This document shows, piece by piece, positions 1 through 64,000 of a DNA stretch of 64,000 nucleotides (position 1 is its first letter; the number at the start of each line of letters is the position of its first letter). A program made the translations under genes and the position numbers. This DNA comes from Novosphingobium sp. G106 (lineage in GTDB: Bacteria; Pseudomonadota; Alphaproteobacteria; Sphingomonadales; Sphingomonadaceae): the NCBI RefSeq assembly GCF_019075875.1, contig NZ_JAHOOZ010000001.1, positions 5,708,001-5,772,000 on the forward strand, in the 5' to 3' direction. The notes under the pieces are model-generated. The model saw only the letters and a list, made by a program, of their open reading frames with translations. It had not been told where the DNA came from and did not search any database.

Positions 1-941
1 CAGACACCGAACCCGACGACCATCGTCGCGACGGTCGCCATAGCGACGAGCGTGTAGCCGACCAAGGGGCGGCGACAATGGACGGGCAGCGCGTCGGATA
101 CCATGCCCATCGCGGGCAGCACGATCGCATAGACCCAGGGGTGGCCGAAGATCCAGAAGAGGTGCTGCCACAACAACGGCTGGCCGCCGCCGCTGACTTC
201 GAAAAAATGGGTGCCCAGATTGCGATCGAACCACAGGAACAGGCAGGCGAGACTGACTGCCGGTACGGCGAACAGGTTGGCGACACTGGCAGTCATCGTC
301 CCCCAGACGATGATCGGCAGCCGGTTGATCGACATGCCCGGGGCGCGCATCCGCAGCAGCGTGACGATAAAATTGGCCGAGCCGACCGTCGTCGAGATGC
401 CCAGGAAAATCAGCCCGAGGCAATAGACATCGATGTTCGGCCCGGGCGAGAATTCGGACGAGCTGTTAGGGACATAATTGAACCAACCGCCATCCGGCGC
501 GGCACCGAACGGGAAGCTGAGATAGAGAAAGATCCCCGCCGCGAGGAAGAGCCAGAAGCTTAGCGCATTCATCCGCGGGAAGGCCATGTCGCGGCTGCCG
601 AGCATCAGTGGCCAGAGATAATTCGAAAATCCCGATAGTACCGGCAGCGCGTAGAGGAAGATCATCGTCACGCCGTGCATCGAGAATAGTTGATCGTACT
701 GCTCCGGGTTCAGCACCGCTGCATCGGGCCTCGCCAGCTGGATGCGCATGACCAGCGCCTCGAGCCCGCCAACGACGAGGAAGGCGAATGCCGTGAACAG
801 ATAGCGGATGCCGATCACCTTGTGGTCGACGCTGCCGAACCAGCCTTTGAGGCCCGGTGCTTCGCCCCATGCCGCTTCGAGCGTCGCGGCGATCTCGGGC
901 GGGTTGGGCGAGATCGGCGGATTGGGATCGACCGGGCTCAT
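1..941 (-). CDS. ctaD: Cytochrome c oxidase subunit I (caa3-type), N-terminal part
   Basis: Catalytic haem-copper subunit of a terminal oxidase in the inner membrane. The gene runs off the left edge; about 313 residues from ATG at 941 are visible. Recognisable family segments are the early haem-ligand helix (MHGVTMIF), the D-channel entrance GSRDMAFPRMN, and the helix holding the Cu-B His-Tyr pair. That helix reads FGHPWVY, where typical A1-family oxidases have HPEVY, so the glutamate ending the D channel is replaced by tryptophan. The start overlaps the stop of the subunit II gene by 4 bases (ATGA), so the two are translationally coupled and belong to one operon with the cytochrome c and PQQ dehydrogenase upstream. 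Identity is certain; the proton-pumping class is not. Confidence 0.93.
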   Translation of the reverse strand, partial: MSPVDPNPPISPNPPEIAATLEAAWGEAPGLKGWFGSVDHKVIGIRYLFTAFAFLVVGGLEALVMRIQLARPDAAVLNPEQYDQLFSMHGVTMIFLYALPVLSGFSNYLWPLMLGSRDMAFPRMNALSFWLFLAAGIFLYLSFPFGAAPDGGWFNYVPNSSSEFSPGPNIDVYCLGLIFLGISTTVGSANFIVTLLRMRAPGMSINRLPIIVWGTMTASVANLFAVPAVSLACLFLWFDRNLGTHFFEVSGGGQPLLWQHLFWIFGHPWVYAIVLPAMGMVSDALPVHCRRPLVGYTLVAMATVATMVVGFGV

Positions 942-1948
942 CGCAGAGCCCCGAGATAGCGGACGACCGCGGCGCGATCGGCGTCGCTCAGGGCTACCTG
1001 CGGCATCAGGGCGCCCGGTTTGACCCCCTGGGTGTCGGAGATCCAGCGATCACGCATCGCAGCCGTGTTTGGCAACAAACCAGCGGCAATGGTGGGCCGG
1101 TTCGCGAAGTGGGTGAGGTCGGGACCGTAGATTCCCGCTGCCGCCGTGCCGCGGACTGAATGGCAGGCCGCGCAATGATCGAGGAAAACCGTTCGCCCGC
1201 GCGTGTCGGGCGGCGCGGCCGGCGCGCGCTCGGCGGTAAACCAGCGCGAATATTCTACAGGGGCCAGCGCGGTAACCTGCAGTGCCATGCGTGCATGCTC
1301 GACCCCGCAATATTCCGCGCACTGGCCGCGATAGGTGCCTGCATCGCGCGCTTCGAGCCATGTGACATTGGTCTTGCCAGGGATCATGTCCATCTTGGGC
1401 CCCAATTTTGGCACCCAGAAATCGTGGATCACGTCGGCGCTCGCGAGCTCTATCCGGATGGGGACGCCGGTCGGGATGACGAGCCGGTTGGCGGTTGTGA
1501 CGACTTGGTCGGGATGATCGGCGTCGCGGTACCGAATCTCCCACCACCAACGATGCCCGGTGATCTCGACAGTCATCCGGGGCGATGCACCGGGTTCGGC
1601 GATCGCCCGCGTCGCGACAAAGTTCCATACGGCCATTGTTATGAGCACCGGCATGGAGATTCCGACGCCCCAATAGATGAAGCCTAGGCCGTCATCGACT
1701 CGAGACACCGTATCGTCCGGCGACTTGCGGGCATTGCGCAGCGATGCCCGGATTGCGAGGCCGATCATCGCGGCGATGATCAAGGTCACCAGAATGGCTA
1801 TTCCGGAAAATCCCCAGGCGATCCACTGCAAGGTGTCGGCGCTCGCGCTGCCACTGCCTGCCATGTAGCTGAGCGGCGTGCCGTCGCATCCCGACAAGGA
1901 CAAAAACGCCAACGCAAATGCCGCGCCTAGGCCGCGCTTGCGGTTCAT
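938..1948 (-). CDS. ctaC: Cytochrome c oxidase subunit II with fused cytochrome c (caa3-type)
   Basis: 336 residues. A lipoprotein-like signal (SLSGC lipobox near residue 20) is followed by two membrane helices (about 35-60 and 85-105), a periplasmic cupredoxin domain with the Cu-A motif GQCAEYCGVEHARM, and a C-terminal haem c domain with HCAACH and a distal Met (GALMPQ). The fused haem c defines the caa3 class, which takes electrons straight from a c-type cytochrome. ATG at 1948 was chosen because it gives the signal peptide and overlaps the upstream cytochrome stop by 4 bases; the open frame upstream of it has no signal and no homology. Confidence 0.95.
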   Translation of the reverse strand: MNRKRGLGAAFALAFLSLSGCDGTPLSYMAGSGSASADTLQWIAWGFSGIAILVTLIIAAMIGLAIRASLRNARKSPDDTVSRVDDGLGFIYWGVGISMPVLITMAVWNFVATRAIAEPGASPRMTVEITGHRWWWEIRYRDADHPDQVVTTANRLVIPTGVPIRIELASADVIHDFWVPKLGPKMDMIPGKTNVTWLEARDAGTYRGQCAEYCGVEHARMALQVTALAPVEYSRWFTAERAPAAPPDTRGRTVFLDHCAACHSVRGTAAAGIYGPDLTHFANRPTIAAGLLPNTAAMRDRWISDTQGVKPGALMPQVALSDADRAAVVRYLGALR

Positions 1949-2520
1949 TTTTCGTCCGCCGCTCGTGCGGCTTCGCCAGGCTTGGTAAGCCAATCCTTTT
2001 GGCCGGGTATCTGGTCGCCGCGCAGGGCGGCGACGGCGTTTTGAGGCGGCACGCCGCCGCCAAGCGAACTGACGAACGCGGTAAGTTTCCACAACTGATC
2101 GGCAGGCAGCGCGTGCCCCCAAGCCGGCATTCCCTTCGGGCGCCCCTCGTAGATGGATTTGTAGATCTGCGCGGGTGCGCCGCCATAGCGCCAGTAGTGA
2201 TCGTTGAGCGGCGGTCCCATCCCGCCCGCACCGGTATATCCATGACACCCGGCGCAGTTCATCGCGGTAAAAAGGCGTTTGCCGTCGGCAACCGCAGCGG
2301 GATCGTTGCCGAATGGATTGGCCAGGTCGATCGCGCCTGTCGGGACCGCGCCGCCGGCGATGTCGCCCAACGCAATCGAAGCGGGGCCTTCATATCCCGT
2401 ATTGGTGGCCACGACCCCGGCGCGCGGTGCGGATCGCCCGTGCCAACCGACCCAGCCCGAAATGCTCGCACCAATCGCCCCGGTGGCTAGCGCGATCGCG
2501 ACGACGCCGGGTGTCTTCAC
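1945..2520 (-). CDS. Class I cytochrome c, probable electron carrier from PQQ dehydrogenase to caa3 oxidase
   Basis: 191 residues with an N-terminal signal or anchor (VVAIALATGAIGASISGWVG), one haem-attachment site (NCAGCH) and a likely axial Met in RPKGMPAWG. The GTG start at 2520 follows the dehydrogenase stop by one base and has a GGGAG Shine-Dalgarno inside the end of that gene; the open frame further upstream is antisense-like and unsupported. Its place between the quinoprotein dehydrogenase and the oxidase suggests that it passes electrons from one to the other in the periplasm. That role is inferred from gene order. Confidence 0.9.
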   Translation of the reverse strand: MKTPGVVAIALATGAIGASISGWVGWHGRSAPRAGVVATNTGYEGPASIALGDIAGGAVPTGAIDLANPFGNDPAAVADGKRLFTAMNCAGCHGYTGAGGMGPPLNDHYWRYGGAPAQIYKSIYEGRPKGMPAWGHALPADQLWKLTAFVSSLGGGVPPQNAVAALRGDQIPGQKDWLTKPGEAARAADEK

Positions 2521-2521
2521 G

Positions 2522-4390
2522 TCACTTGCTCCCTGCCATCGAAGACGGGGCCGTGCCAGGTGCGGCGGAAACCCCTTCGCCGTCGAGGGAAAATACGTAG
2601 AGCGTCGATCCGCGCGCGGGGAATCCGGGCCGACCTTTTTGCACCATTGCCGCCCCGCCGACGCCGCTCGCCACCGCGACATATTGCCGCCCGTCGGGGC
2701 CGAGATAGGTGATCGGCTGGCCGATCACGCCCGACGACAGTTTCTGCTGCCACAGGAGCTTGCCGCTTCGTGCGTCGAGCGCCTTGAACCAGCCATCGGT
2801 GGTACCGTAGAAAACAACGTCACCGGCAGTGACGATCGTGCCCGACATCACCATGAACTTTTCAGGGATGCGCCAGGCTGCCTTGCCCGCGACCGGATCC
2901 CAGGCCAGCAGCGCGCCCCAATCGCCGTCCTCGCCGTCGACCGAGTGGCGGGTCATCTCCATCCCGTCGTAGGGGGTGCCGGCGATATAACTGACCTTAT
3001 GATCGGTCAGATCCATGCATATGTTGAAGATGCCGACATAAATCAGGCCGGTGCGGGGACTGAACGAGGGGGGCTCCCAATCTTTCTGGCCAATGTCGGG
3101 TGGGCAGATATGCTCGACCTTGCCTCCGACCTTCGCCTCCTTCTCCGGATTTATCCTGGGGCGCATCGTTTTCCAGTCGAACCCGGTCGACCAGTTCTGC
3201 GGCGCGAAATTGTCGGCCTTGAGTACCTCCCCGGATTTCCGGTCGAGCACATAGGCATATGTGTTGCGGTCGAAATGGACGATCGTCTTGCGCATTTTTC
3301 CCGCAATCGGGAGGTCGAGCAGCATCATCTCATTGACGCCGTCATAATCCCATTGGTCGTGGGGCGTGAACTGATAGGCCCAGACTGCTTCGCCGGTATC
3401 AGCATCTCTGGCGAACACGGAACTGGTCCAGAGATTGTCTCCCGGCCGCTGAGAAGGGACGCGGGGGCCCGGGTTGGAGGTGCCGTAATATATGAGGTTG
3501 AGATCCGGATCGTAGCTGATGAAGCCCCACACCGCCCCGGTCCCCTTCGGCGCGGCACCAGCCGGCCATGTCCGCAGGCCGAGGTCTTTGCCCCGATATT
3601 GCGGATAAAGCGGTTTGAAGCGCGGGCCGATCAAGGCGTCCTCGTCCGACCCCGTCGAGTAAGCCCGCCACAATTGCTTGCCAGTGTGAATGTCGAGCGC
3701 GGCGATCCAGCCCGAAACGCCCATCTCGCCGCCCGAATTGCCGACATAAACCTTGTCGCCGACCACGAATGCCGACATCGTCATGGTGACGCCCTTTGAC
3801 ACGTCGGCCATCGTCGTACGCCAGACTTCCTTGCCGGACTTGAGATCGACCGCGACGGTGTGCGCATCGAGCAGGTTGTAAATGAGCTTGCCGTCGCCGA
3901 TCGCCCAACCGCGCAGCACCGCGTCGCAGCAGGCCTTGCCGATCGCCATCGGCGCGGGGTTCGGATCGAATTCCCATTTGATCGGGGCGCCCGGCCTGGC
4001 GAGGTCGAGCGCATAAGCGCGGTTGGGGAAGGGCGAGACGATATACATCGTTCCGCCGACAACCAGGGGCGCACCTTCGTGCCCGTATTGGGCGCCATCC
4101 GAGAACGTCCAGGCAGTCCTCAGCCGTGACACGTTGGTCGTGTTGATCTGGTTCAGGCCGCTGTAACGGCTGTTCGCATAGTCCCGTGCCTGGCTGGTCC
4201 AATCGGCGGAAGCAGCGTTGGGGGCAGGGTTGAACGTGCCGCGTCCGGCCGCGCGCCCCGAGGTCGCGAGCGAGGGATTAGCAGCCCTCCTTTGATCGGA
4301 GCAGCCCGTCAGCGTGAGCATGCAGGCTGCGATCAGGCCAAAGCCTCGACTTACATGGTCTTTCGCAAGAAAGTTCGAACCGATTCCCAC
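2522..4390 (-). CDS. PQQ-dependent alcohol dehydrogenase, lanthanide-type, lipoprotein
   Basis: About 622 residues, an eight-bladed quinoprotein propeller that oxidises alcohols (or aldehydes) in the periplasm. Visible features are a lipobox (LTLTGC), the adjacent-cysteine disulfide (KACCDAV) that sits over PQQ, the RPGDN segment, several tryptophan-docking-like repeats, and WDYDGVNE. The aspartate two residues after the catalytic one (DYD) is the established marker of rare-earth-dependent enzymes (XoxF, ExaF/PedH); calcium enzymes usually have Ala or Ser there. The GTG at 4390 was preferred because an AGAGGA Shine-Dalgarno precedes it and it places the lipobox correctly; an ATG at 4465 is an alternative. 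First gene of the oxidase operon. Substrate cannot be read from the sequence. Confidence 0.9.
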   Translation of the reverse strand: MGIGSNFLAKDHVSRGFGLIAACMLTLTGCSDQRRAANPSLATSGRAAGRGTFNPAPNAASADWTSQARDYANSRYSGLNQINTTNVSRLRTAWTFSDGAQYGHEGAPLVVGGTMYIVSPFPNRAYALDLARPGAPIKWEFDPNPAPMAIGKACCDAVLRGWAIGDGKLIYNLLDAHTVAVDLKSGKEVWRTTMADVSKGVTMTMSAFVVGDKVYVGNSGGEMGVSGWIAALDIHTGKQLWRAYSTGSDEDALIGPRFKPLYPQYRGKDLGLRTWPAGAAPKGTGAVWGFISYDPDLNLIYYGTSNPGPRVPSQRPGDNLWTSSVFARDADTGEAVWAYQFTPHDQWDYDGVNEMMLLDLPIAGKMRKTIVHFDRNTYAYVLDRKSGEVLKADNFAPQNWSTGFDWKTMRPRINPEKEAKVGGKVEHICPPDIGQKDWEPPSFSPRTGLIYVGIFNICMDLTDHKVSYIAGTPYDGMEMTRHSVDGEDGDWGALLAWDPVAGKAAWRIPEKFMVMSGTIVTAGDVVFYGTTDGWFKALDARSGKLLWQQKLSSGVIGQPITYLGPDGRQYVAVASGVGGAAMVQKGRPGFPARGSTLYVFSLDGEGVSAAPGTAPSSMAGSK

Positions 4391-4658
4391 GGCGTCCTCT
4401 CGAACTGGCAATGACCCCGATTGGATTAAGGGCCAGCAGACCAGATGGTTCCGCCGGACGATCATCGGATTTGTCTCGCCGCGGCGGGAAGGGCGGAGGG
4501 CCGCGCGGGGATAGGCGTCGCGGCAGCGAATTAGGCACTGAGCCATGGACCCTTGAAACGGGCGTTGCCGCGGCAAGTGTTGGCGCGCGCGTCGCGCCGT
4601 CAGCCCACTAAGCCGAGGCAGAGGGACCTATTTCCGCCCTCCCACGTTGAAATAGCGT

Positions 4659-6230
4659 ATGACGCATTTCCACTCGCCGCCGGTTGCCGCTTCGATTTTC
4701 ATTTTTTCCGCTCTCCTTCTGTCCGGAGCCAGCGACGATCGAGCGAGCGCAGCGACGGCTGCTCCCAGCCAGTCCGCCCGTGAGGATAGGGGCACGCCGA
4801 TCCTGCCTCCCGGCGCGTTGCGCGCCGCGGTGACCGATGCCGCGACGCGGCAGTTCTACAGGTCGAACGGATGGCAACCGATCTGGTCCGATGCGGCCGC
4901 AGACGCGTTCACGCGCATTCTCGACGCGCGAAGTCGCCACGGGCTGGATCATCTCGATTTCGTCCAAATTCCGACGCGAGAGGTCAGCCCGGCATCGCGC
5001 GAAGCCGCGCTGACCGGCGCCGCGCTGCGCTATGCCGCAGCGCTGGCGCATGGCGTGACCGATCCATCGGACCTTCACGCAATCTACACCATCCCGCGGC
5101 CCGAGAGCGCCTTGGATGAGGCGCTCGCGCAGGCGGTCGCCAACGGAACGTTGGAAGCATGGTTCTCCGCGCTCGCTCCGCAAGATGACGATTATTTCCG
5201 CCTTTCCGAAGCCTATCTTCAAGCGCGCCAAGGCGCCGGTGATATCAATCCGCGTTTGGACGCTGCGGGCCTGATCCATGTCGGTGACACCGACAGCCGC
5301 GTCCCGGCAATCGTCGAACAGTTGATCGGCGGCGAATACCTGACCCGCGAGGCAGCCATGGTAGGGCAGTCGTCGGACATTTCCCTCTATACCCAGCAGG
5401 TCGCAGACGCTGTCGAGCTGTTGCAGCGCGACTACGGTATCGTCGCTGACGGCGTTGTCGGGCCCGATACGCTCGAAGTTCTCAATCTGCGCCCCGGCGA
5501 CCGGGCGCGGGTTATCGCAGTCGCGCTGGAAAGGCTGCGCTGGCTGCCACGCACCCCGCCCGCAACCAGGATCGATGTGAATATTGCAGCCGCACGTCTT
5601 TCTTACTACCGCGATGGCCTACTCACCGACAGTCGCCGCGCAATCGTCGGCAAGCCGGGCACGGAAACGCCGCAACTGCTTGCACCGATTTTCCGGCTCG
5701 TCGCCAATCCAACCTGGACGATTCCAAAATCCATCCAGCACGGCGAGATGGCCGGCGTCAGTCGCAATTATCTGAGGCGGCACAATATGGTTCTCAGAAA
5801 CGGGTGGATCGTACAGAAATCCGGACCGGGCAATGCATTGGGCCTCGTCAAGTTCGACATGGATGACACCTACGCCATCTATCTGCACGACACTTCCGCA
5901 CCGCACCTGTTCTCGCGAAGCGAACGCCACCTGAGTCATGGCTGCGTCCGTGTCGAGGATGCATTGGGCTTTGCGCAAAAAATCGCGGAAGACGAAGGCG
6001 TGGGGGATCAGTGGCGGCAGGCTCGTGCGTCGGATAAACAGACATTCGTCACCTTGCCGCAGCAGATTCCCGTGCGCTTGATCTACCAGAACGTTTTCAT
6101 CGATCACGACGGAAATGTCGCTTTCCGCACCGATCCCTATGACTGGAATACACCGGTTGCCAAGGCACTCGGATTCACGGTCGCATCACACGCCAAAGCC
6201 CAGGCGAAAGCGACGGATATCGGTCCGTAA
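4659..6230 (+). CDS. L,D-transpeptidase with peptidoglycan-binding domain (YcbB/LdtD-like)
   Basis: 523 residues with an N-terminal signal peptide (IFIFSALLLSGAS), a scaffold region, a PG_binding_1 repeat around residues 245-285 (QVADAVELLQRDYGIVADG) and a C-terminal YkuD catalytic domain. The active-site motif is LSHGCVRVEDA, with the catalytic cysteine in SHGCVR. Such enzymes make 3-3 crosslinks in murein or attach proteins to it in the periplasm. It is divergent from the PQQ/oxidase operon across 268 bases and appears to be a single-gene unit. Length and domain order match the large YcbB-type family. Confidence 0.92.
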   Translation: MTHFHSPPVAASIFIFSALLLSGASDDRASAATAAPSQSAREDRGTPILPPGALRAAVTDAATRQFYRSNGWQPIWSDAAADAFTRILDARSRHGLDHLDFVQIPTREVSPASREAALTGAALRYAAALAHGVTDPSDLHAIYTIPRPESALDEALAQAVANGTLEAWFSALAPQDDDYFRLSEAYLQARQGAGDINPRLDAAGLIHVGDTDSRVPAIVEQLIGGEYLTREAAMVGQSSDISLYTQQVADAVELLQRDYGIVADGVVGPDTLEVLNLRPGDRARVIAVALERLRWLPRTPPATRIDVNIAAARLSYYRDGLLTDSRRAIVGKPGTETPQLLAPIFRLVANPTWTIPKSIQHGEMAGVSRNYLRRHNMVLRNGWIVQKSGPGNALGLVKFDMDDTYAIYLHDTSAPHLFSRSERHLSHGCVRVEDALGFAQKIAEDEGVGDQWRQARASDKQTFVTLPQQIPVRLIYQNVFIDHDGNVAFRTDPYDWNTPVAKALGFTVASHAKAQAKATDIGP

Positions 6231-6448
6231 GTTGCCGCTTGCCCGCAGGCCGCATGGCATTTCAGGGATGGTGCCAGTCTCTTCAAGACCAAGCGCGTAA
6301 GGCGCAAGCGATTGGGTGATGCTATGTCTGAGCTGTATGCCAACAGCAGATTTAGCACCGAGCCTCAGGCGACCGTCTAGCGCACACAGATATTGAAATG
6401 TGCGGCCGGGTCAGCCGCTCGACACGCTAGGACCTAGCTATCCAGGTG

Positions 6449-6694
6449 TTACGCGCACTCTCGTAGATGGATGAACAGCTCAGTCTTCTGTTTGGGAGAC
6501 AGAGACGAAATCATGTTTCTCGCGAGTATCACTTCGCCGTCGGTTTGGTCGGATTGCTCCACTCTCAACTGAAGGCTGTGGTCCCTTGCCTTGCAACGGC
6601 CGCCCAGGGAATTGAAGATATCAATCCAATCGTCCGAATCAAATGATCCGACTCCTGGATTTCGATTGTCCGATTTATAAATTCCGTGTTCCAA
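6449..6694 (-). CDS. Small hypothetical protein, TTG start
   Basis: Not recognised. The 81-residue protein is hydrophilic, has a mixed composition typical of coding sequence, and ends MISSLSPKQKTELFIHLRECA-like with a predicted helix. I chose the TTG at 6694 because AAGGAG lies nine bases upstream, an almost ideal Shine-Dalgarno. The longer open frame from 6856 adds a low-quality N-terminus. The region is less GC-rich than its neighbours, which may indicate transfer. It stands alone between two operons. Confidence 0.45.
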   Translation of the reverse strand: MEHGIYKSDNRNPGVGSFDSDDWIDIFNSLGGRCKARDHSLQLRVEQSDQTDGEVILARNMISSLSPKQKTELFIHLRECA

Positions 6695-6976
6695 AACTAA
6701 ATTCTCCTTTGAGCGCGTGCAGTCTCCATGTTCTTCGAATAAAGTCCCCGCTTGTGACCTTGTAGCAAAAAAAATGTGGCCGATTGGGGGCGGAATGAAA
6801 ATGATCAGAACGCGAACTGCGCTAGGGCATTGTGCAGGCGAATGATTGTCGATCACTCATGGTTGCATAGTTTCTCGACGGAGGCGGCGATGGAAAATGG
6901 ATTTTCCTGCTTTTAATGCGTTTGACCTCGCCCGCACTGAATGGGCGCGCTGCAGCCCGTTCGGACTGCGTGCAAG

Positions 6977-7246
6977 CTAGCGCTGCCTGTCATCTCGCGC
7001 ATTATGCCGTATAATTGCGAAGATAATGAGAAGGAAGGCTGCCAACCGAAGCAAATAGAGCCAGCTCCGCTCTTCGAGCGGCACGTTGCTCAAGGTCAGC
7101 AAAGTCTGATTGATGGCCAGCAAGAAGAAGCTGCCGGCGAATGCCAGGAACAGTTGTACGCGGCTCTTGCGCCAGAAGCTGAGCAAGATCAGTCCGGCCA
7201 CGGCAAATCCCATCGACACCGCGCCGCCCAGAAAGTCCAGGAGCAT
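6977..7246 (-). CDS. Small membrane protein, DUF5985-like (second copy)
   Basis: 89 residues with three predicted membrane helices separated by short basic loops (SFWRKSR and IIRHNARDDRQR). It has the same length and pattern as the gene just upstream, so the two look like tandem paralogues that could form a heteromeric membrane unit. Start ATG at 7246 lies two bases after the upstream stop, with GGAGAG before it. Third gene of a three-gene operon with the helix-turn-helix-like protein at 7967. Function unknown; the DUF5985 assignment is from memory of small sphingomonad proteins. Confidence 0.7.
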   Translation of the reverse strand: MLLDFLGGAVSMGFAVAGLILLSFWRKSRVQLFLAFAGSFFLLAINQTLLTLSNVPLEERSWLYLLRLAAFLLIIFAIIRHNARDDRQR

Positions 7247-7248
7247 GC

Positions 7249-7518
7249 TCACTCTCCATCCCAAATGAAGCCGATCAGAAGTACGCCAACTGCGGCCAGT
7301 GAGAGACCGAGCCGGATCAGCCGGAAATCAACCTGCGGAAAGACGAGTATGTCCAGGATGACAACTAGGTTTGCAGCGGCCAGCAGCGTGAAGCAGATGG
7401 CACTCCAAAGCAGAATTCTAGCCCGGTTGCGGAGGAACATGCGGCCCAGCAGCGCAGCGCACAGGCTGCTGGTGAGGAAGCAAAGAGTGTAGACCAATGT
7501 GGGAAAGAGATCGGCCAT
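7249..7518 (-). CDS. Small membrane protein, DUF5985-like (first copy)
   Basis: 89 residues, three predicted transmembrane helices (about 5-25, 33-55 and 65-85) with an RxFLRNRAR loop. Paralogous to the following gene by size, topology and spacing. It starts two bases after the stop of the upstream gene, so the two are co-translated. Function unknown. Confidence 0.7.
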   Translation of the reverse strand: MADLFPTLVYTLCFLTSSLCAALLGRMFLRNRARILLWSAICFTLLAAANLVVILDILVFPQVDFRLIRLGLSLAAVGVLLIGFIWDGE

Positions 7519-7520
7519 GG

Positions 7521-7967
7521 TCAGTCCTTGCGCAATCTGAACGCCTCGGAAAAGGCAGCGATACCGGGAGAGGTATGTGAGACAATTTTGCGCCGGACCT
7601 GGTTTGGTCTTCGCTCGTAAAGCGAAAGGGCTTCATCGACGAGCGAGGCCAGTTCAGCACTCGCCGGCCGGAAACGGATCTCACCGTCGTCGTCGATGAC
7701 GACCAGAGCAACCGCCAGAAGCTGGTCGATGCTCTGGTCGACGACCGATCTGCTCGCCCGCAATCTCTCGATAAGCTGGTCTGCCGAATGTGGAAATTCC
7801 GCGTTAGCGACCACAAAGCGCAGCACTTCGATTGCCCAAACCGACCGGAATGTGCTGCCAATAAACTCAAGTACCTGTTCTTCGCCCGCCACCCCCGCGG
7901 AAAACCCCTTGCGCGCCGTGCCGACAATGGTCGGCACTCCGGCAAGCCCCAAACGTTTCAGTTGCAT
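7521..7967 (-). CDS. Conserved hypothetical protein, winged-helix-like
   Basis: About 148 residues. The middle (FIGSTFRSVWAIEVLRFV to QLIERLRASRSVVDQSIDQL) has the helix pattern of a winged helix-turn-helix domain, followed by a short strand pair (LVVIDDDGEIRF). The likely role is a small regulator or adaptor for the two membrane proteins it is co-transcribed with. Start is uncertain: ATG at 7967 or an internal GTG about 30 bases later. The much longer open frame reaching 9404 is antisense to the sigma factor gene and is not coding. Confidence 0.6.
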   Translation of the reverse strand: MQLKRLGLAGVPTIVGTARKGFSAGVAGEEQVLEFIGSTFRSVWAIEVLRFVVANAEFPHSADQLIERLRASRSVVDQSIDQLLAVALVVIDDDGEIRFRPASAELASLVDEALSLYERRPNQVRRKIVSHTSPGIAAFSEAFRLRKD

Positions 7968-8663
7968 TGGGGTTCCCGTGGTTCCGCAAATCGGGTCCAG
8001 CCCGATCTTGCGATCTATCGGTTTGCAATCTGCTGTCCGGCCGCCGGAAGGCGATCCGCCGTCACGGCGAATGTTTCGACAGGTCGATATGGCGACCGGC
8101 AATTCGGCGCCTTCATCGTCAAGCCGGCCTTCATCGTCAAACCGATGGTGTGGCGCTGCAATTTCACCGACGACCGCCGCCAAGATGGTGAGGGCACCCG
8201 GGTTTCGAGAACAAGCTGGACCTTGTGCCGGGATTTTAGCTGCTCGCCTGGACAGAAACCCAGCCACCCGGATGCCCCTTCCGCAAGATGACCGGGTTCT
8301 CGTCGCTACCAAACTGACAAGCGCTGCTTCGTGAACGTCAATCGCATCCATTGTGGCAATAGTTGGCGCTTGTCGTGCTTGCTCGATCGTCTTGCATTTT
8401 CGGGGCTGGCAACTAGACATTGCGCCGCGCTCGAAAGGAGAGCGCCGAGGCGCGAATTTCCGCCCGAACCTGACACTCTCGCCGGGCGCGTGGTCCAGAG
8501 CCGACCGCCGGGTGGTCGACGCGAATGTCCAGGCGCGAATTCGTGCTAAAGGCGTTGATGCTGGTTCGCGCGCGGGGCATCGCCATCCGGTCCAGGCCGG
8601 CGTCTCGCAGGAGCGGCCCATGGCGACGAGCATCGCGCGCTGGCGCGTGGCCCGGGCAACCTC
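7968..8663 (+). other. Intergenic region without a supported gene
   Basis: About 700 bases upstream of the FecI-like sigma gene. Open frames on both strands look like shadows: high Arg/Ser, no domain, no ribosome site. The only visible structure is a 15-base direct repeat (GGCCTTCATCGTCAA-type) around 8113-8143. Promoters of the divergent operons should lie here, but I cannot place them. Confidence 0.4.
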
Positions 8664-9227
8664 GTGCGTCTGAAGATCTGGCACAGCGTCGGGGCGGCCG
8701 TCGATGGCGTACCTTCTTCCGGCAGCGCCTGCGACACGGACCTCGCCTTGCTCTACGAGATCGAGGCGCCGCGGCTGCGGCGACGGCTCACGCGCTATTT
8801 CAGCACAGAGAAGGCAGCCGATCTCGTACAGTCCGCTTTCGTGCGCTTGCTTCGGCTTGGCAGCGAGCGCCTGGACGAGCTCGAAAATCCCCGCGGCTAC
8901 CTGGCGCGCACGGCCGACAATCTTGCTCGCGATGAGGTGAAGTTTGCGGCCCGCCGCAACGAGAACAGGCATGTCGATGCCGATGATTGTGGGCTCGCAG
9001 GCCCGGATCCGCTCGCGTTGCTCGAAGCGCGCGATATGCTGCGGCGGATCGAGGTCGGCATTGGCGAACTGCCCGATCGGACGCGCGAGATATTCATGGC
9101 CCATCGCTTCGAGGAGTTGACCTATGCCGAGATCGCCCAGCGCATGGGCGTGAGTATGCGGACGGTCGAGAGGCACATTTCGATCGCTCTGTTTGAGCTT
9201 CATCGCTGCGCGGGTCGCGAGACGTGA
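8664..9227 (+). CDS. FecI-like ECF sigma factor
   Basis: 187 residues. Region 2 (LLYEIEAPRLRRRLTRYFSTEKAADLVQSAFVRLL) and region 4 (LPDRTREIFMAHRFEELTYAEIAQRMGVSMRTVERHI) are clear, with the short linker typical of FecI-type sigma factors. It directs transcription of receptor genes once the cognate FecR relays a signal. The GTG start at 8664 is the best in frame but has a weak Shine-Dalgarno. The stop overlaps the FecR gene start by 4 bases (GTGA), so sigma and anti-sigma are coupled. With the STN-domain receptor and isopeptidase downstream this matches the FecI/FecR/receptor set of astexin-type lasso loci. Confidence 0.9.
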   Translation: MRLKIWHSVGAAVDGVPSSGSACDTDLALLYEIEAPRLRRRLTRYFSTEKAADLVQSAFVRLLRLGSERLDELENPRGYLARTADNLARDEVKFAARRNENRHVDADDCGLAGPDPLALLEARDMLRRIEVGIGELPDRTREIFMAHRFEELTYAEIAQRMGVSMRTVERHISIALFELHRCAGRET

Positions 9228-10228
9228 CGCCCGGCGACAGCAGTGGTGAGGGCAACGAGCGTTTTCTGGCCGCGAGCCGATGGTTCGCGCGCATGCGCGG
9301 TCCCGACGCTGAGCAAAGCCTCCCGGAGTTCGAGGACTGGTGCCGCAATCCCGCGAACCGGCAGACCTATGGCGAAATGGAGGCGATCTGGATGGCATCG
9401 GCATCGGCCCGTCCCGGGGCTGCGTCAGCCGGAAGGAATCGCATCCGGCCCGGACTCATCGCCGCCGGGATCGCCACTGCAGTGACGCTCGGGCTACTCG
9501 TTTACGGCCACCTCCGGCCAGGGATACCGGCTCCTACGCAGGTCTACGGCAGCGAGCGGGGCGTCATTCGCGAGGTCGCGCTCGCCGACGGCAGTCATGT
9601 GGTCCTCGACACCGCGAGCCAGGTCAGCGCCTCGTTCGATCACCTTGAGAGAAAGGTGGCCCTTCTTGCCGGTCGCGCGCGGTTCAAGGTAATGCACGAT
9701 ACCGCGCATCCGTTCGTGGTGACGGCAGCCGGACTTGCCGTCGTGGCGCGCGGTACCATCTTCGATGTCCGCATTGACGCTGGCCGCACCGAGGTCAGCC
9801 TTGTCGAAGGCGCCGTAGATCTCGAGAGCCGCGGTCAAGATGGGGCCTACCGGGTCGTTGGTCGGCTTCGTCCCGGCGAGACGGCCACCTTCGCCAGCGC
9901 CGACCTTCGCCCGCGAATTGCGCGGTTGCCGCAACAAAGCTGGACTGCCGGCATCATTGCGGCCGACGGAATGCGTTTGTCCGATCTCTTGAGCGAAGCG
10001 AACCGCTATAGCGCAGCCCCGATCCGCCTTGCCGACCCGAGTCTCGGCGACCTGACAATTTCGGGCGGCTTCCGCCCGGCCGATAGCGAGCAGCTGGCGC
10101 AGGCCCTCGCTTCCGCCCTGTCCCTGCGGGTCATGCACGGCGGCGACGGCGCCGTGACGCTTACCCGGACGCCGGAAACGCCGGTTGCCAGGGCCGAATG
10201 CCGGACTGCCAATTGTTTCGCGCGCTGA
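9224..10228 (+). CDS. FecR-like anti-sigma/signal-transducing membrane protein
   Basis: 334 residues. The cytoplasmic N-terminus (DWCRNPANRQTYGEMEAIW, DUF4880 type) binds the sigma factor, one membrane helix follows at about 77-97, then a periplasmic FecR domain (VYGSERGVIREVALADGSHVVLDTAS, ARFKVMHDTAHPFVVTA, ARGTIFDV) and a C-terminal region expected to contact the STN domain of the receptor. It senses substrate occupancy of the receptor and releases or activates the sigma factor. GTG start overlapping the sigma stop. Confidence 0.9.
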   Translation: MTPGDSSGEGNERFLAASRWFARMRGPDAEQSLPEFEDWCRNPANRQTYGEMEAIWMASASARPGAASAGRNRIRPGLIAAGIATAVTLGLLVYGHLRPGIPAPTQVYGSERGVIREVALADGSHVVLDTASQVSASFDHLERKVALLAGRARFKVMHDTAHPFVVTAAGLAVVARGTIFDVRIDAGRTEVSLVEGAVDLESRGQDGAYRVVGRLRPGETATFASADLRPRIARLPQQSWTAGIIAADGMRLSDLLSEANRYSAAPIRLADPSLGDLTISGGFRPADSEQLAQALASALSLRVMHGGDGAVTLTRTPETPVARAECRTANCFAR

Positions 10229-10255
10229 GGTTGGGCCGCTGCGGGAACCTGTGCC

Positions 10256-11308
10256 TCACAAGCGTTCGGCCTGTCCCGTCCGCATGATCAGCTCGGCGAT
10301 GCGATCGGCGATAACGAGCGGCGGGAGCTTCGATCTCGCCGCTTCCTCGAGGATGATGCTCACGCGTGGACCGATGCCCGCCACCCTGCCGGCAACGACC
10401 GATCGGTCCTCGCGCATATATTCCGCCGCAGCGCTTACGATCCCGCCAGCGTTCGCGACGTAGTCGGGCACATAGGTGATGCCGCGGGCGGCCAGATCAT
10501 GAGCGATGTCAGGGGCTGCCAGCTGGTTGTTGGCAGCGCCGCAGATCAGTCTCGCCCGCATCGCATTCGCGACCTTGCGGGTGATCGCCCCGCCGAGCGC
10601 GCAGGGCGCGAAGACATCGACATGCATCAGGGCGATGTCCGCTGTATCGGCAATGCCGGCGCCGAGTTCGTTCGCGAGCGCCTCGGCTCTCGGCCGATCG
10701 ATGTCGGCGACGATCAGGCGGGCACCGGCTTCGACGAGGCGGCGACACAGCTCGGACCCGACATGGCCGAGACCCTGGACCGCTACCGTGCGCCCTTCAA
10801 GCTCGGATGACAGGACGCGCCGGCTGGCGGCCTGCATGGCATGGACCACGCCGAGCGCCGTCCAGCGCGAGGGATCTCCGCCCGCTAGCCTGCCATCGGC
10901 GGGCCGGCCGACGACGTGGCCCGTTCGCTGCGCGACGTGCTCCATGTCACTCACGCAGGTGCCAACATCCTGGGCCGTGATGTAGCGGCCGCCGAGCCGG
11001 TCGACCGCCTCGCCGAAGGCTTCGAACAGCGCGGCCTTGTCGTAATCTCCTTCCGGCCGCCGGATGACGGCCTTGGCACCGCCGAAGGGCAGAGCCGCCA
11101 TGGCATTCTTGTAGCTCATGCCCTCGGCCAGCCGAACCGCGTCGGCAAAGGCCTCGTCGATCGTCGGATAGGGCCAGACGCGGCAGCCGCCGAGCGAAAG
11201 GCCGAGCAAGGCGGAATGGATGACGATCACGCCTTCGAGTTTCGCCTGGTGATTATGCAGGCGGATCACTTCGGCGGGCGGTTCTGCGATATTTCTTCGA
11301 TCGGTCAT
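10256..11308 (-). CDS. Leucine/valine/glutamate-type amino acid dehydrogenase
   Basis: 350 residues, Glu/Leu/Phe/Val dehydrogenase family: NAD(P)-dependent oxidative deamination of an amino acid to its 2-oxo acid. The catalytic lysine lies in LPFGGAKAVI, the dinucleotide fold in VAVQGLGHVGSELCRRL followed by a D (LIVADID), and the substrate region in ICGAANNQL. Length matches leucine or phenylalanine dehydrogenase rather than hexameric glutamate dehydrogenase. Start ATG at 11308 is preceded by GAGGAG. Divergent from an Lrp regulator that probably controls it. It is unusual in lying inside a FecI-FecR-receptor locus and may use amino acids released from the linearised peptide; that is inference. 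Confidence 0.87.
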   Translation of the reverse strand: MTDRRNIAEPPAEVIRLHNHQAKLEGVIVIHSALLGLSLGGCRVWPYPTIDEAFADAVRLAEGMSYKNAMAALPFGGAKAVIRRPEGDYDKAALFEAFGEAVDRLGGRYITAQDVGTCVSDMEHVAQRTGHVVGRPADGRLAGGDPSRWTALGVVHAMQAASRRVLSSELEGRTVAVQGLGHVGSELCRRLVEAGARLIVADIDRPRAEALANELGAGIADTADIALMHVDVFAPCALGGAITRKVANAMRARLICGAANNQLAAPDIAHDLAARGITYVPDYVANAGGIVSAAAEYMREDRSVVAGRVAGIGPRVSIILEEAARSKLPPLVIADRIAELIMRTGQAERL

Positions 11309-11427
11309 GTGGGGCTCCTCATGTCCGTCGTTATCGGCGAGCGAGGCAGGAGAGACTTGATCGATATGTCGGGCCAAACAGGGATTATCGGATCGAATTG
11401 TCCCGGCACGGACGCTGGCGGGTCGAA

Positions 11428-11892
11428 ATGACCGATCTCGATCCCTTCGAGCGGAAGATCATCCGCGAGCTGCAACGCGATTCGAGCCTGACTACGGCTG
11501 AGGTCGCCGAGCGCGTGGGCCTCTCGACTTCACCCTGCTGGCGCAGGATCGACCGCCTCGAGCGCGAAGGTTACATTCGCGGTCAGGTAGCGCTGGTCGA
11601 CCGACGCAAGCTCGGTTTCAATGCCCACATCTTCGCGCAAGTGAAGCTCACCGCGCACGGCCGCGCCAATCTCGATCAATTTTGCGATGCGATCAGGGCT
11701 TTTCCCGAAGTGCTCGAGGCCTATGTCCTGCTCGGGACGATGGATTTCATGCTGCGGATCGTCGCGCGCGACATCGAAGCCTACGAGCGCTTCTTCTTCG
11801 ATCGGCTCAGCAAGGTGCCGGGAGTGCAGGAAGTCCAGTCGAACGTCGCGCTTTCGGAAATCAAGGTGACCGGCGAACTGCCGATCGACTGA
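11428..11892 (+). CDS. Lrp/AsnC-family transcriptional regulator
   Basis: 154 residues: N-terminal winged helix (DPFERKIIRELQRDSSLTTAEVAERVGLSTSPCWRRIDRLEREGYI) and C-terminal RAM effector domain (LEAYVLLGTMDFMLRIVARDIEAYERFFFDRLSKVPGV). Such proteins sense amino acids. The 119-base divergent gap to the leucine-type dehydrogenase implies that it regulates that gene and itself. Start ATG 11428 gives the normal family N-terminus. Confidence 0.92.
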   Translation: MTDLDPFERKIIRELQRDSSLTTAEVAERVGLSTSPCWRRIDRLEREGYIRGQVALVDRRKLGFNAHIFAQVKLTAHGRANLDQFCDAIRAFPEVLEAYVLLGTMDFMLRIVARDIEAYERFFFDRLSKVPGVQEVQSNVALSEIKVTGELPID

Positions 11893-11912
11893 CCCAGGTC
11901 CTGCCAGGAACG

Positions 11913-12188
11913 TCAGAGGGTCTGGCGCCTGACGAAAGCTTCGACCGCTTCGATCGGCGCTTCGACGATCTCGAGGCCATCGACTTGAGAGGCGGGCGAG
12001 CCCTCGCGCAGCTTTTCGACGAGCCTGTCGAGCTGGTCCGGCACGCCCGCCGCGTAGACCTCCACCCTGCCATCGGAGCGGTTGCGGACCCAGCCGGCGA
12101 CACCGATCTCGCGCGCGCGGCTGACGGTCCACTCGCGAAAGAAGACGCCTTGAACCTGGCCCGTGATGAAGATCCTGTATGCGACCAT
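11913..12188 (-). CDS. acyP: Acylphosphatase
   Basis: 91 residues, the full family length. The phosphate-binding loop GQVQGVFFRE with its catalytic arginine and GWVRNRSDGRVEVYAAG with the catalytic asparagine are both present. It hydrolyses acyl phosphates in the cytosol. Convergent with the Lrp gene and close to the TonB receptor promoter; no functional link to the lasso system is evident. Confidence 0.93.
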   Translation of the reverse strand: MVAYRIFITGQVQGVFFREWTVSRAREIGVAGWVRNRSDGRVEVYAAGVPDQLDRLVEKLREGSPASQVDGLEIVEAPIEAVEAFVRRQTL

Positions 12189-12353
12189 GCCAGCTTCATG
12201 GCGTCACGAATGCGATTTTTCCAGTTCGCTCGGGTGGCGCTTCAACAGTTGCCGCCAGGTCTGTGACCGACGCTCCGAGCGCGGTCGCGCGTCCAGTGCC
12301 GCGCGGGGCGACGGTGGTCGCGACGGCGCCCGCCATTCCCATCCAGCCCTGTC

Positions 12354-12391
12354 TGAAAAAAGTTTGTGGGGGGACGGTTCCCTCCGTCGTC
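12354..12391 (+). promoter_or_regulatory. Probable FecI-type promoter of the TonB receptor
   Basis: An A-rich -35-like element (GAAAAAAGTTTG, 12354-12365) is followed about 18 bases on by CCGTCGTC (12384-12391). This arrangement is typical of FecI-class ECF promoters before sphingomonad TonB receptor genes. It lies about 50 bases upstream of the receptor start at 12440. Assignment is by pattern only. Confidence 0.5.
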
Positions 12392-12439
12392 ACCCGCAGA
12401 CTGCCGCCTCGTCGCCAGGCGCAGAACAGGGAGAACGAC

Positions 12440-15004
12440 ATGATGAACCGTACTTCGCGCTGCCGGCTCAGGACAGCGGCAGGCCTTATCGCAGCCGCGG
12501 CGCTGGCGACCATATCGCCGGCTCGTGCCCAGCCGGCGATGCAGATCTACGATATACCGGCACAGCCGCTGGGCGATGCGCTCGCGGCAGCGGCCCAGCG
12601 CGCGGGAGTGGCGATCCTGGCCCCGACGCCGCTGGTGGCGGGCCGGCGGGCGCCGGCGCTCAAGGGTCAGTTCTCGCCCGAGGAGGCGATAAGGCAACTC
12701 CTCTCCGGCAGCGGTCTGGTTCTCGAGCGGGTCGGCGACAGCTATGTCGTGAAGCGGTCCGGTCGCAGCGAGATCGATCCCGCCGATACCGACACCGACA
12801 TCGTCGTCACGGGCTCGCGCATCCGCGGCGCGCCGGTGGCCTCGACGCTCGTGCGCCTCAGCGCGGAGTCCATCCGCAATACCGGGCAGGCAACGGTAGC
12901 CGATGCGATGCGTTCGCTGCCGCAGAATTTCGGCGGTGGCCAGAATCCGGGCATGGGCTTCAACGTACCGGAGTCGAGCGGTAGTGACATCAGCGGCGGC
13001 TCGGCGATCAATCTCAGGGGCCTCGGCGCCGACGCGACCCTGACCTTGCTCAATGGCCACCGGCTGCCCTATTCGGCCCTGTCGCAGTCGATCGACATCT
13101 CGGCGATCCCGCTCGACACCGTCGATCGCATCGAGGTCGTCGCGGACGGGGCATCGGCGATCTATGGTTCGGATGCCGTGGCGGGCGTCGTCAACATCGT
13201 CCTGAAGCGCGACTTCGATGGTCTGCGGACGCGCGCGCGGATGGGCGCCTCGACCGACGGAGGCAACTTCCAACAGCAGTATTCCGTTGTTGGCGGCAAG
13301 GCCTGGGACTCGGGCGGTGTCCTGATCGCCTACGAATTCGCGCGCTCGACCCAGATCACGGCTGCCGATCGCGACTACGCGGCGACCAAGGTGCCCGGGG
13401 TCACCCTCTATCCCGCGCTCAAGCGCCACAGCGTGGTCGTCGCGGCGCATCAGGAGATCACGCCCGACATCACTTTCTCGATCGACGGCGTTTATGGTCG
13501 CCGCTGGAAGGAGGCGACCTATCCGCTCAATGCCGCCGGCAACCTGGCGGTCAGCAGGGTCGAGAACAATGCGCAGTCGCGCTCGTGGGTGATTGCCCCT
13601 TCGCTCCAGGCCCGCCTGGGATCCTGGCGGCTCGAGCTCGGTGGCGCCTATGGCAAGGACCGTGTCATCATCGGTCCCGACCAGTTCATTGGCACCCGCT
13701 TCATCGACGGCGGCGAAGCCTGCCTTTGCAACACCGGCCGGTCGGTCGAGTTTTCCGGCGACGGTCCGGTCTTCGCACTGCCGGGCGGGGATGCCCGGCT
13801 GGCGCTGGGGCTGGGCTGGCGCGACAATCGCATCAACCGCACGAGCCCGCTCAATCCGGTCCGCGCCTTCATCGGATCGCAGGACAGCAAATTCGCCTAT
13901 GGCGAGGTGAACCTGCCTATCGTTTCGCCGAGCATGGCTCTCGCCGGTATCGATCGGCTGAACCTGAGCGCGGCGCTGCGTTACGAAAACTATCCCGGTC
14001 TCGGCGACGTCGCGACGCCCAAGGTCGGGCTGATCTATTCGCCCGTCTCCGGTTTCACACTTAAGGCATCCTGGGGCAAGTCGTTCCGCGCGCCGACCCT
14101 GGTCCAGCTTTATCAGAACGTCTCGACCTCGATCGACCCGCCGAGCGATTATGGCGGCACCGGCTTTCCCGCAGGATCGCAGGTGCTCTTCTTCAACGGC
14201 GGCAATGCCGCGCTGAAGCCGGAACGCGCGACCAGCTGGTCCGCCACCGCCGTGCTCGAGCCGCCGCCGATCCCCGGCCTGCGTCTCGAAGTGGGCCTAT
14301 TCCATACCCGTTACCAGGATCGCATCGTCGCGCCGATTATCCTGTTTAACACGGCGCTGGTCGATCCGGCTGTCGCCGACCGGGTGACGCGGTCGCCGAC
14401 CTTGCCCCAGATCAATGCCGTTCTTGCGCAAACCGATGATCTGACCAACTATACCGAGCAGCCCTTCGATCCTGCGAGGGTCGTCGCGCTTATCGACGAC
14501 ACCTACGTCAATGCCGCGCGCCAGACGATCAAGGGCGTCGATTTCCTCGTCGACTACCGCACCGGCCTTGGCGGCGGGACTCTGGCCCTGACCGCGAATG
14601 CCAGCCTGCTCGACAGCGAGCAGCTTAGAGGGGCAGGGCAGCCGGTTTCCGTGCTGGCCGGGACCATTTTCAATCCGCCGCATTTCCGGGCGCGCGCGAG
14701 CGCAACCTGGGCCAAAGGCCCGCTCAATCTCGCAGCGACCGTCAACCGCATCGGCGGCGTCGACGACGCCCGCTTTGCGACAGTGACGGCCATACCCGGA
14801 ATGACGACTTTCGATCTCGCGCTTCGCCTGCAGCCATCGAAGGGCATCGCCAAGGGTTTCGACCTGCTGCTGTCGCTCGAGAACATGTTCAACGCCAAGC
14901 CGGCGGCGGTCCGCACGATCGGTTTTACCGAAACGCCCTACGATTCGACGAACTATTCGCCGTTCGGCCGCGTCGTCAGCCTGACCCTGGCAAAGACATG
15001 GTGA
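12440..15004 (+). CDS. TonB-dependent receptor with N-terminal STN signalling domain
   Basis: 854 residues. Signal peptide (AAGLIAAAALATISPARAQ), STN domain (YDIPAQPLGDALAAAAQRAGVAIL to SGSGLVLERVGDSYVVKR), plug starting DIVVTGSRIRG with a TonB-box-like segment, then a 22-strand barrel ending in an aromatic residue (SLTLAKTW). STN domains mark transducers that signal through FecR. Next to a lasso isopeptidase the probable ligand is the locus's own lasso peptide. ATG at 12440 with AGGGAG upstream was chosen; the open frame extends further upstream without a signal peptide. The stop lies inside a run of short repeats that leads into the isopeptidase gene. Confidence 0.93.
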   Translation: MMNRTSRCRLRTAAGLIAAAALATISPARAQPAMQIYDIPAQPLGDALAAAAQRAGVAILAPTPLVAGRRAPALKGQFSPEEAIRQLLSGSGLVLERVGDSYVVKRSGRSEIDPADTDTDIVVTGSRIRGAPVASTLVRLSAESIRNTGQATVADAMRSLPQNFGGGQNPGMGFNVPESSGSDISGGSAINLRGLGADATLTLLNGHRLPYSALSQSIDISAIPLDTVDRIEVVADGASAIYGSDAVAGVVNIVLKRDFDGLRTRARMGASTDGGNFQQQYSVVGGKAWDSGGVLIAYEFARSTQITAADRDYAATKVPGVTLYPALKRHSVVVAAHQEITPDITFSIDGVYGRRWKEATYPLNAAGNLAVSRVENNAQSRSWVIAPSLQARLGSWRLELGGAYGKDRVIIGPDQFIGTRFIDGGEACLCNTGRSVEFSGDGPVFALPGGDARLALGLGWRDNRINRTSPLNPVRAFIGSQDSKFAYGEVNLPIVSPSMALAGIDRLNLSAALRYENYPGLGDVATPKVGLIYSPVSGFTLKASWGKSFRAPTLVQLYQNVSTSIDPPSDYGGTGFPAGSQVLFFNGGNAALKPERATSWSATAVLEPPPIPGLRLEVGLFHTRYQDRIVAPIILFNTALVDPAVADRVTRSPTLPQINAVLAQTDDLTNYTEQPFDPARVVALIDDTYVNAARQTIKGVDFLVDYRTGLGGGTLALTANASLLDSEQLRGAGQPVSVLAGTIFNPPHFRARASATWAKGPLNLAATVNRIGGVDDARFATVTAIPGMTTFDLALRLQPSKGIAKGFDLLLSLENMFNAKPAAVRTIGFTETPYDSTNYSPFGRVVSLTLAKTW

Positions 15005-15082
15005 CGGGCCAAGACAGGGTGACGGGCCAAGAAATGGTGAGGGCCCCAAACATGGTGAGAGGCGAAAGCACAGTGAGCGGCA
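15000..15082 (+). repeat. Degenerate 17-19-bp tandem repeats at the receptor/isopeptidase junction
   Basis: Four to five imperfect copies of a unit like GGTGACGGGCCAAGACAT run from the receptor stop codon to the isopeptidase start. Each contains an RTG/GTGA core, so several possible start codons lie in one frame. The repeat appears to have grown by duplication of the stop/start junction and lengthens the 5' end of the isopeptidase frame. Confidence 0.65.
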
Positions 15083-15084
15083 GC

Positions 15085-17208
15085 ATGGCAAGGCTGCTGC
15101 CGCGCTGGACCGCGCGGCTCACCCTCGTCCTGGGCGCATTTCCGCCTTCACCGGCCTGGGCTCGATGCGAGGATCTGATCCCGTCCCTCGCGGCTCAATC
15201 CCCGGCGTTGGCCTCCGCCGACCCCGCGCGCCGCGTAGCACCGGAAGATATCGTACGGCTGCGCGATATCGGCGAGCGCGATGCCGTGGGGCTGGGCAAG
15301 GGGCCGCTCGCCACGTCCCCCGACGGCCGGCGGCTCGCCTTCACTATCGCCCGCGCCGCGATTGCGACCAACGACTACTGCCGCGCGCTCGTCGTGCTCG
15401 ATCTTGCACCGGGCGCCCGGCCGCAGGTCATCGATCGCGGCGGTGAATATATGAAGATCAGCGCACCGGTGCGCGGCCTCGTCGTCAGTCCTGGGCCGCC
15501 CGAAGCCGTGACGCCTGTCTGGTCGCCCGATGGGCGGGAGGTTGCCTATCGCAAGCGGATCGACGATCGGACGGAGGCCTGGGTGGCCCGTGCCGACGGG
15601 GCGGGGGCCCGCAAGGTCGCGCGGCTCGAAACCGACGTCGAGGACCTGGCCTGGAGCGAGGACGGAACTCGGCTTGTGCTGGCCTGGCGCCCAGGTCTTG
15701 CCGCACAGCGCGCTGCTCGCGCGCGGGAGGCCTTGTCGGGCTATCTTTACGATGACCGATTTCAGCCGGCCTACCAAATGGAGCCGCTGCCGACCGCGGC
15801 CCCTCTCGCGGCGGTGTCCGTCGACCTCGCCTCTGGCCTGACCCGCAAGCTTGATGACACCGAGGCCGCGCGGATCTTTCCGGACTACAGGCCCGGCGTT
15901 CCCGCCCCGCGCCAGGCTCTCTCACCGAGCGGACGGCGCGCGCAACTGGCGCCCGCCGCGGGCGGCAGACCCGGAGCGATGCGTGTTTCCGCCGAAGGAT
16001 CCGATGGCCGCATGACCTTGTGCATGGCCGCAAGCTGCACGGGACGGATCACTACCCTGTTCTGGCAAGGGCAGGCGGTTGTCTTTGTCCGGCTCGAGGG
16101 CTGGGCGCTGGGCACCTATGCTCTCTATCGCTGGAAGCCGGGAAGCTCGGCGCCGCGGCGGATTCTCGCGGGCGAGGACCTGCTCTACGGATGCGTGCCG
16201 GGCGCGCGAGCCGTGATTTGCGGAATCGAGAACGCGACCAGTCCGCGGCGGATCGAGGCCATCGATCCATCGAGCGGTCGCCGGCAGGTCCTGTTCAACC
16301 CGAACCCGGAGTTTCGTGCCTTGCGGCTTGGCGCGGTGCGCCGGATCAAGCTACGAAGCAGTCTCGGCTTCGAGGCCTGGGCCGATCTCGTCCTGCCGCC
16401 CGGATATCGCGGCGGCCGAATACCGCTTGTCGTCGTTCAATACCGGAGCCGCGGCTTCCTGCGCGGCGGGGTCGGGGCCGACTATCCCATCCAGGCCATT
16501 GCGGCGCGCGGAATGGCCGTGCTCAGCTTCGAGCGCCCCGAAGGGCCCGGCGACACAAAGGCCAACGAGGCCGAAATGCTCGCTGCCAACACGCGGGGCT
16601 GGGCCGACCGCCGCTCGGTTCTCGACGCGCTCGAACGGGCCATCGACGAGGCCGTGCGGCTGGGAATCGCAGACCCCGAGCGCATCGGCATGACCGGGCT
16701 CAGCGACGGTGCGACGACCGCGGCTTTCGCGTTGATCAACTCGCGGATCAAGCTTGCGGCAGTGGCCATGAGCTCGTGCTGCATGGAGCGCGAATTCGTG
16801 TCGATCACCGGCGGTCCGCGGTTCGCCGAGGCCATGAAAGCGGAAGGCTACCCGCCGATCGGTCACGACGACCCAGCCTTCTGGGCGCCGATGTCGCTAG
16901 CGCAGAACGCAGAGCGGATCGATACGCCGATCCTCATGCAACTGGCGGATCGCGAATATACCAATGGTCTCGAGACCTGGACCGCTCTCGTTCAGGCCGG
17001 CAAGCCCGTCGAGATGATCGTCTATCCCGACGAGTACCATAACAAGTGGCAACCGGCGCATCTTTACGCGAACTACGTCCGCAGCCTCGACTGGTTCGAC
17101 TTCTGGTTCTTCGGCAGGAAGGATCCCGAACCGGCAAAGGCCGCTCAGTATGCGCGTTGGGACGAGCTCAGGCGCCTCCGCGATCGGGCGAGGGGGAGGG
17201 GATCGTAA
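15085..17208 (+). CDS. Atxe2-like lasso peptide isopeptidase
   Basis: About 707 residues: signal peptide (LTLVLGAFPPSPAWA), N-terminal beta-propeller (repeats such as VWSPDGREVAYRK and AWSEDGTRLVLAW) and C-terminal prolyl-oligopeptidase-type alpha/beta hydrolase (S9 family). The nucleophile elbow is GLSDGA and the acid/His region ends YPDEYHNKWQPAH. Known members open the isopeptide bond of lasso peptides, turning the threaded form linear. It follows the receptor gene directly, as in astexin-type loci. ATG 15085 was chosen for its signal peptide; upstream in-frame starts at 14998 and 15073 fall in the tandem repeats. A generic S9 peptidase is the only alternative, and the neighbours argue against it. 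Confidence 0.88.
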   Translation: MARLLPRWTARLTLVLGAFPPSPAWARCEDLIPSLAAQSPALASADPARRVAPEDIVRLRDIGERDAVGLGKGPLATSPDGRRLAFTIARAAIATNDYCRALVVLDLAPGARPQVIDRGGEYMKISAPVRGLVVSPGPPEAVTPVWSPDGREVAYRKRIDDRTEAWVARADGAGARKVARLETDVEDLAWSEDGTRLVLAWRPGLAAQRAARAREALSGYLYDDRFQPAYQMEPLPTAAPLAAVSVDLASGLTRKLDDTEAARIFPDYRPGVPAPRQALSPSGRRAQLAPAAGGRPGAMRVSAEGSDGRMTLCMAASCTGRITTLFWQGQAVVFVRLEGWALGTYALYRWKPGSSAPRRILAGEDLLYGCVPGARAVICGIENATSPRRIEAIDPSSGRRQVLFNPNPEFRALRLGAVRRIKLRSSLGFEAWADLVLPPGYRGGRIPLVVVQYRSRGFLRGGVGADYPIQAIAARGMAVLSFERPEGPGDTKANEAEMLAANTRGWADRRSVLDALERAIDEAVRLGIADPERIGMTGLSDGATTAAFALINSRIKLAAVAMSSCCMEREFVSITGGPRFAEAMKAEGYPPIGHDDPAFWAPMSLAQNAERIDTPILMQLADREYTNGLETWTALVQAGKPVEMIVYPDEYHNKWQPAHLYANYVRSLDWFDFWFFGRKDPEPAKAAQYARWDELRRLRDRARGRGS

Positions 17209-17275
17209 CGTCCCGCAAGATTGGCGACCATGCCGGCGGCAACGGAGCGGAAGGATCGCCGGTGGCGGCCGAAGC

Positions 17276-19036
17276 CTAGAGCGAAGCTGCGGCGGAGGTG
17301 CTCCGGCAGGCCCGGGCCCAGGCCTCGACGTCGGCGATCCGCAGCACGCGGCTGTAGTCGTAGTCACGCAAGGCAAGGCCGGGAGCCAGGGCGGCCAGGA
17401 TCGCCTCGCCGTCGAGCAATCCCGCTCGGTCGAGCTCGCCCCCGATGAGAAGGTCGGCAAGCCGCTTGCGATTGGCTTCGAAGACTTCGCCGAGGAATCC
17501 GTCGGGTGATCCTTTGTCGCGGCGCCAGACTATTTCTGGCGGCAGCAGCTCCGCGAAGGCTTGTCGCGCAAGAGCACGGTTGTGGCCGCCGTCGAACCAA
17601 TGCCAGCTCGGCACCGACAGGCAGAATTCGACGAGGGGCTGTGCCATCAGCGGCGACCATTCGGCGACAGGGCCGTCGGCGATCTCGATCAGGTTTTCGA
17701 CGACGATCATGTTGGCAATGTGCGTCGCCGCGCCTGGCAGTGCGCCGCGCGGCGTCTTGAGCCAGGGATGCGTCGGCTTGGCCGCGCGGGCGAGCGCATC
17801 GCGGCTGAGCAACCGGTCGTCAATGGGCCAGCGGTAGGCGCGGCGCCGAAGGAAAGCGCGGCGCCAGGCAAGGCCGAGAACCTGCGGCAGGCTAGCCCCG
17901 GTGAGCCGGGCCATGTCGATCGCGGTCTTGACCATGCCTTTCCCTGGTCCCTGCCGGAGCAGCCGGTCGGCCACGGGTGCCGCCGACTGCATCGAGCAGA
18001 ACAGACTGTCGCCGCCGCTTCCGTCCACTACGTCGCCGGCACCCGTCGAAGCGGCCAGTCGGTGCTTAGCGGTGCGTGCCGGTTGGACGAAGGCGCGGGC
18101 CAGGGGCCGAGCAAGGCCAATGGCGTCGCAGCGTCCTATATCGACTTGGTCGACCTCGGGCTCGATCTCGAACAGCGGAACGCCGAGATGGGCCGCTACC
18201 CTTCGTGCGTAGCTGCGCTCGTCGCCATTGGCGTCCCCGTAGGGCAGGTTCAGGCAGGTAAGGCGAGGGCCGGCGCGTGTCAGGCAAGCCGCGAGAATCG
18301 AGGAATCGAGGCCGCCCGACAGCATCGCACCTATGGTGTCGCGATCGCGGACCTGCGCCGCGACACAGGACAAGGTGAGTTCGCGAAGCCGCGCGGCGAG
18401 GGTAGCCGCCGGCTCGTCGCGGGGTGCGCGGGCAAAGGACCAAGGGCTCCATGCTGGTTCGGTCCGGACTTCCTCCATGGTGACGACCATGCGGTTGCCC
18501 CACAGGAGCTCGTCGATTCCGCTGATGCAGGTTGTGGGCGCGCGAAGTCCGGTCGTGCGCAGGTGGCAGGCTACTTCGTGCCAGTCGGGCTGGTCGACGG
18601 CCACGCCGCAGCGTGCAAGCAGGTCGATGTCGGATGAAAGCAAGAGGAGACCGCGGTGCCGCGTGTGGCAACAGGCCAGGTCCGATAGCGGCGCTCTTAG
18701 AACGATGACTTCATGGTCGTTCGCGGCGAAGGCGATGTAGTCGCCCCAGAATTCGGTGATCAGCGCCTGACCGCGCGCCGCGGTCACGCGGCCGCTTTCG
18801 ATCTCATCGAGCTCGACAATGCGGTCCATCGCTCCGCCCTGGCGAAAGATGGGACCAAGGATCGTCCCCCTGTCGCCCGGCAGCACGATCGGCGCCGGCC
18901 CTTGGGCGTAGACCTGGAGGCCAGCGGCGCAAAAGACCAGCCCAAGGCCCGCCTCCGCCATGATCGGCGCGACCGAGCGCTTGAAGCCGAAAGGATCGCG
19001 GAATGCCGCGACGGCAAGATAACGCGGAAGCCTCAC
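17276..19036 (-). CDS. Lasso peptide cyclase (C protein, asparagine-synthetase-like)
   Basis: 586 residues. The N-terminal half resembles a degenerate glutamine-amidotransferase domain lacking an initiating cysteine. The C-terminal half is an asparagine-synthetase ATP-pyrophosphatase domain with the PP-loop MLSGGLDSS and a conserved GSGGDSLF segment. It adenylates the Asp side chain of the precursor and joins it to the new Gly1 amine, closing the ring around the tail. Start is GTG 19036, overlapping the B gene stop by 4 bases. It is convergent with the isopeptidase gene, 67 bases away. Length and order (A-B-C) fit lasso biosynthesis. Confidence 0.92.
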   Translation of the reverse strand: MRLPRYLAVAAFRDPFGFKRSVAPIMAEAGLGLVFCAAGLQVYAQGPAPIVLPGDRGTILGPIFRQGGAMDRIVELDEIESGRVTAARGQALITEFWGDYIAFAANDHEVIVLRAPLSDLACCHTRHRGLLLLSSDIDLLARCGVAVDQPDWHEVACHLRTTGLRAPTTCISGIDELLWGNRMVVTMEEVRTEPAWSPWSFARAPRDEPAATLAARLRELTLSCVAAQVRDRDTIGAMLSGGLDSSILAACLTRAGPRLTCLNLPYGDANGDERSYARRVAAHLGVPLFEIEPEVDQVDIGRCDAIGLARPLARAFVQPARTAKHRLAASTGAGDVVDGSGGDSLFCSMQSAAPVADRLLRQGPGKGMVKTAIDMARLTGASLPQVLGLAWRRAFLRRRAYRWPIDDRLLSRDALARAAKPTHPWLKTPRGALPGAATHIANMIVVENLIEIADGPVAEWSPLMAQPLVEFCLSVPSWHWFDGGHNRALARQAFAELLPPEIVWRRDKGSPDGFLGEVFEANRKRLADLLIGGELDRAGLLDGEAILAALAPGLALRDYDYSRVLRIADVEAWARACRSTSAAASL

Positions 19037-19683
19037 AGCCGCCGGATCGGGGTATAGGAGCGCACGCGATCGAACCGGTCGTTGACCAGGTGTCCCTGGC
19101 ATTCGACCCAGCAATGCGCCGCGAACGGACGCAGCTGCACGCCGAGAACGACATGGGCCGCGAAACCTTTGCGAGCGAGGTCGGTCGCCAGAACGAGGGA
19201 GTGGGGCAGGCACAGATTGTGCGCTCCTCGCAGCAGGCTGAACCAGTCATAGGCCGTCGCAGTTGCGCCCAGTTCTGCATTGTCCCGGGGCGGGGCTGCG
19301 CTGCCGCGCGCCGCGGCCAGTTCGCCTGCTGGTCCCGCTATACCGTGGCGGCTGAGCTTGGCGCGCATGACCGCAAAGGCCAAGGTCAGTCGCAGCAGTC
19401 GGCCGGCCGATGTCGATCCCCTGGAAAGATCGAGCAGGCTCGCCCTGGGCGTGTCGGACGCGCAGGCGAGAAGGGGCTGGCCGCCGGAATGGCCGTGTCC
19501 GGGTACGACTATGCCGAGCTTCTCGAACACCGCGCATGTTTGCGGGTCGGCAGCGCCAGAGATAACAGCCGCGAAATCGCCGGCGAGCTCATGGCCAAGG
19601 CTGAAATAGCGATCTTGCGCCAGGTCGAGGAAGACGAACTCGCCTTGGATACGGCAAAATGAAATGTCGGGGTGAAGTGGCAT
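19033..19683 (-). CDS. Lasso peptide B protein: RRE domain fused to transglutaminase-like protease
   Basis: 216 residues. Residues 1-75 form a PqqD-like RiPP recognition element (FCRIQGEFVFLDLAQDRYFSLGHELAGDF) that binds the leader peptide. The C-terminal half is the cysteine protease: Cys in HNLCLPHS, His in FAAHCWVE and Asp in HLVNDRFD. It cuts the leader from the precursor to free Gly1 for cyclisation. Fused B1-B2 is the usual proteobacterial form. ATG 19683 has AAGGG upstream. It lies 142 bases after the precursor gene, with a strong hairpin between them. Confidence 0.92.
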   Translation of the reverse strand: MPLHPDISFCRIQGEFVFLDLAQDRYFSLGHELAGDFAAVISGAADPQTCAVFEKLGIVVPGHGHSGGQPLLACASDTPRASLLDLSRGSTSAGRLLRLTLAFAVMRAKLSRHGIAGPAGELAAARGSAAPPRDNAELGATATAYDWFSLLRGAHNLCLPHSLVLATDLARKGFAAHVVLGVQLRPFAAHCWVECQGHLVNDRFDRVRSYTPIRRL

Positions 19684-19790
19684 CGAAGCTGAACCCTTGC
19701 GAGCTTGCCCGGACGTCGTCGCTGCCTTTGCGGCCGGCTATTCGTTTGGTCGCAACTGGCGACACGAGGTCCGATCGACGGCGGCGGAAG

Positions 19791-19814
19791 GCGCGCGGCC
19801 GACCGGCCGCGCGC
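19791..19814 (-). terminator. Perfect 10-bp hairpin between lasso precursor and B gene
   Basis: GCGCGCGGCC pairs with GGCCGCGCGC around a 4-base loop, 12 bases beyond the precursor stop on the minus strand. There is no T-run, so it is more likely a partial terminator or mRNA-stabilising structure that raises precursor message over B and C message. Comparable hairpins after the precursor gene are known from other proteobacterial lasso operons. Confidence 0.7.
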
Positions 19815-19825
19815 CCCGACACCGA

Positions 19826-19954
19826 TCAGTCGTCGGTCATGCCCTGCGGGATGAGATTGAAGCCCTGGTCGGTCTTCTGGCCGAGGACCCCCTTGGTTTC
19901 GGCGCTGGCCGTGCCGAGTTCGATCACTTCGGCGGTGTCATGTTCACGTTCCAT
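19826..19954 (-). CDS. Lasso peptide precursor (A protein), 42 residues
   Basis: A small gene below usual ORF cut-offs. The leader (MEREHDTAEVIEL then GTASAETK) ends like astexin-type leaders (xASAET-R/K), with the invariant Thr two residues before the cut. The predicted core has 21 residues: ring GVLGQKTD (Gly1 joined to Asp8, an eight-residue macrolactam), then loop and tail QGFNLIPQGMTDD. The two aspartates at the C-terminus recall sphingonodin-type peptides. Start ATG 19954 has AAGGAAG seven bases upstream. It lies directly upstream of the B and C genes on the same strand. Core residues, cut site and ring size are inferred from family rules; the gene itself is well supported. Confidence 0.92.
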   Translation of the reverse strand: MEREHDTAEVIELGTASAETKGVLGQKTDQGFNLIPQGMTDD

Positions 19955-20056
19955 GTCGACTTCCTTTCGCATGCCGCGAGATGCGGCATGGAAAGACTGG
20001 ACCCTTGTCCGGACTATAGAAATTTAATAGTTGAAAAATATAGATAATATACTCCG
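19955..20056 (-). promoter_or_regulatory. AT-rich promoter and structured 5' leader of the lasso precursor
   Basis: The 102 bases between the GntR stop and the precursor start. The distal half (about 20013-20052) is strikingly AT-rich, with TATAGT (20018-20013 on the minus strand) as a candidate -10. It is followed at once by the palindrome GTCCGGAC (20014-20007), a possible operator. Nearer the gene, a 7-bp stem with 5-base loop (19971-19989) ends just before the Shine-Dalgarno. This suggests a separate promoter and control at the leader, besides any read-through from luxI-phyH-gntR. Confidence 0.55.
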
Positions 20057-20674
20057 CTACTGCTTTGCGTCCGGCGCCGGAGCGATCATCCGCGCGACTA
20101 TCGCGGATACGCTACGTTGCCGTCGGCGGTGGTAGCGTGCGATCGCCGCGCGCAGATCTGACAGGCAGCCAAGCGACCAGGCCGTCGTGATCGTGGTCAA
20201 CTCCTCGACCATCCCGGACAAGACCTGGACTTCCGCCAGGCGTGCCAGATGCAGGCGGTCGCTGGCCTCACCGATCGCATGGCGATGCTCGCCGTTGCCG
20301 AAAGCGGCGGCCATCGCCGCGAAGATCGATCTTGCGCCGTCTTCCGGGGCGGTCACCGGGGACGGAAGCGCGCCGCTCTTCCGATCGAGGCTCTTGCCGC
20401 GAAGGACAATGACCAGCAGGTCGCCGTTCCACGCATAGAGATCGCGCAGGCCGCTTTCGGTCGGTGTCGGCACCTTGAAGCCCTCGCGCGGCCAGGCCTC
20501 TATCAGGCGCTGGGCGTAGAGCTGGTGCAGTGCGTCGCGAACCGGCGTTGTGCTCGCATGGAGATCGGCGGCCAGTCGCGCCGGATCGAGATGTTCCCCC
20601 GGCCGCCGCTCGCCGGTCATGACCTGCCTCTTGACGAGATCGTAGATCCGGTCGGTTGTCTGACCGGGGCTCAT
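20057..20674 (-). CDS. GntR-family transcriptional regulator
   Basis: 205 residues. N-terminal winged helix (TTDRIYDLVKRQVMTGERRPGEHLDPARLAADLHASTTPVRDALHQLYAQRLIEAWPREGFKV) and an all-helical C-terminus that is short for an FCD domain. It overlaps the dioxygenase stop by 4 bases, so it is translated with luxI and phyH. Lying immediately upstream of the lasso precursor promoter, it is a natural candidate repressor or activator of that promoter, perhaps acting at GTCCGGAC. Its effector is unknown. Confidence 0.88.
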   Translation of the reverse strand: MSPGQTTDRIYDLVKRQVMTGERRPGEHLDPARLAADLHASTTPVRDALHQLYAQRLIEAWPREGFKVPTPTESGLRDLYAWNGDLLVIVLRGKSLDRKSGALPSPVTAPEDGARSIFAAMAAAFGNGEHRHAIGEASDRLHLARLAEVQVLSGMVEELTTITTAWSLGCLSDLRAAIARYHRRRQRSVSAIVARMIAPAPDAKQ

Positions 20675-21627
20675 GGTAACGGCGGACCTTGCCGCGCCCG
20701 CTCGCGCGCGGCGTGCTGTGCCACCATGGCTTGCTGCTCGGGCATCAGCGCGTCGGTTGCCGCGACGGGTGTGCCCGGGTCCCCGCCGAGCAGCCGCGAG
20801 GGGCATTGGCCGTCGACGTTGCCGAGGTTCGGACGGTGCTGCCGATAGCCGGCCAATGCGGCGAGGTTCGGCGAAAAATGGCGCGCCGCCTCGGGCGGAT
20901 AGGCGAGCCAGAGGTTCTCGTAGGGCTTGAGCCACCCCAGTGAATAGCCGGCGACGATGCCCCTTCGCGGAGCGGTACTGCGGTTCGCGCCCGCGGCATG
21001 AAGCGAGGAACCGAGAAACAGGATCGCGTCGCCCGGATCGCATTGCGCAACATGGCCTGCCCTGTCGTAGGGCTCGGCCAGAGCGGCAGCGCCATGCGAC
21101 TGCGGCCAGATGACGGTCGCGCCGTTCTCTTCGCGAAACGGCGTCAGCGGCCACATGACGTTGAGCAGGTATTCGATTTCCCCCTTGGGGCCGTGCCACA
21201 TGTCCTGATCGCGGTGCGGAACCTGGGCGATCTCGCCGGGGTGGATCTCGATGGCCTGCATGACGTTCAGCTGGATCGTGTCGCAATAGGGCCCCAGCAG
21301 CGCGCGGGCGATCGCGAGGATCGCCGGGTGTTCGGCGAGCAGCGGCGCCACCGCGGCGCGCATCAGCAGCCGGCCGAACCGCTTGGTGCGCTCCCCGTAG
21401 AAATCGCCCCGGCTGAACGGCGTGTCGAGGAAACGCTCGGCGACCTCGCGATCGAGATCCAACATGGTTTCGCGCGGGAGAAGACCCGGGACGATGCAGT
21501 ATCCGTTTCGGTTCAGTTGCTCGAGCCAGCTGGCCGCTTCCGGCCCTGCGGCGAAGTCGGCGCTGTCGCCCGCGTTGACGGCTGCGTTGACGGCCGCCTT
21601 GCCCGCCGTGCCGAGGGCCGCGCTCAT
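20671..21627 (-). CDS. Phytanoyl-CoA dioxygenase-family (PhyH) Fe(II)/2-oxoglutarate oxygenase
   Basis: 318 residues. Double-stranded beta-helix oxygenase with the metal-binding HxD in VPHRDQDMWHG, the distal His in GSSLHAAGANRS and the oxoglutarate-binding Arg shortly after (APRRG). It overlaps luxI at one end and gntR at the other by 4 bases each. A luxI-phyH pair recurs in sphingomonads, as far as I recall. It could hydroxylate the acyl chain of the homoserine lactone, a fatty acyl precursor, or less likely the lasso peptide. Confidence 0.9.
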   Translation of the reverse strand: MSAALGTAGKAAVNAAVNAGDSADFAAGPEAASWLEQLNRNGYCIVPGLLPRETMLDLDREVAERFLDTPFSRGDFYGERTKRFGRLLMRAAVAPLLAEHPAILAIARALLGPYCDTIQLNVMQAIEIHPGEIAQVPHRDQDMWHGPKGEIEYLLNVMWPLTPFREENGATVIWPQSHGAAALAEPYDRAGHVAQCDPGDAILFLGSSLHAAGANRSTAPRRGIVAGYSLGWLKPYENLWLAYPPEAARHFSPNLAALAGYRQHRPNLGNVDGQCPSRLLGGDPGTPVAATDALMPEQQAMVAQHAARERARQGPPLP

Positions 21628-22247
21628 GCCCGCAGCTCCGGCGCCATGCCCGAGGGCTGCCAGGCCGGTACCGTCCAGATGCCGCCGGCGGCGAGCAGCT
21701 CGGGCGTCTCGTGGTCGATCTCGATCCGCATGGCCACCAGCGTCCGGCCTTCGACGATCCGCGGCAGACCGAGCAGCGCGCAGCGCCAGCCGAAGTTGGC
21801 GATCTGCCGGAACCAGCCGATCTCGGCCACGCCGGTGTAGGCTGTAATGCCGTGCTCGATCGCGTAGGCGGTCAGAGCTGTCACCAAGCGGTCGCGCGCA
21901 TGCCGGCGCTCGGCCGCGCGCAGCGAGCGATCGAGGCAAAAGCGCGTGATCTCGAGAATGTTAGCTCCGCTCGGCACCTCGCCGTCGACGAGGTCGGGAT
22001 AGAGCTCGCCGAGAATGTGCGGACCGACCGTCTTGAGCAGCCTTGAAGAGGCGAAATGGCCGCCATTGCCATCGGAAATAATGAGATAGGTCGCTTCGCG
22101 GTCGTCGAATTGATCGAGTTCCCAGGTACCTGCCAGAACCGGTATGTCCCATTTCAGCAGGTCGACAAAAACATGTTTGCGAGCTTCGAACATGGCGCGA
22201 AGCACCGCGCCCTCCGCTTCGCTCATGTGATCGAGGGTATGAATCAT
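21624..22247 (-). CDS. luxI: Acyl-homoserine-lactone synthase (LuxI family)
   Basis: 207 residues. Contains the family's conserved N-terminal Arg/Phe region (MFEARKHVFVDLLKWDIP), the acidic WELDQFDD segment and the E-x-(T/S)-R-F motif (NILEITRFCLDRSLR). It makes an N-acyl-homoserine lactone from acyl-ACP or acyl-CoA and S-adenosylmethionine. ATG 22247 has GGGAG ten bases upstream, at the foot of a 20-bp dyad. First gene of the luxI-phyH-gntR unit that runs into the lasso genes. Confidence 0.93.
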   Translation of the reverse strand: MIHTLDHMSEAEGAVLRAMFEARKHVFVDLLKWDIPVLAGTWELDQFDDREATYLIISDGNGGHFASSRLLKTVGPHILGELYPDLVDGEVPSGANILEITRFCLDRSLRAAERRHARDRLVTALTAYAIEHGITAYTGVAEIGWFRQIANFGWRCALLGLPRIVEGRTLVAMRIEIDHETPELLAAGGIWTVPAWQPSGMAPELRA

Positions 22248-22257
22248 AGTGCGCGCT

Positions 22258-22277
22258 CCCGGTCTGGTTGGACCGGG
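22258..22277 (-). promoter_or_regulatory. 20-bp dyad overlapping the luxI ribosome site
   Basis: CCCGGTC and GACCGGG flank six bases, a perfect 7-bp inverted repeat just before luxI. It is the size of a lux box, but its end overlaps the GGGAG Shine-Dalgarno, so it could also fold in mRNA and limit translation. Confidence 0.5.
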
Positions 22278-22308
22278 AAAATTGAACAGAATGGGAGCGC
22301 CTGCGGTA

Positions 22309-22324
22309 TCCCTCGGCCTAGGGA
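22309..22324 (-). promoter_or_regulatory. Candidate lux-box-like dyad upstream of luxI
   Basis: TCCCTCGG/CCTAGGGA forms a 16-bp dyad with seven of eight positions paired, centred about 70 bases upstream of the luxI start. This is where a LuxR-type activator would bind to contact polymerase. It is a pattern match only. Confidence 0.4.
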
Positions 22325-22371
22325 GAAAATGCGGAATTTTGCGGCCGAAGGACGCCTGGTGGCCGAACAGT

Positions 22372-23124
22372 CTATCCGTAGGCCGCGCGTGGCGGCATGT
22401 CATCGAAGCACAGATCGCCCATTTTGAGCGAGCCGACGACCAGTTCGCAGCGCGAACCGACCCCCAGTTTCGCGCGCGCCTCGCGCAGATGCTCCATGAC
22501 GCTTTGCACTCCGATGCCGAGGCGCAGCGCGATTTCCGGATTGCTGAGGCCCTGTCCTGCCAGGGCAATGCACTGCCTCTGACGCTTGCTGAGCCGCGGC
22601 AGCGGGTCTCCCGCAGCCCGCCGCTGGAGCCAGCGCATGCGATCGAAAGCGAAAGCCCCGATCGACTGCGCCAGGAGCAGCGTACCGCGCGGCAGCTTGG
22701 CGCCGGATTCCGCGACGAAGCTGCAGGATCCGCGCGCCTCGCCCGGGACATGCACCGGGACTGTGACGCCGTCGCCAAGTCCGATCTGCTTGCCAAGCCC
22801 CAGCACGTGGCGATCGGCACCATTGATCTGGATGATATCGGGTACATCGTTCCAGAAAAACCCGCTGGCCATGCGGTGGCTGGCGCGGTGGATCGGATCG
22901 CTGAGCCCGAGACTGCGCTGATCGTACCACGCCTCCCAGCCGTCCGGATAGTTGTGGATTCGCAGGGCTCTCGGTGCGGCTACGAAGTCGACGTGGTGAG
23001 ACAAGGCAAAGTAACGTGCACCCAGCCATTCGCTGGCTTCGGCCAAGGCATCGTACAGAGCGTCCGTCGACATGACGCTGGATATTCGGCTCGCCAAGTC
23101 CATGGCGGCAGACAACTTTTCCAT
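22372..23124 (-). CDS. LuxR-family quorum-sensing regulator (first)
   Basis: 250 residues: N-terminal autoinducer-binding domain (residues about 20-165, with YFALSHHVDF, WEAWYDQRSLGLSDPIHRAS and aromatic ligand-pocket residues) and C-terminal LuxR helix-turn-helix (LSKRQRQCIALAGQGLSNPEIALRLGIGVQSVMEHLREARAKLG). It lies 124 bases upstream of luxI in the same direction, the usual partner position. ATG 23124 gives the normal N-terminus. Confidence 0.92.
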   Translation of the reverse strand: MEKLSAAMDLASRISSVMSTDALYDALAEASEWLGARYFALSHHVDFVAAPRALRIHNYPDGWEAWYDQRSLGLSDPIHRASHRMASGFFWNDVPDIIQINGADRHVLGLGKQIGLGDGVTVPVHVPGEARGSCSFVAESGAKLPRGTLLLAQSIGAFAFDRMRWLQRRAAGDPLPRLSKRQRQCIALAGQGLSNPEIALRLGIGVQSVMEHLREARAKLGVGSRCELVVGSLKMGDLCFDDMPPRAAYG

Positions 23125-23511
23125 GACAGTACATTCGGCCGATCCGCGCCCGCTCTCGAGCCGAGCATGTGACCGGCCTCCTTTCACGTCAGGTCCCACC
23201 GGGCGGTCCAGCGCCGCGGACTAGGAAGGTTGGTGGTGCGACCCTGTTTTGCTTTGAGAGTTATAGACCTCCGCGCGAAGAACCAGGAAGCCCCAAGAAT
23301 AAGGCTCGCAAAGTCTGTCGCGCAACTATATTTGGAAAATATCTGGAGGATATCGGATGGCCCTGGACGGGAGTTCGAGACTACCTTCGCGGGCACGCAT
23401 TCGACTTGCTGCGCCCGCCGCTTACCGCTTGTCCCTATGCCTCGGCGCCGCGAGGGCTTTGTTTCACGAAGCGGGGCGCATTGTCGGCGGTCACCACCTG
23501 GCTGCTCGAAT
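23125..23511 (+). other. Divergent intergenic region between two luxR genes
   Basis: About 390 bases with no supported gene. It must carry both luxR promoters. Visible features are an AT-rich patch with ATATTT-GGA-AAATAT (about 23325-23345) and generic GC-rich sequence elsewhere. Confidence 0.4.
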
Positions 23512-24258
23512 ATGAGCCTCCACCGTGTGATTGAGCAATTCGCGAACCGATCGCGCCGTTGTTCGAATACCATCGATCTGTTTGCCCTGATCGAAGCCGC
23601 AGCCCGGGAAATACGTTTCCCGCGAGTCGCCCTGGCTCATGGAATGGCATTTCGCCGACCAGGCCGGCACCTCATCCGCATGGATAACTACGGAGATTGG
23701 GCCGATCTTTTCGTCGAGCGCCAATACTATCTTGCCGATCCGGCCACGCTCGCCGGGCTGCAGACCAGTTCAGCCTTTGCTTGGGGGCAAATTCCGCAAT
23801 TGCTGACGCTGACGCGGCAGCAACGCAGAATTCTTGAGGAAGCCCAGCGGTTCGGTCTGCATTCCGGTTACACGATCCCGATCGGCGTGATCGGGGAGCC
23901 GCATGGTTCCTGCTCGTTCGTCGCCGCCGGTCCCGACCTGCCGTCGAAGTGGCATTGCCGCGCCGCCGCGTTGATCGGCGCCGATGCCTTCGGGGAGGCC
24001 CGGCGGCTGCATGGCCTTCCCGGACGCGCCAAACAGCTGCCCCGGCTCAGCGACAGAAAGCTCCAATGCCTCGAACTCCTGGCGATCGGCAAGACCGATG
24101 TCGAAATCGCCATCATCCTCGGGATAAAGGAGACGACCGTTCGGACCTACATGGCCCAGCTGCGCCAGGACTTCGGCGTCGTGAGCCGGACCCAGCTAGC
24201 GGTCGAAGCCCTGCGCTTCGGTCTGATCGACTACGGTGACGCAATTCCTCAAGGTTGA
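23512..24258 (+). CDS. LuxR-family quorum-sensing regulator (second)
   Basis: 248 residues with an autoinducer-binding-type N-terminal domain (DNYGDWADLFVERQYYLADPATLAG, SSAFAWGQIP) and a LuxR helix-turn-helix (LSDRKLQCLELLAIGKTDVEIAIILGIKETTVRTYMAQLRQDFGV). Clearly paralogous in layout to the divergent luxR and likely part of the same circuit, possibly answering a second signal. The long open frame before ATG 23512 lacks domain support and the Shine-Dalgarno is weak. Confidence 0.9.
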   Translation: MSLHRVIEQFANRSRRCSNTIDLFALIEAAAREIRFPRVALAHGMAFRRPGRHLIRMDNYGDWADLFVERQYYLADPATLAGLQTSSAFAWGQIPQLLTLTRQQRRILEEAQRFGLHSGYTIPIGVIGEPHGSCSFVAAGPDLPSKWHCRAAALIGADAFGEARRLHGLPGRAKQLPRLSDRKLQCLELLAIGKTDVEIAIILGIKETTVRTYMAQLRQDFGVVSRTQLAVEALRFGLIDYGDAIPQG

Positions 24259-24466
24259 GGATGCCGGCGCAGAACGGCAGCTGCTCATCTCGCGCGACCA
24301 CAGAATGGGGCGCGACATGACGCAGGGCATCCAAGGTTTCGCTGCACCCCATTCCTGTCGGGACCGTCGGGGTTCGGCTGCAAGTATCGCCGGACTTGGC
24401 CGAGCCGCGGTGGCAAACGGAACCGGGATCTAGCGGTCACCTGGTCTCTGTTGCCGGCCCAAAGCC

Positions 24467-25228
24467 GTGGATGCAGGGGCACCGCTGGCCGACTGGCGAT
24501 CCGGTCAAGACTATGCGGCGCTCGCCCAGGGCGATCGGCGCACTTTTGCCTGGGAGTGGCTGCGCCGCTCGGCCGCCTATTGCCAGGCTTGCCAGGAAGC
24601 ATGTCAGTCGGGGAGCGCCGCCGCCGGATTCGGGCTCCATCGGTTGGAGCCAGCCACTGGTGATATTTCGGCTGCGCGGCCGGTCTGGCGCGCGCAGGTC
24701 GACCCCCATGTCGCGGTTGCCGCGGCGATTCCGGGCACAGACGATAACGACACTTTCGATTTTGCGCGTCTCGCGGCTTTCGCCAAATGTGTGGGCGGAC
24801 CGGGCGGAGCCGAGCATTGGCTGTGGTCGAGCGGCGCGCGGCAGATCCGCCTCGATGTCGTCGCCGGAACCTTGCACGCTGGACCTGTCCGGCTCGACTA
24901 CCGCCTGAGCGGGTTCGGGTCGGCCCTGCCGGCCATGGCCGCGATCGCGCGGCTCATCGCGCTCGCGCGCACCGGCTCCTTTGCCGCGGGACTGTTTCCA
25001 ACGGAGCGCCGCGCGCATCGCTGGGCACTGGTCCTGCGAACCCATGACGCCCTGGTGGCCGGCGCCTCGCAGCGCGAAATCGCCGAGCATCTTTTCGGGC
25101 TCGGAAAACTCCCGCGCTGGCGCATCGAGGCGCCGTCCTGGCGGCAGCGTGCTCAGCGCCTGGTCGTCGCTGCCCGGCAAGCCGCCGGGATCGAGCCGTA
25201 CCGGTGGCTCGATGGCACATGGCCGTGA
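24467..25228 (+). CDS. DUF6499/DUF2285-type DNA-binding protein of integrative elements
   Basis: 253 residues. Starts with the DUF6499-like segment WRSGQDYAALAQGDRRTFAWEWLRR and ends with a DUF2285 helix-turn-helix region (ERRAHRWALVLRTHDALVAGASQREIAEHLFG). Proteins of this pair of domains sit at the regulatory end of proteobacterial ICEs. GTG start at 24467. It marks the left limit of recognisable mobile-element genes in the window. Confidence 0.82.
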   Translation: MDAGAPLADWRSGQDYAALAQGDRRTFAWEWLRRSAAYCQACQEACQSGSAAAGFGLHRLEPATGDISAARPVWRAQVDPHVAVAAAIPGTDDNDTFDFARLAAFAKCVGGPGGAEHWLWSSGARQIRLDVVAGTLHAGPVRLDYRLSGFGSALPAMAAIARLIALARTGSFAAGLFPTERRAHRWALVLRTHDALVAGASQREIAEHLFGLGKLPRWRIEAPSWRQRAQRLVVAARQAAGIEPYRWLDGTWP

Positions 25229-26050
25229 TGGGCCGATGCGGCCAGCATGCGGGAAATGATCTTCGCCCGGTGCCGGCGAAGCTGGCAGGGTACTGGCGCC
25301 GGAAGCGAAGGCGGGCGTCTCGAACGGGTCCGATCCTGGTGTCCTTTGGTCGTACTTTCGACACTTCTGGCAGAGGCACCTGGATGGAGTCCGGCGCCTC
25401 GCGTGGGTGCCTGGATGCAGGCGGAGCGCGGAATATGCAGTGCGCACTCCGGCGGCCTGCTTTGCCAGGCCTCCAGGGGGCGCAAGCCGTTGTTTTGCCC
25501 GCGCGGCACTCTTGGGCGCGCCCATGCACGGCGGCGGCTGGCCCACAGGCCCGCGCGCACGCCGCCGTGCTTCGGCACGCATCCAAGGGTGCGTTTTCGT
25601 TGCGCCTGCGGCGGTGCATCCTGCTCGGCACCCAAGCGACCACGCCCTACGCCGCCGGACGCTCATGCGTCCGGCTCTACCGAGCCCCTCGCGGGTCTCG
25701 GCCTGTCGGTAACGGTCCTGTGGCGCAGGCCGGACCCTGACGGCTCCGGGAAAAGGACGCCGCGCCGAGCGGCGCGGCGGCGTTGTTGTCGGCCTCTCCC
25801 TCGGACGCGGGTCTGGGCGGCGCTCCCGGCTAGGCCCGCCGCGGACCGCCGCAACCCTGCGCTGACGCTCCGGGTGCTCCACTGCGTTTCGCCCGCCACC
25901 CATCGCGCGTCCCGCGCGACGGGACCCTGAGCGGTGCGGCGCTCCGCTCCTTCGGGCCTCTCTGGTCGCTCGGTGCCGCCCACCCCCACGTCCGGGGGAG
26001 GCCCATGGTTTTTAGAAGGGCTGGTTTTGGGGCGGGTTTGGAGGACAGCT
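25229..26050 (+). other. Long GC-rich non-coding leader before the ardC operon
   Basis: About 820 bases with no convincing gene; open frames are Ala/Arg/Pro-rich shadows. Contains a hairpin (8-bp stem, 4-base loop, 25759-25778) and the 14-mer CCTGCGCTGACGCT (25853-25872 area) that recurs upstream of the DUF736 gene near 32208. Likely regulatory, or an origin-type region of the mobile module. Confidence 0.4.
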
Positions 26051-27346
26051 ATGCGCCAGTATTCTCAGGGTAGCGCCCGGCAGACGGGTTCGAGGGGAGC
26101 GCCTGCCAGCGCTCCTGCCGCCGCCGGCGGCATCGATCGGGTCAATCTCTACGACGAAGTGACGCGCCGGATCATCGCTGAGATGGAGCAGGGCCGGGTG
26201 CCCTGGGTCCAGCCATGGGGCAGCGGCAAAGCAGGTAGCGGCTACGGCGATGGCGGTGGAGGCGGGGGTGGCAGCGGAGGCGGGGGCCGTATCGGGGCCC
26301 CAGCCGGACCCGGCCTGCCGCGCAATGCGCTGACGGGGCGGCCTTATTCGGGCATCAACGTGTTGATCCTGTGGGGCGCGGTCATCGAACAGGGCTGGCC
26401 GTCGCAAGCGTGGCTGACCTTCAAGCAGGCACGCGATGCCGGCGGCTGCGTCCGCAAGGGCGAGCATGGCACGAGCGTGGTCTATGCCGACCGCTTCACG
26501 CCCGAAGCGGAGAAAGAGCGGGCGCGGGCGGACGGCGGCGAGGCCAAGGCCATTCCTTTCCTCAAGCGGTTCACCGTGTTCAACGTCGCCCAGTGCGAGG
26601 GGCTGCGCGCCGATTTCCTGAACGCGCTGGCCGCCGATACTGTGCCGCTGCCCGAATGTGAGATCGTGCCCGTCGCCGAGCAGGTCATTGCCGCCTCGGG
26701 CGTCGATTTCCGCGTCGGCGGCGCCAAGGCCTTCTATGTCCCTTCCGCCGACTATGTGCAGGTCCCGCCGCAACCGGCCTTTTTCGCGCAAATCAACTAT
26801 TATCGCACCTGCCTGCACGAACTGACCCACGCCACGGGCCATGCTTCGCGGCTCGCGCGCAACCTGACCAATCCGTTCGGTTCCAAGGACTACGCGCGCG
26901 AGGAATTGATTGCCGAGATGGGTTCGGCCTTCCTCTGCGCCGCGCTCGGCATCGTGCCGACCGTGCGCCATGCCGACTACCTCGGCGCATGGCTCGAAGT
27001 CCTGCGCGAAGACAACCGCGCGATCTTCCGCGCGGCGAGCGCGGCGAGCAAGGCCGCCGACTGGTTGCTGGCCCGCCATGCCGAGTTCGAGCGGGGTGGC
27101 GTTGCGGCCGGGGCCGCTGGCGAGGAAGGCCCAGACGGCCCAGACGGCCCAGACCGCCCAGACCGCGATGCGCGCCGAGGCCGCCCCGACGGTGATGACA
27201 CAGCCGGCGAGAGGCACGGAGGCGGCGCGCAAGGCGGTTATGGGCGAGCCGGCGACGGGCAAGCCGGCGACGGCCACGACGATGGCGCGCCGGGTGGCGG
27301 ATTGCTTGGCAGGCCAGTTGGCGAAGACCGGGAGCTGGCCGCATGA
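26051..27346 (+). CDS. ArdC-like antirestriction protein (ssDNA-binding plus zincin)
   Basis: 431 residues. N-terminal ArdC ssDNA-binding domain (NLYDEVTRRIIAEMEQGRVPWVQPWG, LPRNALTGRPYSGINVLILW), a glycine-rich insert around residues 60-85, and a metallopeptidase domain with HELTHATGH and a downstream Glu (REELIAEMGSAFL). The C-terminal tail (about 355 on) holds short Asp-Gly-Pro-type repeats encoded by 9-bp DNA repeats (about 27128-27170). It protects incoming single-stranded DNA from restriction during conjugation. GGAGGA precedes ATG 26051; the longer open frame upstream is not used. Confidence 0.9.
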   Translation: MRQYSQGSARQTGSRGAPASAPAAAGGIDRVNLYDEVTRRIIAEMEQGRVPWVQPWGSGKAGSGYGDGGGGGGGSGGGGRIGAPAGPGLPRNALTGRPYSGINVLILWGAVIEQGWPSQAWLTFKQARDAGGCVRKGEHGTSVVYADRFTPEAEKERARADGGEAKAIPFLKRFTVFNVAQCEGLRADFLNALAADTVPLPECEIVPVAEQVIAASGVDFRVGGAKAFYVPSADYVQVPPQPAFFAQINYYRTCLHELTHATGHASRLARNLTNPFGSKDYAREELIAEMGSAFLCAALGIVPTVRHADYLGAWLEVLREDNRAIFRAASAASKAADWLLARHAEFERGGVAAGAAGEEGPDGPDGPDRPDRDARRGRPDGDDTAGERHGGGAQGGYGRAGDGQAGDGHDDGAPGGGLLGRPVGEDRELAA

Positions 27347-27751
27347 TCGACCTTGCCCCCCCATCTTCGCTTCGCCTTGCGCGCGAACGACATCGAACGC
27401 CGCGCTGCCATGCGCGACGACAAATCCGCGCCCGACCCGCTGCCCGTGGTAAAGCTGTTCAATCCGCTGGGCGCGGCGACATGGCTGGCGACCGAACTGG
27501 CCGAGGACGGCGATACGCTGTTCGGTCTTGCCGATCTGGGTTTCGGCTGTCCCGAGCTGGGCTCGTTCAGCCTTTCCGAAATCGCCGATGTCCGCTTGCC
27601 GTTCGGGCTGCGGATCGAGCGCGACCTGCTGTTCTGCACCGACCGGCCGCTCAGCGCATGGGCCGCCATGGCCCGCCGCATGGGCTCGCTGCTCCAGGCC
27701 GAATTCGAATTCCGCCGCGCGGCGGTCATCAAGCTTCGCCCAGGCAAGTAA
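27343..27751 (+). CDS. DUF2958 domain protein, probably frameshifted in a C7 run
   Basis: The DUF2958 body (VVKLFNPLGAATWLATELAEDGDTLFGLADLGFGCPELGSF) is intact and normally follows ardC. The natural start, ATG 27343, overlaps the ardC stop by 4 bases and would read MIDLAP-HLRFALRAND, but only if the C run at 27356-27362 had six C. With seven the frames do not join. Translation could otherwise begin at TTG 27353 or ATG 27410. One extra base, by error or mutation, is the simplest reading. Role in the element unknown. Confidence 0.8.
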
Positions 27752-27854
27752 TATTGGGCGGATGACGCGGGCGGCCGTTCGCCGTCCATCAAAAGCCGGT
27801 CCGCCGAAAGGGATCAAACAAAGGGCGGACCGGTACCCTTGAGAGGTACGTGTT

Positions 27855-29768
27855 ATGAAACTCGACTTCATCGACATAAGCAAGCTCAGCGTGAGCAAGG
27901 CCAATATGCGCTACGCCAAAAAGGCCCCGGACGTATCGGACATCCTGCCGACCGTGCGCCGGCGCGGCATCATCCAGCCGCTGATCGTGCGTCCGGTCCC
28001 CAACGCCGGGCGTGCCGGGCCTGTCGAATTTGTCCAGTCGCAGGATGGCCAAGGTTCGGCGAGCGATTCTGGCCTTTTCGAAATACTTGCCGGTGCCCGG
28101 CGCTTCCACGCGGCGCGGATCGTCGCCGAGGAGAAGACCGGTCTGGCCGAGGCGCTGCCTTGCGCCATTCTCGACGAAGGCGACGATGCCGCCGCCATCG
28201 AAGCCTCGCTGATCGAGAACCTCGCGCGGCTCGATCCCGACGAGGTGACCCAGTGGGAGACCTTCACCCGGCTGGTTCGCGAAGGCCGCAAGCCCGAGGA
28301 CATCGCCGAGACCTTCGGTTTGCCCGATCCGATGATCCGGCGGATTCTCGCGCTCGGCAATCTGCTGCCGCGCATCCGCGATCTTTACCGCGCCGAGCAG
28401 ATCGACCGGAACACCGTCCGCCATCTGACCATGGCGAGCAAGAGCCAGCAGAAGGCATGGCTGGCACTCCACGACGACGCAGATGCCTATGTCCCGACCG
28501 GGCATCAGCTCAAGGCATGGCTGTTCGGCGGGCAGTCGATCAAGGCGAGCCATGCCCTGTTCGACATCGCCGCGGCGGGCTGCGTCGTCGTGTCGGACCT
28601 GTTCGGCGAGGATAGCTATTTCGCCGATCCCGATGCCTTCTGGACGGCTCAGAACGCTGCCGTCGAGGCAAGGCGCGGCCTCTACCTCGAGGCCGGGTGG
28701 AGCGATGTCGTCATCGTCGGGTCAAGCGCCAGCGGGTCCGAGCGCTTCCATGCTTGGGAATACGAGAAAGTCGCCAAGCGCAAGGGCGGACGCATCTATA
28801 TAGAGGTCCGGCCCAGCGGCGAAGTCACCTTCCATGAAGGCTATCTCAGTCGCAAGGAGGCTCGCCGCGCGCAGCAGGGCGGCGGCAAGGGGGCAGGCGA
28901 GACTGGCGGCGAGAGCGAAAGCGCCTTCAAGGCGCCGCGCGGCGAGATCACGCAGGCAATGCAGATATATCTTGATCTGCATCGGCATGCTGCTGTGAGA
29001 GCCGCGATGACCGGGCATCCCGGCCTCGCGCTGCGCCTTCTGGTCGCCCATGCGATCTGCGGTACGCACCTGTTTCGCGTGACGCCCGAACCGCAGACCA
29101 CCCGGAACGAGGCGGTGCGCGAGTCGGTCGAAACCGCCCCGGCGGAAGCCCGGTTCGACGAGAAGCGGCGCGCGATGCTCGACTTACTCGCCTTCGATCC
29201 CGACACGCCGACCCTCTGCGGCGGTAATGGCGGCACCTTCGCAAGCGGCGCCGGATATGGCGGCGACCTGGTAGGTCTGTTCCTGCGGCTGCTCGAACTT
29301 CCCGATATGGCGGTCATGGACCTCGTCGCCGTGGTCATGGGCGAGGCGCTGGCGAGCGGCAGCCCCGCCATCGAAGCCGTGGGGATCGAACTCGGCGTCG
29401 ACATGGCCGGCTACTGGCAGGCGGACCCGGCCTTTTTCGAGCTGATCCGCGACCGGGAAGTACTGGGCCGGATCGTTGCCGATCTGGCCGGCGAAACCGT
29501 CGCCGCCGCCAATGCCGGCGAGAAGACCAAGACCCTGAAACGGATCGCCGCCGAACATCTGGCTGGCGAGGGCGGACGCGCCAAGGTCGAGGGCTGGGTG
29601 CCCAGATGGATGGCCTTTCCCCCCAGCGCCTATACCGCGCGCGGCGGCGTCGGCACCGTCAGTGCCCATGGCGTGCTTGAAGCGGCGCGGCAGGCAAGCG
29701 CCGCATCGGAAAACGAGGCGGTGGGCGATCCATCGATCGCCGAAGTAGACGAGCGCTTCGCAGCGTGA
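27855..29768 (+). CDS. ParB/RepB-like protein of the mobile module
   Basis: 637 residues. ParB N-terminal nuclease-like fold (NMRYAKKAPDVSDILPTVRRRGIIQPLIVRP, GARRFHAARIVAEE, ASLIENLARLDPDEVTQWETFTRLV) and a KorB-type helix-turn-helix (RKPEDIAETFGLPDPMIRRILALGNLLPRI), then a long C-terminal part special to sphingomonad ICEs and plasmids. It probably acts in maintenance or regulation; no ParA lies nearby. Strong start: GAGAGG before ATG 27855. Confidence 0.9.
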   Translation: MKLDFIDISKLSVSKANMRYAKKAPDVSDILPTVRRRGIIQPLIVRPVPNAGRAGPVEFVQSQDGQGSASDSGLFEILAGARRFHAARIVAEEKTGLAEALPCAILDEGDDAAAIEASLIENLARLDPDEVTQWETFTRLVREGRKPEDIAETFGLPDPMIRRILALGNLLPRIRDLYRAEQIDRNTVRHLTMASKSQQKAWLALHDDADAYVPTGHQLKAWLFGGQSIKASHALFDIAAAGCVVVSDLFGEDSYFADPDAFWTAQNAAVEARRGLYLEAGWSDVVIVGSSASGSERFHAWEYEKVAKRKGGRIYIEVRPSGEVTFHEGYLSRKEARRAQQGGGKGAGETGGESESAFKAPRGEITQAMQIYLDLHRHAAVRAAMTGHPGLALRLLVAHAICGTHLFRVTPEPQTTRNEAVRESVETAPAEARFDEKRRAMLDLLAFDPDTPTLCGGNGGTFASGAGYGGDLVGLFLRLLELPDMAVMDLVAVVMGEALASGSPAIEAVGIELGVDMAGYWQADPAFFELIRDREVLGRIVADLAGETVAAANAGEKTKTLKRIAAEHLAGEGGRAKVEGWVPRWMAFPPSAYTARGGVGTVSAHGVLEAARQASAASENEAVGDPSIAEVDERFAA

Positions 29769-29988
29769 CGCCGACATGGACGGGGCTGTGCTCCGTCCAT
29801 GTTTTGGTCATCTCTTCGAGATCATATCATCGGGACCCTTTCTTCGATCCCTGGTCTGTGCGCGCAACCTTGCTGGTCGGGGTTGAGGTGTCGCGTCTGG
29901 GGATCCGCACCCCCGAGATCCGCATCTGGCTCCGGATCCTTGACAACCTAAAGCGAGACCACCTTAATCGAGTGGTGCCGAATTTCGG

Positions 29989-30020
29989 CCGCGCGCCGCC
30001 GAAATGGCGGCGGCGCGCGG
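29989..30020. terminator. Hairpin between convergent parB-like and lar-like genes
   Basis: CCGCGCGCCGCC (29989-30000) pairs with GGCGGCGCGCGG (30009-30020), a 12-bp stem between two converging genes. It can serve both strands. The rest of the 29769-30024 gap shows nothing else. Confidence 0.6.
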
Positions 30021-30024
30021 AGAT

Positions 30025-30240
30025 TCACGCCTGCACGCGTCGGTTCCACAGCCGCCCGGCTTCCTCCGGCGACGAACGCTGCGGCCCTTCGGCGCCGCAC
30101 AGATTGCACTTCACCGCGAAGTGCTTGGCATAGACATGCTCGTAGAACCCGACATTCGAAGAGGCGCAGAACGGACAAGCCGTCAATGCGATGCCGGTCT
30201 CGTCGGCTACTGCGCGTCGGGAAACCTCGCTATTCGGCAT
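30025..30240 (-). CDS. Lar-like restriction-alleviation zinc-ribbon protein
   Basis: 71 residues with a zinc ribbon: ACPFCASSNVGF and VKCNLCGAEGP supply four cysteines, followed by EEAGRLWNRR, the standard tail of Lar-type proteins. Members reduce restriction of incoming DNA; many phage and ICE copies are uncharacterised. ATG 30240 lies within the end of the upstream mucR gene (11-base overlap), so the two are coupled. Confidence 0.78.
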   Translation of the reverse strand: MPNSEVSRRAVADETGIALTACPFCASSNVGFYEHVYAKHFAVKCNLCGAEGPQRSSPEEAGRLWNRRVQA

Positions 30241-30709
30241 GGGCAATGGCGGCTTCCGGTTCCAGTTCCGCCGGCCCCGTCGGAGCGGCGGTCTGGTTCC
30301 CTTCGAATTGCCTGACGACCGCCTTGCGCCCTAGGCCGGTTTCCCGGGCGATGGCACGGCGCGTTTCGGAATAGGCGAGAGCGACCATAGGATAGTCGTG
30401 CGGCAGGTCCCACCGGGTCCGGTAGTCGGCTGGCGACTGGTCATGGTCGACCCGCAAGTGGCGCTTGAGCATTTTCATCCGGGCGCCGCATGCCAGACAG
30501 ACAATCGCGTCGGCCTTCAGCGAGGAACGGATCGGGACGGCGGGCTCGGGCCTTGCTTCAATAGGGGTGGTCGCGGACTGCGCGGCATCTGCCAGCGCGA
30601 CGTAGACCGCATCGATGACCCGCGGCACATCGGCGAGATCGACACGGTTGTGACCGAGGTGGGCCGAGACGATGTCTGCCGTCAGCTCGATAAGGGTGGT
30701 GTGGTCCAT
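30230..30709 (-). CDS. mucR: MucR/Ros-family regulator with intact zinc finger
   Basis: 159 residues. N-terminal oligomerisation helices (TTLIELTADIVSAHLGHNRVDLADVPRVIDAVYVAL) and the Ros zinc finger (IVCLACGARMKMLKRHLRVDH) with two Cys and two His, then SPADYRTRWDLPHDYPMVA. An H-NS-like silencer that binds AT-rich DNA. Carried by the element, it may silence element or host genes. ATG 30709 matches the family start. Confidence 0.9.
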   Translation of the reverse strand: MDHTTLIELTADIVSAHLGHNRVDLADVPRVIDAVYVALADAAQSATTPIEARPEPAVPIRSSLKADAIVCLACGARMKMLKRHLRVDHDQSPADYRTRWDLPHDYPMVALAYSETRRAIARETGLGRKAVVRQFEGNQTAAPTGPAELEPEAAIAHAE

Positions 30710-30941
30710 GTAGCGCGCTCCCGAATGCTTGTTGGGCGGAAAGGCTGTAGGCCAGAAATTCCGGCGAACGTGCCCTACCATCTAAACCCGAAAACGTAAG
30801 CTCGACCGCGGCTCCCCGCCCAGCAGAAACGCCGAGCGGAATGGCTCGAAAGTAGACCGACGCACGCCGCTCCGAGCGCCGCGCTGCTCAATCGCAAAAG
30901 GGATTGGGCCGAACCGGGCCAAATCGTTGGGCCGACCCGCG

Positions 30942-30976
30942 GCGGCGCCGGTGCTGCACAACAGCACCGGCGCCGC
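30942..30976 (-). terminator. 15-bp perfect hairpin after the second mucR gene
   Basis: GCGGCGCCGGTGCTG pairs perfectly with its complement around CACAA, 14 bases after the stop at 30990. No T-run follows, so termination may need Rho, or the hairpin may protect the message end. Confidence 0.65.
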
Positions 30977-30989
30977 TCGAGTCAAACGA

Positions 30990-31646
30990 TCAGGACTGGG
31001 GCGCGGCTTCTGTCGAGGGAGTCCGTGCACGGCGCTGCGTCTTAGGCTTGTTGGCCTTGGCCGGCTTCGCTGACTTCACGACTGCCGGACTCGAGGCTGC
31101 CTTGGCTGCGGCCGGCTTCGCTTCGGGCTTCTCTGCTGCCGGCGCTGTTGCAGTCGGTTTCGCTGCGGCCGGCTTCGTTGCGGCTGGCTTTGTCGGGGTC
31201 GTGGCTTTGGCCACAACCTTGGTACCTGCCTTGCGGCCGAGGCCGATCTTCTTGGCCAGGCCCCGCCGCATCTCGGTATAGGTTTCGGCGACCATCGGAT
31301 AGTCGGCTTTCAGACCATAGCGCTCGCGATATTCAGCCGGCGTAAGACCATGGCCAGAAAGGTGACGCTTCAAAGTCTTGTAGGGCTTACCATCGATCAG
31401 CGAGATGATGTGATCCTTGGACGCCAGCGAACGGCGGGGCGAAACCGCGGGGATATATTCAGCCGCTGGCGCTACTTCTTCGGCCGATGCGGGTCCACTG
31501 GCCAGGCCGGTCACGGCGCCGTGCATCGATTGCAGGAACGCGGGAACTTCTTCAGCCGACGCTCTGGTATTGGGATTGGACAGCCATGCCATCGTCAGTT
31601 CGGTTGCCAGTTCCAGCAAGCTTGTATCTGCGGTGTCGTCGGCCAT
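30990..31646 (-). CDS. MucR-family protein lacking zinc ligands, with Ala/Lys/Pro tail
   Basis: 218 residues. MucR core (LLELATELTMAWLSNPN, ISLIDGKPYKTLKRHLSGHGLTPAEYRERYGLKADYPMVAETYTEMRRGLAKKIGLGRKA), but the two cysteines of the Ros finger are absent. It is followed by about 65 residues of repeated A/K/P/T (such as TKPAATKPAAAKPTATAPAA), like a histone-H1 or AlgP tail. Probably a DNA-compacting or silencing protein. AAGGAT precedes ATG 31646. Different structure from the neighbouring zinc-binding paralogue. Confidence 0.87.
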   Translation of the reverse strand: MADDTADTSLLELATELTMAWLSNPNTRASAEEVPAFLQSMHGAVTGLASGPASAEEVAPAAEYIPAVSPRRSLASKDHIISLIDGKPYKTLKRHLSGHGLTPAEYRERYGLKADYPMVAETYTEMRRGLAKKIGLGRKAGTKVVAKATTPTKPAATKPAAAKPTATAPAAEKPEAKPAAAKAASSPAVVKSAKPAKANKPKTQRRARTPSTEAAPQS

Positions 31647-32307
31647 TTTCGGGAATCCTTGATGTTGGAGCACCGCCATTACTGGCGAATGTATTAACGT
31701 CAATGCATTGCTGGTACGAGTATATCGCCCAGCGCCTTCGACAGACAGTATTGTTGCCACCAGCATCGATCCTCGTTGTCGCCCGGCAGACTAACCGTCT
31801 GCACGTACAATTGAGAATCGCGCAAGTTCGAGCATGACGAACCGGGCAGTCTCGATTCCGCGTCTAAAATGTCTTCGCTGGTCGTCCTCGGCCGGCCCAT
31901 CTGCGGCTATCGCCTCGACACCTTCGCTCGCTCGTCTCCGCTTGCCATCTTGCGCATTGGCGACTGAATCGGGCTCGGAATATCGCCACGAACACTTGCA
32001 GATCGCGCCGTCTCTTGCGCCGCATTCGCCCGAAACGAGCGTTCATCTTCCGTTGGCTGTCCCACCACTTGCCGGCTTGCCTGGCGTGAGACCTGGGATG
32101 GCCGGCGCCCCCCGAAACCATCGCAACGAACTGATTTCCCCGGCCGGCTTCGCCGTCCTCCTCGCGGCCGCTGCGCTCTCAAATCAGCCCGCCGCTCCGG
32201 TCCTGCGCTGACGCTGCGGCCTGCCGGTCCGGGTGTCCCCTGAAGCCATCCCTGCGGTCCGCCTGTCGCCCGGAAGTGGTTCGGGTGACAGCAAAAGGAG
32301 ACGAAAA
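31647..32307 (+). other. Intergenic region between mucR-like and DUF736 genes
   Basis: About 660 bases with no supported gene. The mucR-like promoter should lie in 31647-31760, which is less GC-rich. The end near DUF736 carries CCTGCGCTGACGCT (about 32207-32221) shared with the ardC leader. Confidence 0.4.
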
Positions 32308-32628
32308 ATGCCCGCAATCGGTTACGTGCAGCGCCAGAGCGACGGCAGCTTCAAGGGTTCGCTCAAGACGCTTTCCGTCAATGCCGACATCCAGATCGTA
32401 CCCAATCGCGGCAAGATGGGCGAGCAGCCCGACTACCGGGTGCTGTCGGGATCGACCGAACTCGGTGGCGGCTGGGTCCGCACCGGCGAGGTCTCGCAGC
32501 GCGAATATGTCCGCATCGCGATGTCCGCGCCCGAGCTCGGACCCCGCACCCTCTACGCCAATCTTGGCCGTGCGGCCGGGCAGGACGACGAGGATGCCTT
32601 CGCCCTGATCTGGAACCCCGGCGACTGA
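32308..32628 (+). CDS. DUF736 protein of the mobile module
   Basis: 106 residues, all-beta (IGYVQRQSDGSFKGSLKTLSVNADIQIVPN, DYRVLSGSTELGGGWVRTGE, LYANLGRAAGQDDEDAFALIW). DUF736 genes mark conjugative or mobilisable elements of alphaproteobacteria; function unknown. AAGGAG precedes ATG 32308. Confidence 0.9.
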   Translation: MPAIGYVQRQSDGSFKGSLKTLSVNADIQIVPNRGKMGEQPDYRVLSGSTELGGGWVRTGEVSQREYVRIAMSAPELGPRTLYANLGRAAGQDDEDAFALIWNPGD

Positions 32629-32797
32629 CCTGCGCCTGGCCTCGGACGACCCTCGCGCCCAGCGGCGCGGGGGTCGCCAACCGACAGGTACGATTTTGGC
32701 AGGTCGCGATTTCGTACCTCTGCGCCCGGTGGCCGCGCGGGCATCCGGGGTGTCCCAGGCGGCATGGTGCCGCTGGTTCGGACCAAGAGGCCACGTC

Positions 32798-33028
32798 ATG
32801 GACAACGACGATATGGTTGCGCGGGCATTGCAGGCAAAACGGGGCTCCCCCTTTCTCAACACCGCCCAGGCCGCCGCCTATCTAAAGATCTCCAGCGAGC
32901 TGTTGAAGAAGCTTCGCGCGAGCGGCGAGGGGCCGCGATTCCGTCGTCACTGCCGATATGTCTGGTACCATATCGCCGATCTCGACGCCTGGAGCATCGC
33001 GAACAGCGCCCGAAAGATCGCGCCGTGA
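32798..33028 (+). CDS. Small excisionase/AlpA-like helix-turn-helix protein
   Basis: 76 residues. MerR/AlpA-type winged helix (FLNTAQAAAYLKISSELLKKLRASGEGPRFRRHCRYVWYHIADLDAWS). Such proteins either regulate element genes or act as excisionases. The stop overlaps the next gene's GTG by 4 bases. Confidence 0.83.
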   Translation: MDNDDMVARALQAKRGSPFLNTAQAAAYLKISSELLKKLRASGEGPRFRRHCRYVWYHIADLDAWSIANSARKIAP

Positions 33029-33609
33029 GCGGGCGCCGATCGCGCCCGGCCGATGCGCCGCTTTTCGAATGGGGCGATGCCTTGCGTGCCGCCAGAAATC
33101 GTCGTCGCAACCTTCGCCGATGGGGCGCGGCCTTTGCCGTGGGCGCCGTGGTCATGGGGCTTTCGGCGGCGTTTCCGCCAGCCCCGCGCCTCGTCTGGAA
33201 CGTCTCGGCAAGCGTGCCGCTGGGGCTCTATTCAGTCGCGCCGGGCGCTGAGATCGCGCCCGGCGACATGGTGGTAGCGCGCTTGCCCGAGCCCTATCGG
33301 ATGCTCGCCGCCACCCGACGCTACCTGCCGGTCCACGTTCCCCTGGTGAAGCATGTCGCGGCTGCCGCGGGCGATGAGGTTTGCGCTCTTCGTTCGAACA
33401 TTTTCGTCAACGGCATTCGCGTCGCGATGCGGCGGATCGTTGATGCCGAGGGCCGCGCGATGCCGTCATGGCAGGGGTGCGTGCGCCTGAGTGGCCGCCA
33501 GCTTTTCCTGCTGATCGCCGACAATCCCGCCTCGTTCGACGGTCGCTATTTTGGGGTCACCCAAGGGTCCGATGTGATCGGAAAGGCGCGACTGCTGTGG
33601 GCGCGGTGA
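33025..33609 (+). CDS. TraF-like S26-family signal peptidase
   Basis: 194 residues with one N-terminal membrane helix (about 38-58). Ser in WNVSASVPLGLYSV and Lys in VPLVKHVAAAAGDEV give the Ser/Lys dyad, and NGIRV and LIADNPASFDGRYFG are conserved. Conjugative S26 peptidases mature or cyclise pilin (as in RP4 TraF), yet no pilin gene is in the window. GTG start overlaps the upstream stop. Confidence 0.88.
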   Translation: MSGRRSRPADAPLFEWGDALRAARNRRRNLRRWGAAFAVGAVVMGLSAAFPPAPRLVWNVSASVPLGLYSVAPGAEIAPGDMVVARLPEPYRMLAATRRYLPVHVPLVKHVAAAAGDEVCALRSNIFVNGIRVAMRRIVDAEGRAMPSWQGCVRLSGRQLFLLIADNPASFDGRYFGVTQGSDVIGKARLLWAR

Positions 33610-34391
33610 GGTGTCAGGCTATGGCCGTCGTGCTCGCCATGACGGTGGTGATCGGGCCGGTCAGGGCGGCGCCTGCGAATACCGCTGGCAGGGGCGATGG
33701 CAAGGCCCGGCAGGTGGCGGGCGACCGCACTAATTACGGTCCGGGAAGGGCTGACTACAGCGGCGCCTATGGGGCCGAAGACAACGTCGATGCGGTCACG
33801 CACTGGCAGCCCCTGATCGAGGAAGCGTCGCGGCGCTTCGGCATTCCGGCAGGCTGGATAGCGCGGGTGATGCGGGCGGAAAGCGCAGGCCGGACCACGC
33901 GCGATGGCCGCGCGATCCGCTCGCCCGCTGGGGCAATGGGGCTGATGCAGCTGATGCCCGCGACCTGGGCGGAGATGCGCGCGCGGCTTGGCCTTGGCAG
34001 CGATCCCGACGAACCGCGCGCCAACATCCTGGCCGGCACGCTCTACCTGCGCCTGATGCACGACCGGTTCGGTTATCCCGGACTGTTCGGCGCCTACAAT
34101 GCGGGGCCCGCGCGATATGCCGCCTATCTTGGCGGCCGCCAGCACCTTCCGGGCGAGACCAGGGCCTATCTGGCGCAAGTGGCTGGCCGTGATCAACATG
34201 GCGATGGCAGGACGACCCCTGGCCTCATTGGTGGCCCCAATGGTGACTTGGCCGATGCGTCAGCCAGGCCCGCAGCTGTCCCCCGGCCGCTCTTGTTCGT
34301 TGTCCGCCGCGATGGCCCCTCCGAGGCAGCAAGTCTGGCCGAGCCGGCGCCGGCAACCGGGCTCTTCGCGATCCTCAAGGCAGCACCGTGA
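33606..34391 (+). CDS. Lytic transglycosylase (SLT family) of the mobile module
   Basis: 261 residues: signal peptide (MAVVLAMTVVIGPVRAA) and SLT domain with catalytic Glu in RVMRAESAGRTT, GLMQLMPATW, and AYNAGPARYAAY. It opens murein locally for a conjugation apparatus. GTG 33606 overlaps the peptidase stop (GTGA). Confidence 0.9.
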   Translation: MRCQAMAVVLAMTVVIGPVRAAPANTAGRGDGKARQVAGDRTNYGPGRADYSGAYGAEDNVDAVTHWQPLIEEASRRFGIPAGWIARVMRAESAGRTTRDGRAIRSPAGAMGLMQLMPATWAEMRARLGLGSDPDEPRANILAGTLYLRLMHDRFGYPGLFGAYNAGPARYAAYLGGRQHLPGETRAYLAQVAGRDQHGDGRTTPGLIGGPNGDLADASARPAAVPRPLLFVVRRDGPSEAASLAEPAPATGLFAILKAAP

Positions 34392-34479
34392 ACGCGAGCC
34401 GGGCCATCATCGCGGCGGCGGTACCGTCTTGGGGGAAGGCGGAGAGCAGGGAAGGGGCTCGTCTCGGAATGCCCAGCAT

Positions 34480-34613
34480 GACGGGCGGCGCAGCCCCTCT
34501 CAAGGCCCGCGGGTGCCCCCCAATTTGCTTCGCAAATCGGTTCCCCCCCACGTCCGCTTCGCGGCGCCTTCGCTATCGCTCCGGCGGCCCTGACAGGGGC
34601 TGCGCCGCCCGTC
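34480..34613. repeat. 19-bp perfect inverted repeat around a 96-bp spacer
   Basis: The 19 bases at 34480-34498 are the exact reverse complement of 34595-34613. The spacer contains a smaller hairpin (ATTTGC-TTC-GCAAAT). It lies in the gap before the gene at 34662 and is unlike a simple terminator. It could be a cruciform, a small non-autonomous insertion or a protein-binding site. Confidence 0.75.
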
Positions 34614-34661
34614 TTCGAGCTTCTGTTCTCGGTGATGAGAACGCAAGCGAAGGAGACGATC

Positions 34662-35018
34662 ATGACCGTGTTTCAACCGATAGCCCAAGCGACGGATCGC
34701 GTGATGGCGGCGCTGGTGGCTGGCCTGGAGATCGAATTTGGCCGCGGGGTCAGCCAGGCCTTGGCGCAACGGTTTCTCGCGGCGGAAGAGTGCGATTTTC
34801 TCTGGGATGCACGGGTCGAAGAGCGCTGGATCGGTGCCTACGACAGCAGCGACGACGACGAAATCGATCTCGACCGGGTGAAGATCCTCGGGCGGCTCGA
34901 TGGCGATTGGTTCGTCGCGCTGATGATCGTCGATGGCGAAGGCCGCGCGCATGGCATGATCGCCAAGCGGAGGTTCAAGCAGCGCCGCGGGGCGGAGGCG
35001 GAGTTCCTGGATGGCTGA
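34662..35018 (+). CDS. Conserved hypothetical protein of the mobile module
   Basis: 118 residues, acidic, no signal or membrane segment; contains ECDFLWDARVEERWIGAYDSSDDDEIDLDRVKIL. I do not recognise a characterised domain. AAGGAG precedes ATG 34662. It sits between the transglycosylase and relaxase genes. Confidence 0.75.
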   Translation: MTVFQPIAQATDRVMAALVAGLEIEFGRGVSQALAQRFLAAEECDFLWDARVEERWIGAYDSSDDDEIDLDRVKILGRLDGDWFVALMIVDGEGRAHGMIAKRRFKQRRGAEAEFLDG

Positions 35019-35294
35019 AAGGCGCGTCATCGCAGGCCGGGGCGCGGTGCCGAATGGGCGTCGCGCTCCGGCTTTCTTTTTGAGCCCGATAATGGGAGGC
35101 GGGGAGGGGGCAGAAGGGGAAAAGCGAAAGCAAGAGAAAGACAATGCCTTGTGGGCATCGCCATGTGGTTGTCTGCACATCGTTTTTTCACGAGACATGG
35201 GCCGGAGCGCGCGAGACGGGATTGCCGGGACTAGCGGCGATGCGCCGGTTTGTGCCCATAATCACGAGACTCGCACTCCTGGCGGCGGCCTGCG

Positions 35295-37271
35295 ATGACC
35301 GGCGAGGACGAGTTCACCCCGCGCCTTGGAAGGCAGCGCCAGCAAGGGGCAAAGCGCGCGCGCCGCTATCTTGGCCGCGTCGTCAGCGCCGCGATCCGGT
35401 CTGCGGAAAAAGGGCCGGTCAAGAACCGCCGCTTCGATGGGAGCCGCATCGGTCGCGGGGCCTCGATGGGCAGACTGCTTTCCAGCCGCGATCGGTATGG
35501 CGGTCTTCGCGCGCGCCGCGCGGTGGTCAAAACCCGGCTGGTGCGCATCGGGACCAAGGGCTTGCCGGCCGCGCGTGCCCACCTGCGTTATATCCAGCGC
35601 GACGGCGTCACGCGTGAGGGCTCGCCGGGCGAGCTTTATTCGGCTGAGCACGACACCGCCGACGGCAAGGCGTTCCTCGGGCGCTGCGATGGCGATCGCC
35701 ATCAGTTCCGCTTCATCGTCTCACCCGAGGATGGCTCGGAATATCCCGATCTCAAGCCCTATATCCGCCGGCTGATGACTCAGATGGAAGCGGACCTCGG
35801 CACCCGGCTCGACTGGGTCGCGGTCGACCATTTCAACACCGGCCATCCGCACAGCCACGTCATGCTGCGCGGCGTCGACGACACCGGTCAGAATCTGATC
35901 ATCGCCCGCGAGTATATTTCGCACGGCATCCGCGAGCGCGCGGCCGAGCTGGTGACGCTCGATCTCGGGCCCCGGACTGATCAGGAAATCGAGGCGCGAT
36001 TGCGCCATGATATCGGCGAGGAGCGAATGACCGCGATCGACCGGCGTCTGATCCGGTCGATGGATGCGGATCGCATCGTCTCCCTGGCCGATCGCGATCC
36101 CTTCCAGCAGTCGCTTCGCGCCGGTCGGTTGCAGAAGCTTTCGGCCATGGGCCTCGCTGAGCCTGTCGGCGGTGGCCGCTTGCAACTTGCGGACGACCTC
36201 GAAGGCACTCTGCGCGCACTGGGCGAACGGGGCGATATCATCCGGACCATGCAGCGCGAACTGAGTGCCAGAAAGCTCGAGCGGGCTGGGGTGGGGCGCA
36301 GCATTTTCGGCGCCGGCGAGGCCCAGCCTGCGCCGCTTGTCGGGAAGCTGATCGCACGCGGACTTTCCGATGAGCATCGCGATCGTCATTATCTGCTCGT
36401 CGATGGTATCGACGGCCAGGCCCATTACGTCGATATCGGGCGCGGCGATGCCGTGGCGCCGATCGCCGAAGGCGCGGTGGTCCGCGTGTCCGCTCAGAGC
36501 TTTCAGGTTCGCGATGCCGATCGCGTGATCGTCGAAGTCGCCGCCGCCAATGGTGGGCGTTATTCGGCGGACCTGCATTTGCGCCATGACCGCTCGGCCA
36601 CCCTGGCATTCGCGGAGGCGCATGTCCGGCGGCTGGAAGCGATGCGCCGGGCGGGCGCCGGCGTCGAGCGCGAGGTCGACGGCAAGTGGATCATCGCGCC
36701 CGACCATATCGAGCGTGCGGCCGCCTATGAGGCGCGGCGTCAGCGTGATCGGCCGGTTGCCGTCGAAGTCCTGTCCGCGGCTCCGCTCGAGCAGCTGGCG
36801 GGCGCCGAGGCGGCCACATGGATCGACCGCGAACTGGCCGCCGGGTCTCCGCTACCAGTACGCGACGCCGGATTTGGTCGCGAACTGCGCGGTGCCATGG
36901 CGGCGCGCCGGCAGTGGCTGGTCGAGCAAGAGCTCGCCGAGGCGGAGGGTACACGCGTGCGTCTTCGCGCCGGCGCGATCGCGATGTTGCAGCGAAGAGA
37001 ACTGCTGCGCACCGGCGAGGCGCTCGCGGGGGAGATGGGCAAGGCCTTCGTGGAAGCCAGAACCGGGAGCACCATCGAAGGCACGATTTCGCGCAAGCTC
37101 GAGCTTGCGAGCGGGCGCTTCGCCCTCGTCGAGAAGGCCCGGGAATTTACCCTGGTGCCGTGGCGACCGGTGCTAGAAAATCAGCTCGGGAAGGTCGGTT
37201 CCGGTATCATGCGCGATGACGGTATCAGCTGGCGTTTCGGGCGGGGGCGCCAGGGGCCGGAGATTTCTTGA
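35295..37271 (+). CDS. Relaxase/mobilisation nuclease with DUF3363 (VirD2-like)
   Basis: 658 residues. N-terminal relaxase with the metal-binding three-His motif HFNTGHPHSHVMLRG and likely catalytic Tyr in the HLRYIQRDG or ELYSAEHD area, then DUF3363 to the C-terminus. It nicks at oriT and pilots the strand during transfer. Normally VirD4/TrbC-L genes follow; here the defence genes follow directly, so the element is either truncated or uses a helper system. ATG 35295 was taken for family N-terminus fit. oriT was not located. Confidence 0.9.
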   Translation: MTGEDEFTPRLGRQRQQGAKRARRYLGRVVSAAIRSAEKGPVKNRRFDGSRIGRGASMGRLLSSRDRYGGLRARRAVVKTRLVRIGTKGLPAARAHLRYIQRDGVTREGSPGELYSAEHDTADGKAFLGRCDGDRHQFRFIVSPEDGSEYPDLKPYIRRLMTQMEADLGTRLDWVAVDHFNTGHPHSHVMLRGVDDTGQNLIIAREYISHGIRERAAELVTLDLGPRTDQEIEARLRHDIGEERMTAIDRRLIRSMDADRIVSLADRDPFQQSLRAGRLQKLSAMGLAEPVGGGRLQLADDLEGTLRALGERGDIIRTMQRELSARKLERAGVGRSIFGAGEAQPAPLVGKLIARGLSDEHRDRHYLLVDGIDGQAHYVDIGRGDAVAPIAEGAVVRVSAQSFQVRDADRVIVEVAAANGGRYSADLHLRHDRSATLAFAEAHVRRLEAMRRAGAGVEREVDGKWIIAPDHIERAAAYEARRQRDRPVAVEVLSAAPLEQLAGAEAATWIDRELAAGSPLPVRDAGFGRELRGAMAARRQWLVEQELAEAEGTRVRLRAGAIAMLQRRELLRTGEALAGEMGKAFVEARTGSTIEGTISRKLELASGRFALVEKAREFTLVPWRPVLENQLGKVGSGIMRDDGISWRFGRGRQGPEIS

Positions 37272-37477
37272 GGGCGAGGGCATTCGAAGCTGATTACGTC
37301 GAACTCCTCGGGGCCGATTTGTTTGGCGGGCAGCCGGGCTGCGGAGGTGTCGCACAAACAGGTCGTAAATGGTCCATTCCCATTGATTTTTGGATGGCCA
37401 GCGGCGAGAATCTCGCATGAACTTCGCTGCGCGCCAACCGGATGTGGGATACTTCGCTGAAAGCCGGGGCGGTTCGC

Positions 37478-38389
37478 ATGCGTGATGACCTCTCCCATTT
37501 GCCCGCTAAGCAGCAGGGCGAACTCGAGCGCGCGACGCGCATTCTCCTGGAGGAATTCGAGAAGGCGATCGCGCTCGGCAATCATACCTGGAAGCGCGGC
37601 GGCAAGATCTACAAGATCATCCTGTTCGGGTCCTACGCCCGTAGCGATTGGGTGGACGATCCTAAGAGCGGCTATCAGTCGGACTTTGATCTGCTCGTTG
37701 TTGTGAGCAATCCAAAGCTGACCGACGTCGCGGAATACTGGCACGTCGCCGAAGATCGAATCCTGCGCGACGAGACGATCGAGCGCCAAGTGAACATCAT
37801 CGTCCACGATCTCGACGATGTGAACAAGTCGCTCAAGCGCGGCGAGTATTTCTGGGCCGATATCGTGCGAGACGGTATCGTGCTTTACGAGCTGCCAGGA
37901 CACCCGTTGGCGGCGCCTATGCCGCTTTCCAAGTTCGACGCAGTCAGGATGGCAGAACGGTACTTCGACCAGTACCTGCGTTCATTGGATCAATGGCTCT
38001 TTCTGAGCAAGGTCGCCATCGACCAAATCCCCTCTGATCAAACGTGGGCCAACAAGGCGGCATTCAACCTTCATCAGGCAACCGAGACTGCCTATGCCTG
38101 CTTTCTGCTGACGAAAACGTGCTATTTTCCGAAGTCGCACAACATCAAATTTTTGCGATCCATCTCCGAGAACAAGGAGCAAAAGTTGATCGAGGCTTGG
38201 CCGCGAGCGACCAAGCTGGATCGGCGACGGTTCGAACTTTTGAAGCGCGCTTATGTGGAGGCGCGCTATTCGGCGAATTACAGCATTTCGATCGAGGATC
38301 TTGACGCTATCTTCACCTCGGCAAAGCGGCTTCGAGACATCGTCGCGAGGCTTTGTGAGGCAAGGATTGCTGAGCTGTCACGGCGCTAG
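37478..38389 (+). CDS. Nucleotidyltransferase-HEPN fusion protein
   Basis: 303 residues. N-terminal MNT-type nucleotidyltransferase (KIILFGSYARSDWVDDP then SDFDLLVVV, the GS-x9-DxD pattern) fused to a C-terminal HEPN domain (NKAAFNLHQATETAYACFLL, HNIKFLRSI, AYVEARYSANY). In two-gene form MNT and HEPN are antitoxin and toxin, the antitoxin AMPylating the RNase. Fused versions are common but little studied. ATG 37478 chosen over 37442 for homology. First of three probable defence genes after the relaxase. Confidence 0.88.
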   Translation: MRDDLSHLPAKQQGELERATRILLEEFEKAIALGNHTWKRGGKIYKIILFGSYARSDWVDDPKSGYQSDFDLLVVVSNPKLTDVAEYWHVAEDRILRDETIERQVNIIVHDLDDVNKSLKRGEYFWADIVRDGIVLYELPGHPLAAPMPLSKFDAVRMAERYFDQYLRSLDQWLFLSKVAIDQIPSDQTWANKAAFNLHQATETAYACFLLTKTCYFPKSHNIKFLRSISENKEQKLIEAWPRATKLDRRRFELLKRAYVEARYSANYSISIEDLDAIFTSAKRLRDIVARLCEARIAELSRR

Positions 38390-38530
38390 TGCGCCAAGTG
38401 CAATGCCGTCTAAGTTCGACGTTGGGGACTGACCGGAATCTGCAGAGGAATCGCAGTAATCGGCCATTCGTTCAGCCGGTAATCCCACGCACACCAAGCC
38501 TGGGGCCGCTTACTTACCAGAGTTGGAGCG

Positions 38531-39703
38531 TCAGCCTTGCCCAGCCAGCATTATCTCTTTGATCGCGTCGATCCCCTCCTGATACCAAAACCAGACTCCG
38601 CCAAGCAGTATAGCCATCCCCTTCCCCGGGTTCTTGAGGTTCTTTGATTTCCAAGCCTTCTGAAAAGTGTGTGACGTGACGTTCGGCACGCCCTCGGCCT
38701 GTAGCCGTTCCATCGCTTCCTTTTGCCGGAACTTAGGGCGCTCAACCTGTTTGATCGCAATCTCGATGTTGGATCCGACCGGATTGTAGGTGACCGCCTG
38801 GTCCGCGTTTTTGGCATTGTTGGTCACCTTCGGCGTCACGTGAACCCGGAAGGCATAATCCGGATCGTTGAAATCTCCGAACGACATGGGCTCTTCAATC
38901 AATGCATTCACAGCCGCCACCGACTTTGACACCAAGCCAACGCCCTTTATCATGTTCGGCGATCCAAGGGTCAGCGCCTGCAATTGGATCGTGAAGGCGA
39001 GATCGTGCGAGAAGTCGAACTTGGGTCCGAACTTCTCCTTGACGTACCGCAGGAAGTTAAGCGCTGCGGCCTGTATCTTGGACTGAACCTCGACGTTGAT
39101 GTCCTCGTAGGACCGGTGTTCGACCTCATTCCTGATCGCAATGATGTAGCGCAGGTTGTTGACCATCCCCTTGGTCAGAGCTGTCTCAGGCCGACCAAGG
39201 CAGTAGGTCAGTTCCCAGTATTTGGCCTTACCGTCGATCAGCACATCAGTACCGTCGGGGTTTCGATAAATCGGAGCGACACTCTGCGCCTCAAGATGGG
39301 CATGAACAAGGTAGGTCCACGCGATCACGCCGAGGACGATGAACGTCTCAGACCGAGTAACGATCATGTTATTGTTATAGACCATGATTGCAGTTTTCAT
39401 GATCTCGACTGCCTTGTGGACCTTAGCGGTGATTGGGTCCATTTCGCAAAAACCGAGTCGGTCAGCCAACGAACCGATTTTGGCGTAGTGGTACAGAAGC
39501 TCGTCGACCTCAGCCAACGACGCTGCCGCGATAGCGACGTACCGGGGCTTATCACCGCGCCGGATTTGGGCGATCTCCCGATGATTTATGTTCCGGTCAA
39601 GGTAGCTGAACACTGCCAGAACCTGCTGATCATTCATCCCTTTATGGGTGAGCAGACCCTTGATCAGGCTGATTTCTCGATCCGATAGATGTAGCTTCGC
39701 CAT
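38531..39703 (-). CDS. DUF3644 HEPN-like protein
   Basis: 390 residues. DUF3644-like core (AVEIMKTAIMVYNNNMIVTRSETFIVLGVIAWTYLVHAHLE, YWELTYCL) with RNEVEH, which fits the HEPN R-x4-H active-site form. C-terminus has a winged-helix-like tail (TSHTFQKAWKSK). HEPN proteins are often RNases in abortive-infection systems. The gene is less GC-rich than its surroundings and divergent from the PD-(D/E)XK-like gene, consistent with acquired defence cargo. Confidence 0.8.
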   Translation of the reverse strand: MAKLHLSDREISLIKGLLTHKGMNDQQVLAVFSYLDRNINHREIAQIRRGDKPRYVAIAAASLAEVDELLYHYAKIGSLADRLGFCEMDPITAKVHKAVEIMKTAIMVYNNNMIVTRSETFIVLGVIAWTYLVHAHLEAQSVAPIYRNPDGTDVLIDGKAKYWELTYCLGRPETALTKGMVNNLRYIIAIRNEVEHRSYEDINVEVQSKIQAAALNFLRYVKEKFGPKFDFSHDLAFTIQLQALTLGSPNMIKGVGLVSKSVAAVNALIEEPMSFGDFNDPDYAFRVHVTPKVTNNAKNADQAVTYNPVGSNIEIAIKQVERPKFRQKEAMERLQAEGVPNVTSHTFQKAWKSKNLKNPGKGMAILLGGVWFWYQEGIDAIKEIMLAGQG

Positions 39704-39826
39704 TTTGCCCCCAGTTAGGGCTTTATCCTAAGCCAACTCCGCGATGTCTAGGGTCTGAGGTGCAGCTCGTGCCCAGGTACGAAACGGTCATCCACAAACC
39801 GGCTTGCCATTAAATTCCGTTTTTTC

Positions 39827-39835
39827 TGATATAAT
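39827..39835 (+). promoter_or_regulatory. Extended -10 promoter for the PD-(D/E)XK-like gene
   Basis: TGATATAAT matches the extended -10 consensus (TGnTATAAT) exactly, 45 bases before the start at 39880. TTGCCA at 39804-39809 is 20 bases away, too far for a good -35, consistent with an extended -10 promoter. Such AT-rich promoters are foreign to this genome's style. Confidence 0.65.
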
Positions 39836-39879
39836 TTGGGCACTAATCGCCCCTGAACAGACCACTGGGAAAGTAACAC

Positions 39880-41316
39880 ATGGCAGCGCGCAAGAGCCTA
39901 GTTCATCCGGTCCTCTTCTCGAACCATTATGGCATTCCGGCCGCGGCACTCAATGCCGCCGGGCTACTCGACCCGATCTTGAACAGTGACACGAAGCTCT
40001 TCATCGATCCGTTACTGCTGTGGAAGAGCCAGAACCCGCTGATCATTAGCGAGGGGCGAACCGCGGTGGAAACGAACTTCCAGAACGTCATCGGCTTGCT
40101 CGACATCTCCGAGGCGGAAGGCGACGTCGCCTGGAGGGGCGCCTACAAAGCACTCAACCTCGATGAGCGCGCCGAGACCAGCCTTGGCTATGGCGCCGCC
40201 GGCACCAGCGGAAGCTCCCGCCCGCCTGAGCTTCGCAACGGTATTTTGCGGACCGCCAAACAGATCATCACGCTGGGGGAAAAGAACCCAACGATGATCC
40301 CGCTGATGGGTTTGTTCGAGGCCGGCGTTGGGCCAGACACGCTCAGCGACATGACCACCAACTTCTTGCTACCCACGCTCGCACGAATCACGGAAGAGTT
40401 CTGCGTCGCCAATTCCCTTCCGGTGCGGGAATTTGCCCCGCAATATAACGGGCGGAAGCTGCCGGCAAACCCCTATCACGCGAGCCTGCCGGTGCTGCTG
40501 GTTCCGCGCGATCTACTGCGCGATCTGCCGCTGGCGGCAGACTGGGCCGACGTCAGCCGCGTGATTCTTGAGGTTCGCGAAATCCGGGACGCGGTCAACG
40601 CGATGTTCGGTAACTTCGCTAAGGCGACAATCAGCCAGAAGAAGGCTGCGGTTCGTCGGGTTGCACTGTCATCCCCGACGCTTCTCCGCAAACTAATCAA
40701 CGCAGTCGCCGTGGCGTCCGAAAGCTATGATGAGAAAGCCGATTTGGACGGCTACTATCAGTTTAGGACGATACTCACCGAGGACCCGAGCCCGTTCCAG
40801 GGACGCCTGACCGCGCCTTCCACCCGCGACGGCACAACCTTGCTTAAGACCGTCACCGACATCATCGCCCAGTACACAGCGATGGTCGAGGACAACAACA
40901 TGTGGGAGCTGTTGTGGCATGGCGCCGTGCCGCGCCACGAGCGCGCCAGCCAGCTGCTGTTTTTCGCGGTCGCCAACGTCATGTGTGCGGTCAACAATGT
41001 CGATATCTCCCCCGAGACCAACTCAGGAGGCGGCCCGGTCGATTTCAAATTCTCGAGCGGCTATCGGGGCCGGGTGCTGGTCGAGCTGAAGCTGTCCACC
41101 GGCAACGTCGTGCACGGCTACAAGACGCAGCTCGAGATCTATAAAAAGGCAGCTGCGACCAGCGCCGCGGTCTTCGTTGTCATGGACCTCGGGAAGATGG
41201 GGCGGAAGCTACGGACGATCGAGAAACTGAAGGCCGATGCCGAGGCGCGAGGCGAGAAGACGTCGGAGATCATTGTCATCGATGGACGTCGCCAAGTCTC
41301 AGCGAGCAAACGGTAA
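39880..41316 (+). CDS. PD-(D/E)XK nuclease-like protein, probable defence gene
   Basis: 478 residues. Most of the length is unrecognised. Residues about 385-430 show a restriction-endonuclease-like core: Asp in GGGPVDFKFSSG, E-x-K in VLVELKLSTGN and a downstream Gln in YKTQLEIYKKA. No methylase is adjacent. Divergent from DUF3644 with 176 bases between them. The two may form one system or merely share an island. Catalytic assignment is by motif only. Confidence 0.7.
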   Translation: MAARKSLVHPVLFSNHYGIPAAALNAAGLLDPILNSDTKLFIDPLLLWKSQNPLIISEGRTAVETNFQNVIGLLDISEAEGDVAWRGAYKALNLDERAETSLGYGAAGTSGSSRPPELRNGILRTAKQIITLGEKNPTMIPLMGLFEAGVGPDTLSDMTTNFLLPTLARITEEFCVANSLPVREFAPQYNGRKLPANPYHASLPVLLVPRDLLRDLPLAADWADVSRVILEVREIRDAVNAMFGNFAKATISQKKAAVRRVALSSPTLLRKLINAVAVASESYDEKADLDGYYQFRTILTEDPSPFQGRLTAPSTRDGTTLLKTVTDIIAQYTAMVEDNNMWELLWHGAVPRHERASQLLFFAVANVMCAVNNVDISPETNSGGGPVDFKFSSGYRGRVLVELKLSTGNVVHGYKTQLEIYKKAAATSAAVFVVMDLGKMGRKLRTIEKLKADAEARGEKTSEIIVIDGRRQVSASKR

Positions 41317-41755
41317 GGTCGCCTAAATTCGATATTGTGCCCGTCGCGAAAAAGCCGAATCTCGGATCGGCATGCGCGCGGAAGCAGATTTATTTCGAGG
41401 GCCGTCATAACGAGGCGCCGCTAGGATCGTGTGTCCACTCCTGACCAACGTGCCGGCGGAGACGTGGCCTGGGAACGGCAAAGTTCCAATCTAGTCGTTC
41501 AAATACTCTACGCTCAGATCAACAGATGACGGATATTAGGGAGCGAATTCGAACCGCTGAACGTCGGCTTAGTTGGGAGTGCCGCGGCGCGAGGGCGCAA
41601 ACCGCAACCGCGCGCCCTATAAAGCCTGTTGTCGTGCTCTGATCGACGACGCTGCCTGCGTGGAGAAACCTGTTCCATAGCGGTTCAATCGCCTTAGTAG
41701 CGCTCGACATCATACTGGCGCGCCCGTAACTTTGGTAGGGGCGACGGGGTATGAG
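41317..41755 (+). other. Intergenic region upstream of hxsB; no hxsD recognised
   Basis: About 440 bases. This is where hxsD would be expected in the usual hxsD-B-C-A order. I translated the plus strand and found no intact frame with the hxsD pattern; the longest frame (around 41480-41640) ends in low-complexity Arg/Ala. A tRNA-like T-arm (41543-41560, minus) has no cloverleaf around it. Confidence 0.45.
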
Positions 41756-43216
41756 ATGGGAAATCCAAATGAACTGGCCGCTGACAGCGAGGGGCGCGAT
41801 CCGAGCACCCTTCGATTTAAGCGACGCTTGCGCTCGGTACCGGGCTTAGGTGACTTTGTCGCCAACGAGGCTGGTCGATTCTTCCTGGATGCCCGACCGA
41901 CACGGCACCGCCCCCCGGCCAATGAACCTTCACCTCTAATCGAGTTTGAAATTGCTCATGGCTTTGCGGCGAGCGCCAGCGATCGTTTGGCCCTCCAAAG
42001 CCATCGCGGCCGAACGTTCGCGCGTCGTGCTGAAGCCGGCCCGCTCGATTATCTCATTCTTGTGCCAACACTGCGGTGCAATCTGGCTTGCAGCTATTGC
42101 CAGGTTTCGCGCGCCGCACTTGGTGCGGCAGGGTTTGATTGGACCGAAAGCACCGCCACGGCGACCGAGCGCATGTTTGACGGACTCGAAACCGACAGTG
42201 TGAAGGTCGAATTTCAGGGCGGCGAACCCACACTCAGACTGGATCTCATCGAACGCATCGTCGCGAGATGCGAGCGGTTTGCCAGCCGCAGCATCGTAAT
42301 CTGCACTAATCTTTTGGAAATTTCGCCGGATCTGATGCGACTGCTCGAGCGTCCCGATGTCTCCATTTCGACTTCGCTCGACGGTGACAGGCTTATCCAC
42401 TCTCACCAGCGCACCCAGACGGACGAAGTCACCGATCGCTTTTTCAACAACTTGGAAATGATCTTGGCACGGTTTGGCCCGTCAAGAGTGTCGGCGCTTC
42501 CCACGGTAAACCAAACCAACCCTCCCGCCGCAGACGAACTCATTGATGCTTATGTCAGGTATGACATTTCGAGCATCCACCTGCGCCCGATCAACTTTCA
42601 AGGGTTTGCACGAAAGCAGCATCCGGACTCCGCCGACGATCACACGGGCTGGTGGGACTACCACGAAGCCTTCGTGCGAAAGCTCATCGAACGCAATTTC
42701 TCGGACCGATCCCGAGTGCTCGAGGAATCCTATCTGTCCCTTTGCCTGCGCCGTATGTTCCGCATTGGTCTCGACCGCCACGTGGACCTGCGGAACCCCA
42801 GCCCGCTGGGCTTCGACTACCTAGTCGTAGATTACGACGGTCAGCTTTACCCGACCGATGAAGCCCGCATGCTCGCGAGGTCGGGTGTGATCGATCTCTC
42901 GCTCGGCGATGTTCGCCAGGGCATCGATGCTGAGCGTCGCGCGCTGCTCAATGGTCATTCAACGTCAATTGGCGATCCGGCATGCGACGCCTGTCCGTAC
43001 CAACCCTTTTGCGGGCGAGACATCGTCGACGACCTGTCACGCTACGGCCGTATCGACTTGCCGCGGCACCAAACGTTCTTCTGCCAGAAACAAATGCGCC
43101 TGTTCGACCTTTGCGTGCGGCTGATCTACTCCGAGGATCCTGCCATCCGCTATTCGCTTGCCAGATGGCTCGATCTCTCTGGCGAGTATCTGCCAGCACA
43201 GCCTCAGCTCGCATGA
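41756..43216 (+). CDS. hxsB: His-Xaa-Ser system radical SAM maturase HxsB
   Basis: 486 residues. Radical SAM cluster motif CNLACSYC in VPTLRCNLACSYCQV, FQGGEPTLR after it, and a C-terminal SPASM-like cysteine set (CDACPYQPFCGRD and QTFFCQKQ). It acts with HxsC on the HxS-repeat protein, forming an as yet unknown crosslink or modification. ATG 41756 was preferred to the TTG at 41732. Overlaps hxsC by 4 bases. Confidence 0.9.
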   Translation: MGNPNELAADSEGRDPSTLRFKRRLRSVPGLGDFVANEAGRFFLDARPTRHRPPANEPSPLIEFEIAHGFAASASDRLALQSHRGRTFARRAEAGPLDYLILVPTLRCNLACSYCQVSRAALGAAGFDWTESTATATERMFDGLETDSVKVEFQGGEPTLRLDLIERIVARCERFASRSIVICTNLLEISPDLMRLLERPDVSISTSLDGDRLIHSHQRTQTDEVTDRFFNNLEMILARFGPSRVSALPTVNQTNPPAADELIDAYVRYDISSIHLRPINFQGFARKQHPDSADDHTGWWDYHEAFVRKLIERNFSDRSRVLEESYLSLCLRRMFRIGLDRHVDLRNPSPLGFDYLVVDYDGQLYPTDEARMLARSGVIDLSLGDVRQGIDAERRALLNGHSTSIGDPACDACPYQPFCGRDIVDDLSRYGRIDLPRHQTFFCQKQMRLFDLCVRLIYSEDPAIRYSLARWLDLSGEYLPAQPQLA

Positions 43217-44292
43217 TCAACCTTGTCATTCCCGCACGCGCTGAGGCTCGCGAGCGCTTTGTTGTCAGGTTGCTTGACACACCTTCTGGTTCTTTGGAGC
43301 CAAATGACGCTCTGCTCGTCACCGCCGCAGGCAACCTCAAGATCTATTCGAGCCAATACGGCTTGTTCGAGCTGACGGCAGTCGATGACGCGAACTGGGA
43401 TGGTGACGTCGTGTGTGTCGACGGCAATAGAGGATCCGCAGAGCGCCTTGTTCGTGCGAGCTCTGCGCACAACACCTTCCTCGTCACCGAGCGCTGCGAT
43501 CAGCTTTGCGTCATGTGCAGCCAGCCGCCCAAAAAAAAGCACGTGGACCGGTGGCATGAATTCGAGGCCGCGGCGCTACTCGCGCCTCCAGAAAGCCTGC
43601 TTGGCATCTCAGGCGGCGAACCCACGCTGTTCAAGAACGACCTGTTCGCTCTCATCGAAAACGTAGCTGCTGCACGCCCGGACATCCACTGGCACGTGCT
43701 TTCCAACGCACAGCATTTTGGTGAAGCCGACGTGACCGCGCTCGCGACCCGCGCAATGAAAGGCGTGACCTGGGGCGTGCCGATCTATGCTGCCGACGCC
43801 AAGCGACATGACGAAATCGTCCAAAAGGCTGGCGCATTCGAAGCGTTGCGGGATGGTCTTTCGATCATGTTGACAGCCGGAGCCCATGTCGAACTTCGCA
43901 CAGTAGTCCTGACCAGCAACCTGGAGCACCTGCCCGATCTCGGCCGCTATGCCGCGCTTCATCTGACTTTTTGCGATCAGTGGTCTATCATGCAGCTCGA
44001 AGCTACGGGTTTTGCAAAAAATCGCTTCGCCGAACTCTATGCCCCGCCGCAGCACACTTTTGAAGTTGTGGGCGAAGCCATCGATGAAGCACAACTCTAC
44101 GGGCTGTCGGTACGTCTCTTCAACTTTCCGCTTTGCCAAGTTCCATCGGCATATCGGCGCCACGCGGTGTCATCCATTTCGGATTGGAAACGCAAGTTCG
44201 CCCCAGCCTGTGACATGTGCTCGCAAAAAGACCTTTGCGGCGGTTTCTTCGAATGGCATCCTAACAGCGCAATGGGGGTGAATCCGTTGTGA
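43213..44292 (+). CDS. hxsC: His-Xaa-Ser system radical SAM maturase HxsC
   Basis: 359 residues. Radical SAM motif CDQLCVMC in VTERCDQLCVMCSQPP, then GISGGEPTLF, and a C-terminal cysteine pair region (CDMCSQKDLCGGFF). The N-terminal domain (residues 1-85) is typical of HxsC. Overlaps hxsB and hxsA by 4 bases each, so the three are one translational unit. Confidence 0.9.
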   Translation: MINLVIPARAEARERFVVRLLDTPSGSLEPNDALLVTAAGNLKIYSSQYGLFELTAVDDANWDGDVVCVDGNRGSAERLVRASSAHNTFLVTERCDQLCVMCSQPPKKKHVDRWHEFEAAALLAPPESLLGISGGEPTLFKNDLFALIENVAAARPDIHWHVLSNAQHFGEADVTALATRAMKGVTWGVPIYAADAKRHDEIVQKAGAFEALRDGLSIMLTAGAHVELRTVVLTSNLEHLPDLGRYAALHLTFCDQWSIMQLEATGFAKNRFAELYAPPQHTFEVVGEAIDEAQLYGLSVRLFNFPLCQVPSAYRRHAVSSISDWKRKFAPACDMCSQKDLCGGFFEWHPNSAMGVNPL

Positions 44293-44993
44293 GCAATAAG
44301 CAATTCATCATTCCATCGCTGCTGCTTGCGGGCTTTGGGGCGACGGTTAGTGCTGACCCGCCCGCCGATCCTGCAGTCTTCAATGCTGGCAACGTTGAAC
44401 CACCCTTTGAGGGTGCGGCATTGTTCCGCCAAAATGATATGTTCCAGCTTGCGGGCCACAGATCGCATAGTAGCCACAGTAGTCATAGCAGCCACAGTAG
44501 TCACAGCAGCCACCGGTCGAGTTCCGGTGGCGGCTATTATTCGCCTCAGCCACTATATAGCTTGCCGACGATTTCACCGACGCCGCCCCCGCCTCCGCGC
44601 CCTCACACATCTTCCCCAACACGACTTTCAAGCCCGACACGCAGTGCGACCTCATCATCACTGCGCAAGGCCAGGACCTCTTCCAGAGCTAAGGCGCCAC
44701 GGCTGCGATCTGACCAAATCACGCCGCATGTGAGCACTACGGGCCGCTTCTATCGTACGCCCGATGCAGAATTTCCCGAGCCGAGCGCACCCGTCGCTTC
44801 AGACCCATTTCTGGATACCGTTCGGGCCGTCCAAAGGGGGCTCGCCGCATTTGGCTATTACCGCGGACCAATAAACGGAGTGATCGATGCCGACATGCAG
44901 TACGCATTGACGCGCTTTCAGGGCGACTATGGTTTGCGTGTAACTGGTACGATCACACCGGACGTATTGAAGGCGCTAAATATAAGATTTTAG
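44289..44993 (+). CDS. hxsA: His-Xaa-Ser repeat protein HxsA with peptidoglycan-binding domain
   Basis: 234 residues: signal peptide (SLLLAGFGATVSA), a central HxS repeat (HSSHSSHSSHSSHSSH, about residues 59-75, encoded by near-perfect 9-bp DNA repeats at 44464-44512), a Ser/Pro-rich linker and a C-terminal PG_binding_1 domain (VRAVQRGLAAFGYYRGPINGVIDADMQYALTRFQGDYGL). The repeat is the expected site of modification by HxsB/HxsC; the product would be exported and held on murein. GTG start overlapping hxsC. Confidence 0.9.
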   Translation: MSNKQFIIPSLLLAGFGATVSADPPADPAVFNAGNVEPPFEGAALFRQNDMFQLAGHRSHSSHSSHSSHSSHSSHRSSSGGGYYSPQPLYSLPTISPTPPPPPRPHTSSPTRLSSPTRSATSSSLRKARTSSRAKAPRLRSDQITPHVSTTGRFYRTPDAEFPEPSAPVASDPFLDTVRAVQRGLAAFGYYRGPINGVIDADMQYALTRFQGDYGLRVTGTITPDVLKALNIRF

Positions 44994-45123
44994 CGTTTCA
45001 GGCGCCTGCCGATTGGCAGAACAGTTCCGATCTAGCACTCCCAGCAATCGGTAGGGCAGCGGCTTACCCTAAGCAGCATGAGGAATGGCCAAGCGATTAA
45101 GAGGAAAACAATGGCGCGAGTTA

Positions 45124-45131
45124 AATGGGCA
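45124..45131. repeat. Left copy of the IS66 target-site duplication
   Basis: AATGGGCA, identical to 47902-47909 on the other side of the element. Eight-base duplication is the IS66-family rule. Confidence 0.95.
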
Positions 45132-45216
45132 GTACCCATCCGGTGGGGCCCGCCTTGTCGATGAGCTGAGGGACCGGTCTTAAGTGTGCTCGTAGGAGTG
45201 CGCTTTGGAGCGGTCG

Positions 45217-45585
45217 ATGGGTCAGATCACAGTGTTTTCCGGGCCGGAGCGCCGCCGCCGTTGGAGCGACCAGGAACGGCTGGAGATCCTCAACCAGGCG
45301 TTTGCGCCGGGTGCCTGCGTCGCTGAGGTCTGCCGGCGGTACGATATCTCGTCGGCGCTGATCTACACTTGGCGACGGAAGCTGCGCGATGCTCATGCCA
45401 AGCCTGAACCGGACGATTTGGCGGCTCCCGGTTTCGCCGCGGCGGTGATGATCGATGACGTGGAAGTAGCTCGCCCTGATCTGCAGCCTGCGATCGTCAT
45501 CGATCTGGCGCGCGGCAAGCGGATCAGCATCTTTGCCTCCGCATCACCAGCGCTGGTGGCCTCGGCGATGAAGGCGCTTCGATGA
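45217..45585 (+). CDS. tnpA: IS66 TnpA (Orf1)
   Basis: 122 residues with a helix-turn-helix of transposase-8 type (RRRRWSDQERLEILNQAFAPGACVAEVCRRYDISSALIYTWRRKL). Required accessory protein of IS66 transposition. ATG 45217 chosen; a TTG at 45205 is in frame. Overlaps tnpB by 4 bases. Confidence 0.92.
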   Translation: MGQITVFSGPERRRRWSDQERLEILNQAFAPGACVAEVCRRYDISSALIYTWRRKLRDAHAKPEPDDLAAPGFAAAVMIDDVEVARPDLQPAIVIDLARGKRISIFASASPALVASAMKALR

Positions 45586-45920
45586 TCCCTGCCGGCGCCC
45601 GCGTGTGGATCGCGATGGGCCACACGGATATGAGGAAGGGGATGCAGGGACTGGCCTTGCTGGTCCAGGGCCTCAAGCGCGATCCCCATGGCGGCGATCT
45701 GTTCGTGTTCCGCGGGCGCGCCGGATCGCTGGTGAAGCTGATCTGGCACGATGGGATCGGCATGTCGCTTTACGCCAAGCGGCTTGAGAAGGGACGCTTT
45801 GTCTGGCCATCGGCGAAGGATGGGGTGGTGTCGCTTACAGCCTCGCAACTGGCCTGCCTGCTCGACGGGATCGACTGGCGGAACCCGCAGTATTCCTGGC
45901 GTCCGCAGAGCGCCGGATAA
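45582..45920 (+). CDS. tnpB: IS66 TnpB (Orf2)
   Basis: 112 residues, the full-length IS66 Orf2 family (HTDMRKGMQGLALLVQ, GDLFVFRGRAGSLVKLIWHDGIGMSLYAKRLEKGRF). Role in transposition is established but its mechanism is unclear. Start overlaps the tnpA stop. Confidence 0.93.
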   Translation: MIPAGARVWIAMGHTDMRKGMQGLALLVQGLKRDPHGGDLFVFRGRAGSLVKLIWHDGIGMSLYAKRLEKGRFVWPSAKDGVVSLTASQLACLLDGIDWRNPQYSWRPQSAG

Positions 45921-45950
45921 CGCGTCCGTTTTCTTCGTCGCACGCCCATT

Positions 45951-47639
45951 TTGGGCTTCATTCGGACCCCAATCTGTGATTCCATCGCGGTCGTGGAAGC
46001 TGTCGTTTCGCCCCTTCCTGACGATATCGAAGCGCTCAAGGCGCTGCTTGCGAGTGCGACCCAGCGAGCCGATGAGGCCGAGGCCAAGCTCGCCAATGCC
46101 CATGCCCGGGAGAGCGCCACCGAGGCGGTGATCGCGCACCTCAAGCTGCAGATCGCCAAGCTCAGGCGCGAGCAGTATGGCGCCAGCGCGGAGCGCACCC
46201 GCCGCCTGCTCGACCAGATGGAACTGCAGCTCGAAGATCTCGAGGCCGACGCCGCCGAGGACGATCTGGCTGCCGAGTTCGCGACCGAGAAGACCGCGAC
46301 CGTCACCGCCTTCGAACGCAAGCGGCCGGCCAGGAAGCCGTTTCCCGAACACCTTCCGCGCGAGCGGGTCGTCATGCCAGCGCCATGCTCTTGCCCGGCT
46401 TGCGGGGGCAGCCGGCTGTCGAAGCTGGGCGAAGACGTGACCGAGACGCTCGAGGTGATCCCGCGCGCCTGGAAGGTCATCCAGACCGTGCGCGAGAAGT
46501 TCTCCTGCCGGGACTGCGAGACGATCACACAGCCGCCGGCGCCCTTCCACGTCGTGCCACGTGGCTGGGCTGGCCCCAGCTTCCTCGCCATGCTGCTGTT
46601 CGAGAAGTACGGCCAGCACCAGCCGCTCAACCGCCAGGCCGAGCGCTTCGCTCGCGAGGGCGTGCCACTGAGCACCTCGACGCTTGCCGACCAGGTCGGT
46701 GCCGCCGCCTTTGCGCTGATGCCGCTCTATCGGCTCATCGAGGCGCACGTCCTCGCCGCCGAGCGATTACATGGCGACGATACTACCGTGCCCGTCATGG
46801 CCAAGGTGAAGACCGATACGGCTCGATTGTGGGTCTACGTGCGCGATGATCGGCCGTTCGCCGGCGCCGGCCCGCCCGCAGCGCTGTTCCACTACTCGCG
46901 CGATCGGCGCGGCGAGCATCCAAGGGCGCATCTCGTGTCGTGGTCAGGGATCCTGCAGGCCGATGCCTATGGCGGCTACGGCGAGCTCTATGCTCCCGGT
47001 CGCGTGCCTGCGCCCGTGCTCGAGGCCGGCTGCTTTGCCCACGCCCGGCGTAAGTTCTTCGAGCTGGCCGACGTCGCCAGCGTAGCCCGCAAGAAGAGCC
47101 GCGGCGAGCATGCCGGCATGATCTACCCGATCGCGCTCGAAGCCGTGCAGCGGATCGATGCCCTGTTCGACGTCGAGCGTGCAATCAACGGCAAAGACGC
47201 TACCGACCGGCTCGCGGTGCGCCGCGAACTGAGCGCACCTCTCATGGCCGAGCTCCATGCTTGGCTCACCACCCAGCTCGCCAGGCTCTCGCGCAACCAC
47301 GACCTCGCCAAGGCTATCAACTACATGCTGCGGCGTTGGGAGGCCTTCACCCGCCTCCTCGACGACGGCCGGGTCTGCCTCACGAACAACGCGGCAGAAC
47401 GCGCTCTGCGCTGCGTGCCCCTTGGTCGGAAGGCTTGGCTGTTCTGCGGCTCCGATCGCGGCGGCCAGCGCGCGGCCATCCTCTACACACTGATCCAGAC
47501 CGCTCGCCTCAACGACGTCGATCCGCAGGCCTGGCTCGCCGATGTGCTCGCTCGCATTGCTGAGCATCCGGCCCTCCAGCTCGATCAGCTGCTGCCGTGG
47601 AACTGGAAGTCATCGAGCCCAGCCTCAAAAGTGGCCTGA
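45951..47639 (+). CDS. tnpC: IS66 transposase TnpC
   Basis: Up to 562 residues. Leader coiled coil (about 30-100), zinc-ribbon (CSCPACGGSRLSKLGE, FSCRDCETITQ), DDE transposase domain (LHGDDTTVPV, LQADAYGGYGELY, NNAAERALRCVPLGRKAWLF) and C-terminal IS66 segment. TTG 45951 gives the longest frame; GTG 45993 is a likely alternative. Complete and apparently functional. Confidence 0.93.
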   Translation: MGFIRTPICDSIAVVEAVVSPLPDDIEALKALLASATQRADEAEAKLANAHARESATEAVIAHLKLQIAKLRREQYGASAERTRRLLDQMELQLEDLEADAAEDDLAAEFATEKTATVTAFERKRPARKPFPEHLPRERVVMPAPCSCPACGGSRLSKLGEDVTETLEVIPRAWKVIQTVREKFSCRDCETITQPPAPFHVVPRGWAGPSFLAMLLFEKYGQHQPLNRQAERFAREGVPLSTSTLADQVGAAAFALMPLYRLIEAHVLAAERLHGDDTTVPVMAKVKTDTARLWVYVRDDRPFAGAGPPAALFHYSRDRRGEHPRAHLVSWSGILQADAYGGYGELYAPGRVPAPVLEAGCFAHARRKFFELADVASVARKKSRGEHAGMIYPIALEAVQRIDALFDVERAINGKDATDRLAVRRELSAPLMAELHAWLTTQLARLSRNHDLAKAINYMLRRWEAFTRLLDDGRVCLTNNAAERALRCVPLGRKAWLFCGSDRGGQRAAILYTLIQTARLNDVDPQAWLADVLARIAEHPALQLDQLLPWNWKSSSPASKVA

Positions 47640-47872
47640 TGGCAGCCCCTTCCATGGTCTTCACAGCCCGCTATGCCGCACGACGCCTTGGCGTCGATAT
47701 CGATGTAATCGAGGAACTGGCTGAGCAAATGTCCCCAGAAGACGGATGCGTCAGCGTCGTTGATAGCCTCGACGAGAACGCGGAGTCCGTCACCGCCTTC
47801 ACGCGCCGAGGGCTCGACTACCTCGAAGAGCTACTTGATGATCGCCGCTCAGAGTTCATGAAAGACGCCTGA
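47639..47872 (+). CDS. Small accessory protein at the IS66 right end
   Basis: 77 residues (YAARRLGVDIDVIEELAEQMSPEDGCVSVVDS, then FTRRGLDYLEELLDDRR), no characterised domain. Its ATG overlaps the tnpC stop (ATGA-type junction) and it ends just inside the right inverted repeat, so it travels with the element. Confidence 0.8.
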   Translation: MAAPSMVFTARYAARRLGVDIDVIEELAEQMSPEDGCVSVVDSLDENAESVTAFTRRGLDYLEELLDDRRSEFMKDA

Positions 47873-47901
47873 CATCGCCGCGGCCCACGCCGGATGGATA
47901 C

Positions 47902-47909
47902 AATGGGCA
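47902..47909. repeat. Right copy of the IS66 target-site duplication
   Basis: AATGGGCA, matching 45124-45131 exactly. Confidence 0.95.
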
Positions 47910-48504
47910 GGCAATATTGGGGCGATATTATTGCTTGTGGCGGCAGGGTCTTCAACGGCCAGCGCCCAGTCCGATCCAAGCCGCACGATCGATTTTCAGC
48001 GGCGAATAGGGCCTTGGCTGATCTTGGGCGATCACGAGCTCGGCACGTGTTTTGCCACCTTGCAAGCGCTGGGGGGGACAAGCCTTGCAATCAATGCCCC
48101 CCCCGACGAAGGACGAGTTCGATTTCATCCTCAAGAACGAGGCCTGGAAGTCGTTAATCGACAACGCGAATATCAGGCTTGAGGCGCTCTTCCTGGACAG
48201 TGTCAACAAGGTGACAGACCTGTGGAACCTTGATTCCGTGAGCCATTCCGAAGCGAGCAATGGACCAAGCATCATGTTCTCGATCCTTCGCGCGAAGAAC
48301 GACCGCGCTGATTTCGTGCGGGGTTTCCAGGCAGCAAGCAGCATTGCTTTCTTCAAGGAGGGCACATCAGTCATCGTCGCGCGGTTTGACCTCCCACAGT
48401 CAAGCGCAGCGATCGATACGCTGAAGCAGTGCCGTACTCGGCTACAAATTTCCGAAGACTTCGACCCATTTGCAAAGTAGGCGACGTAGAAAGTGGGTTC
48501 GGCA

Positions 48505-48846
48505 ATGACCAATAGGAAACTACTGCTAGCATTTCTGTTACTCACCGCTTGCAGCGAGACGGAGAGCAAAGAGGATTTACGGGCTCGTATCGACGACCTT
48601 GAAACGGAGAACGAATCTCTCCGCTCTCAACTTTCCGATGCCGAGTCGAACGCTCGCGAGGCGCAAAGTGCAGCTCAGACAGCCAAAGATTCTGCCGAGA
48701 ATGCTCAGGCTGAAACGGCCCGGTTCGATAGCGAGGATTGGCATAATGTGGTGGGCGACGCAAAGAGTGCTGTCGACGAAGCTGCGAATACCGCAGGAGC
48801 GGCCGCCTCAGCTGCTGACGACGCTGCCGACGGTTTCGTTCAATGA
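48505..48846 (+). CDS. Small lipoprotein with coiled coil
   Basis: 113 residues. Lipobox LLLTAC near residue 16, then a long alpha-helical coiled coil (EDLRARIDDLETENESLRSQLSDAESNAREAQSAAQTAKDSAENAQAE) and an Ala-rich tail. Anchored in a membrane and probably a spacer or oligomerising protein. ATG 48505 puts the lipobox in place. Overlaps the next gene by 4 bases. Confidence 0.8.
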   Translation: MTNRKLLLAFLLLTACSETESKEDLRARIDDLETENESLRSQLSDAESNAREAQSAAQTAKDSAENAQAETARFDSEDWHNVVGDAKSAVDEAANTAGAAASAADDAADGFVQ

Positions 48847-49853
48847 AGATCATATTCGATATGTGGCGTGACCATGCGAAGAGAGGACGTAGGGTAGCGA
48901 TCACTTTGCTTGGCCTGTCTCTGACAGGCGCCCACCCTCAGCAGGGACACATTTCACAGACTACGGTTGCGATATCCTCGCCCAAATCTGCAAACCTTAG
49001 CGCAAGCGCAACGCGTACCTCCGAACTCAATGCCCCCTGCAAAAATGGAGAGGACCGGCGTAGCTCAGAACTCTGCGCTCAATGGAAGGCCGCCGATGCG
49101 GCTGAAGAGTCCTCTCGCTGGGCCTACTTGACTTGGCTTGCAGGATTGGCGGGGCTGGCTGTCGCAAGCGGCACTCTCTTCGCCGCTCTTCGTGCATCCC
49201 GTTGGGCGAAAGCTGCTGCTGTGCATACTGAAGCTGGAGCAAACCATTCAGAGCGGTCTGCGCAGGCCGCGGAGGAGGCCCTGGAACAAGCCAGGTTAGC
49301 TTCTCGGACCGATCTGCGAGCATGGGTCAGCGTGGAAGCCCATTTTCTGGAGTATAAGCGGACCAAGGACGGCGCTCATTTCTCAATCGATATCAACTTA
49401 AGTAATTTAGGAAAAACCCCGGCACTCGATGTGGCGATCAGTCACAAAATATACCCTCAGATCAGCATTGTAAACAATCACGGTGACACGCCTCAATTGG
49501 CCAAATTCCCAGATTACCCGATGGCTCCGCTCATGCCGAATGGCACGACGAAACAGAGATTTGGCCTTCGGATAACAAATGAGCAGATCGAGGATGCAAT
49601 CGAGATAGCTGCGAAAGAGCGATGTGCAGTCATGGTCGTGATTGATCTTATAGCCTATTACCGAACGGTTTTTGATGAAATCGGAACCCGGGAAAGAACT
49701 ACTAGCATTCGCTATACCATTCATCCGGATATCAGCCCGGAATTGGAGAATGCGTGGCGCACGATTGGGCTCCGTTGGCTAGGTGAGCAGGGTCGTTCCG
49801 GAACTGGACTCAGTTTCAGCCACGATAAGTCCGCCCCAGCGCATCTTAGCTGA
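48843..49853 (+). CDS. Hypothetical membrane protein with coiled coil
   Basis: 336 residues. N-terminal signal or membrane-like stretch, a clear membrane helix around 93-115 (YLTWLAGLAGLAVASGTLFAAL), a helical region (TEAGANHSERSAQAAEEALEQARLAS) and a beta-rich C-terminal domain (FSIDINLSNLGKTPALDVAISHKIYPQI). The layout is like small membrane proteins often found next to transport or surface genes; I do not recognise it. Lower GC in the C-terminal half. Confidence 0.75.
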   Translation: MKIIFDMWRDHAKRGRRVAITLLGLSLTGAHPQQGHISQTTVAISSPKSANLSASATRTSELNAPCKNGEDRRSSELCAQWKAADAAEESSRWAYLTWLAGLAGLAVASGTLFAALRASRWAKAAAVHTEAGANHSERSAQAAEEALEQARLASRTDLRAWVSVEAHFLEYKRTKDGAHFSIDINLSNLGKTPALDVAISHKIYPQISIVNNHGDTPQLAKFPDYPMAPLMPNGTTKQRFGLRITNEQIEDAIEIAAKERCAVMVVIDLIAYYRTVFDEIGTRERTTSIRYTIHPDISPELENAWRTIGLRWLGEQGRSGTGLSFSHDKSAPAHLS

Positions 49854-49953
49854 CGGGCGTCACGAGCAGTCCTCGACAATCCATGATGAACGTAGGGCAG
49901 GTATCAGGACGTGAAATCGAAGATCCGAATGACGACTATGTCGGCGGCGGTTG

Positions 49954-50142
49954 TCATGGTTCTAAGCGAAGCGTCTCGCCGGTTTCCTCTATGCGAAATG
50001 TCCCATCCGGGCGTCGAGCGACGGCTCTACCGTCGGCCATCACGTAATCTAGCTCATCACCGTTCTGCATCACGACGACAGTGTGAAGCCGACCTTCCTC
50101 ACCGCGAGCTTCGAGCCTGTCTGTTATCCGCCACCTTCTCAT
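49954..50142 (-). CDS. Small conserved hypothetical protein
   Basis: 62 residues (MRRWRITDRLEARGEEGRL, VVVMQNGDELDYVMADGRAVARRPDGTFRIEETGE), beta-rich. ATG 50142 with GGAG upstream was chosen; a TTG at 50157 extends it slightly. Not recognised functionally. Confidence 0.6.
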   Translation of the reverse strand: MRRWRITDRLEARGEEGRLHTVVVMQNGDELDYVMADGRAVARRPDGTFRIEETGETLRLEP

Positions 50143-50520
50143 TTCCCACTCCGCCAAGACGAACGTTCATTCGAGTTGTCATGAAAGGAGCCCCGGCGGC
50201 TGGCTCGGGGCTCCTGTGTTCATCCATGCGAGCGTCCCCGTCATCGGCGAACACTCCGCCAACGTCTCTTTCTTCGTTTGTGTTCCCGACGAAATCGAAA
50301 CGAAAGTGAGATCGGTCACGAGGAGCTGAACGAGCGGTCGCTTTCAGGGGGTTGGAAAGTGCCCGCGAACGGCAGGGATGTTGGCGGGAATGGCACATCC
50401 TCCTAATGAAATGATCTCCCAAGAGGTACGAAGCTTAGCGGTAGCGCTATCATTCTCAGTTCTTTAAGGATTGCAGCGACTCTCGGGCATGCTGGGACAT
50501 TGAAGAATGGGGGAGATTTG
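50143..50520 (+). other. Intergenic region before the esterase gene
   Basis: About 380 bases. Nothing beyond low-quality open frames; the promoter of the esterase gene is expected near 50430-50480, which is less GC-rich. Confidence 0.35.
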
Positions 50521-51567
50521 ATGGATCGGCGAGAGCTTCTGAAACAGGCCTGCGCGCTGGGGGTGGCGGCGCCGTTCATCATGCCCGGACGGGCACTTGC
50601 TGATACCGATGACGCGATGATCCTCGCCTCCGTTCATCCGGACCTGCGCGAAATTGCCAGACGCATTTTACCTTTCGGCAGGGCGCCGCTGAACATTACG
50701 ACGCTCGCCCAGCAGCGTAAGGGTGCGGAAGCTTATGGTCCCAAGCCATCGGCGGACGTGCCCTACGAACGGCGAGTAATTCCCGGTAGCAAGGGTCAGC
50801 CTGACGTCGCGATCTATCTCATCAACGCGGCGGCTGGTGCCGCCCGGCCGGCGATCCTGTTTACCCATGGCGGCGGCTTTGTCACGGGGACCGCGCTAAG
50901 CAGCGTCGCCAGCCTGCAGACGCTGTGCAAGGAACTCGAGTGCGTGGCGGTATCGGTCGACTACCGACTGGCTCCGGAAACTACCTTTGCCGGTTCGATC
51001 GAGGACAACTATGCCGGCCTGAAGTGGCTACACACCAACGCGGCGCAGCTCGGCGTCGATAACCGCCGCATTGCAGTCATGGGCGAGAGTGCTGGAGGCG
51101 GTCACGCTGCGCTTCTCGCGATCACCGCGCGGGACCGCGGTGAGGTTCCACTCTGCTTCCAGTGCCTGATCTATCCGATGTTGGACGACCGTACCGGCGT
51201 GAGCCGGCAGATGCCGAGTCATGTCGGCAACATCGTCTGGACCGCCGAGAAGAACCGCTTTGGCTGGGAGAGCTTCCTCGGGGTCAAGCCAGGAGGTCGC
51301 TCTGTTCCCGGCGGCGTGCCTGCACGCGTTTCGAATCTGGCGGGGCTACCGCCTGCATGGATTGGAGTCGGCTCGATCGACCTGTTCGTGGATGAGGATG
51401 TCGATTACGCGCAACGTCTCAACAACGCCGGTGTGCCGACCGAACTCATTGTAGTTCCAGGTGCATTCCATGGCTTCGACAGCCCGTTCTTCCCCGCGAA
51501 GATTTCGCGATGGTTCAACTCGGCAAAGCTTGACGCTTTACGTCGCGGTTTTGGCATTCCAGGATAA
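50521..51567 (+). CDS. Tat-exported alpha/beta hydrolase (HSL-type esterase)
   Basis: 348 residues. Twin-arginine signal (MDRRELLKQACALGVAAPFI), oxyanion motif HGGGF, nucleophile motif GESAGG, acid in GSIDLFVDED and His in PGAFHGFD: a complete HSL/family IV esterase triad. It hydrolyses short acyl esters, probably outside the cytoplasmic membrane. GGGGGAGA precedes ATG 50521. Single-gene unit. Confidence 0.9.
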   Translation: MDRRELLKQACALGVAAPFIMPGRALADTDDAMILASVHPDLREIARRILPFGRAPLNITTLAQQRKGAEAYGPKPSADVPYERRVIPGSKGQPDVAIYLINAAAGAARPAILFTHGGGFVTGTALSSVASLQTLCKELECVAVSVDYRLAPETTFAGSIEDNYAGLKWLHTNAAQLGVDNRRIAVMGESAGGGHAALLAITARDRGEVPLCFQCLIYPMLDDRTGVSRQMPSHVGNIVWTAEKNRFGWESFLGVKPGGRSVPGGVPARVSNLAGLPPAWIGVGSIDLFVDEDVDYAQRLNNAGVPTELIVVPGAFHGFDSPFFPAKISRWFNSAKLDALRRGFGIPG

Positions 51568-51742
51568 TTTCGAACGAAAGGAGCGTAGCAGGCCGCGGCT
51601 GAGTACCCATCAACGGAAGGTAACTATTGGCAATTGCTCAGCGAGCCAGGAACGTCAGATCAGTTGGCGCTTGTCGAACGTAAGCAGGTAGCCAATTCCC
51701 ACCGCTGGACTCGAGCGGGAGGCCAACTTACCGTTTGGCGCG

Positions 51743-52252
51743 ATGTTTCACCTGCATTCCACCAAGAAGCTCCTTGATCGCATCAAGCCAGAGATTTGCA
51801 TAGCGGGTGAGAGCGATACCGCGCTGGGCAATTGGTATGCGACCGCTCTGTTTTGGAAACCCCAAGTAGCATTGCTGGTATCGGAGAAGACCTTGCTGCC
51901 GGTGTTGATGCCGCTGGCACCGGCCGCCACCTTGGGACGTCGCCTTCCTGGCCAGCTCGGCGCCGTTCTCAAGGAGCATGGCATCCCGGCCGATTTCATC
52001 GCGCAGGAACTGTGGCGTATGAATGAGGTTCGTTACGCCAAGACCGCAAACCGGAGCGTGGTCGGCATTCTCAACGAATTTTCCCGCCAAGCCGAATTTT
52101 GGCTGGCCGCCTATGCCTACGAGAAGGGTGATGACGACGACTTGCTAGCCATTTCCGCAAAGCTCGCAGAAACGCCGTGTGGGCCACTTTATAGCACCCA
52201 TCTTTCGCCGGATAAGGCTCTTCAATATTTGGTGAGCAGCGGCGCACAGTGA
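51743..52252 (+). CDS. DUF6933-type conserved hypothetical protein
   Basis: 169 residues starting MFHLHSTKKLLDRIKPE, with WYATALFWKPQVALLVSEKTLLPVLMPLAPA, a pattern I associate with DUF6933. Function unknown. No signal or membrane segment. Shine-Dalgarno weak. Confidence 0.75.
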   Translation: MFHLHSTKKLLDRIKPEICIAGESDTALGNWYATALFWKPQVALLVSEKTLLPVLMPLAPAATLGRRLPGQLGAVLKEHGIPADFIAQELWRMNEVRYAKTANRSVVGILNEFSRQAEFWLAAYAYEKGDDDDLLAISAKLAETPCGPLYSTHLSPDKALQYLVSSGAQ

Positions 52253-52415
52253 ATGTAGGTCCGTCTAATGGTCGGCACCGGTGTTCATCGAGGATCTTGT
52301 CAGGGGCTGCGAGCGTTCTCAAGCGCGAGGCCGCGCGCCGGATGAACGGGTGGCAGCTAACAACGCCTCGATGGGGACCTGGGAACGGCAGCAAAGTCGG
52401 CGAGAGCGGGCTCTT

Positions 52416-53199
52416 CTAGAAGCGTCGCTCCGTACTATCGGCGGTGTCGCAGGTCCCGGAAAACGCATAGTCGGCAGTTCCGCGGATGGAGATGCGTCCG
52501 CTTCTGCGGTCGATCGATACCTGAGGCTTATTCAGGCCATTGAGGCGATATTGGGCCGTGATGCGATCGCGTCCGCGAGAGACACTGCCGAGTTCCCACC
52601 AGCCGTGGTCGCCCCGCGAATGAATGGGCGGGATCAACTTTGTCGGCAGGCGGATGCGCCCACCGCCATCCCAGAGCTGGACCATGACCGAGGCGTCGAA
52701 GTCCTGAGTAGTCAGATCAGTCCTATTCCCATAGGTATAGCGCCCCCCGATCGTAGTCCCAGGAATAACCATAGCGGGTCGCTAGGGTGGGCCTTTGCCC
52801 TTCGCCATAGCAAACGAGGCCTAGGTCGAACCACTGTCCGCCGGGATGCTGGGACGAACCGGGCATTGATCTTGGACCGTCGGGGGCCGGTTGGGCAAGG
52901 GTTGTTGGTCTTGCCGCCGACTGGCCGCAATCGGGCACCGGCGACAAAGTAATTGCGTCGTAGCGTCCGTTCATCGTGACGACCGTCACGCAGGTTCGCG
53001 TGCGAACGTTCCACCAGTAGGTCCACACCCGGTCGTCACCGCTTTGCCCGCGGATGTAGTCATAGCCGCGCGAGCGCAGCGCGTTTTCCGCGCCGGCGGC
53101 GCGAGCGCCGACGAGATCGCTCAGTTCTGGCGGTGTTTGTGCCCCGGCGGTGCTCGACACCGCAAGCGCGATGCCGGCGGCGAAGATCGAACGGGTCAT
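52416..53199 (-). pseudogene. Secreted hypothetical protein, frameshifted in a C6/G6 run
   Basis: Two frames form one protein. ATG 53199 (AGGAG upstream) gives a signal peptide (SIFAAGIALAVSSTAGAQ) and a domain to GYSWDYDRG; the other frame then gives GRYTYGNRTDLTTQDFD and a beta-rich domain (GGRIRLPTKLIPPI, NGLNKPQVSIDRRSGRISIRG) ending at 52416. They join if one base is removed from the run at 52743-52748. Restored length about 260 residues. Function unknown. Likely a sequencing error or recent mutation. Confidence 0.82.
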
Positions 53200-53287
53200 G
53201 GCAGGGCTCCTCTCGAGGAGCGAGCATCCTACTTTCATCGGTCGGACAATCAACGGCTTACGATCCCTTCATGCCCAGAAGCCGTCT

Positions 53288-53959
53288 TCAGCGAGTGAAC
53301 AAGAATCCGATCACAAGCAAGAGCCCAAAGGCATCGACGAAGCCCCTGATGGCAGAACCAAACGCGCGCACCTTGCCGCGCCCCATCTGCGCCGCAAACC
53401 ATCGTGTTTCGACTGCAAGGTAATATACGACCGCAATTAAGATCAGCAGGAGGCCAGCGATGTGAGCGCGATCCTCAGGCAGACCCACCAGAATGGTGCC
53501 GAAGCCCAAGCCGAGCGCGAAAAGGCTCGCTGGATAACACTGAGCGTAGAATGGCAGGCGCAGCGTGCAACGATCCAGCGCTAACCCGCGGATGCGCACA
53601 AATTGGACCGACATCATCAGCGGGAACATCGCAAAGACGAGAAGCCGGAATACGAGAGCGCTGGCGTCGTCCGTGATCATCTTCGCAAGCCCATGCTGGT
53701 TCGCGATCAACCGGTCAACGTCTCCTGCGGCAGTCGCAACTCCGTGCGCAAGCGCGAGGGATAGGGCGAGGAAGAGCGGAGGACTGAGAGCATCTGTATA
53801 CTGCTCGGCTTCGGGCAGGCCCAATTGCCGGTCGGCATAGTCCATCATTTCCAGCGGATGGATAAAGGTACGCCAAAGCGTCAGCGGCAAGAAAACCAGC
53901 CAACTGATCACTTCGTAAAGTAGCTCGTCGAGCGAGCTGATCCATTTCATGAAGTCCAT
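53288..53959 (-). CDS. Hypothetical multi-pass membrane protein
   Basis: 223 residues with an amphipathic N-terminus (WISSLDELLYEVISWLVFLPLTLWRTFIHP) and about five membrane helices (66-85, 103-125, 140-160, 168-185, 203-220). Resembles Yip1-type permease-like proteins; no transport motif seen. ATG 53959. Confidence 0.72.
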   Translation of the reverse strand: MDFMKWISSLDELLYEVISWLVFLPLTLWRTFIHPLEMMDYADRQLGLPEAEQYTDALSPPLFLALSLALAHGVATAAGDVDRLIANQHGLAKMITDDASALVFRLLVFAMFPLMMSVQFVRIRGLALDRCTLRLPFYAQCYPASLFALGLGFGTILVGLPEDRAHIAGLLLILIAVVYYLAVETRWFAAQMGRGKVRAFGSAIRGFVDAFGLLLVIGFLFTR

Positions 53960-54353
53960 GCCGCATCATTGATCCCGCATAAGCACCTGGCAACGGCAAA
54001 TGACGAGTATGGGAAAGCAAGGCTGCGAACGGCCGGCCGCTTTGAGGTAAGGCGTTTGAACAGGTTGCCGGCAGCAATTTCGGCGGGCTCAGGCATCAGA
54101 TGCGCCTTCTGAACTGCCCTCGCCGTTATGCCTTGGCAGGATGAGGATTTAGGTACGCAACAATGACCGCCGCCACAACGCACTGCGGAGGGCTGGCGCA
54201 ATCTCGATGTCGGCGTGAGCTTGTATGAGCTCCCAAATGAGGGCCACGTCTCAACGGATGCGAACCTGGGCGTGCGTTTCAGTCCATGAGCGGTCCGGTT
54301 CGGGTATCGAGCGCCATTCTCGCCCCTCTTTCCTTTCCGCCAGTTCAGCGCAG
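53960..54353 (-). other. Intergenic region without a supported gene
   Basis: About 390 bases; open frames on both strands lack domains and ribosome sites. No repeats or strong hairpins noticed. Confidence 0.35.
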
Positions 54354-54653
54354 CTAAGCGCAATCAAGCGCTGCGAATTCACTCTCCAGGCCTTGCAGAC
54401 CCTGGGAATATAGAGCCGGAAAATCATCGAGACTAAACACGGGAAACACCAGCAGCCTCGAGGCTATCGCCATGGCGACCATATGTGTCCGGTTGCGGGC
54501 GCGCAGCTTCAGCCGCATCGCATCAATGTGGGTCTCGACCGTACGGTGCCCGATCGCGACCTTCAGCGCTATTTCCTTTGCCGAAAAGCCTTCAGCCAAA
54601 AGGCCCAGAATTTCGAATTCGCGCTTCGTCAACGCCGGCAGTATCTCGTCCAA
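54354..54653 (-). CDS. Short LuxR-type helix-turn-helix protein
   Basis: 99 residues consisting almost only of a LuxR/GerE domain (LTKREFEILGLLAEGFSAKEIALKVAIGHRTVETHIDAMRLKLRARNRTHMVAMAI) plus a 30-residue tail. No receiver or ligand domain; the frame is closed by a stop upstream. The only start is TTG 54653, with GAGGGG before it. It follows the PEP-CTERM gene by 34 bases on the same strand and may regulate it. A stand-alone DNA-binding module or a decayed regulator. Confidence 0.75.
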   Translation of the reverse strand: MDEILPALTKREFEILGLLAEGFSAKEIALKVAIGHRTVETHIDAMRLKLRARNRTHMVAMAIASRLLVFPVFSLDDFPALYSQGLQGLESEFAALDCA

Positions 54654-54687
54654 ATCCGTCCGTCCCCTCGTTCGAGATAGTCTTGCC

Positions 54688-55287
54688 CTAAATCCTCATC
54701 ACAGGATCCGGGGTCAGGTCGGGGATCATCCGAGCCTTGCGCGTCCGCAACCCGGCGCCGACGAAGCCGAAGCCAAGGATCATCATGGCCCAGGTCGATA
54801 TTTCGGGCACAGCGGCGGTCGCGCCTGCCAGGATGGGCGTGTTCGGCGTGCTCTCGAAAGCTGCGCTTTCGAGCATCGAGCCAGCGAACCTTGCATAACC
54901 GTAGAAGTAGTCAGATCCGACCAGATAACGCAGGCCAAGGTCGCTGTCCGTCAGGGTGAAGCTCGCGCGGCCTGCGACGGGAACAGAGCCGAACCCCGGA
55001 AAGGAGGCTGGCCCGAAGGTCGTGGGCGGATCTGTGAACGCCACCGACGGGGCGCCGAAGACCGTGGTCACCTGCGCCGTGCCCGAAGTCTGAACCAGCA
55101 CCGGGCTGGGATCGAACTGTTCTCGCGAATCATAGGACAAGGTGAAGGTGTCGCCCGGCGTGACGCCGAAAGTGAACGGGCTGCCCGAGAAGTCGACATT
55201 CGAGGCGACTACGACCACTGCAGCCGAGGCAGGCAAAGCGAAAGCGCTCGCCGCAAGCGCGGCGACGTACAAGGCGGTTCGAGACAT
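54688..55287 (-). CDS. PEPxxWA-CTERM sorted exported protein
   Basis: 199 residues: signal peptide (LYVAALAASAFALPASAA), beta-rich passenger (FTFGVTPGDTFTLSYDSREQF) and C-terminal sorting tripartite signal VPEISTWAMMILGFGFVGAGLRTRK (given here as VPEISTWAMM, hydrophobic helix, then RTRK). The exosortase system removes the tail and exports the protein, usually with extracellular polysaccharide. ATG 55287. Confidence 0.9.
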   Translation of the reverse strand: MSRTALYVAALAASAFALPASAAVVVVASNVDFSGSPFTFGVTPGDTFTLSYDSREQFDPSPVLVQTSGTAQVTTVFGAPSVAFTDPPTTFGPASFPGFGSVPVAGRASFTLTDSDLGLRYLVGSDYFYGYARFAGSMLESAAFESTPNTPILAGATAAVPEISTWAMMILGFGFVGAGLRTRKARMIPDLTPDPVMRI

Positions 55288-55550
55288 CGTGGAGTTCCCA
55301 ATCGCCTTGGCGCTGTGCGAAGACTTGAAGTCCTAACTTCCTGATAATTAGTTAGTTCCGCGCCTTGCCGCATTTCAGCGGTGGTCGCTGTCTTCGGCAC
55401 TTCGATCGCGAGGTCGAAGACGCATTAGTCGATGACACCCTGACGCAACAGTCGCGCCCGTCACGGCATCATCGTTCTGAAAAAGACCGGGAAACTTCCT
55501 ACCGGCACCGCGTTGAATCGGGTTGCTCATGACAGAATGAGGGGCCGGCC

Positions 55551-56756
55551 ATGCCCGAGGACAAGAAGACGCCTGAAGACAAGAAAGGGCCCGCGGACAA
55601 CAACCGAATCGAGCTCTCCGCCAACTTCCAGTTCAGGGCTGCCGCGTCGGCCTCTACACCTCCAGCCGGCGCAGGCGCCACGAAGTGTTCGGCTTCTTAT
55701 CGCAGGCCCGTGCTCGCTCCGATTTCGGACTGCGTATCCAAGCCCCCGCACCTGACCGATCTTCCTATCGGCTATAAAGCGAGGCAGCGCGAACCCGGCG
55801 ACGATCTCGAACTGCCGGCACATCTCGACATCCTGGGTGCCCGCATACCAGTCGATATCCAGCATATTTCGTCAAGCGGCGCCGTCATCGAAGGTGCGAT
55901 AGAAGCCGAACCTGGCGCGCTCGCGACCCTCACCGTTGACCCAATCGGGTCGATTGATGGGCTGATCACCTGGCATGCCGGGGACCGCTGCGGATTTCTA
56001 TTTGCCGATCCCATCGACCTCACGCCGCCAGTTGCGCACCAAGTCCGCAGCGATCCCACATCCGCTCCGCGGATGAACCCGGTCTTCGCCGAGATGCCAA
56101 ACCCGCTGAATGAAGAATCCATCTTCGTCATGGCCGATGGCGACGATCTCGACCGCTATGTGTTCGAGCTCGAAGAGAGCCGTTCGCGGCTTGCCCCGGT
56201 CGCGACGAAACGGGAGCCGCAGCGCGGCTTGGTAGCCGGCATCGGCGTTCTCACCCTTGCTGGCCTGGCGACCGCATTTTTCGTGTGGTCGCCCGATCGT
56301 CGCTCGTCTGCCGCGCCGTTCAGAGAGCAAGCCGTTCGAACATCCGCGGCGCAATCGGAAATGCAAGGCACGGCGGGGCCTTCCGCCGAGCATGCCCAAC
56401 GCGAGGGCGCCAGACCTCGGATCGCCGTGCGATCGCAGCGAGAAGCGACTGTCGATCCTGCTTCGCGCTCTCCCGCTCGGCCAACGCCGCTCGGCCCGGC
56501 GACGATGCCGGAGCGGCAACCGATGGGTCCTGCTCGTTCCGAGCTGGCCGCTGAGCGGGATACGAAAGACTTCGATCCCTACGCGGGCCGCGTCGCCAGA
56601 CCCCTAACGGGGCGCAGCCTGCAGTCGGCGCTTGCCGCGGACCGGCTTGCAACGAAGGAACTCAACATGCGGCAGCTTCAGAAGCTAGAAGGAGATAGCT
56701 TCGACCAAGGAACTGACGCCGAGCGCTCGGATGCGGCCGAACGGTCAGCCGACTGA
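55551..56756 (+). CDS. PilZ-like domain protein with single membrane helix
   Basis: 401 residues. Residues about 75-165 look like a PilZ fold (RQREPGDDLELPAHLDILGARIPVDIQHISSSGAVIEG, then VDPIGSIDGLITWHAGDRCGFLF), with weak RxxxR and D/NxSxxG matches. A membrane helix lies at about 226-246 and a long Pro/Arg/Ala-rich tail follows. It could bind cyclic di-GMP, though the motif is imperfect. GAGGGG precedes ATG 55551. Isolated gene. Confidence 0.65.
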   Translation: MPEDKKTPEDKKGPADNNRIELSANFQFRAAASASTPPAGAGATKCSASYRRPVLAPISDCVSKPPHLTDLPIGYKARQREPGDDLELPAHLDILGARIPVDIQHISSSGAVIEGAIEAEPGALATLTVDPIGSIDGLITWHAGDRCGFLFADPIDLTPPVAHQVRSDPTSAPRMNPVFAEMPNPLNEESIFVMADGDDLDRYVFELEESRSRLAPVATKREPQRGLVAGIGVLTLAGLATAFFVWSPDRRSSAAPFREQAVRTSAAQSEMQGTAGPSAEHAQREGARPRIAVRSQREATVDPASRSPARPTPLGPATMPERQPMGPARSELAAERDTKDFDPYAGRVARPLTGRSLQSALAADRLATKELNMRQLQKLEGDSFDQGTDAERSDAAERSAD

Positions 56757-57124
56757 CCAACATTAGAAGCAACGAGTTCACCGATGTCGTTGTCGATTGG
56801 ATCCTCAAGCCGACGCCTTCTAGCTACTGGCGCACAATTGCGCGCCCGCTCAGTCCGCTCGACAAAAGCGCTTGCAAGTTCCGCTATTAGACCACGTCCG
56901 GTGTCATGGATCTGAAAATCAACCTCGGACGGCGGCAATGTCGGCGGATGCCGAGAAGGTGGCCGAGAGTTGCGCGACGGCGGTAAACACCATTAGCGAC
57001 GGTCGAGCGCAACACCAGGCGACGGCAAAGCGGCCATCCGCGTAAGAATGTTTGGCGCCGAATTCGTCAGGGACCCCATCAGCCGATCCTGTGCGTTAGC
57101 GTTACGACAACCAGAAAGCGCAAG
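56757..57124 (-). other. Intergenic region without a supported gene
   Basis: About 370 bases. A minus-strand frame (56678-56938) holds FQIHDTGRGL, reminiscent of a kinase G-box, but lacks the rest of the domain and a ribosome site. It may be a remnant. Confidence 0.3.
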
Positions 57125-57898
57125 ATGCATCATGTTCAGCGCGGCGCAGGCCGGAAGTTACTACTCGTTCACGGCCTTGGCGGAAGTTGGCAATCGTGGA
57201 CTACGATACTTGATAAGCTAAGCGCTCATCGCACTGTGATTGCGATCGACCTACCCGGACACGGCGCCACACCTGCTGAAGCCGATAGCGGAACCTTCAT
57301 CGGTCTCGTCCGGAGCGTCGAACGCTATATCGCCGCCAATGGGCTGACGGGGATCGATGTCGTCGGTAGCTCGATGGGTGCGCGGATCGTGCTTGAACTG
57401 GCACGGCGCGGCAACGTCGGCAATGTCGTGGCGCTCGATCCGGGCGGTTTTTGGCGTGGCTGGGAGCGAACCTTCTTCAAAGTGACCATTGGGCTGTCGG
57501 GCCGATTGCTGCGCGCGATCCGACCACTGCTGCCGACCCTCAGCCAATATGCAGCGACGCGCACGGCGTTGCTGGCACAACTGTCGGTGGCGCCATGGGC
57601 GCTCGACCCGCATATCGTAGCGACTGAACTGACGGGACTTAGCACCACGCCGACATTCGGCGCTTTGGTCGATGATCTTGCCGGAGGCCCCGAGCAGGTC
57701 GGCCCGGCCGCACAATCCACCGGTCGCGTCGTGATCGGATGGGGCAGCCAGGATCGGCTTTGCCTGCCCCGCCAGGCGATGCGTGCCAAAGCGGCATTCC
57801 CATCGGCCGATCTGCACTGGTTCGAGTCCAGCGGCCACTTCCCCGCATGGGACAAGCCGAACGAGACCGTCGCGGTAATTCTTGCCGGAACGCAATGA
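57125..57898 (+). CDS. Alpha/beta hydrolase
   Basis: 257 residues. Oxyanion segment VHGLGGSWQSW, nucleophile elbow VGSSMGAR, acid in GWGSQDRLC and His in ESSGHFPAWD. Cytosolic by lack of signal; substrate unknown. ATG 57125 gives the family start (MHHVQRGAGRKLLLVHG). Confidence 0.88.
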   Translation: MHHVQRGAGRKLLLVHGLGGSWQSWTTILDKLSAHRTVIAIDLPGHGATPAEADSGTFIGLVRSVERYIAANGLTGIDVVGSSMGARIVLELARRGNVGNVVALDPGGFWRGWERTFFKVTIGLSGRLLRAIRPLLPTLSQYAATRTALLAQLSVAPWALDPHIVATELTGLSTTPTFGALVDDLAGGPEQVGPAAQSTGRVVIGWGSQDRLCLPRQAMRAKAAFPSADLHWFESSGHFPAWDKPNETVAVILAGTQ

Positions 57899-58049
57899 TC
57901 TCCGAAGTTCGAACGCGCTGACGCCTCAATGGAGGCAGAGAGCCTGCTTACCGGATCTGGCGCAAACTGCCATGCTGCGTTTGCTGAACGAACGTATGGC
58001 CCGCCCCGTTTGCAAGGTTGGATTTTCGAGTGATCTGATCAGTCTGGGT

Positions 58050-58150
58050 CAACGCATACGCTCGCATAGAACCGCGCCGGCATCGTCCACCACGCACACC
58101 GACGTCTCCTTCGCCGAGACGTCCAGACCTGCAAACTGAGCCATCGCCAT
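58050..58150 (-). pseudogene. IS110-family transposase, N-terminal fragment
   Basis: The first ~33 residues of an IS110 DEDD transposase (MAQFAGLDVSAKETSVCVVD, with the first catalytic Asp in GLDVS) with its own ribosome site (GGAAGGAG), cut off by a stop after ERMR. The rest is absent. Marks an old insertion or deletion point. Confidence 0.8.
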
Positions 58151-58433
58151 CACTCCTTCCCTCGATGCACGAGGTCAGGCTCGACCCCGACCGGGGCATC
58201 TTCCGTGAAGGGCTGCTACCTTGTCTGCGCAAAAATCGCGGCCGCCGCGATACACCATCTTTGCAGGTCTGCCATCAAGCCTTGGATTGTCTCTTTTATC
58301 GGCGCCAGTGGAACCCGATTATAAGACGTACTTGCAGAAATCGCAAGCCGCATCCCGCATTTCGCACTTGCACAATGCTAACCTAGGTGAGAAAAGAAAC
58401 GGCCTTTCAGGCATCCTCTCCCATAACATTCTA

Positions 58434-58464
58434 GGCTCGGCCGAACTGGCCGAGCCATTTTTTT
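58434..58464 (+). terminator. Rho-independent terminator
   Basis: GGCTCGGCC and GGCCGAGCC form a 9-bp stem with a 5-base loop, followed by A and seven T. No gene on the plus strand ends near it now, so it may have served a deleted gene or a small RNA. Confidence 0.85.
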
Positions 58465-58601
58465 GGCTAGGGCCTACGTCGGCACGCCAAGTGTTGGTGG
58501 CTGAACAGCCGGGGGCTTTCAGGCCAACTGTCCGCGAGCTCGACCGACGGCAATCTTGGCGGCTCTTGCCGTTCAGGCGCGAGACCGTCTGGCGACCGGC
58601 C

Positions 58602-58823
58602 ATAGATGACCCAATTGATCCTGCGGACCGGTTTATCAAGATTCCCGAAGTGTGCCGGCGTGTCGGGCTGGGCAAGTCTATGATCTATGAGATGATCCGG
58701 TAGGGCCGCTTTCCCGAACCTTATAAACCGTCCCCTTTCGTGTCCGTGTGGAGCGAGCAGGAGGTCGTAGCATGGATCGCCGACGTTAAGGACGGTTTCG
58801 GGGGGAGGCGCCGGAAGTTCTGA
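58602..58823 (+). pseudogene. AlpA-family regulator interrupted by an amber stop
   Basis: Reads DPADRFIKIPEVCRRVGLGKSMIYEMIR, then TAG at 58701, then GRFPEPYKPSPFVSVWSEQEVVAW and a short tail. Family members have Glu at the stop (REGRFP), so GAG to TAG at 58701 is the likely lesion. AlpA proteins regulate excision of prophage and island DNA. Confidence 0.85.
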
Positions 58824-59467
58824 CTTCGGTGCGGGGCGACCGGCCGGGCATGGTGAGCCCGTCCGAACGACCGTGGCCTTCCGCTTAGCCTCGGGAAAAT
58901 CAACTCGTGACGCTGGCCCGCTCAGCCTGCGTGATCGGACGGGTCGTTACAGGGGGCTCGGTTTCCGAGGCGACACCCAAACCTTGCCGAAGTGTGCCGT
59001 CTGGGTTGAGGCGCGGATCGATGCCTGGTTAACCGCGGTCGATCAATCCCGCGATAAGGGCCGGGCACACCCGCTTGCGCGTCTCGTGCCGCAGCGCCGC
59101 CAAAGATGGCGTCAGCCAAAATTCAAGATCGCTGCGAAAATCCTCTGCTCCTCTGCCATCGCCAGCGTCCATAAAGCTGGCTCCCGATGAATCAGGGAAT
59201 CTCTTCTTGGGAATCACAAAGATCACATTTCTGCTAAAGTAGTGCTAGAGTAATTTTCGGCCTCGAATGACCCGCTGGGATAATGACGTCGCAGGGCGAT
59301 ATAAGGCGTTTTCGTGTCGCTGGCATGTGCTTGAGCCGTTGGAAACCTATGGCGCAGCCTCGAGCGAATTGACCGCCGCTGAGCGATCGGGCGAAACACA
59401 AAGCAACAGCACCGGGCCTAGACGCGCATACTGCTCGGCGTGGGCGCTTCTCTGCATCCAGTTGGAA
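58824..59467 (+). other. Degenerate island remnant region
   Basis: No intact gene. Around 58981-59061 the plus strand encodes KCAVWVEARIDAWLTA, resembling the C-terminal end of another AlpA protein. With the IS110 fragment and the AlpA pseudogene this suggests decayed mobile DNA. Confidence 0.5.
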
Positions 59468-60494
59468 CTAGTCGGACAGCAGTTTGGCGATCCATCGGCT
59501 GCGCTCAAACTGATCACAGATAAGGACCGTAGCTGCAGTGAGTGGTACCGCTATCAGAGCGCCAGCAAGGCCCCAGGCCCAACCCCAGAAGGTCATCGCC
59601 ACAATGATCGCTAGCGGGGAAAGCGACAGCCTTTTGCCTTGCAGGATCGGATAGACGAAGTTGCTTATGGCTATCTGCAACACGGCGAAACCGCAAAAAA
59701 TAACGATGGGCATGCCAAGCCCATCAAACTGTAAGGCAGCGTATAGGGCCGGGGGGGACTATACCGATGATGTTGCCGATGACCGGGATAAAGTTGAGCA
59801 GGAAATTGAGCAATCCCCAAACGATCGGCATCTCCAGACCAGTCGCCAGCGCCCATAGCGTCGATGCGATGCCGGTCATCAGGCTCGTGGCAAGCGTCGT
59901 GCCGAAATAGCGCCGAACTTGCTCGGAAATCGATACCATCGCGCCGCGTACGGCAGTGCCGACATGCGGCTCAAGTTCGACTTCGATCTTCGCGTTCAGC
60001 CTTGCTACTTCGGGCATTCCCAGGATGACCAACAGGCCGATGAAGCCGGCGTAGGTGACGAAGCTGTAGACGCTTGAAGCCAGCGCTTGGGCGAAACCGA
60101 ATACGCGGCGCTGATCGAGGAAGCCCGCACCCGTCTTGATCCCCCATTCGCGCGCTCGATCGATGGCCAGATCGTAAAGTTCAGCAATTTTGGGCCACTG
60201 CGCACTCAGAACGCCGAGAAGCTGCCCGACCGAAAGGTACACGGCCGCGGCGAAAATGGTCAGAATGATAACGAGCGCTGCGATGGTCAGCACGTAGCTG
60301 AGCCAGCTCGGCAGTCGCCGATCCAACCACAATTTGAGCGGCCACAGGGCCGCCACGATGACGGCCGCGAACAGGAGCGGCATCGATACCGAGTAACTGG
60401 CGCGCAATGCCGCGACGACGAGGATCAAGGTCGCGATCGTCAGCAATCGGGTCCTATAGGTATCGGTGCGAGCTAGCAAAAACGCGTTCCTCAT
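59468..60494 (-). CDS. AI-2E family transporter, frameshifted in a G7/C7 run
   Basis: About 340 residues when two frames are joined: eight membrane helices (e.g. IATLILVVAALRASYSVSMPLLFAAVIVAA, VGQLLGVLSAQW) and the family core NFLLNFIPVIGNIIGIVPP. At 59751-59757 one base must be dropped for it to continue ALYAALQFDGLGMPIVIF to the C-terminus. The family exports various small molecules and includes AI-2 and sodium/proton transporters; the substrate here is unknown. ATG 60494. Treat as a probable sequencing-error frameshift. Confidence 0.82.
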
Positions 60495-60531
60495 CCAGAG
60501 CCTCTATGACTGGCCAGTTGGTGATCGGGCC

Positions 60532-61938
60532 TCAGGCGGAGCCACCCAACCATACCGCCTCGTGTTGCAGGCGCCGCTGATAGTCCGGCTCCGCCAAAGC
60601 CCGCAGCAAGGACTGTGCCCGGTTCGCCACGGCCTCTTGATTGAAGCCATGCAGCTGGCGCTGGGCCAGCAGCTCCAATCGCTCGATGTAGGTTCCGACG
60701 GTAGCAAGACGTTTGGAGTCCTCGCAGGCGATCGCGATTTCGCCCAGAGCATTCAGGAAATTGAGCGCAGCGACCATGTCGCCGGCACAGTATTGCGCGA
60801 GCGCACCGAAACCTCGGTCCATGAAATGGCTGAATGTCTGAGGCCGCGCCACGACCCGCAGCGCTCCGCTTTCGTCCTCGCGCAAATGCGAGGGCACGTC
60901 TCGGCCTGACAATTCCGTCATGGCAGCGCCGAGCCAGTCAAGGCAGGTCACAGCAGTAAAAGGATCGTTCACGCCCGGAGACAGCGCGCGCGCGGCGATC
61001 TCGACCAACTCATCGATGAGGAAGCGCAGATCCTGCAGCGCCGTGCGCTGCGAACCGATGGCGAAGGCGTCCGACAGCTTCCGGCAAATATCCTTGTCGC
61101 AGCCTTCGGGCGGCCATACTTCCAGCAGCGCACGCCCCCGATGCACAAAGTCGCCTGGCTGGTAGCGCAGACGCAAAACGAGGTCATGTTCCGCCGCGAG
61201 CGCGAGCAGATCCTCGTCACGCATGACCTGGATATAACCCGTGCTCCGCGCCGCTACCAATTTACCGTTCGGGGCATCCCCATCGCTGGTGCCGTGGCAG
61301 AGAGCCGGCGACGTTGGAACGCCATCTCCGGAGTCGGCAGTTTTCGGCTTGCCGATAAAGCGGGGAAAGCGATGTTCGACCTCGTGAATCAAGAGTTGCC
61401 CGACGTCTTCGATCACGCTGTTGATGTGAAGCTTACTTGGAACGTGATGGATAAAGAAAATGAGCACTGCGATCGAGCAGATCGCCAGGAGCACCGCGAC
61501 GAGCAGCGCAACGTTGGGGACGAAACCGACGCCGCCGGCTTCTTCCGGGGAGCGGATCGTGCGCAGGACGATAAGGCAATAGAGGAAAGTCGCGATGAAG
61601 GTGCCCAAGGTCACCTGATTGCCGCGATCGCGCATGAAATTGCTGAGGAGGCGAGGGCCGTATTGGCCCGAGGCGTAGACCACGGCGGCTATGGTCACCG
61701 AGAACACGGTGCCGGCCACGGTGATCATCGAACCGCCGATGGCCGCAAGGACCTGGCGCGCTCCGCTTGGGCGGGAAGCGTAGAACCAGGCGAAGCGGTC
61801 CATCCATGCCGAACCTTCATGGCTGTCGAGCCAGATCATGCACCCCGCGAGCAGTACGGCAGCACAGGCCATGATCGAAGGCAGGAACCAGTAGCTTTGC
61901 TGAAGCATGTCCCTGACACGCAGAATGCGCGCCCTCAT
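60532..61938 (-). CDS. DUF2254 membrane protein
   Basis: 468 residues with four N-terminal membrane helices (about 17-37, 63-90, 107-127, 141-165) and a large soluble part (LALAAEHDLVLRLRYQPGDFVHRG, RALSPGVNDPFTAVTCLDWLG). Predicted inner-membrane protein of unknown role. Overlaps the DUF421 gene stop by 4 bases. Confidence 0.9.
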   Translation of the reverse strand: MRARILRVRDMLQQSYWFLPSIMACAAVLLAGCMIWLDSHEGSAWMDRFAWFYASRPSGARQVLAAIGGSMITVAGTVFSVTIAAVVYASGQYGPRLLSNFMRDRGNQVTLGTFIATFLYCLIVLRTIRSPEEAGGVGFVPNVALLVAVLLAICSIAVLIFFIHHVPSKLHINSVIEDVGQLLIHEVEHRFPRFIGKPKTADSGDGVPTSPALCHGTSDGDAPNGKLVAARSTGYIQVMRDEDLLALAAEHDLVLRLRYQPGDFVHRGRALLEVWPPEGCDKDICRKLSDAFAIGSQRTALQDLRFLIDELVEIAARALSPGVNDPFTAVTCLDWLGAAMTELSGRDVPSHLREDESGALRVVARPQTFSHFMDRGFGALAQYCAGDMVAALNFLNALGEIAIACEDSKRLATVGTYIERLELLAQRQLHGFNQEAVANRAQSLLRALAEPDYQRRLQHEAVWLGGSA

Positions 61939-62450
61939 GCCGAAGCACCCTGCGGCAGAGCGGTCCTTGCGCCGGCGCTTCGCCTCGAGATGACACTGAA
62001 ACTTCCGTCGGTCTCAAGCACGACAGCGGCGACAGCTGCCAGATCGCCTATTCCCGCGCCGCGAACGGCCGCCTCAATTTCCCCTCGCACGACGCGCTCG
62101 TCGCGCAGTGCGTGCTCGATGAATTGGCCATCGCAAAAAAGAATGCGGGGGTTTGATTTTACCAGACGCGAAATGAGCACGTAGCGTCGGGCACTCAAAG
62201 CCACGGCAAGCTGCAACAGTGTCAGCAGTGCAAAGGTTAGCACGCCTTCCACCAACGCGACGTCCTTGCTCAATATGACCGTCGCCAAAGTGGACCCCAA
62301 GCCTACCGTCACCACGAGGTCAAAGGCGTTCATTTTGGCGAGGGTGCGCTTGCCGGTCAGGCGCAAAATTAAGATCAGCGCAGGATACGACATCGCCGAC
62401 ATTACGACGATCCGCAAAAGGCCCTGCCACGTATCGAAGAGCATTGGCAT
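61935..62450 (-). CDS. DUF421 (YetF-like) membrane protein
   Basis: 171 residues: three membrane helices (YPALILILRLTGKRTLAKMNAFDLVVTVGLGS is the hallmark) and a small cytosolic domain. In spore formers relatives (YetF/SpoVAE-like) act in membrane channels; unknown here. ATG 62450, coupled to DUF2254. Confidence 0.9.
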   Translation of the reverse strand: MPMLFDTWQGLLRIVVMSAMSYPALILILRLTGKRTLAKMNAFDLVVTVGLGSTLATVILSKDVALVEGVLTFALLTLLQLAVALSARRYVLISRLVKSNPRILFCDGQFIEHALRDERVVRGEIEAAVRGAGIGDLAAVAAVVLETDGSFSVISRRSAGARTALPQGASA

Positions 62451-62805
62451 CTTTCCTCTGTGCCCATCTGCGCAGTTGCTGCGGCACTAAGCCGACGCTG
62501 CGCCATGAGGTGCGGCCATAACCAAAAAGCGACCTTGCCACCGAAGACGAGTCCGTTGTCCGGCGAGGCGGGGCGAGCACAACGGTCAATAATGAGCGGG
62601 TCGTGTCGCTGCGGCACGAACACTTCTCAGGACGTAACGTCCCAATGACAGGAAAGTCCCAGAAGAAAGCGACGGGTGCTAATGATGTCCACTGGGGATC
62701 AATCCGGCGTTAGATCATTGTGATTTCATCATGACATTTCCGACGAAACCGCACGGCTCAGCAATCGCAGATCGGCACTCGCTCGCGCCTGCAACCGCGC
62801 GGGCA
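62451..62805 (-). other. Intergenic region without a supported gene
   Basis: About 355 bases; open frames are short and lack domains. Nothing further seen. Confidence 0.35.
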
Positions 62806-63339
62806 CTAGTGGATAGGTCGCAGGGTATCGACGCCGGCCCTCTCGTCGGTTTCAGGAGACGGCGGGGCGCTTCGGCGGTCGCGATATGAAGGCAGGACGG
62901 GAGCATCGCGTTCTGTGGGAGCAGCCTCGAGCCTCGCGATTTCCCGCTTCATCTCGGCAATTTCCCGCACCTGCGCATCAATGATCCGATCGGCCAGCAA
63001 TCGAACGTGGGGGTCCCGGATCTTTGCCCGTTCGCTGGTCATGATGGCGATTGAATGATGGGGGATCATCGCCCGCATATAGCTGAGGTCGTCGACCGTG
63101 GGCTGGCTGCGAATTAGCCACAGCGACATGGCGAAGGCTACCGCAGCGCCCAGGCTGATGGCGATATTCGCCCGGCGATTTTTGTACATGCGCCACTTGA
63201 AGGCGATCATGATCAGCGCCACGACTGCTCCCACCAGGAGCGCCATCCACATTCGGGTCTGGCTAAACGACACGTGCCCCGATGCATGGGTATTGAGGTA
63301 CATGAGACCGAACATGACGACGGTGGACGTCGCGATCAT
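62806..63339 (-). CDS. DUF305 protein with membrane anchor
   Basis: 177 residues. Three N-terminal membrane helices, then a single-domain DUF305 (YMRAMIPHHSIAIMTSERAKIRDPHVRLLADRIIDAQVREIAEMK) with the paired His typical of this ferritin-like family. Members are periplasmic and often found with copper genes. ATG 63339. Confidence 0.87.
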   Translation of the reverse strand: MIATSTVVMFGLMYLNTHASGHVSFSQTRMWMALLVGAVVALIMIAFKWRMYKNRRANIAISLGAAVAFAMSLWLIRSQPTVDDLSYMRAMIPHHSIAIMTSERAKIRDPHVRLLADRIIDAQVREIAEMKREIARLEAAPTERDAPVLPSYRDRRSAPPSPETDERAGVDTLRPIH

Positions 63340-63499
63340 GGCCCCGAGGCGACTGTAACTTATATGCCGGCTCCTTTAAGAGCCCACGCGTCGATTTGGC
63401 TTCACTTGCGCACGAGCGCTGCTGCTCGCACGGGCGCTACCTAAGCGTCGTGCCAAACTGGCGTTCAAGGTAGCCGCCGGGACTACCGCTCCTTCGTAG

Positions 63500-64000
63500 C
63501 TACAACGACCAACTTCCCCACGGCGGTAGCACTCGGCGAAGGTCCCACCATTCCGGCTCCGTATCTTGCCACGGAGCGGCTTCCTCTGGCCAGGTGTCCC
63601 GCAGTTCCGCTTGGGCCTTGCGAGCCTCGGCCGCGGCGATCTGATCGCTCAGGGCAACCTCCATAAAGTCATGCCAGATTTTGGCCGGTATGCCCCCGCC
63701 CGTCACGGTCTTCATCGGGGCTTCATTGTCGTTTCCGACCCAGACGCCCACGACCAGATCTTCAGAAAAGCCGACGAACCATGCGTCTCGGTGATCCTGG
63801 GTGGTCCCCGTTTTGCCGAAAGCCGGAAGCGGCAACCTTGCCGCGGTTCCGGTGCCGCCCTCTACGACGGCATTTAACATGCCGAGCAGCGCCGCGCGCT
63901 CTTCGTAACCCATTGCCGTCCGTGCCTGGAAAGCATCGTCAGCCGGCATCCCAATGGGCCTTACCGGGTAGGACCCCGCGGCAACGCTGGCGTAGGCTCC
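63500..64000 (-). CDS. Class A penicillin-binding protein, C-terminal part
   Basis: At least 166 residues of the transpeptidase domain, running off the right edge. The KTG motif is in [30 protein letters not shown], and [16 protein letters not shown] and [12 protein letters not shown] are typical of PBP1A-like enzymes that build peptidoglycan. The C-terminal tail is Trp/Pro-rich. Confidence 0.9.

Follow-up and report, generated by a model that had tools for sequence, protein, structure and literature searches.

A lasso peptide locus joined to a luxI–phyH–gntR operon in Novosphingobium sp. G106 and its relatives: a candidate two-step quorum circuit

Is a lasso peptide of Novosphingobium sp. 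G106 made in response to cell density? The question is raised by a locus in the window, the 64,000-nucleotide stretch of DNA analysed here, in which luxR, luxI, phyH and gntR are followed on the minus strand by the genes for lasso precursor A and the B and C proteins, with the remainder of the lasso set (isopeptidase, TonB receptor, FecR and sigma factor) on the plus strand. A first-pass annotation had joined the two halves by 4-base overlaps and a short gap, and the coordinates agree: luxI/phyH and phyH/gntR each overlap by four bases (ATGA), and 102 bases separate the gntR stop from the precursor ATG (19954).

The quorum-sensing half consists of an AHL synthase gene and an adjoining gene for a two-domain LuxR protein. 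The luxI product (21624..22247, minus strand; PF00765, Autoind_synth, 85.9 bits) can be aligned with solved AHL synthases, and inspection by eye located the R/F/W, DxxD and ExxR residues that we take to be the conserved substrate residues of these enzymes. The putative AHL receptor and regulator LuxR1 (22372..23134, minus strand, with an alternative GTG start possible at 23199) carries Autoind_bind (80.3 bits) and GerE domains and structurally matches RhlR, SdiA and TraR; the divergent luxR2 (23512..24258, plus strand; PF03472 and GerE) encodes a structural match of TraR. These genes had been described as flanking luxI; both are present with autoinducer-binding and GerE domains, and the word is loose, as they lie on one side of luxI. 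Of the 136 luxI-bearing loci examined, 26 have a luxR in divergent orientation no more than 2.5 kb upstream. The phyH product (20671..21627, minus strand; PF05721, 90.8 bits) is an Fe(II)/2-oxoglutarate oxygenase whose HxD and distal H/R, presumably the ligand residues, are in register with those of AndA. The last gene of the operon, gntR (20057..20674, minus strand; PF00392), encodes a FadR/FCD-type regulator, modelled by AlphaFold with a pLDDT of 92.7 as a winged helix followed by an all-helical C-terminal FCD domain (best TM-score by query 0.75, to 9isw, among the 50 matches listed). It shares this fold with its FCD relatives TM0439, McbR and VanR and differs from them in its likely operator, a set of tandem direct repeats, and in the apparent replacement, judged from the alignment, of the histidines at two positions that we take to be metal ligands.

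The lasso half has the full isopeptidase-type gene set: A, a B2-type protease, C, isopeptidase, TonB receptor, a sigma/anti-sigma pair and a GntR gene before the precursor. Precursor A (19827..19954, minus strand, 42 aa) matches the benenodin (NF033522, 43.0 bits) and subterisin (PF24178, 53.4 bits) families, and its predicted core is GVLGQKTDQGFNLIPQGMTDD with a G1–D8 ring. The gap between A and B contains a G+C-rich hairpin (19790..19815, minus strand) in its minimum-energy fold; the fold of the whole gap has a z of −2.09, and 7 of 200 shuffled sequences were equally stable. The B2-type leader protease gene (19033..19683, minus strand; NF033537, 63.5 bits) overlaps by four bases that of cyclase C (17276..19036, minus strand, GTG start at 19036), an Asn_synthase-type protein (PF00733, 111.3 bits) that does not reach the cut-offs set for NCBIfam lasso cyclase models. 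Convergent with C lies the plus-strand isopeptidase gene (14998..17208; NF033523, 740.7 bits with a cut-off of 400; E = 4.7e-135 against the AtxE2 structure), preceded on that strand by genes for a TonB-dependent receptor with an STN signalling domain (12179..15004, start uncertain and perhaps at 12440; PF00593, PF07715, PF07660), a FecR-type anti-sigma factor (9224..10228; PF04773) and an ECF, FecI-like sigma factor (8664..9227; PF08281, PF04542). The range given in the first-pass annotation, 17276..24258, ends before these plus-strand genes.

Each half has a published counterpart. According to excerpts of PMC9266682, isopeptidase lasso clusters have a nearly invariant architecture to which a GntR gene ahead of the precursor belongs, and the astexin-2/3, benenodin and sphingopyxin clusters share with the present one the biosynthetic parts, isopeptidase, TonB receptor, sigma/anti-sigma pair and this position of GntR, whereas here gntR closes a luxI–phyH operon. 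Since the position of GntR had already been described, the novelty claimed at first pass narrows to the coupling with luxI–phyH. The novI/novR pairs of Novosphingobium have the same series of an upstream luxR, luxI and then phyH, the latter adjoining novI in four of five pairs (PMC3704786, in part), whereas in our locus gntR and lasso genes come next; in a term search, the words lasso, asparagine synthase and transglutaminase were absent from the main text of that paper. The sphingocin cluster of Sphingomonas BPH resembles ours in A, B, C, isopeptidase and TonB receptor, and in the excerpts of its description (PMC11006600) quorum, homoserine, autoinducer, phytanoyl and GntR are unmentioned and 'lux' appears only as the luxABE reporter. 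A quorum link has also been proposed for capistruin of Burkholderia thailandensis, where AHLs raise ScmR and deletion of ScmR raises capistruin gene expression (PMC6963729, in part); unlike ours, this cluster is of the ABC-transporter type, the link is indirect and repressing, through the global regulator ScmR, and capABCD as described there is without luxI, GntR or isopeptidase. A lasso cluster and, separately, abundant LuxR proteins are reported for a Symbiodiniaceae-associated bacterium, in excerpts that draw no connection between them (PMC10915500). In the literature searched, outside which lie most subscription journals, we found no paper with GntR–lasso and luxI–phyH as a single locus; the two have been published separately and the joint locus is apparently new.

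The association is far beyond chance. Among 397 genomes of the same family, 51 of the 82 listed isopeptidase places, some of which are fragments of split genes, have a luxI no more than 20 kb away, against 1.18 expected for presumed 4-Mb genomes. The other 31 have no listed luxI inside 20 kb, so that the coupling is common and not universal. These places derive from a scoring of up to three isopeptidase and up to seven GntR candidates in each genome, and some may be missed; surroundings were taken for 55 of the 81 GntR places outside the own genome, with some others added later. Of the 60 genomes in which gntR lies no more than 3 kb from luxI, 53 have the isopeptidase, compared with 6 of the 58 other luxI genomes (Fisher p = 1.3e-18; 121 genomes with LuxI matches were tallied, and the counts rest on the 118 listed). 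In a set of 80 loci (80 of 174 confirmed, overlapping with our other set of relatives' loci), luxI and lasso genes occur together in 63, with 15 genus names as read from the record titles. The recurring order is luxR-luxI-phyH-gntR-A-B-C, convergent with isopeptidase-TonB-FecR-sigma; Novosphingobium naphthalenivorans (L097) and Sphingosinicella microcystinivorans (L096) are examples with this layout intact. Among 129 loci with a luxI-linked gntR, which come from two overlapping sets and include some counted twice, gntR precedes A-B(-C) in 77 and sigma-fecR-tonB-isopeptidase in 14; in 19 the lasso genes lie at another place in the fetched stretch, and in 19 that stretch has none. With starts picked by script, 99 of 126 loci have a phyH–gntR gap between −8 and 0 bases, and on the GntR tree the linked/unlinked label takes two changes, compared with 14.3 in shuffles. 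The gene-order survey of relatives supports the single locus that the first-pass annotation had proposed: the lack of a conserved neighbourhood, which would have refuted it, was not seen. Among the annotated plasmid loci read, those of pCHQ1 and Caulobacter FWC26 combine GntR with lasso genes and have luxI not nearby. In the wider class, one of 384 other genomes (G409) has an isopeptidase, in a locus with GntR, B and C; a LuxI search of this genome gave no match and also missed all its controls, which makes the absence weak.

How might the signal reach the lasso genes? A lux-box-like palindrome, TCTCCCTAGGCCGAGGGATA (22307..22326, minus strand; family consensus tATCCCCAgATcTGGGGATa), is separated from the luxI ATG by 59 bases. 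Its score, computed with the window held out, is 8.6, barely above the 1% shuffle level of 8.4; the site is degenerate and not the best-scoring one of the window, a higher score (10.8) falling at 16051–16070 within the isopeptidase gene. In relatives such a site precedes luxI in 96 of 125 cases, most of these sites having trained the motif, and the other three luxI genes of the own genome have weak scores (0.6 to 5.5). Lux boxes were found upstream of luxR in 7 of 120 cases, of SigF in 0 of 62 and 0 of 13, of TonB in 0 of 119 and of precursor A in 0 of 82. The simplest model, direct control of the precursor by LuxR, was dropped because the search found no box at precursor promoters.

The precursor has instead a conserved promoter element of its own (19987..20056, minus strand), composed of tandem 11-bp repeats (approximately 20015–20042) and a −10-like box, CAGTCT, at 19994–19999. 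With the window held out it scores 33.3 and is the sole strong site in the 64 kb on both strands, the next independent site scoring −2.8. The full matrix was built from 44 training loci, the window among them, for which leave-one-out scores have a median of 53 and a minimum of −12.6 (L173); upstream regions of relatives' precursors show an 11-base periodicity (z = 16.7), and the −10-like box stands at a single offset in 30 of the 44. Scores above 20 were obtained in 80 of the 93 loci with a luxI-linked GntR, some of them training loci.

This element tends to accompany the luxI-linked GntR. Of 16 loci whose A lies away from that GntR, 7 have the element; of 15 whose GntR is a different one or absent, none does (p = 0.007), all outside the training set with the exception of L173 in the latter group. 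When the variant layouts 2 and 3 are set aside, the first figure becomes 7 of 8 and the second stays at 0 of 15 (p = 3e-5). L170 and L173 score 10.0 and 10.1. In layouts 2 and 3 nearly all scores are below 20, including −28.9 to 17.2 in the stretches lacking GntR (L197–L203 and L205); 11-bp repeats are visible by eye in some of these layouts, and the group of 12 sequences shows a weak signal at lag 11 (z = 1.9) and a higher one at lag 12 (z = 3.0). One locus, L176 (G297), scores −20.4 despite a luxI-linked GntR elsewhere. In the own genome, and likewise in G144 and G171, a single lasso locus carries the element, namely that which remains for the luxI-operon-type GntR; in G171 this GntR sits after luxR–phyH in a stretch without luxI (L046). 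The first-pass view of GntR as a switch in the middle is supported to the extent that the element tracks the luxI-linked GntR, partly in trans; the sign, activation or repression, does not follow from this. FadR-type GntR proteins mostly bind inverted repeats and direct 11-bp repeats are unusual for them, so another factor could bind here. The element was also considered as an ECF-sigma (FecI-type) promoter and rejected: over sets of 62 and 13 regions upstream of SigF its median score is at shuffle level, and it is missing where sigma/FecR accompany another GntR.

From the gene identities, overlaps, order and these two cis-elements we propose, with a probability of about two in three, a two-step quorum circuit: AHL–LuxR would act on luxI-phyH-gntR, and GntR on the precursor promoter of an isopeptidase-type lasso peptide. 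LuxI would make an acyl-homoserine lactone; LuxR1 with this signal would bind the palindrome before luxI and raise expression of the operon; and GntR, translated from the same message, would bind the tandem repeats immediately ahead of the precursor promoter, with an overlap into its presumed −35 region, and switch A-B-C. We lean slightly towards activation at this step. After export, the lasso peptide would re-enter the cell through the TonB receptor and be opened by the isopeptidase, with sigma/FecR signalling its uptake; the two binders, any ligand of GntR, the transport and the density response are all inferred. PhyH probably acts on the AHL signal, a role made likelier by luxI–phyH pairs that have no lasso genes in their fetched surroundings (L039 and L212), and is less likely a lasso tailoring enzyme such as the hydroxylase of canucin (excerpts of PMC9266682).

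The first-pass annotation had the quorum-sensing operon lead into the lasso genes. Read-through as one operon is not supported, given that the precursor has a conserved promoter region of its own, in which the search found no lux box. A single long transcript driven by LuxR from luxI through gntR into A-B-C, with GntR as a passenger or fine tuner, would suit the common strand of all these genes, a gntR–precursor gap with an interquartile range of 102–129 bases over 90 loci and a terminator scan (six sites, 4.6 expected) that placed no minus-strand site between gntR and A. We nonetheless consider it improbable, as seven loci keep the promoter-like element of that gap although their A is not next to gntR, and gntR runs into the sigma gene instead at 14 loci; read-through may still contribute to transcription of A.

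A weak copy of the 11-bp repeat element is found upstream of luxR1 (23290..23359, minus strand), with a full-matrix score of −2.8 and a core score of 11.0, and 17 of 93 luxR upstream regions exceed the 1% shuffle level, compared with 1 of 106 for SigF, 0 of 128 for TonB, 0 of 134 for C and 0 of 135 for PhyH. This distribution would fit control in the reverse direction, with GntR as a sensor of the lasso peptide, or of the linear form made from it, that feeds back on luxR to tune quorum sensing. It appears equally hard to sustain, given that 76 of the 93 luxR regions lack the repeat at that level and the precursor element is far stronger; a de novo motif search upstream of luxR recovered a stem-loop and not the 11-bp repeats. 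Least probable is that luxI-phyH-gntR and the lasso genes are functionally unlinked fellow travellers on plasmids or integrative elements, for although such loci do occur on plasmids and the window locus adjoins ArdC-, ParB- and RovC-like genes, hitchhiking predicts neither the order, overlaps and co-directionality kept over deep GntR divergence nor a cis-element that follows gene content.

The two-step quorum circuit could be part of a wider scheme, speculative and rather doubtful at present, in which AHL and lasso peptide are joined across the lineage by one ancient GntR subfamily that would make the lasso promoter responsive to density and, through luxR-upstream repeats and a lasso-derived ligand, let the quorum system register that peptide has been taken up and opened. 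On this view the peptide serves as a further communication signal, the second beside AHL, or as a density-tuned scavenger. Most isopeptidase-type lasso peptides have been reported without antimicrobial activity, which such a role would fit.

The natural role of these peptides has been called enigmatic (excerpts of the 2022 review PMC9266682). If many of the clusters of this bacterial family are quorum-controlled, isopeptidase-type lasso peptides would belong to cell-density behaviour, silent clusters might be switched on by AHL or by expression of gntR, and the unexplained luxI–phyH pairs of sphingomonads would gain a target. The locus supplies concrete candidate operators, a GntR subfamily and strains with which each step can be tested.

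On its minus strand the window (G000:C1:5708001-5772000; genome size 7.2 Mb) carries, in this order, luxR1, luxI, phyH, gntR and the lasso genes A (precursor), B (B2-type protease) and C (cyclase), each identified by Pfam and NCBIfam. The 4-base overlaps of luxI with phyH and of phyH with gntR, as well as the 102-base gntR-A spacing, all claimed in the first-pass annotation, were borne out, and B also overlaps C by 4 bases. Completing a classical isopeptidase-type lasso cluster, the plus strand encodes a sigma factor (SigF), FecR, a TonB receptor with an STN domain and an isopeptidase. Between FecR and TonB, the opposite strand has a Glu/Leu/Phe/Val-dehydrogenase-like gene. The G+C-rich strong hairpin between A and B (19790-19815, minus strand) possibly sets the ratio of precursor to enzymes. 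Adjoining the locus, at 24467-37271, are RovC/DUF2285-like, ArdC-type, ParB-like and DUF3363 genes, a neighbourhood that looks like a plasmid or an integrative element; similar genes are adjacent to the quorum-sensing lasso loci found on plasmids. The window also contains an suhB/mmgR small RNA (58395-58471, plus strand; Rfam, 45.1 bits).

Analysis of 397 genomes of the family Sphingomonadaceae, searched for GntR, isopeptidase and LuxI, found GntR in 84 places (69 genomes, 30 of 96 genera), isopeptidase in 82 places (64 genomes, 26 of 96 genera) and LuxI in 121 genomes. Among the matches listed, luxI lies within 3 kb of 65 of the 84 GntR places and within 20 kb of 51 of the 82 isopeptidase places, the latter compared with 1.18 expected if luxI were placed randomly in genomes taken as 4 Mb. 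Isopeptidase and a listed luxI co-occur in 59 genomes, with 5 genomes having isopeptidase only, 59 luxI only and 274 neither. Isopeptidase is present in 53 of the 60 genomes with gntR within 3 kb of luxI versus 6 of the 58 other luxI genomes, and a separate profile detected an isopeptidase-like gene in four of the seven misses (G095, locus L086; G157, L080; G336, L078; G357, L084).

A survey of gene order, proposed in the first-pass annotation, showed that 63 of 80 named loci pair luxI with lasso genes (luxI in 75, phyH in 73). Such genera include Sphingomonas, Sphingobium, Sphingopyxis, Novosphingobium, Sphingosinicella, Stakelama and Hephaestia, with annotated plasmid examples in Sphingomonas paeninsulae and Blastomonas RAC04 (the latter in the second layout, a variant arrangement). 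At four loci (L061, L114, L162 and L164) gntR and lasso A-B are parted by a few kb of additional DNA. A Sphingobium TomMM15 plasmid (L222) has a GntR relative downstream of genes for an AHL synthase and a hypothetical protein, and the vicinity shows no lasso gene in the annotation; on an S. yanoikuyae plasmid (L218) one adjoins surE and radical SAM genes.

The G106 genome itself has at least three lasso clusters, a lower bound from three scored isopeptidase candidates, every one near a luxR-luxI-phyH set. In the window cluster gntR is inside the luxI operon; in the clusters at about 354-376 kb and 1775-1799 kb (G000:C1:354000-384000 and 1775000-1799000; loci L035-L038 and L216) luxI-phyH lies by the sigma-FecR end and gntR by A, at the opposite end. 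The isopeptidase gene of the 1775000-1799000 cluster is split across two frames. A fourth luxI-phyH pair, at 5.61 Mb, has neither A, B or C nor an isopeptidase gene in its fetched surroundings.

With gene starts chosen by script, 99 of 126 loci have a spacing of -8 to 0 bases between phyH and gntR, and 80 of 122 have one of at most 30 bases between luxI and phyH; because of these short gaps, luxI-phyH-gntR reads as one operon. De novo motif discovery in the sequences preceding luxI returned the palindrome TATCCCCAgATcTGGGGATA (log-likelihood 532 versus 32-38 for shuffled sets). With the window held out, it exceeds the 1% shuffle level before 96 of 125 luxI genes, the majority of which had been used to train the motif, and in 7 of 120 luxR regions. 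It did so in none of the upstream regions of A (0/82), SigF (0/62 and 0/13) or TonB (0/119). The window copy (22307-22326) scores 8.6, close to the threshold, and is outscored by one other site in the window. Since the palindrome is common before luxI and absent before A, the most likely target of LuxR would be luxI, not A.

Ahead of luxR, relatives keep a stem-loop (GAAAGGRCG..., loop TTGAGA; for example L132:7594-7671 and L051:7207-7284), and TTGAGR occurs in 46 of 120 luxR leaders. In 25 sequences chosen of 38, 9 of 13 pairs have changes on both sides, and 91.7% of stem-loop cells are paired versus 40-52% after sliding. The window leader (23132-23190, minus strand) has a diverged form (z -1.8), with no match there in the window Rfam scan.

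Upstream of A the consensus is AACAaTCGccatATA....ccgTATAAA.TTCGGATA, followed by a -10-like C.TA.cCT, which sits at a single offset in 30 of 44 loci. This A element consists of tandem 11-bp repeats: lag-11 identity has z 16.7 where a luxI-linked GntR precedes A, 5.1 when split loci are pooled with those of the second layout, and only 1.9 for layouts 2 and 3 alone, and lag 11 is outside the top lags in loci with other-type GntRs. With the window held out, the element matrix finds a single strong site on both strands of the 64 kb (33.3, at 19987-20056), the runner-up independent site scoring -2.8. The constant distance from the repeats to the -10 box and the absence of a good -35 would suit an activator site.

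Where luxI adjoins gntR, 80 of 93 A promoters score above 20 for the element, the other 13 being mostly in layouts 2 and 3; the same score is reached in none of 15 loci with another GntR or none. Where the linked GntR is absent from the stretch and present elsewhere in the genome, 7 of 16 A promoters exceed 20 (7 of 8 outside layouts 2 and 3, 0 of 8 within them). In G106 and two other genomes (G144 and G171) the element occurs only at the lasso locus paired with the luxI-operon-type GntR, which in G171 follows luxR-phyH, luxI being outside the fetched stretch. Linked and unlinked GntRs separate in the protein tree (107 rows; 2 label changes versus 14.3 when shuffled), and those of layouts 2 and 3 fall mostly in one subclade, so that the operator may have drifted along with the protein. 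Judging from these patterns, this FCD-type GntR (model pLDDT 92.7), in which two metal-ligand histidines seem to be gone, is the best candidate for binding the 11-bp repeats.

As far as the accessible parts of the sources go, a GntR ahead of the precursor with the TonB/sigma set (PMC9266682) and the luxI-phyH pairing (PMC3704786) were already known, and for capistruin, of another lasso class, a quorum link has been proposed that differs in being indirect and repressing, via ScmR (PMC6963729). The first-pass annotation knew of no description of a locus uniting lasso genes with luxI-phyH; likewise, none uniting them with luxI was found in the literature searched, which covers few subscription journals. 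Unlike the window locus, those of plasmid pCHQ1 (Sphingobium UT26S) and Caulobacter FWC26 have a GntR with no luxI nearby, which may explain how the link escaped notice; sphingonodin source strains include UT26 (accessible part of PMC7549694), and our guess is that the sphingonodin genes are on pCHQ1. What is new, as read from gene order and promoter sequence, would be a class of isopeptidase lasso clusters wired to quorum sensing.
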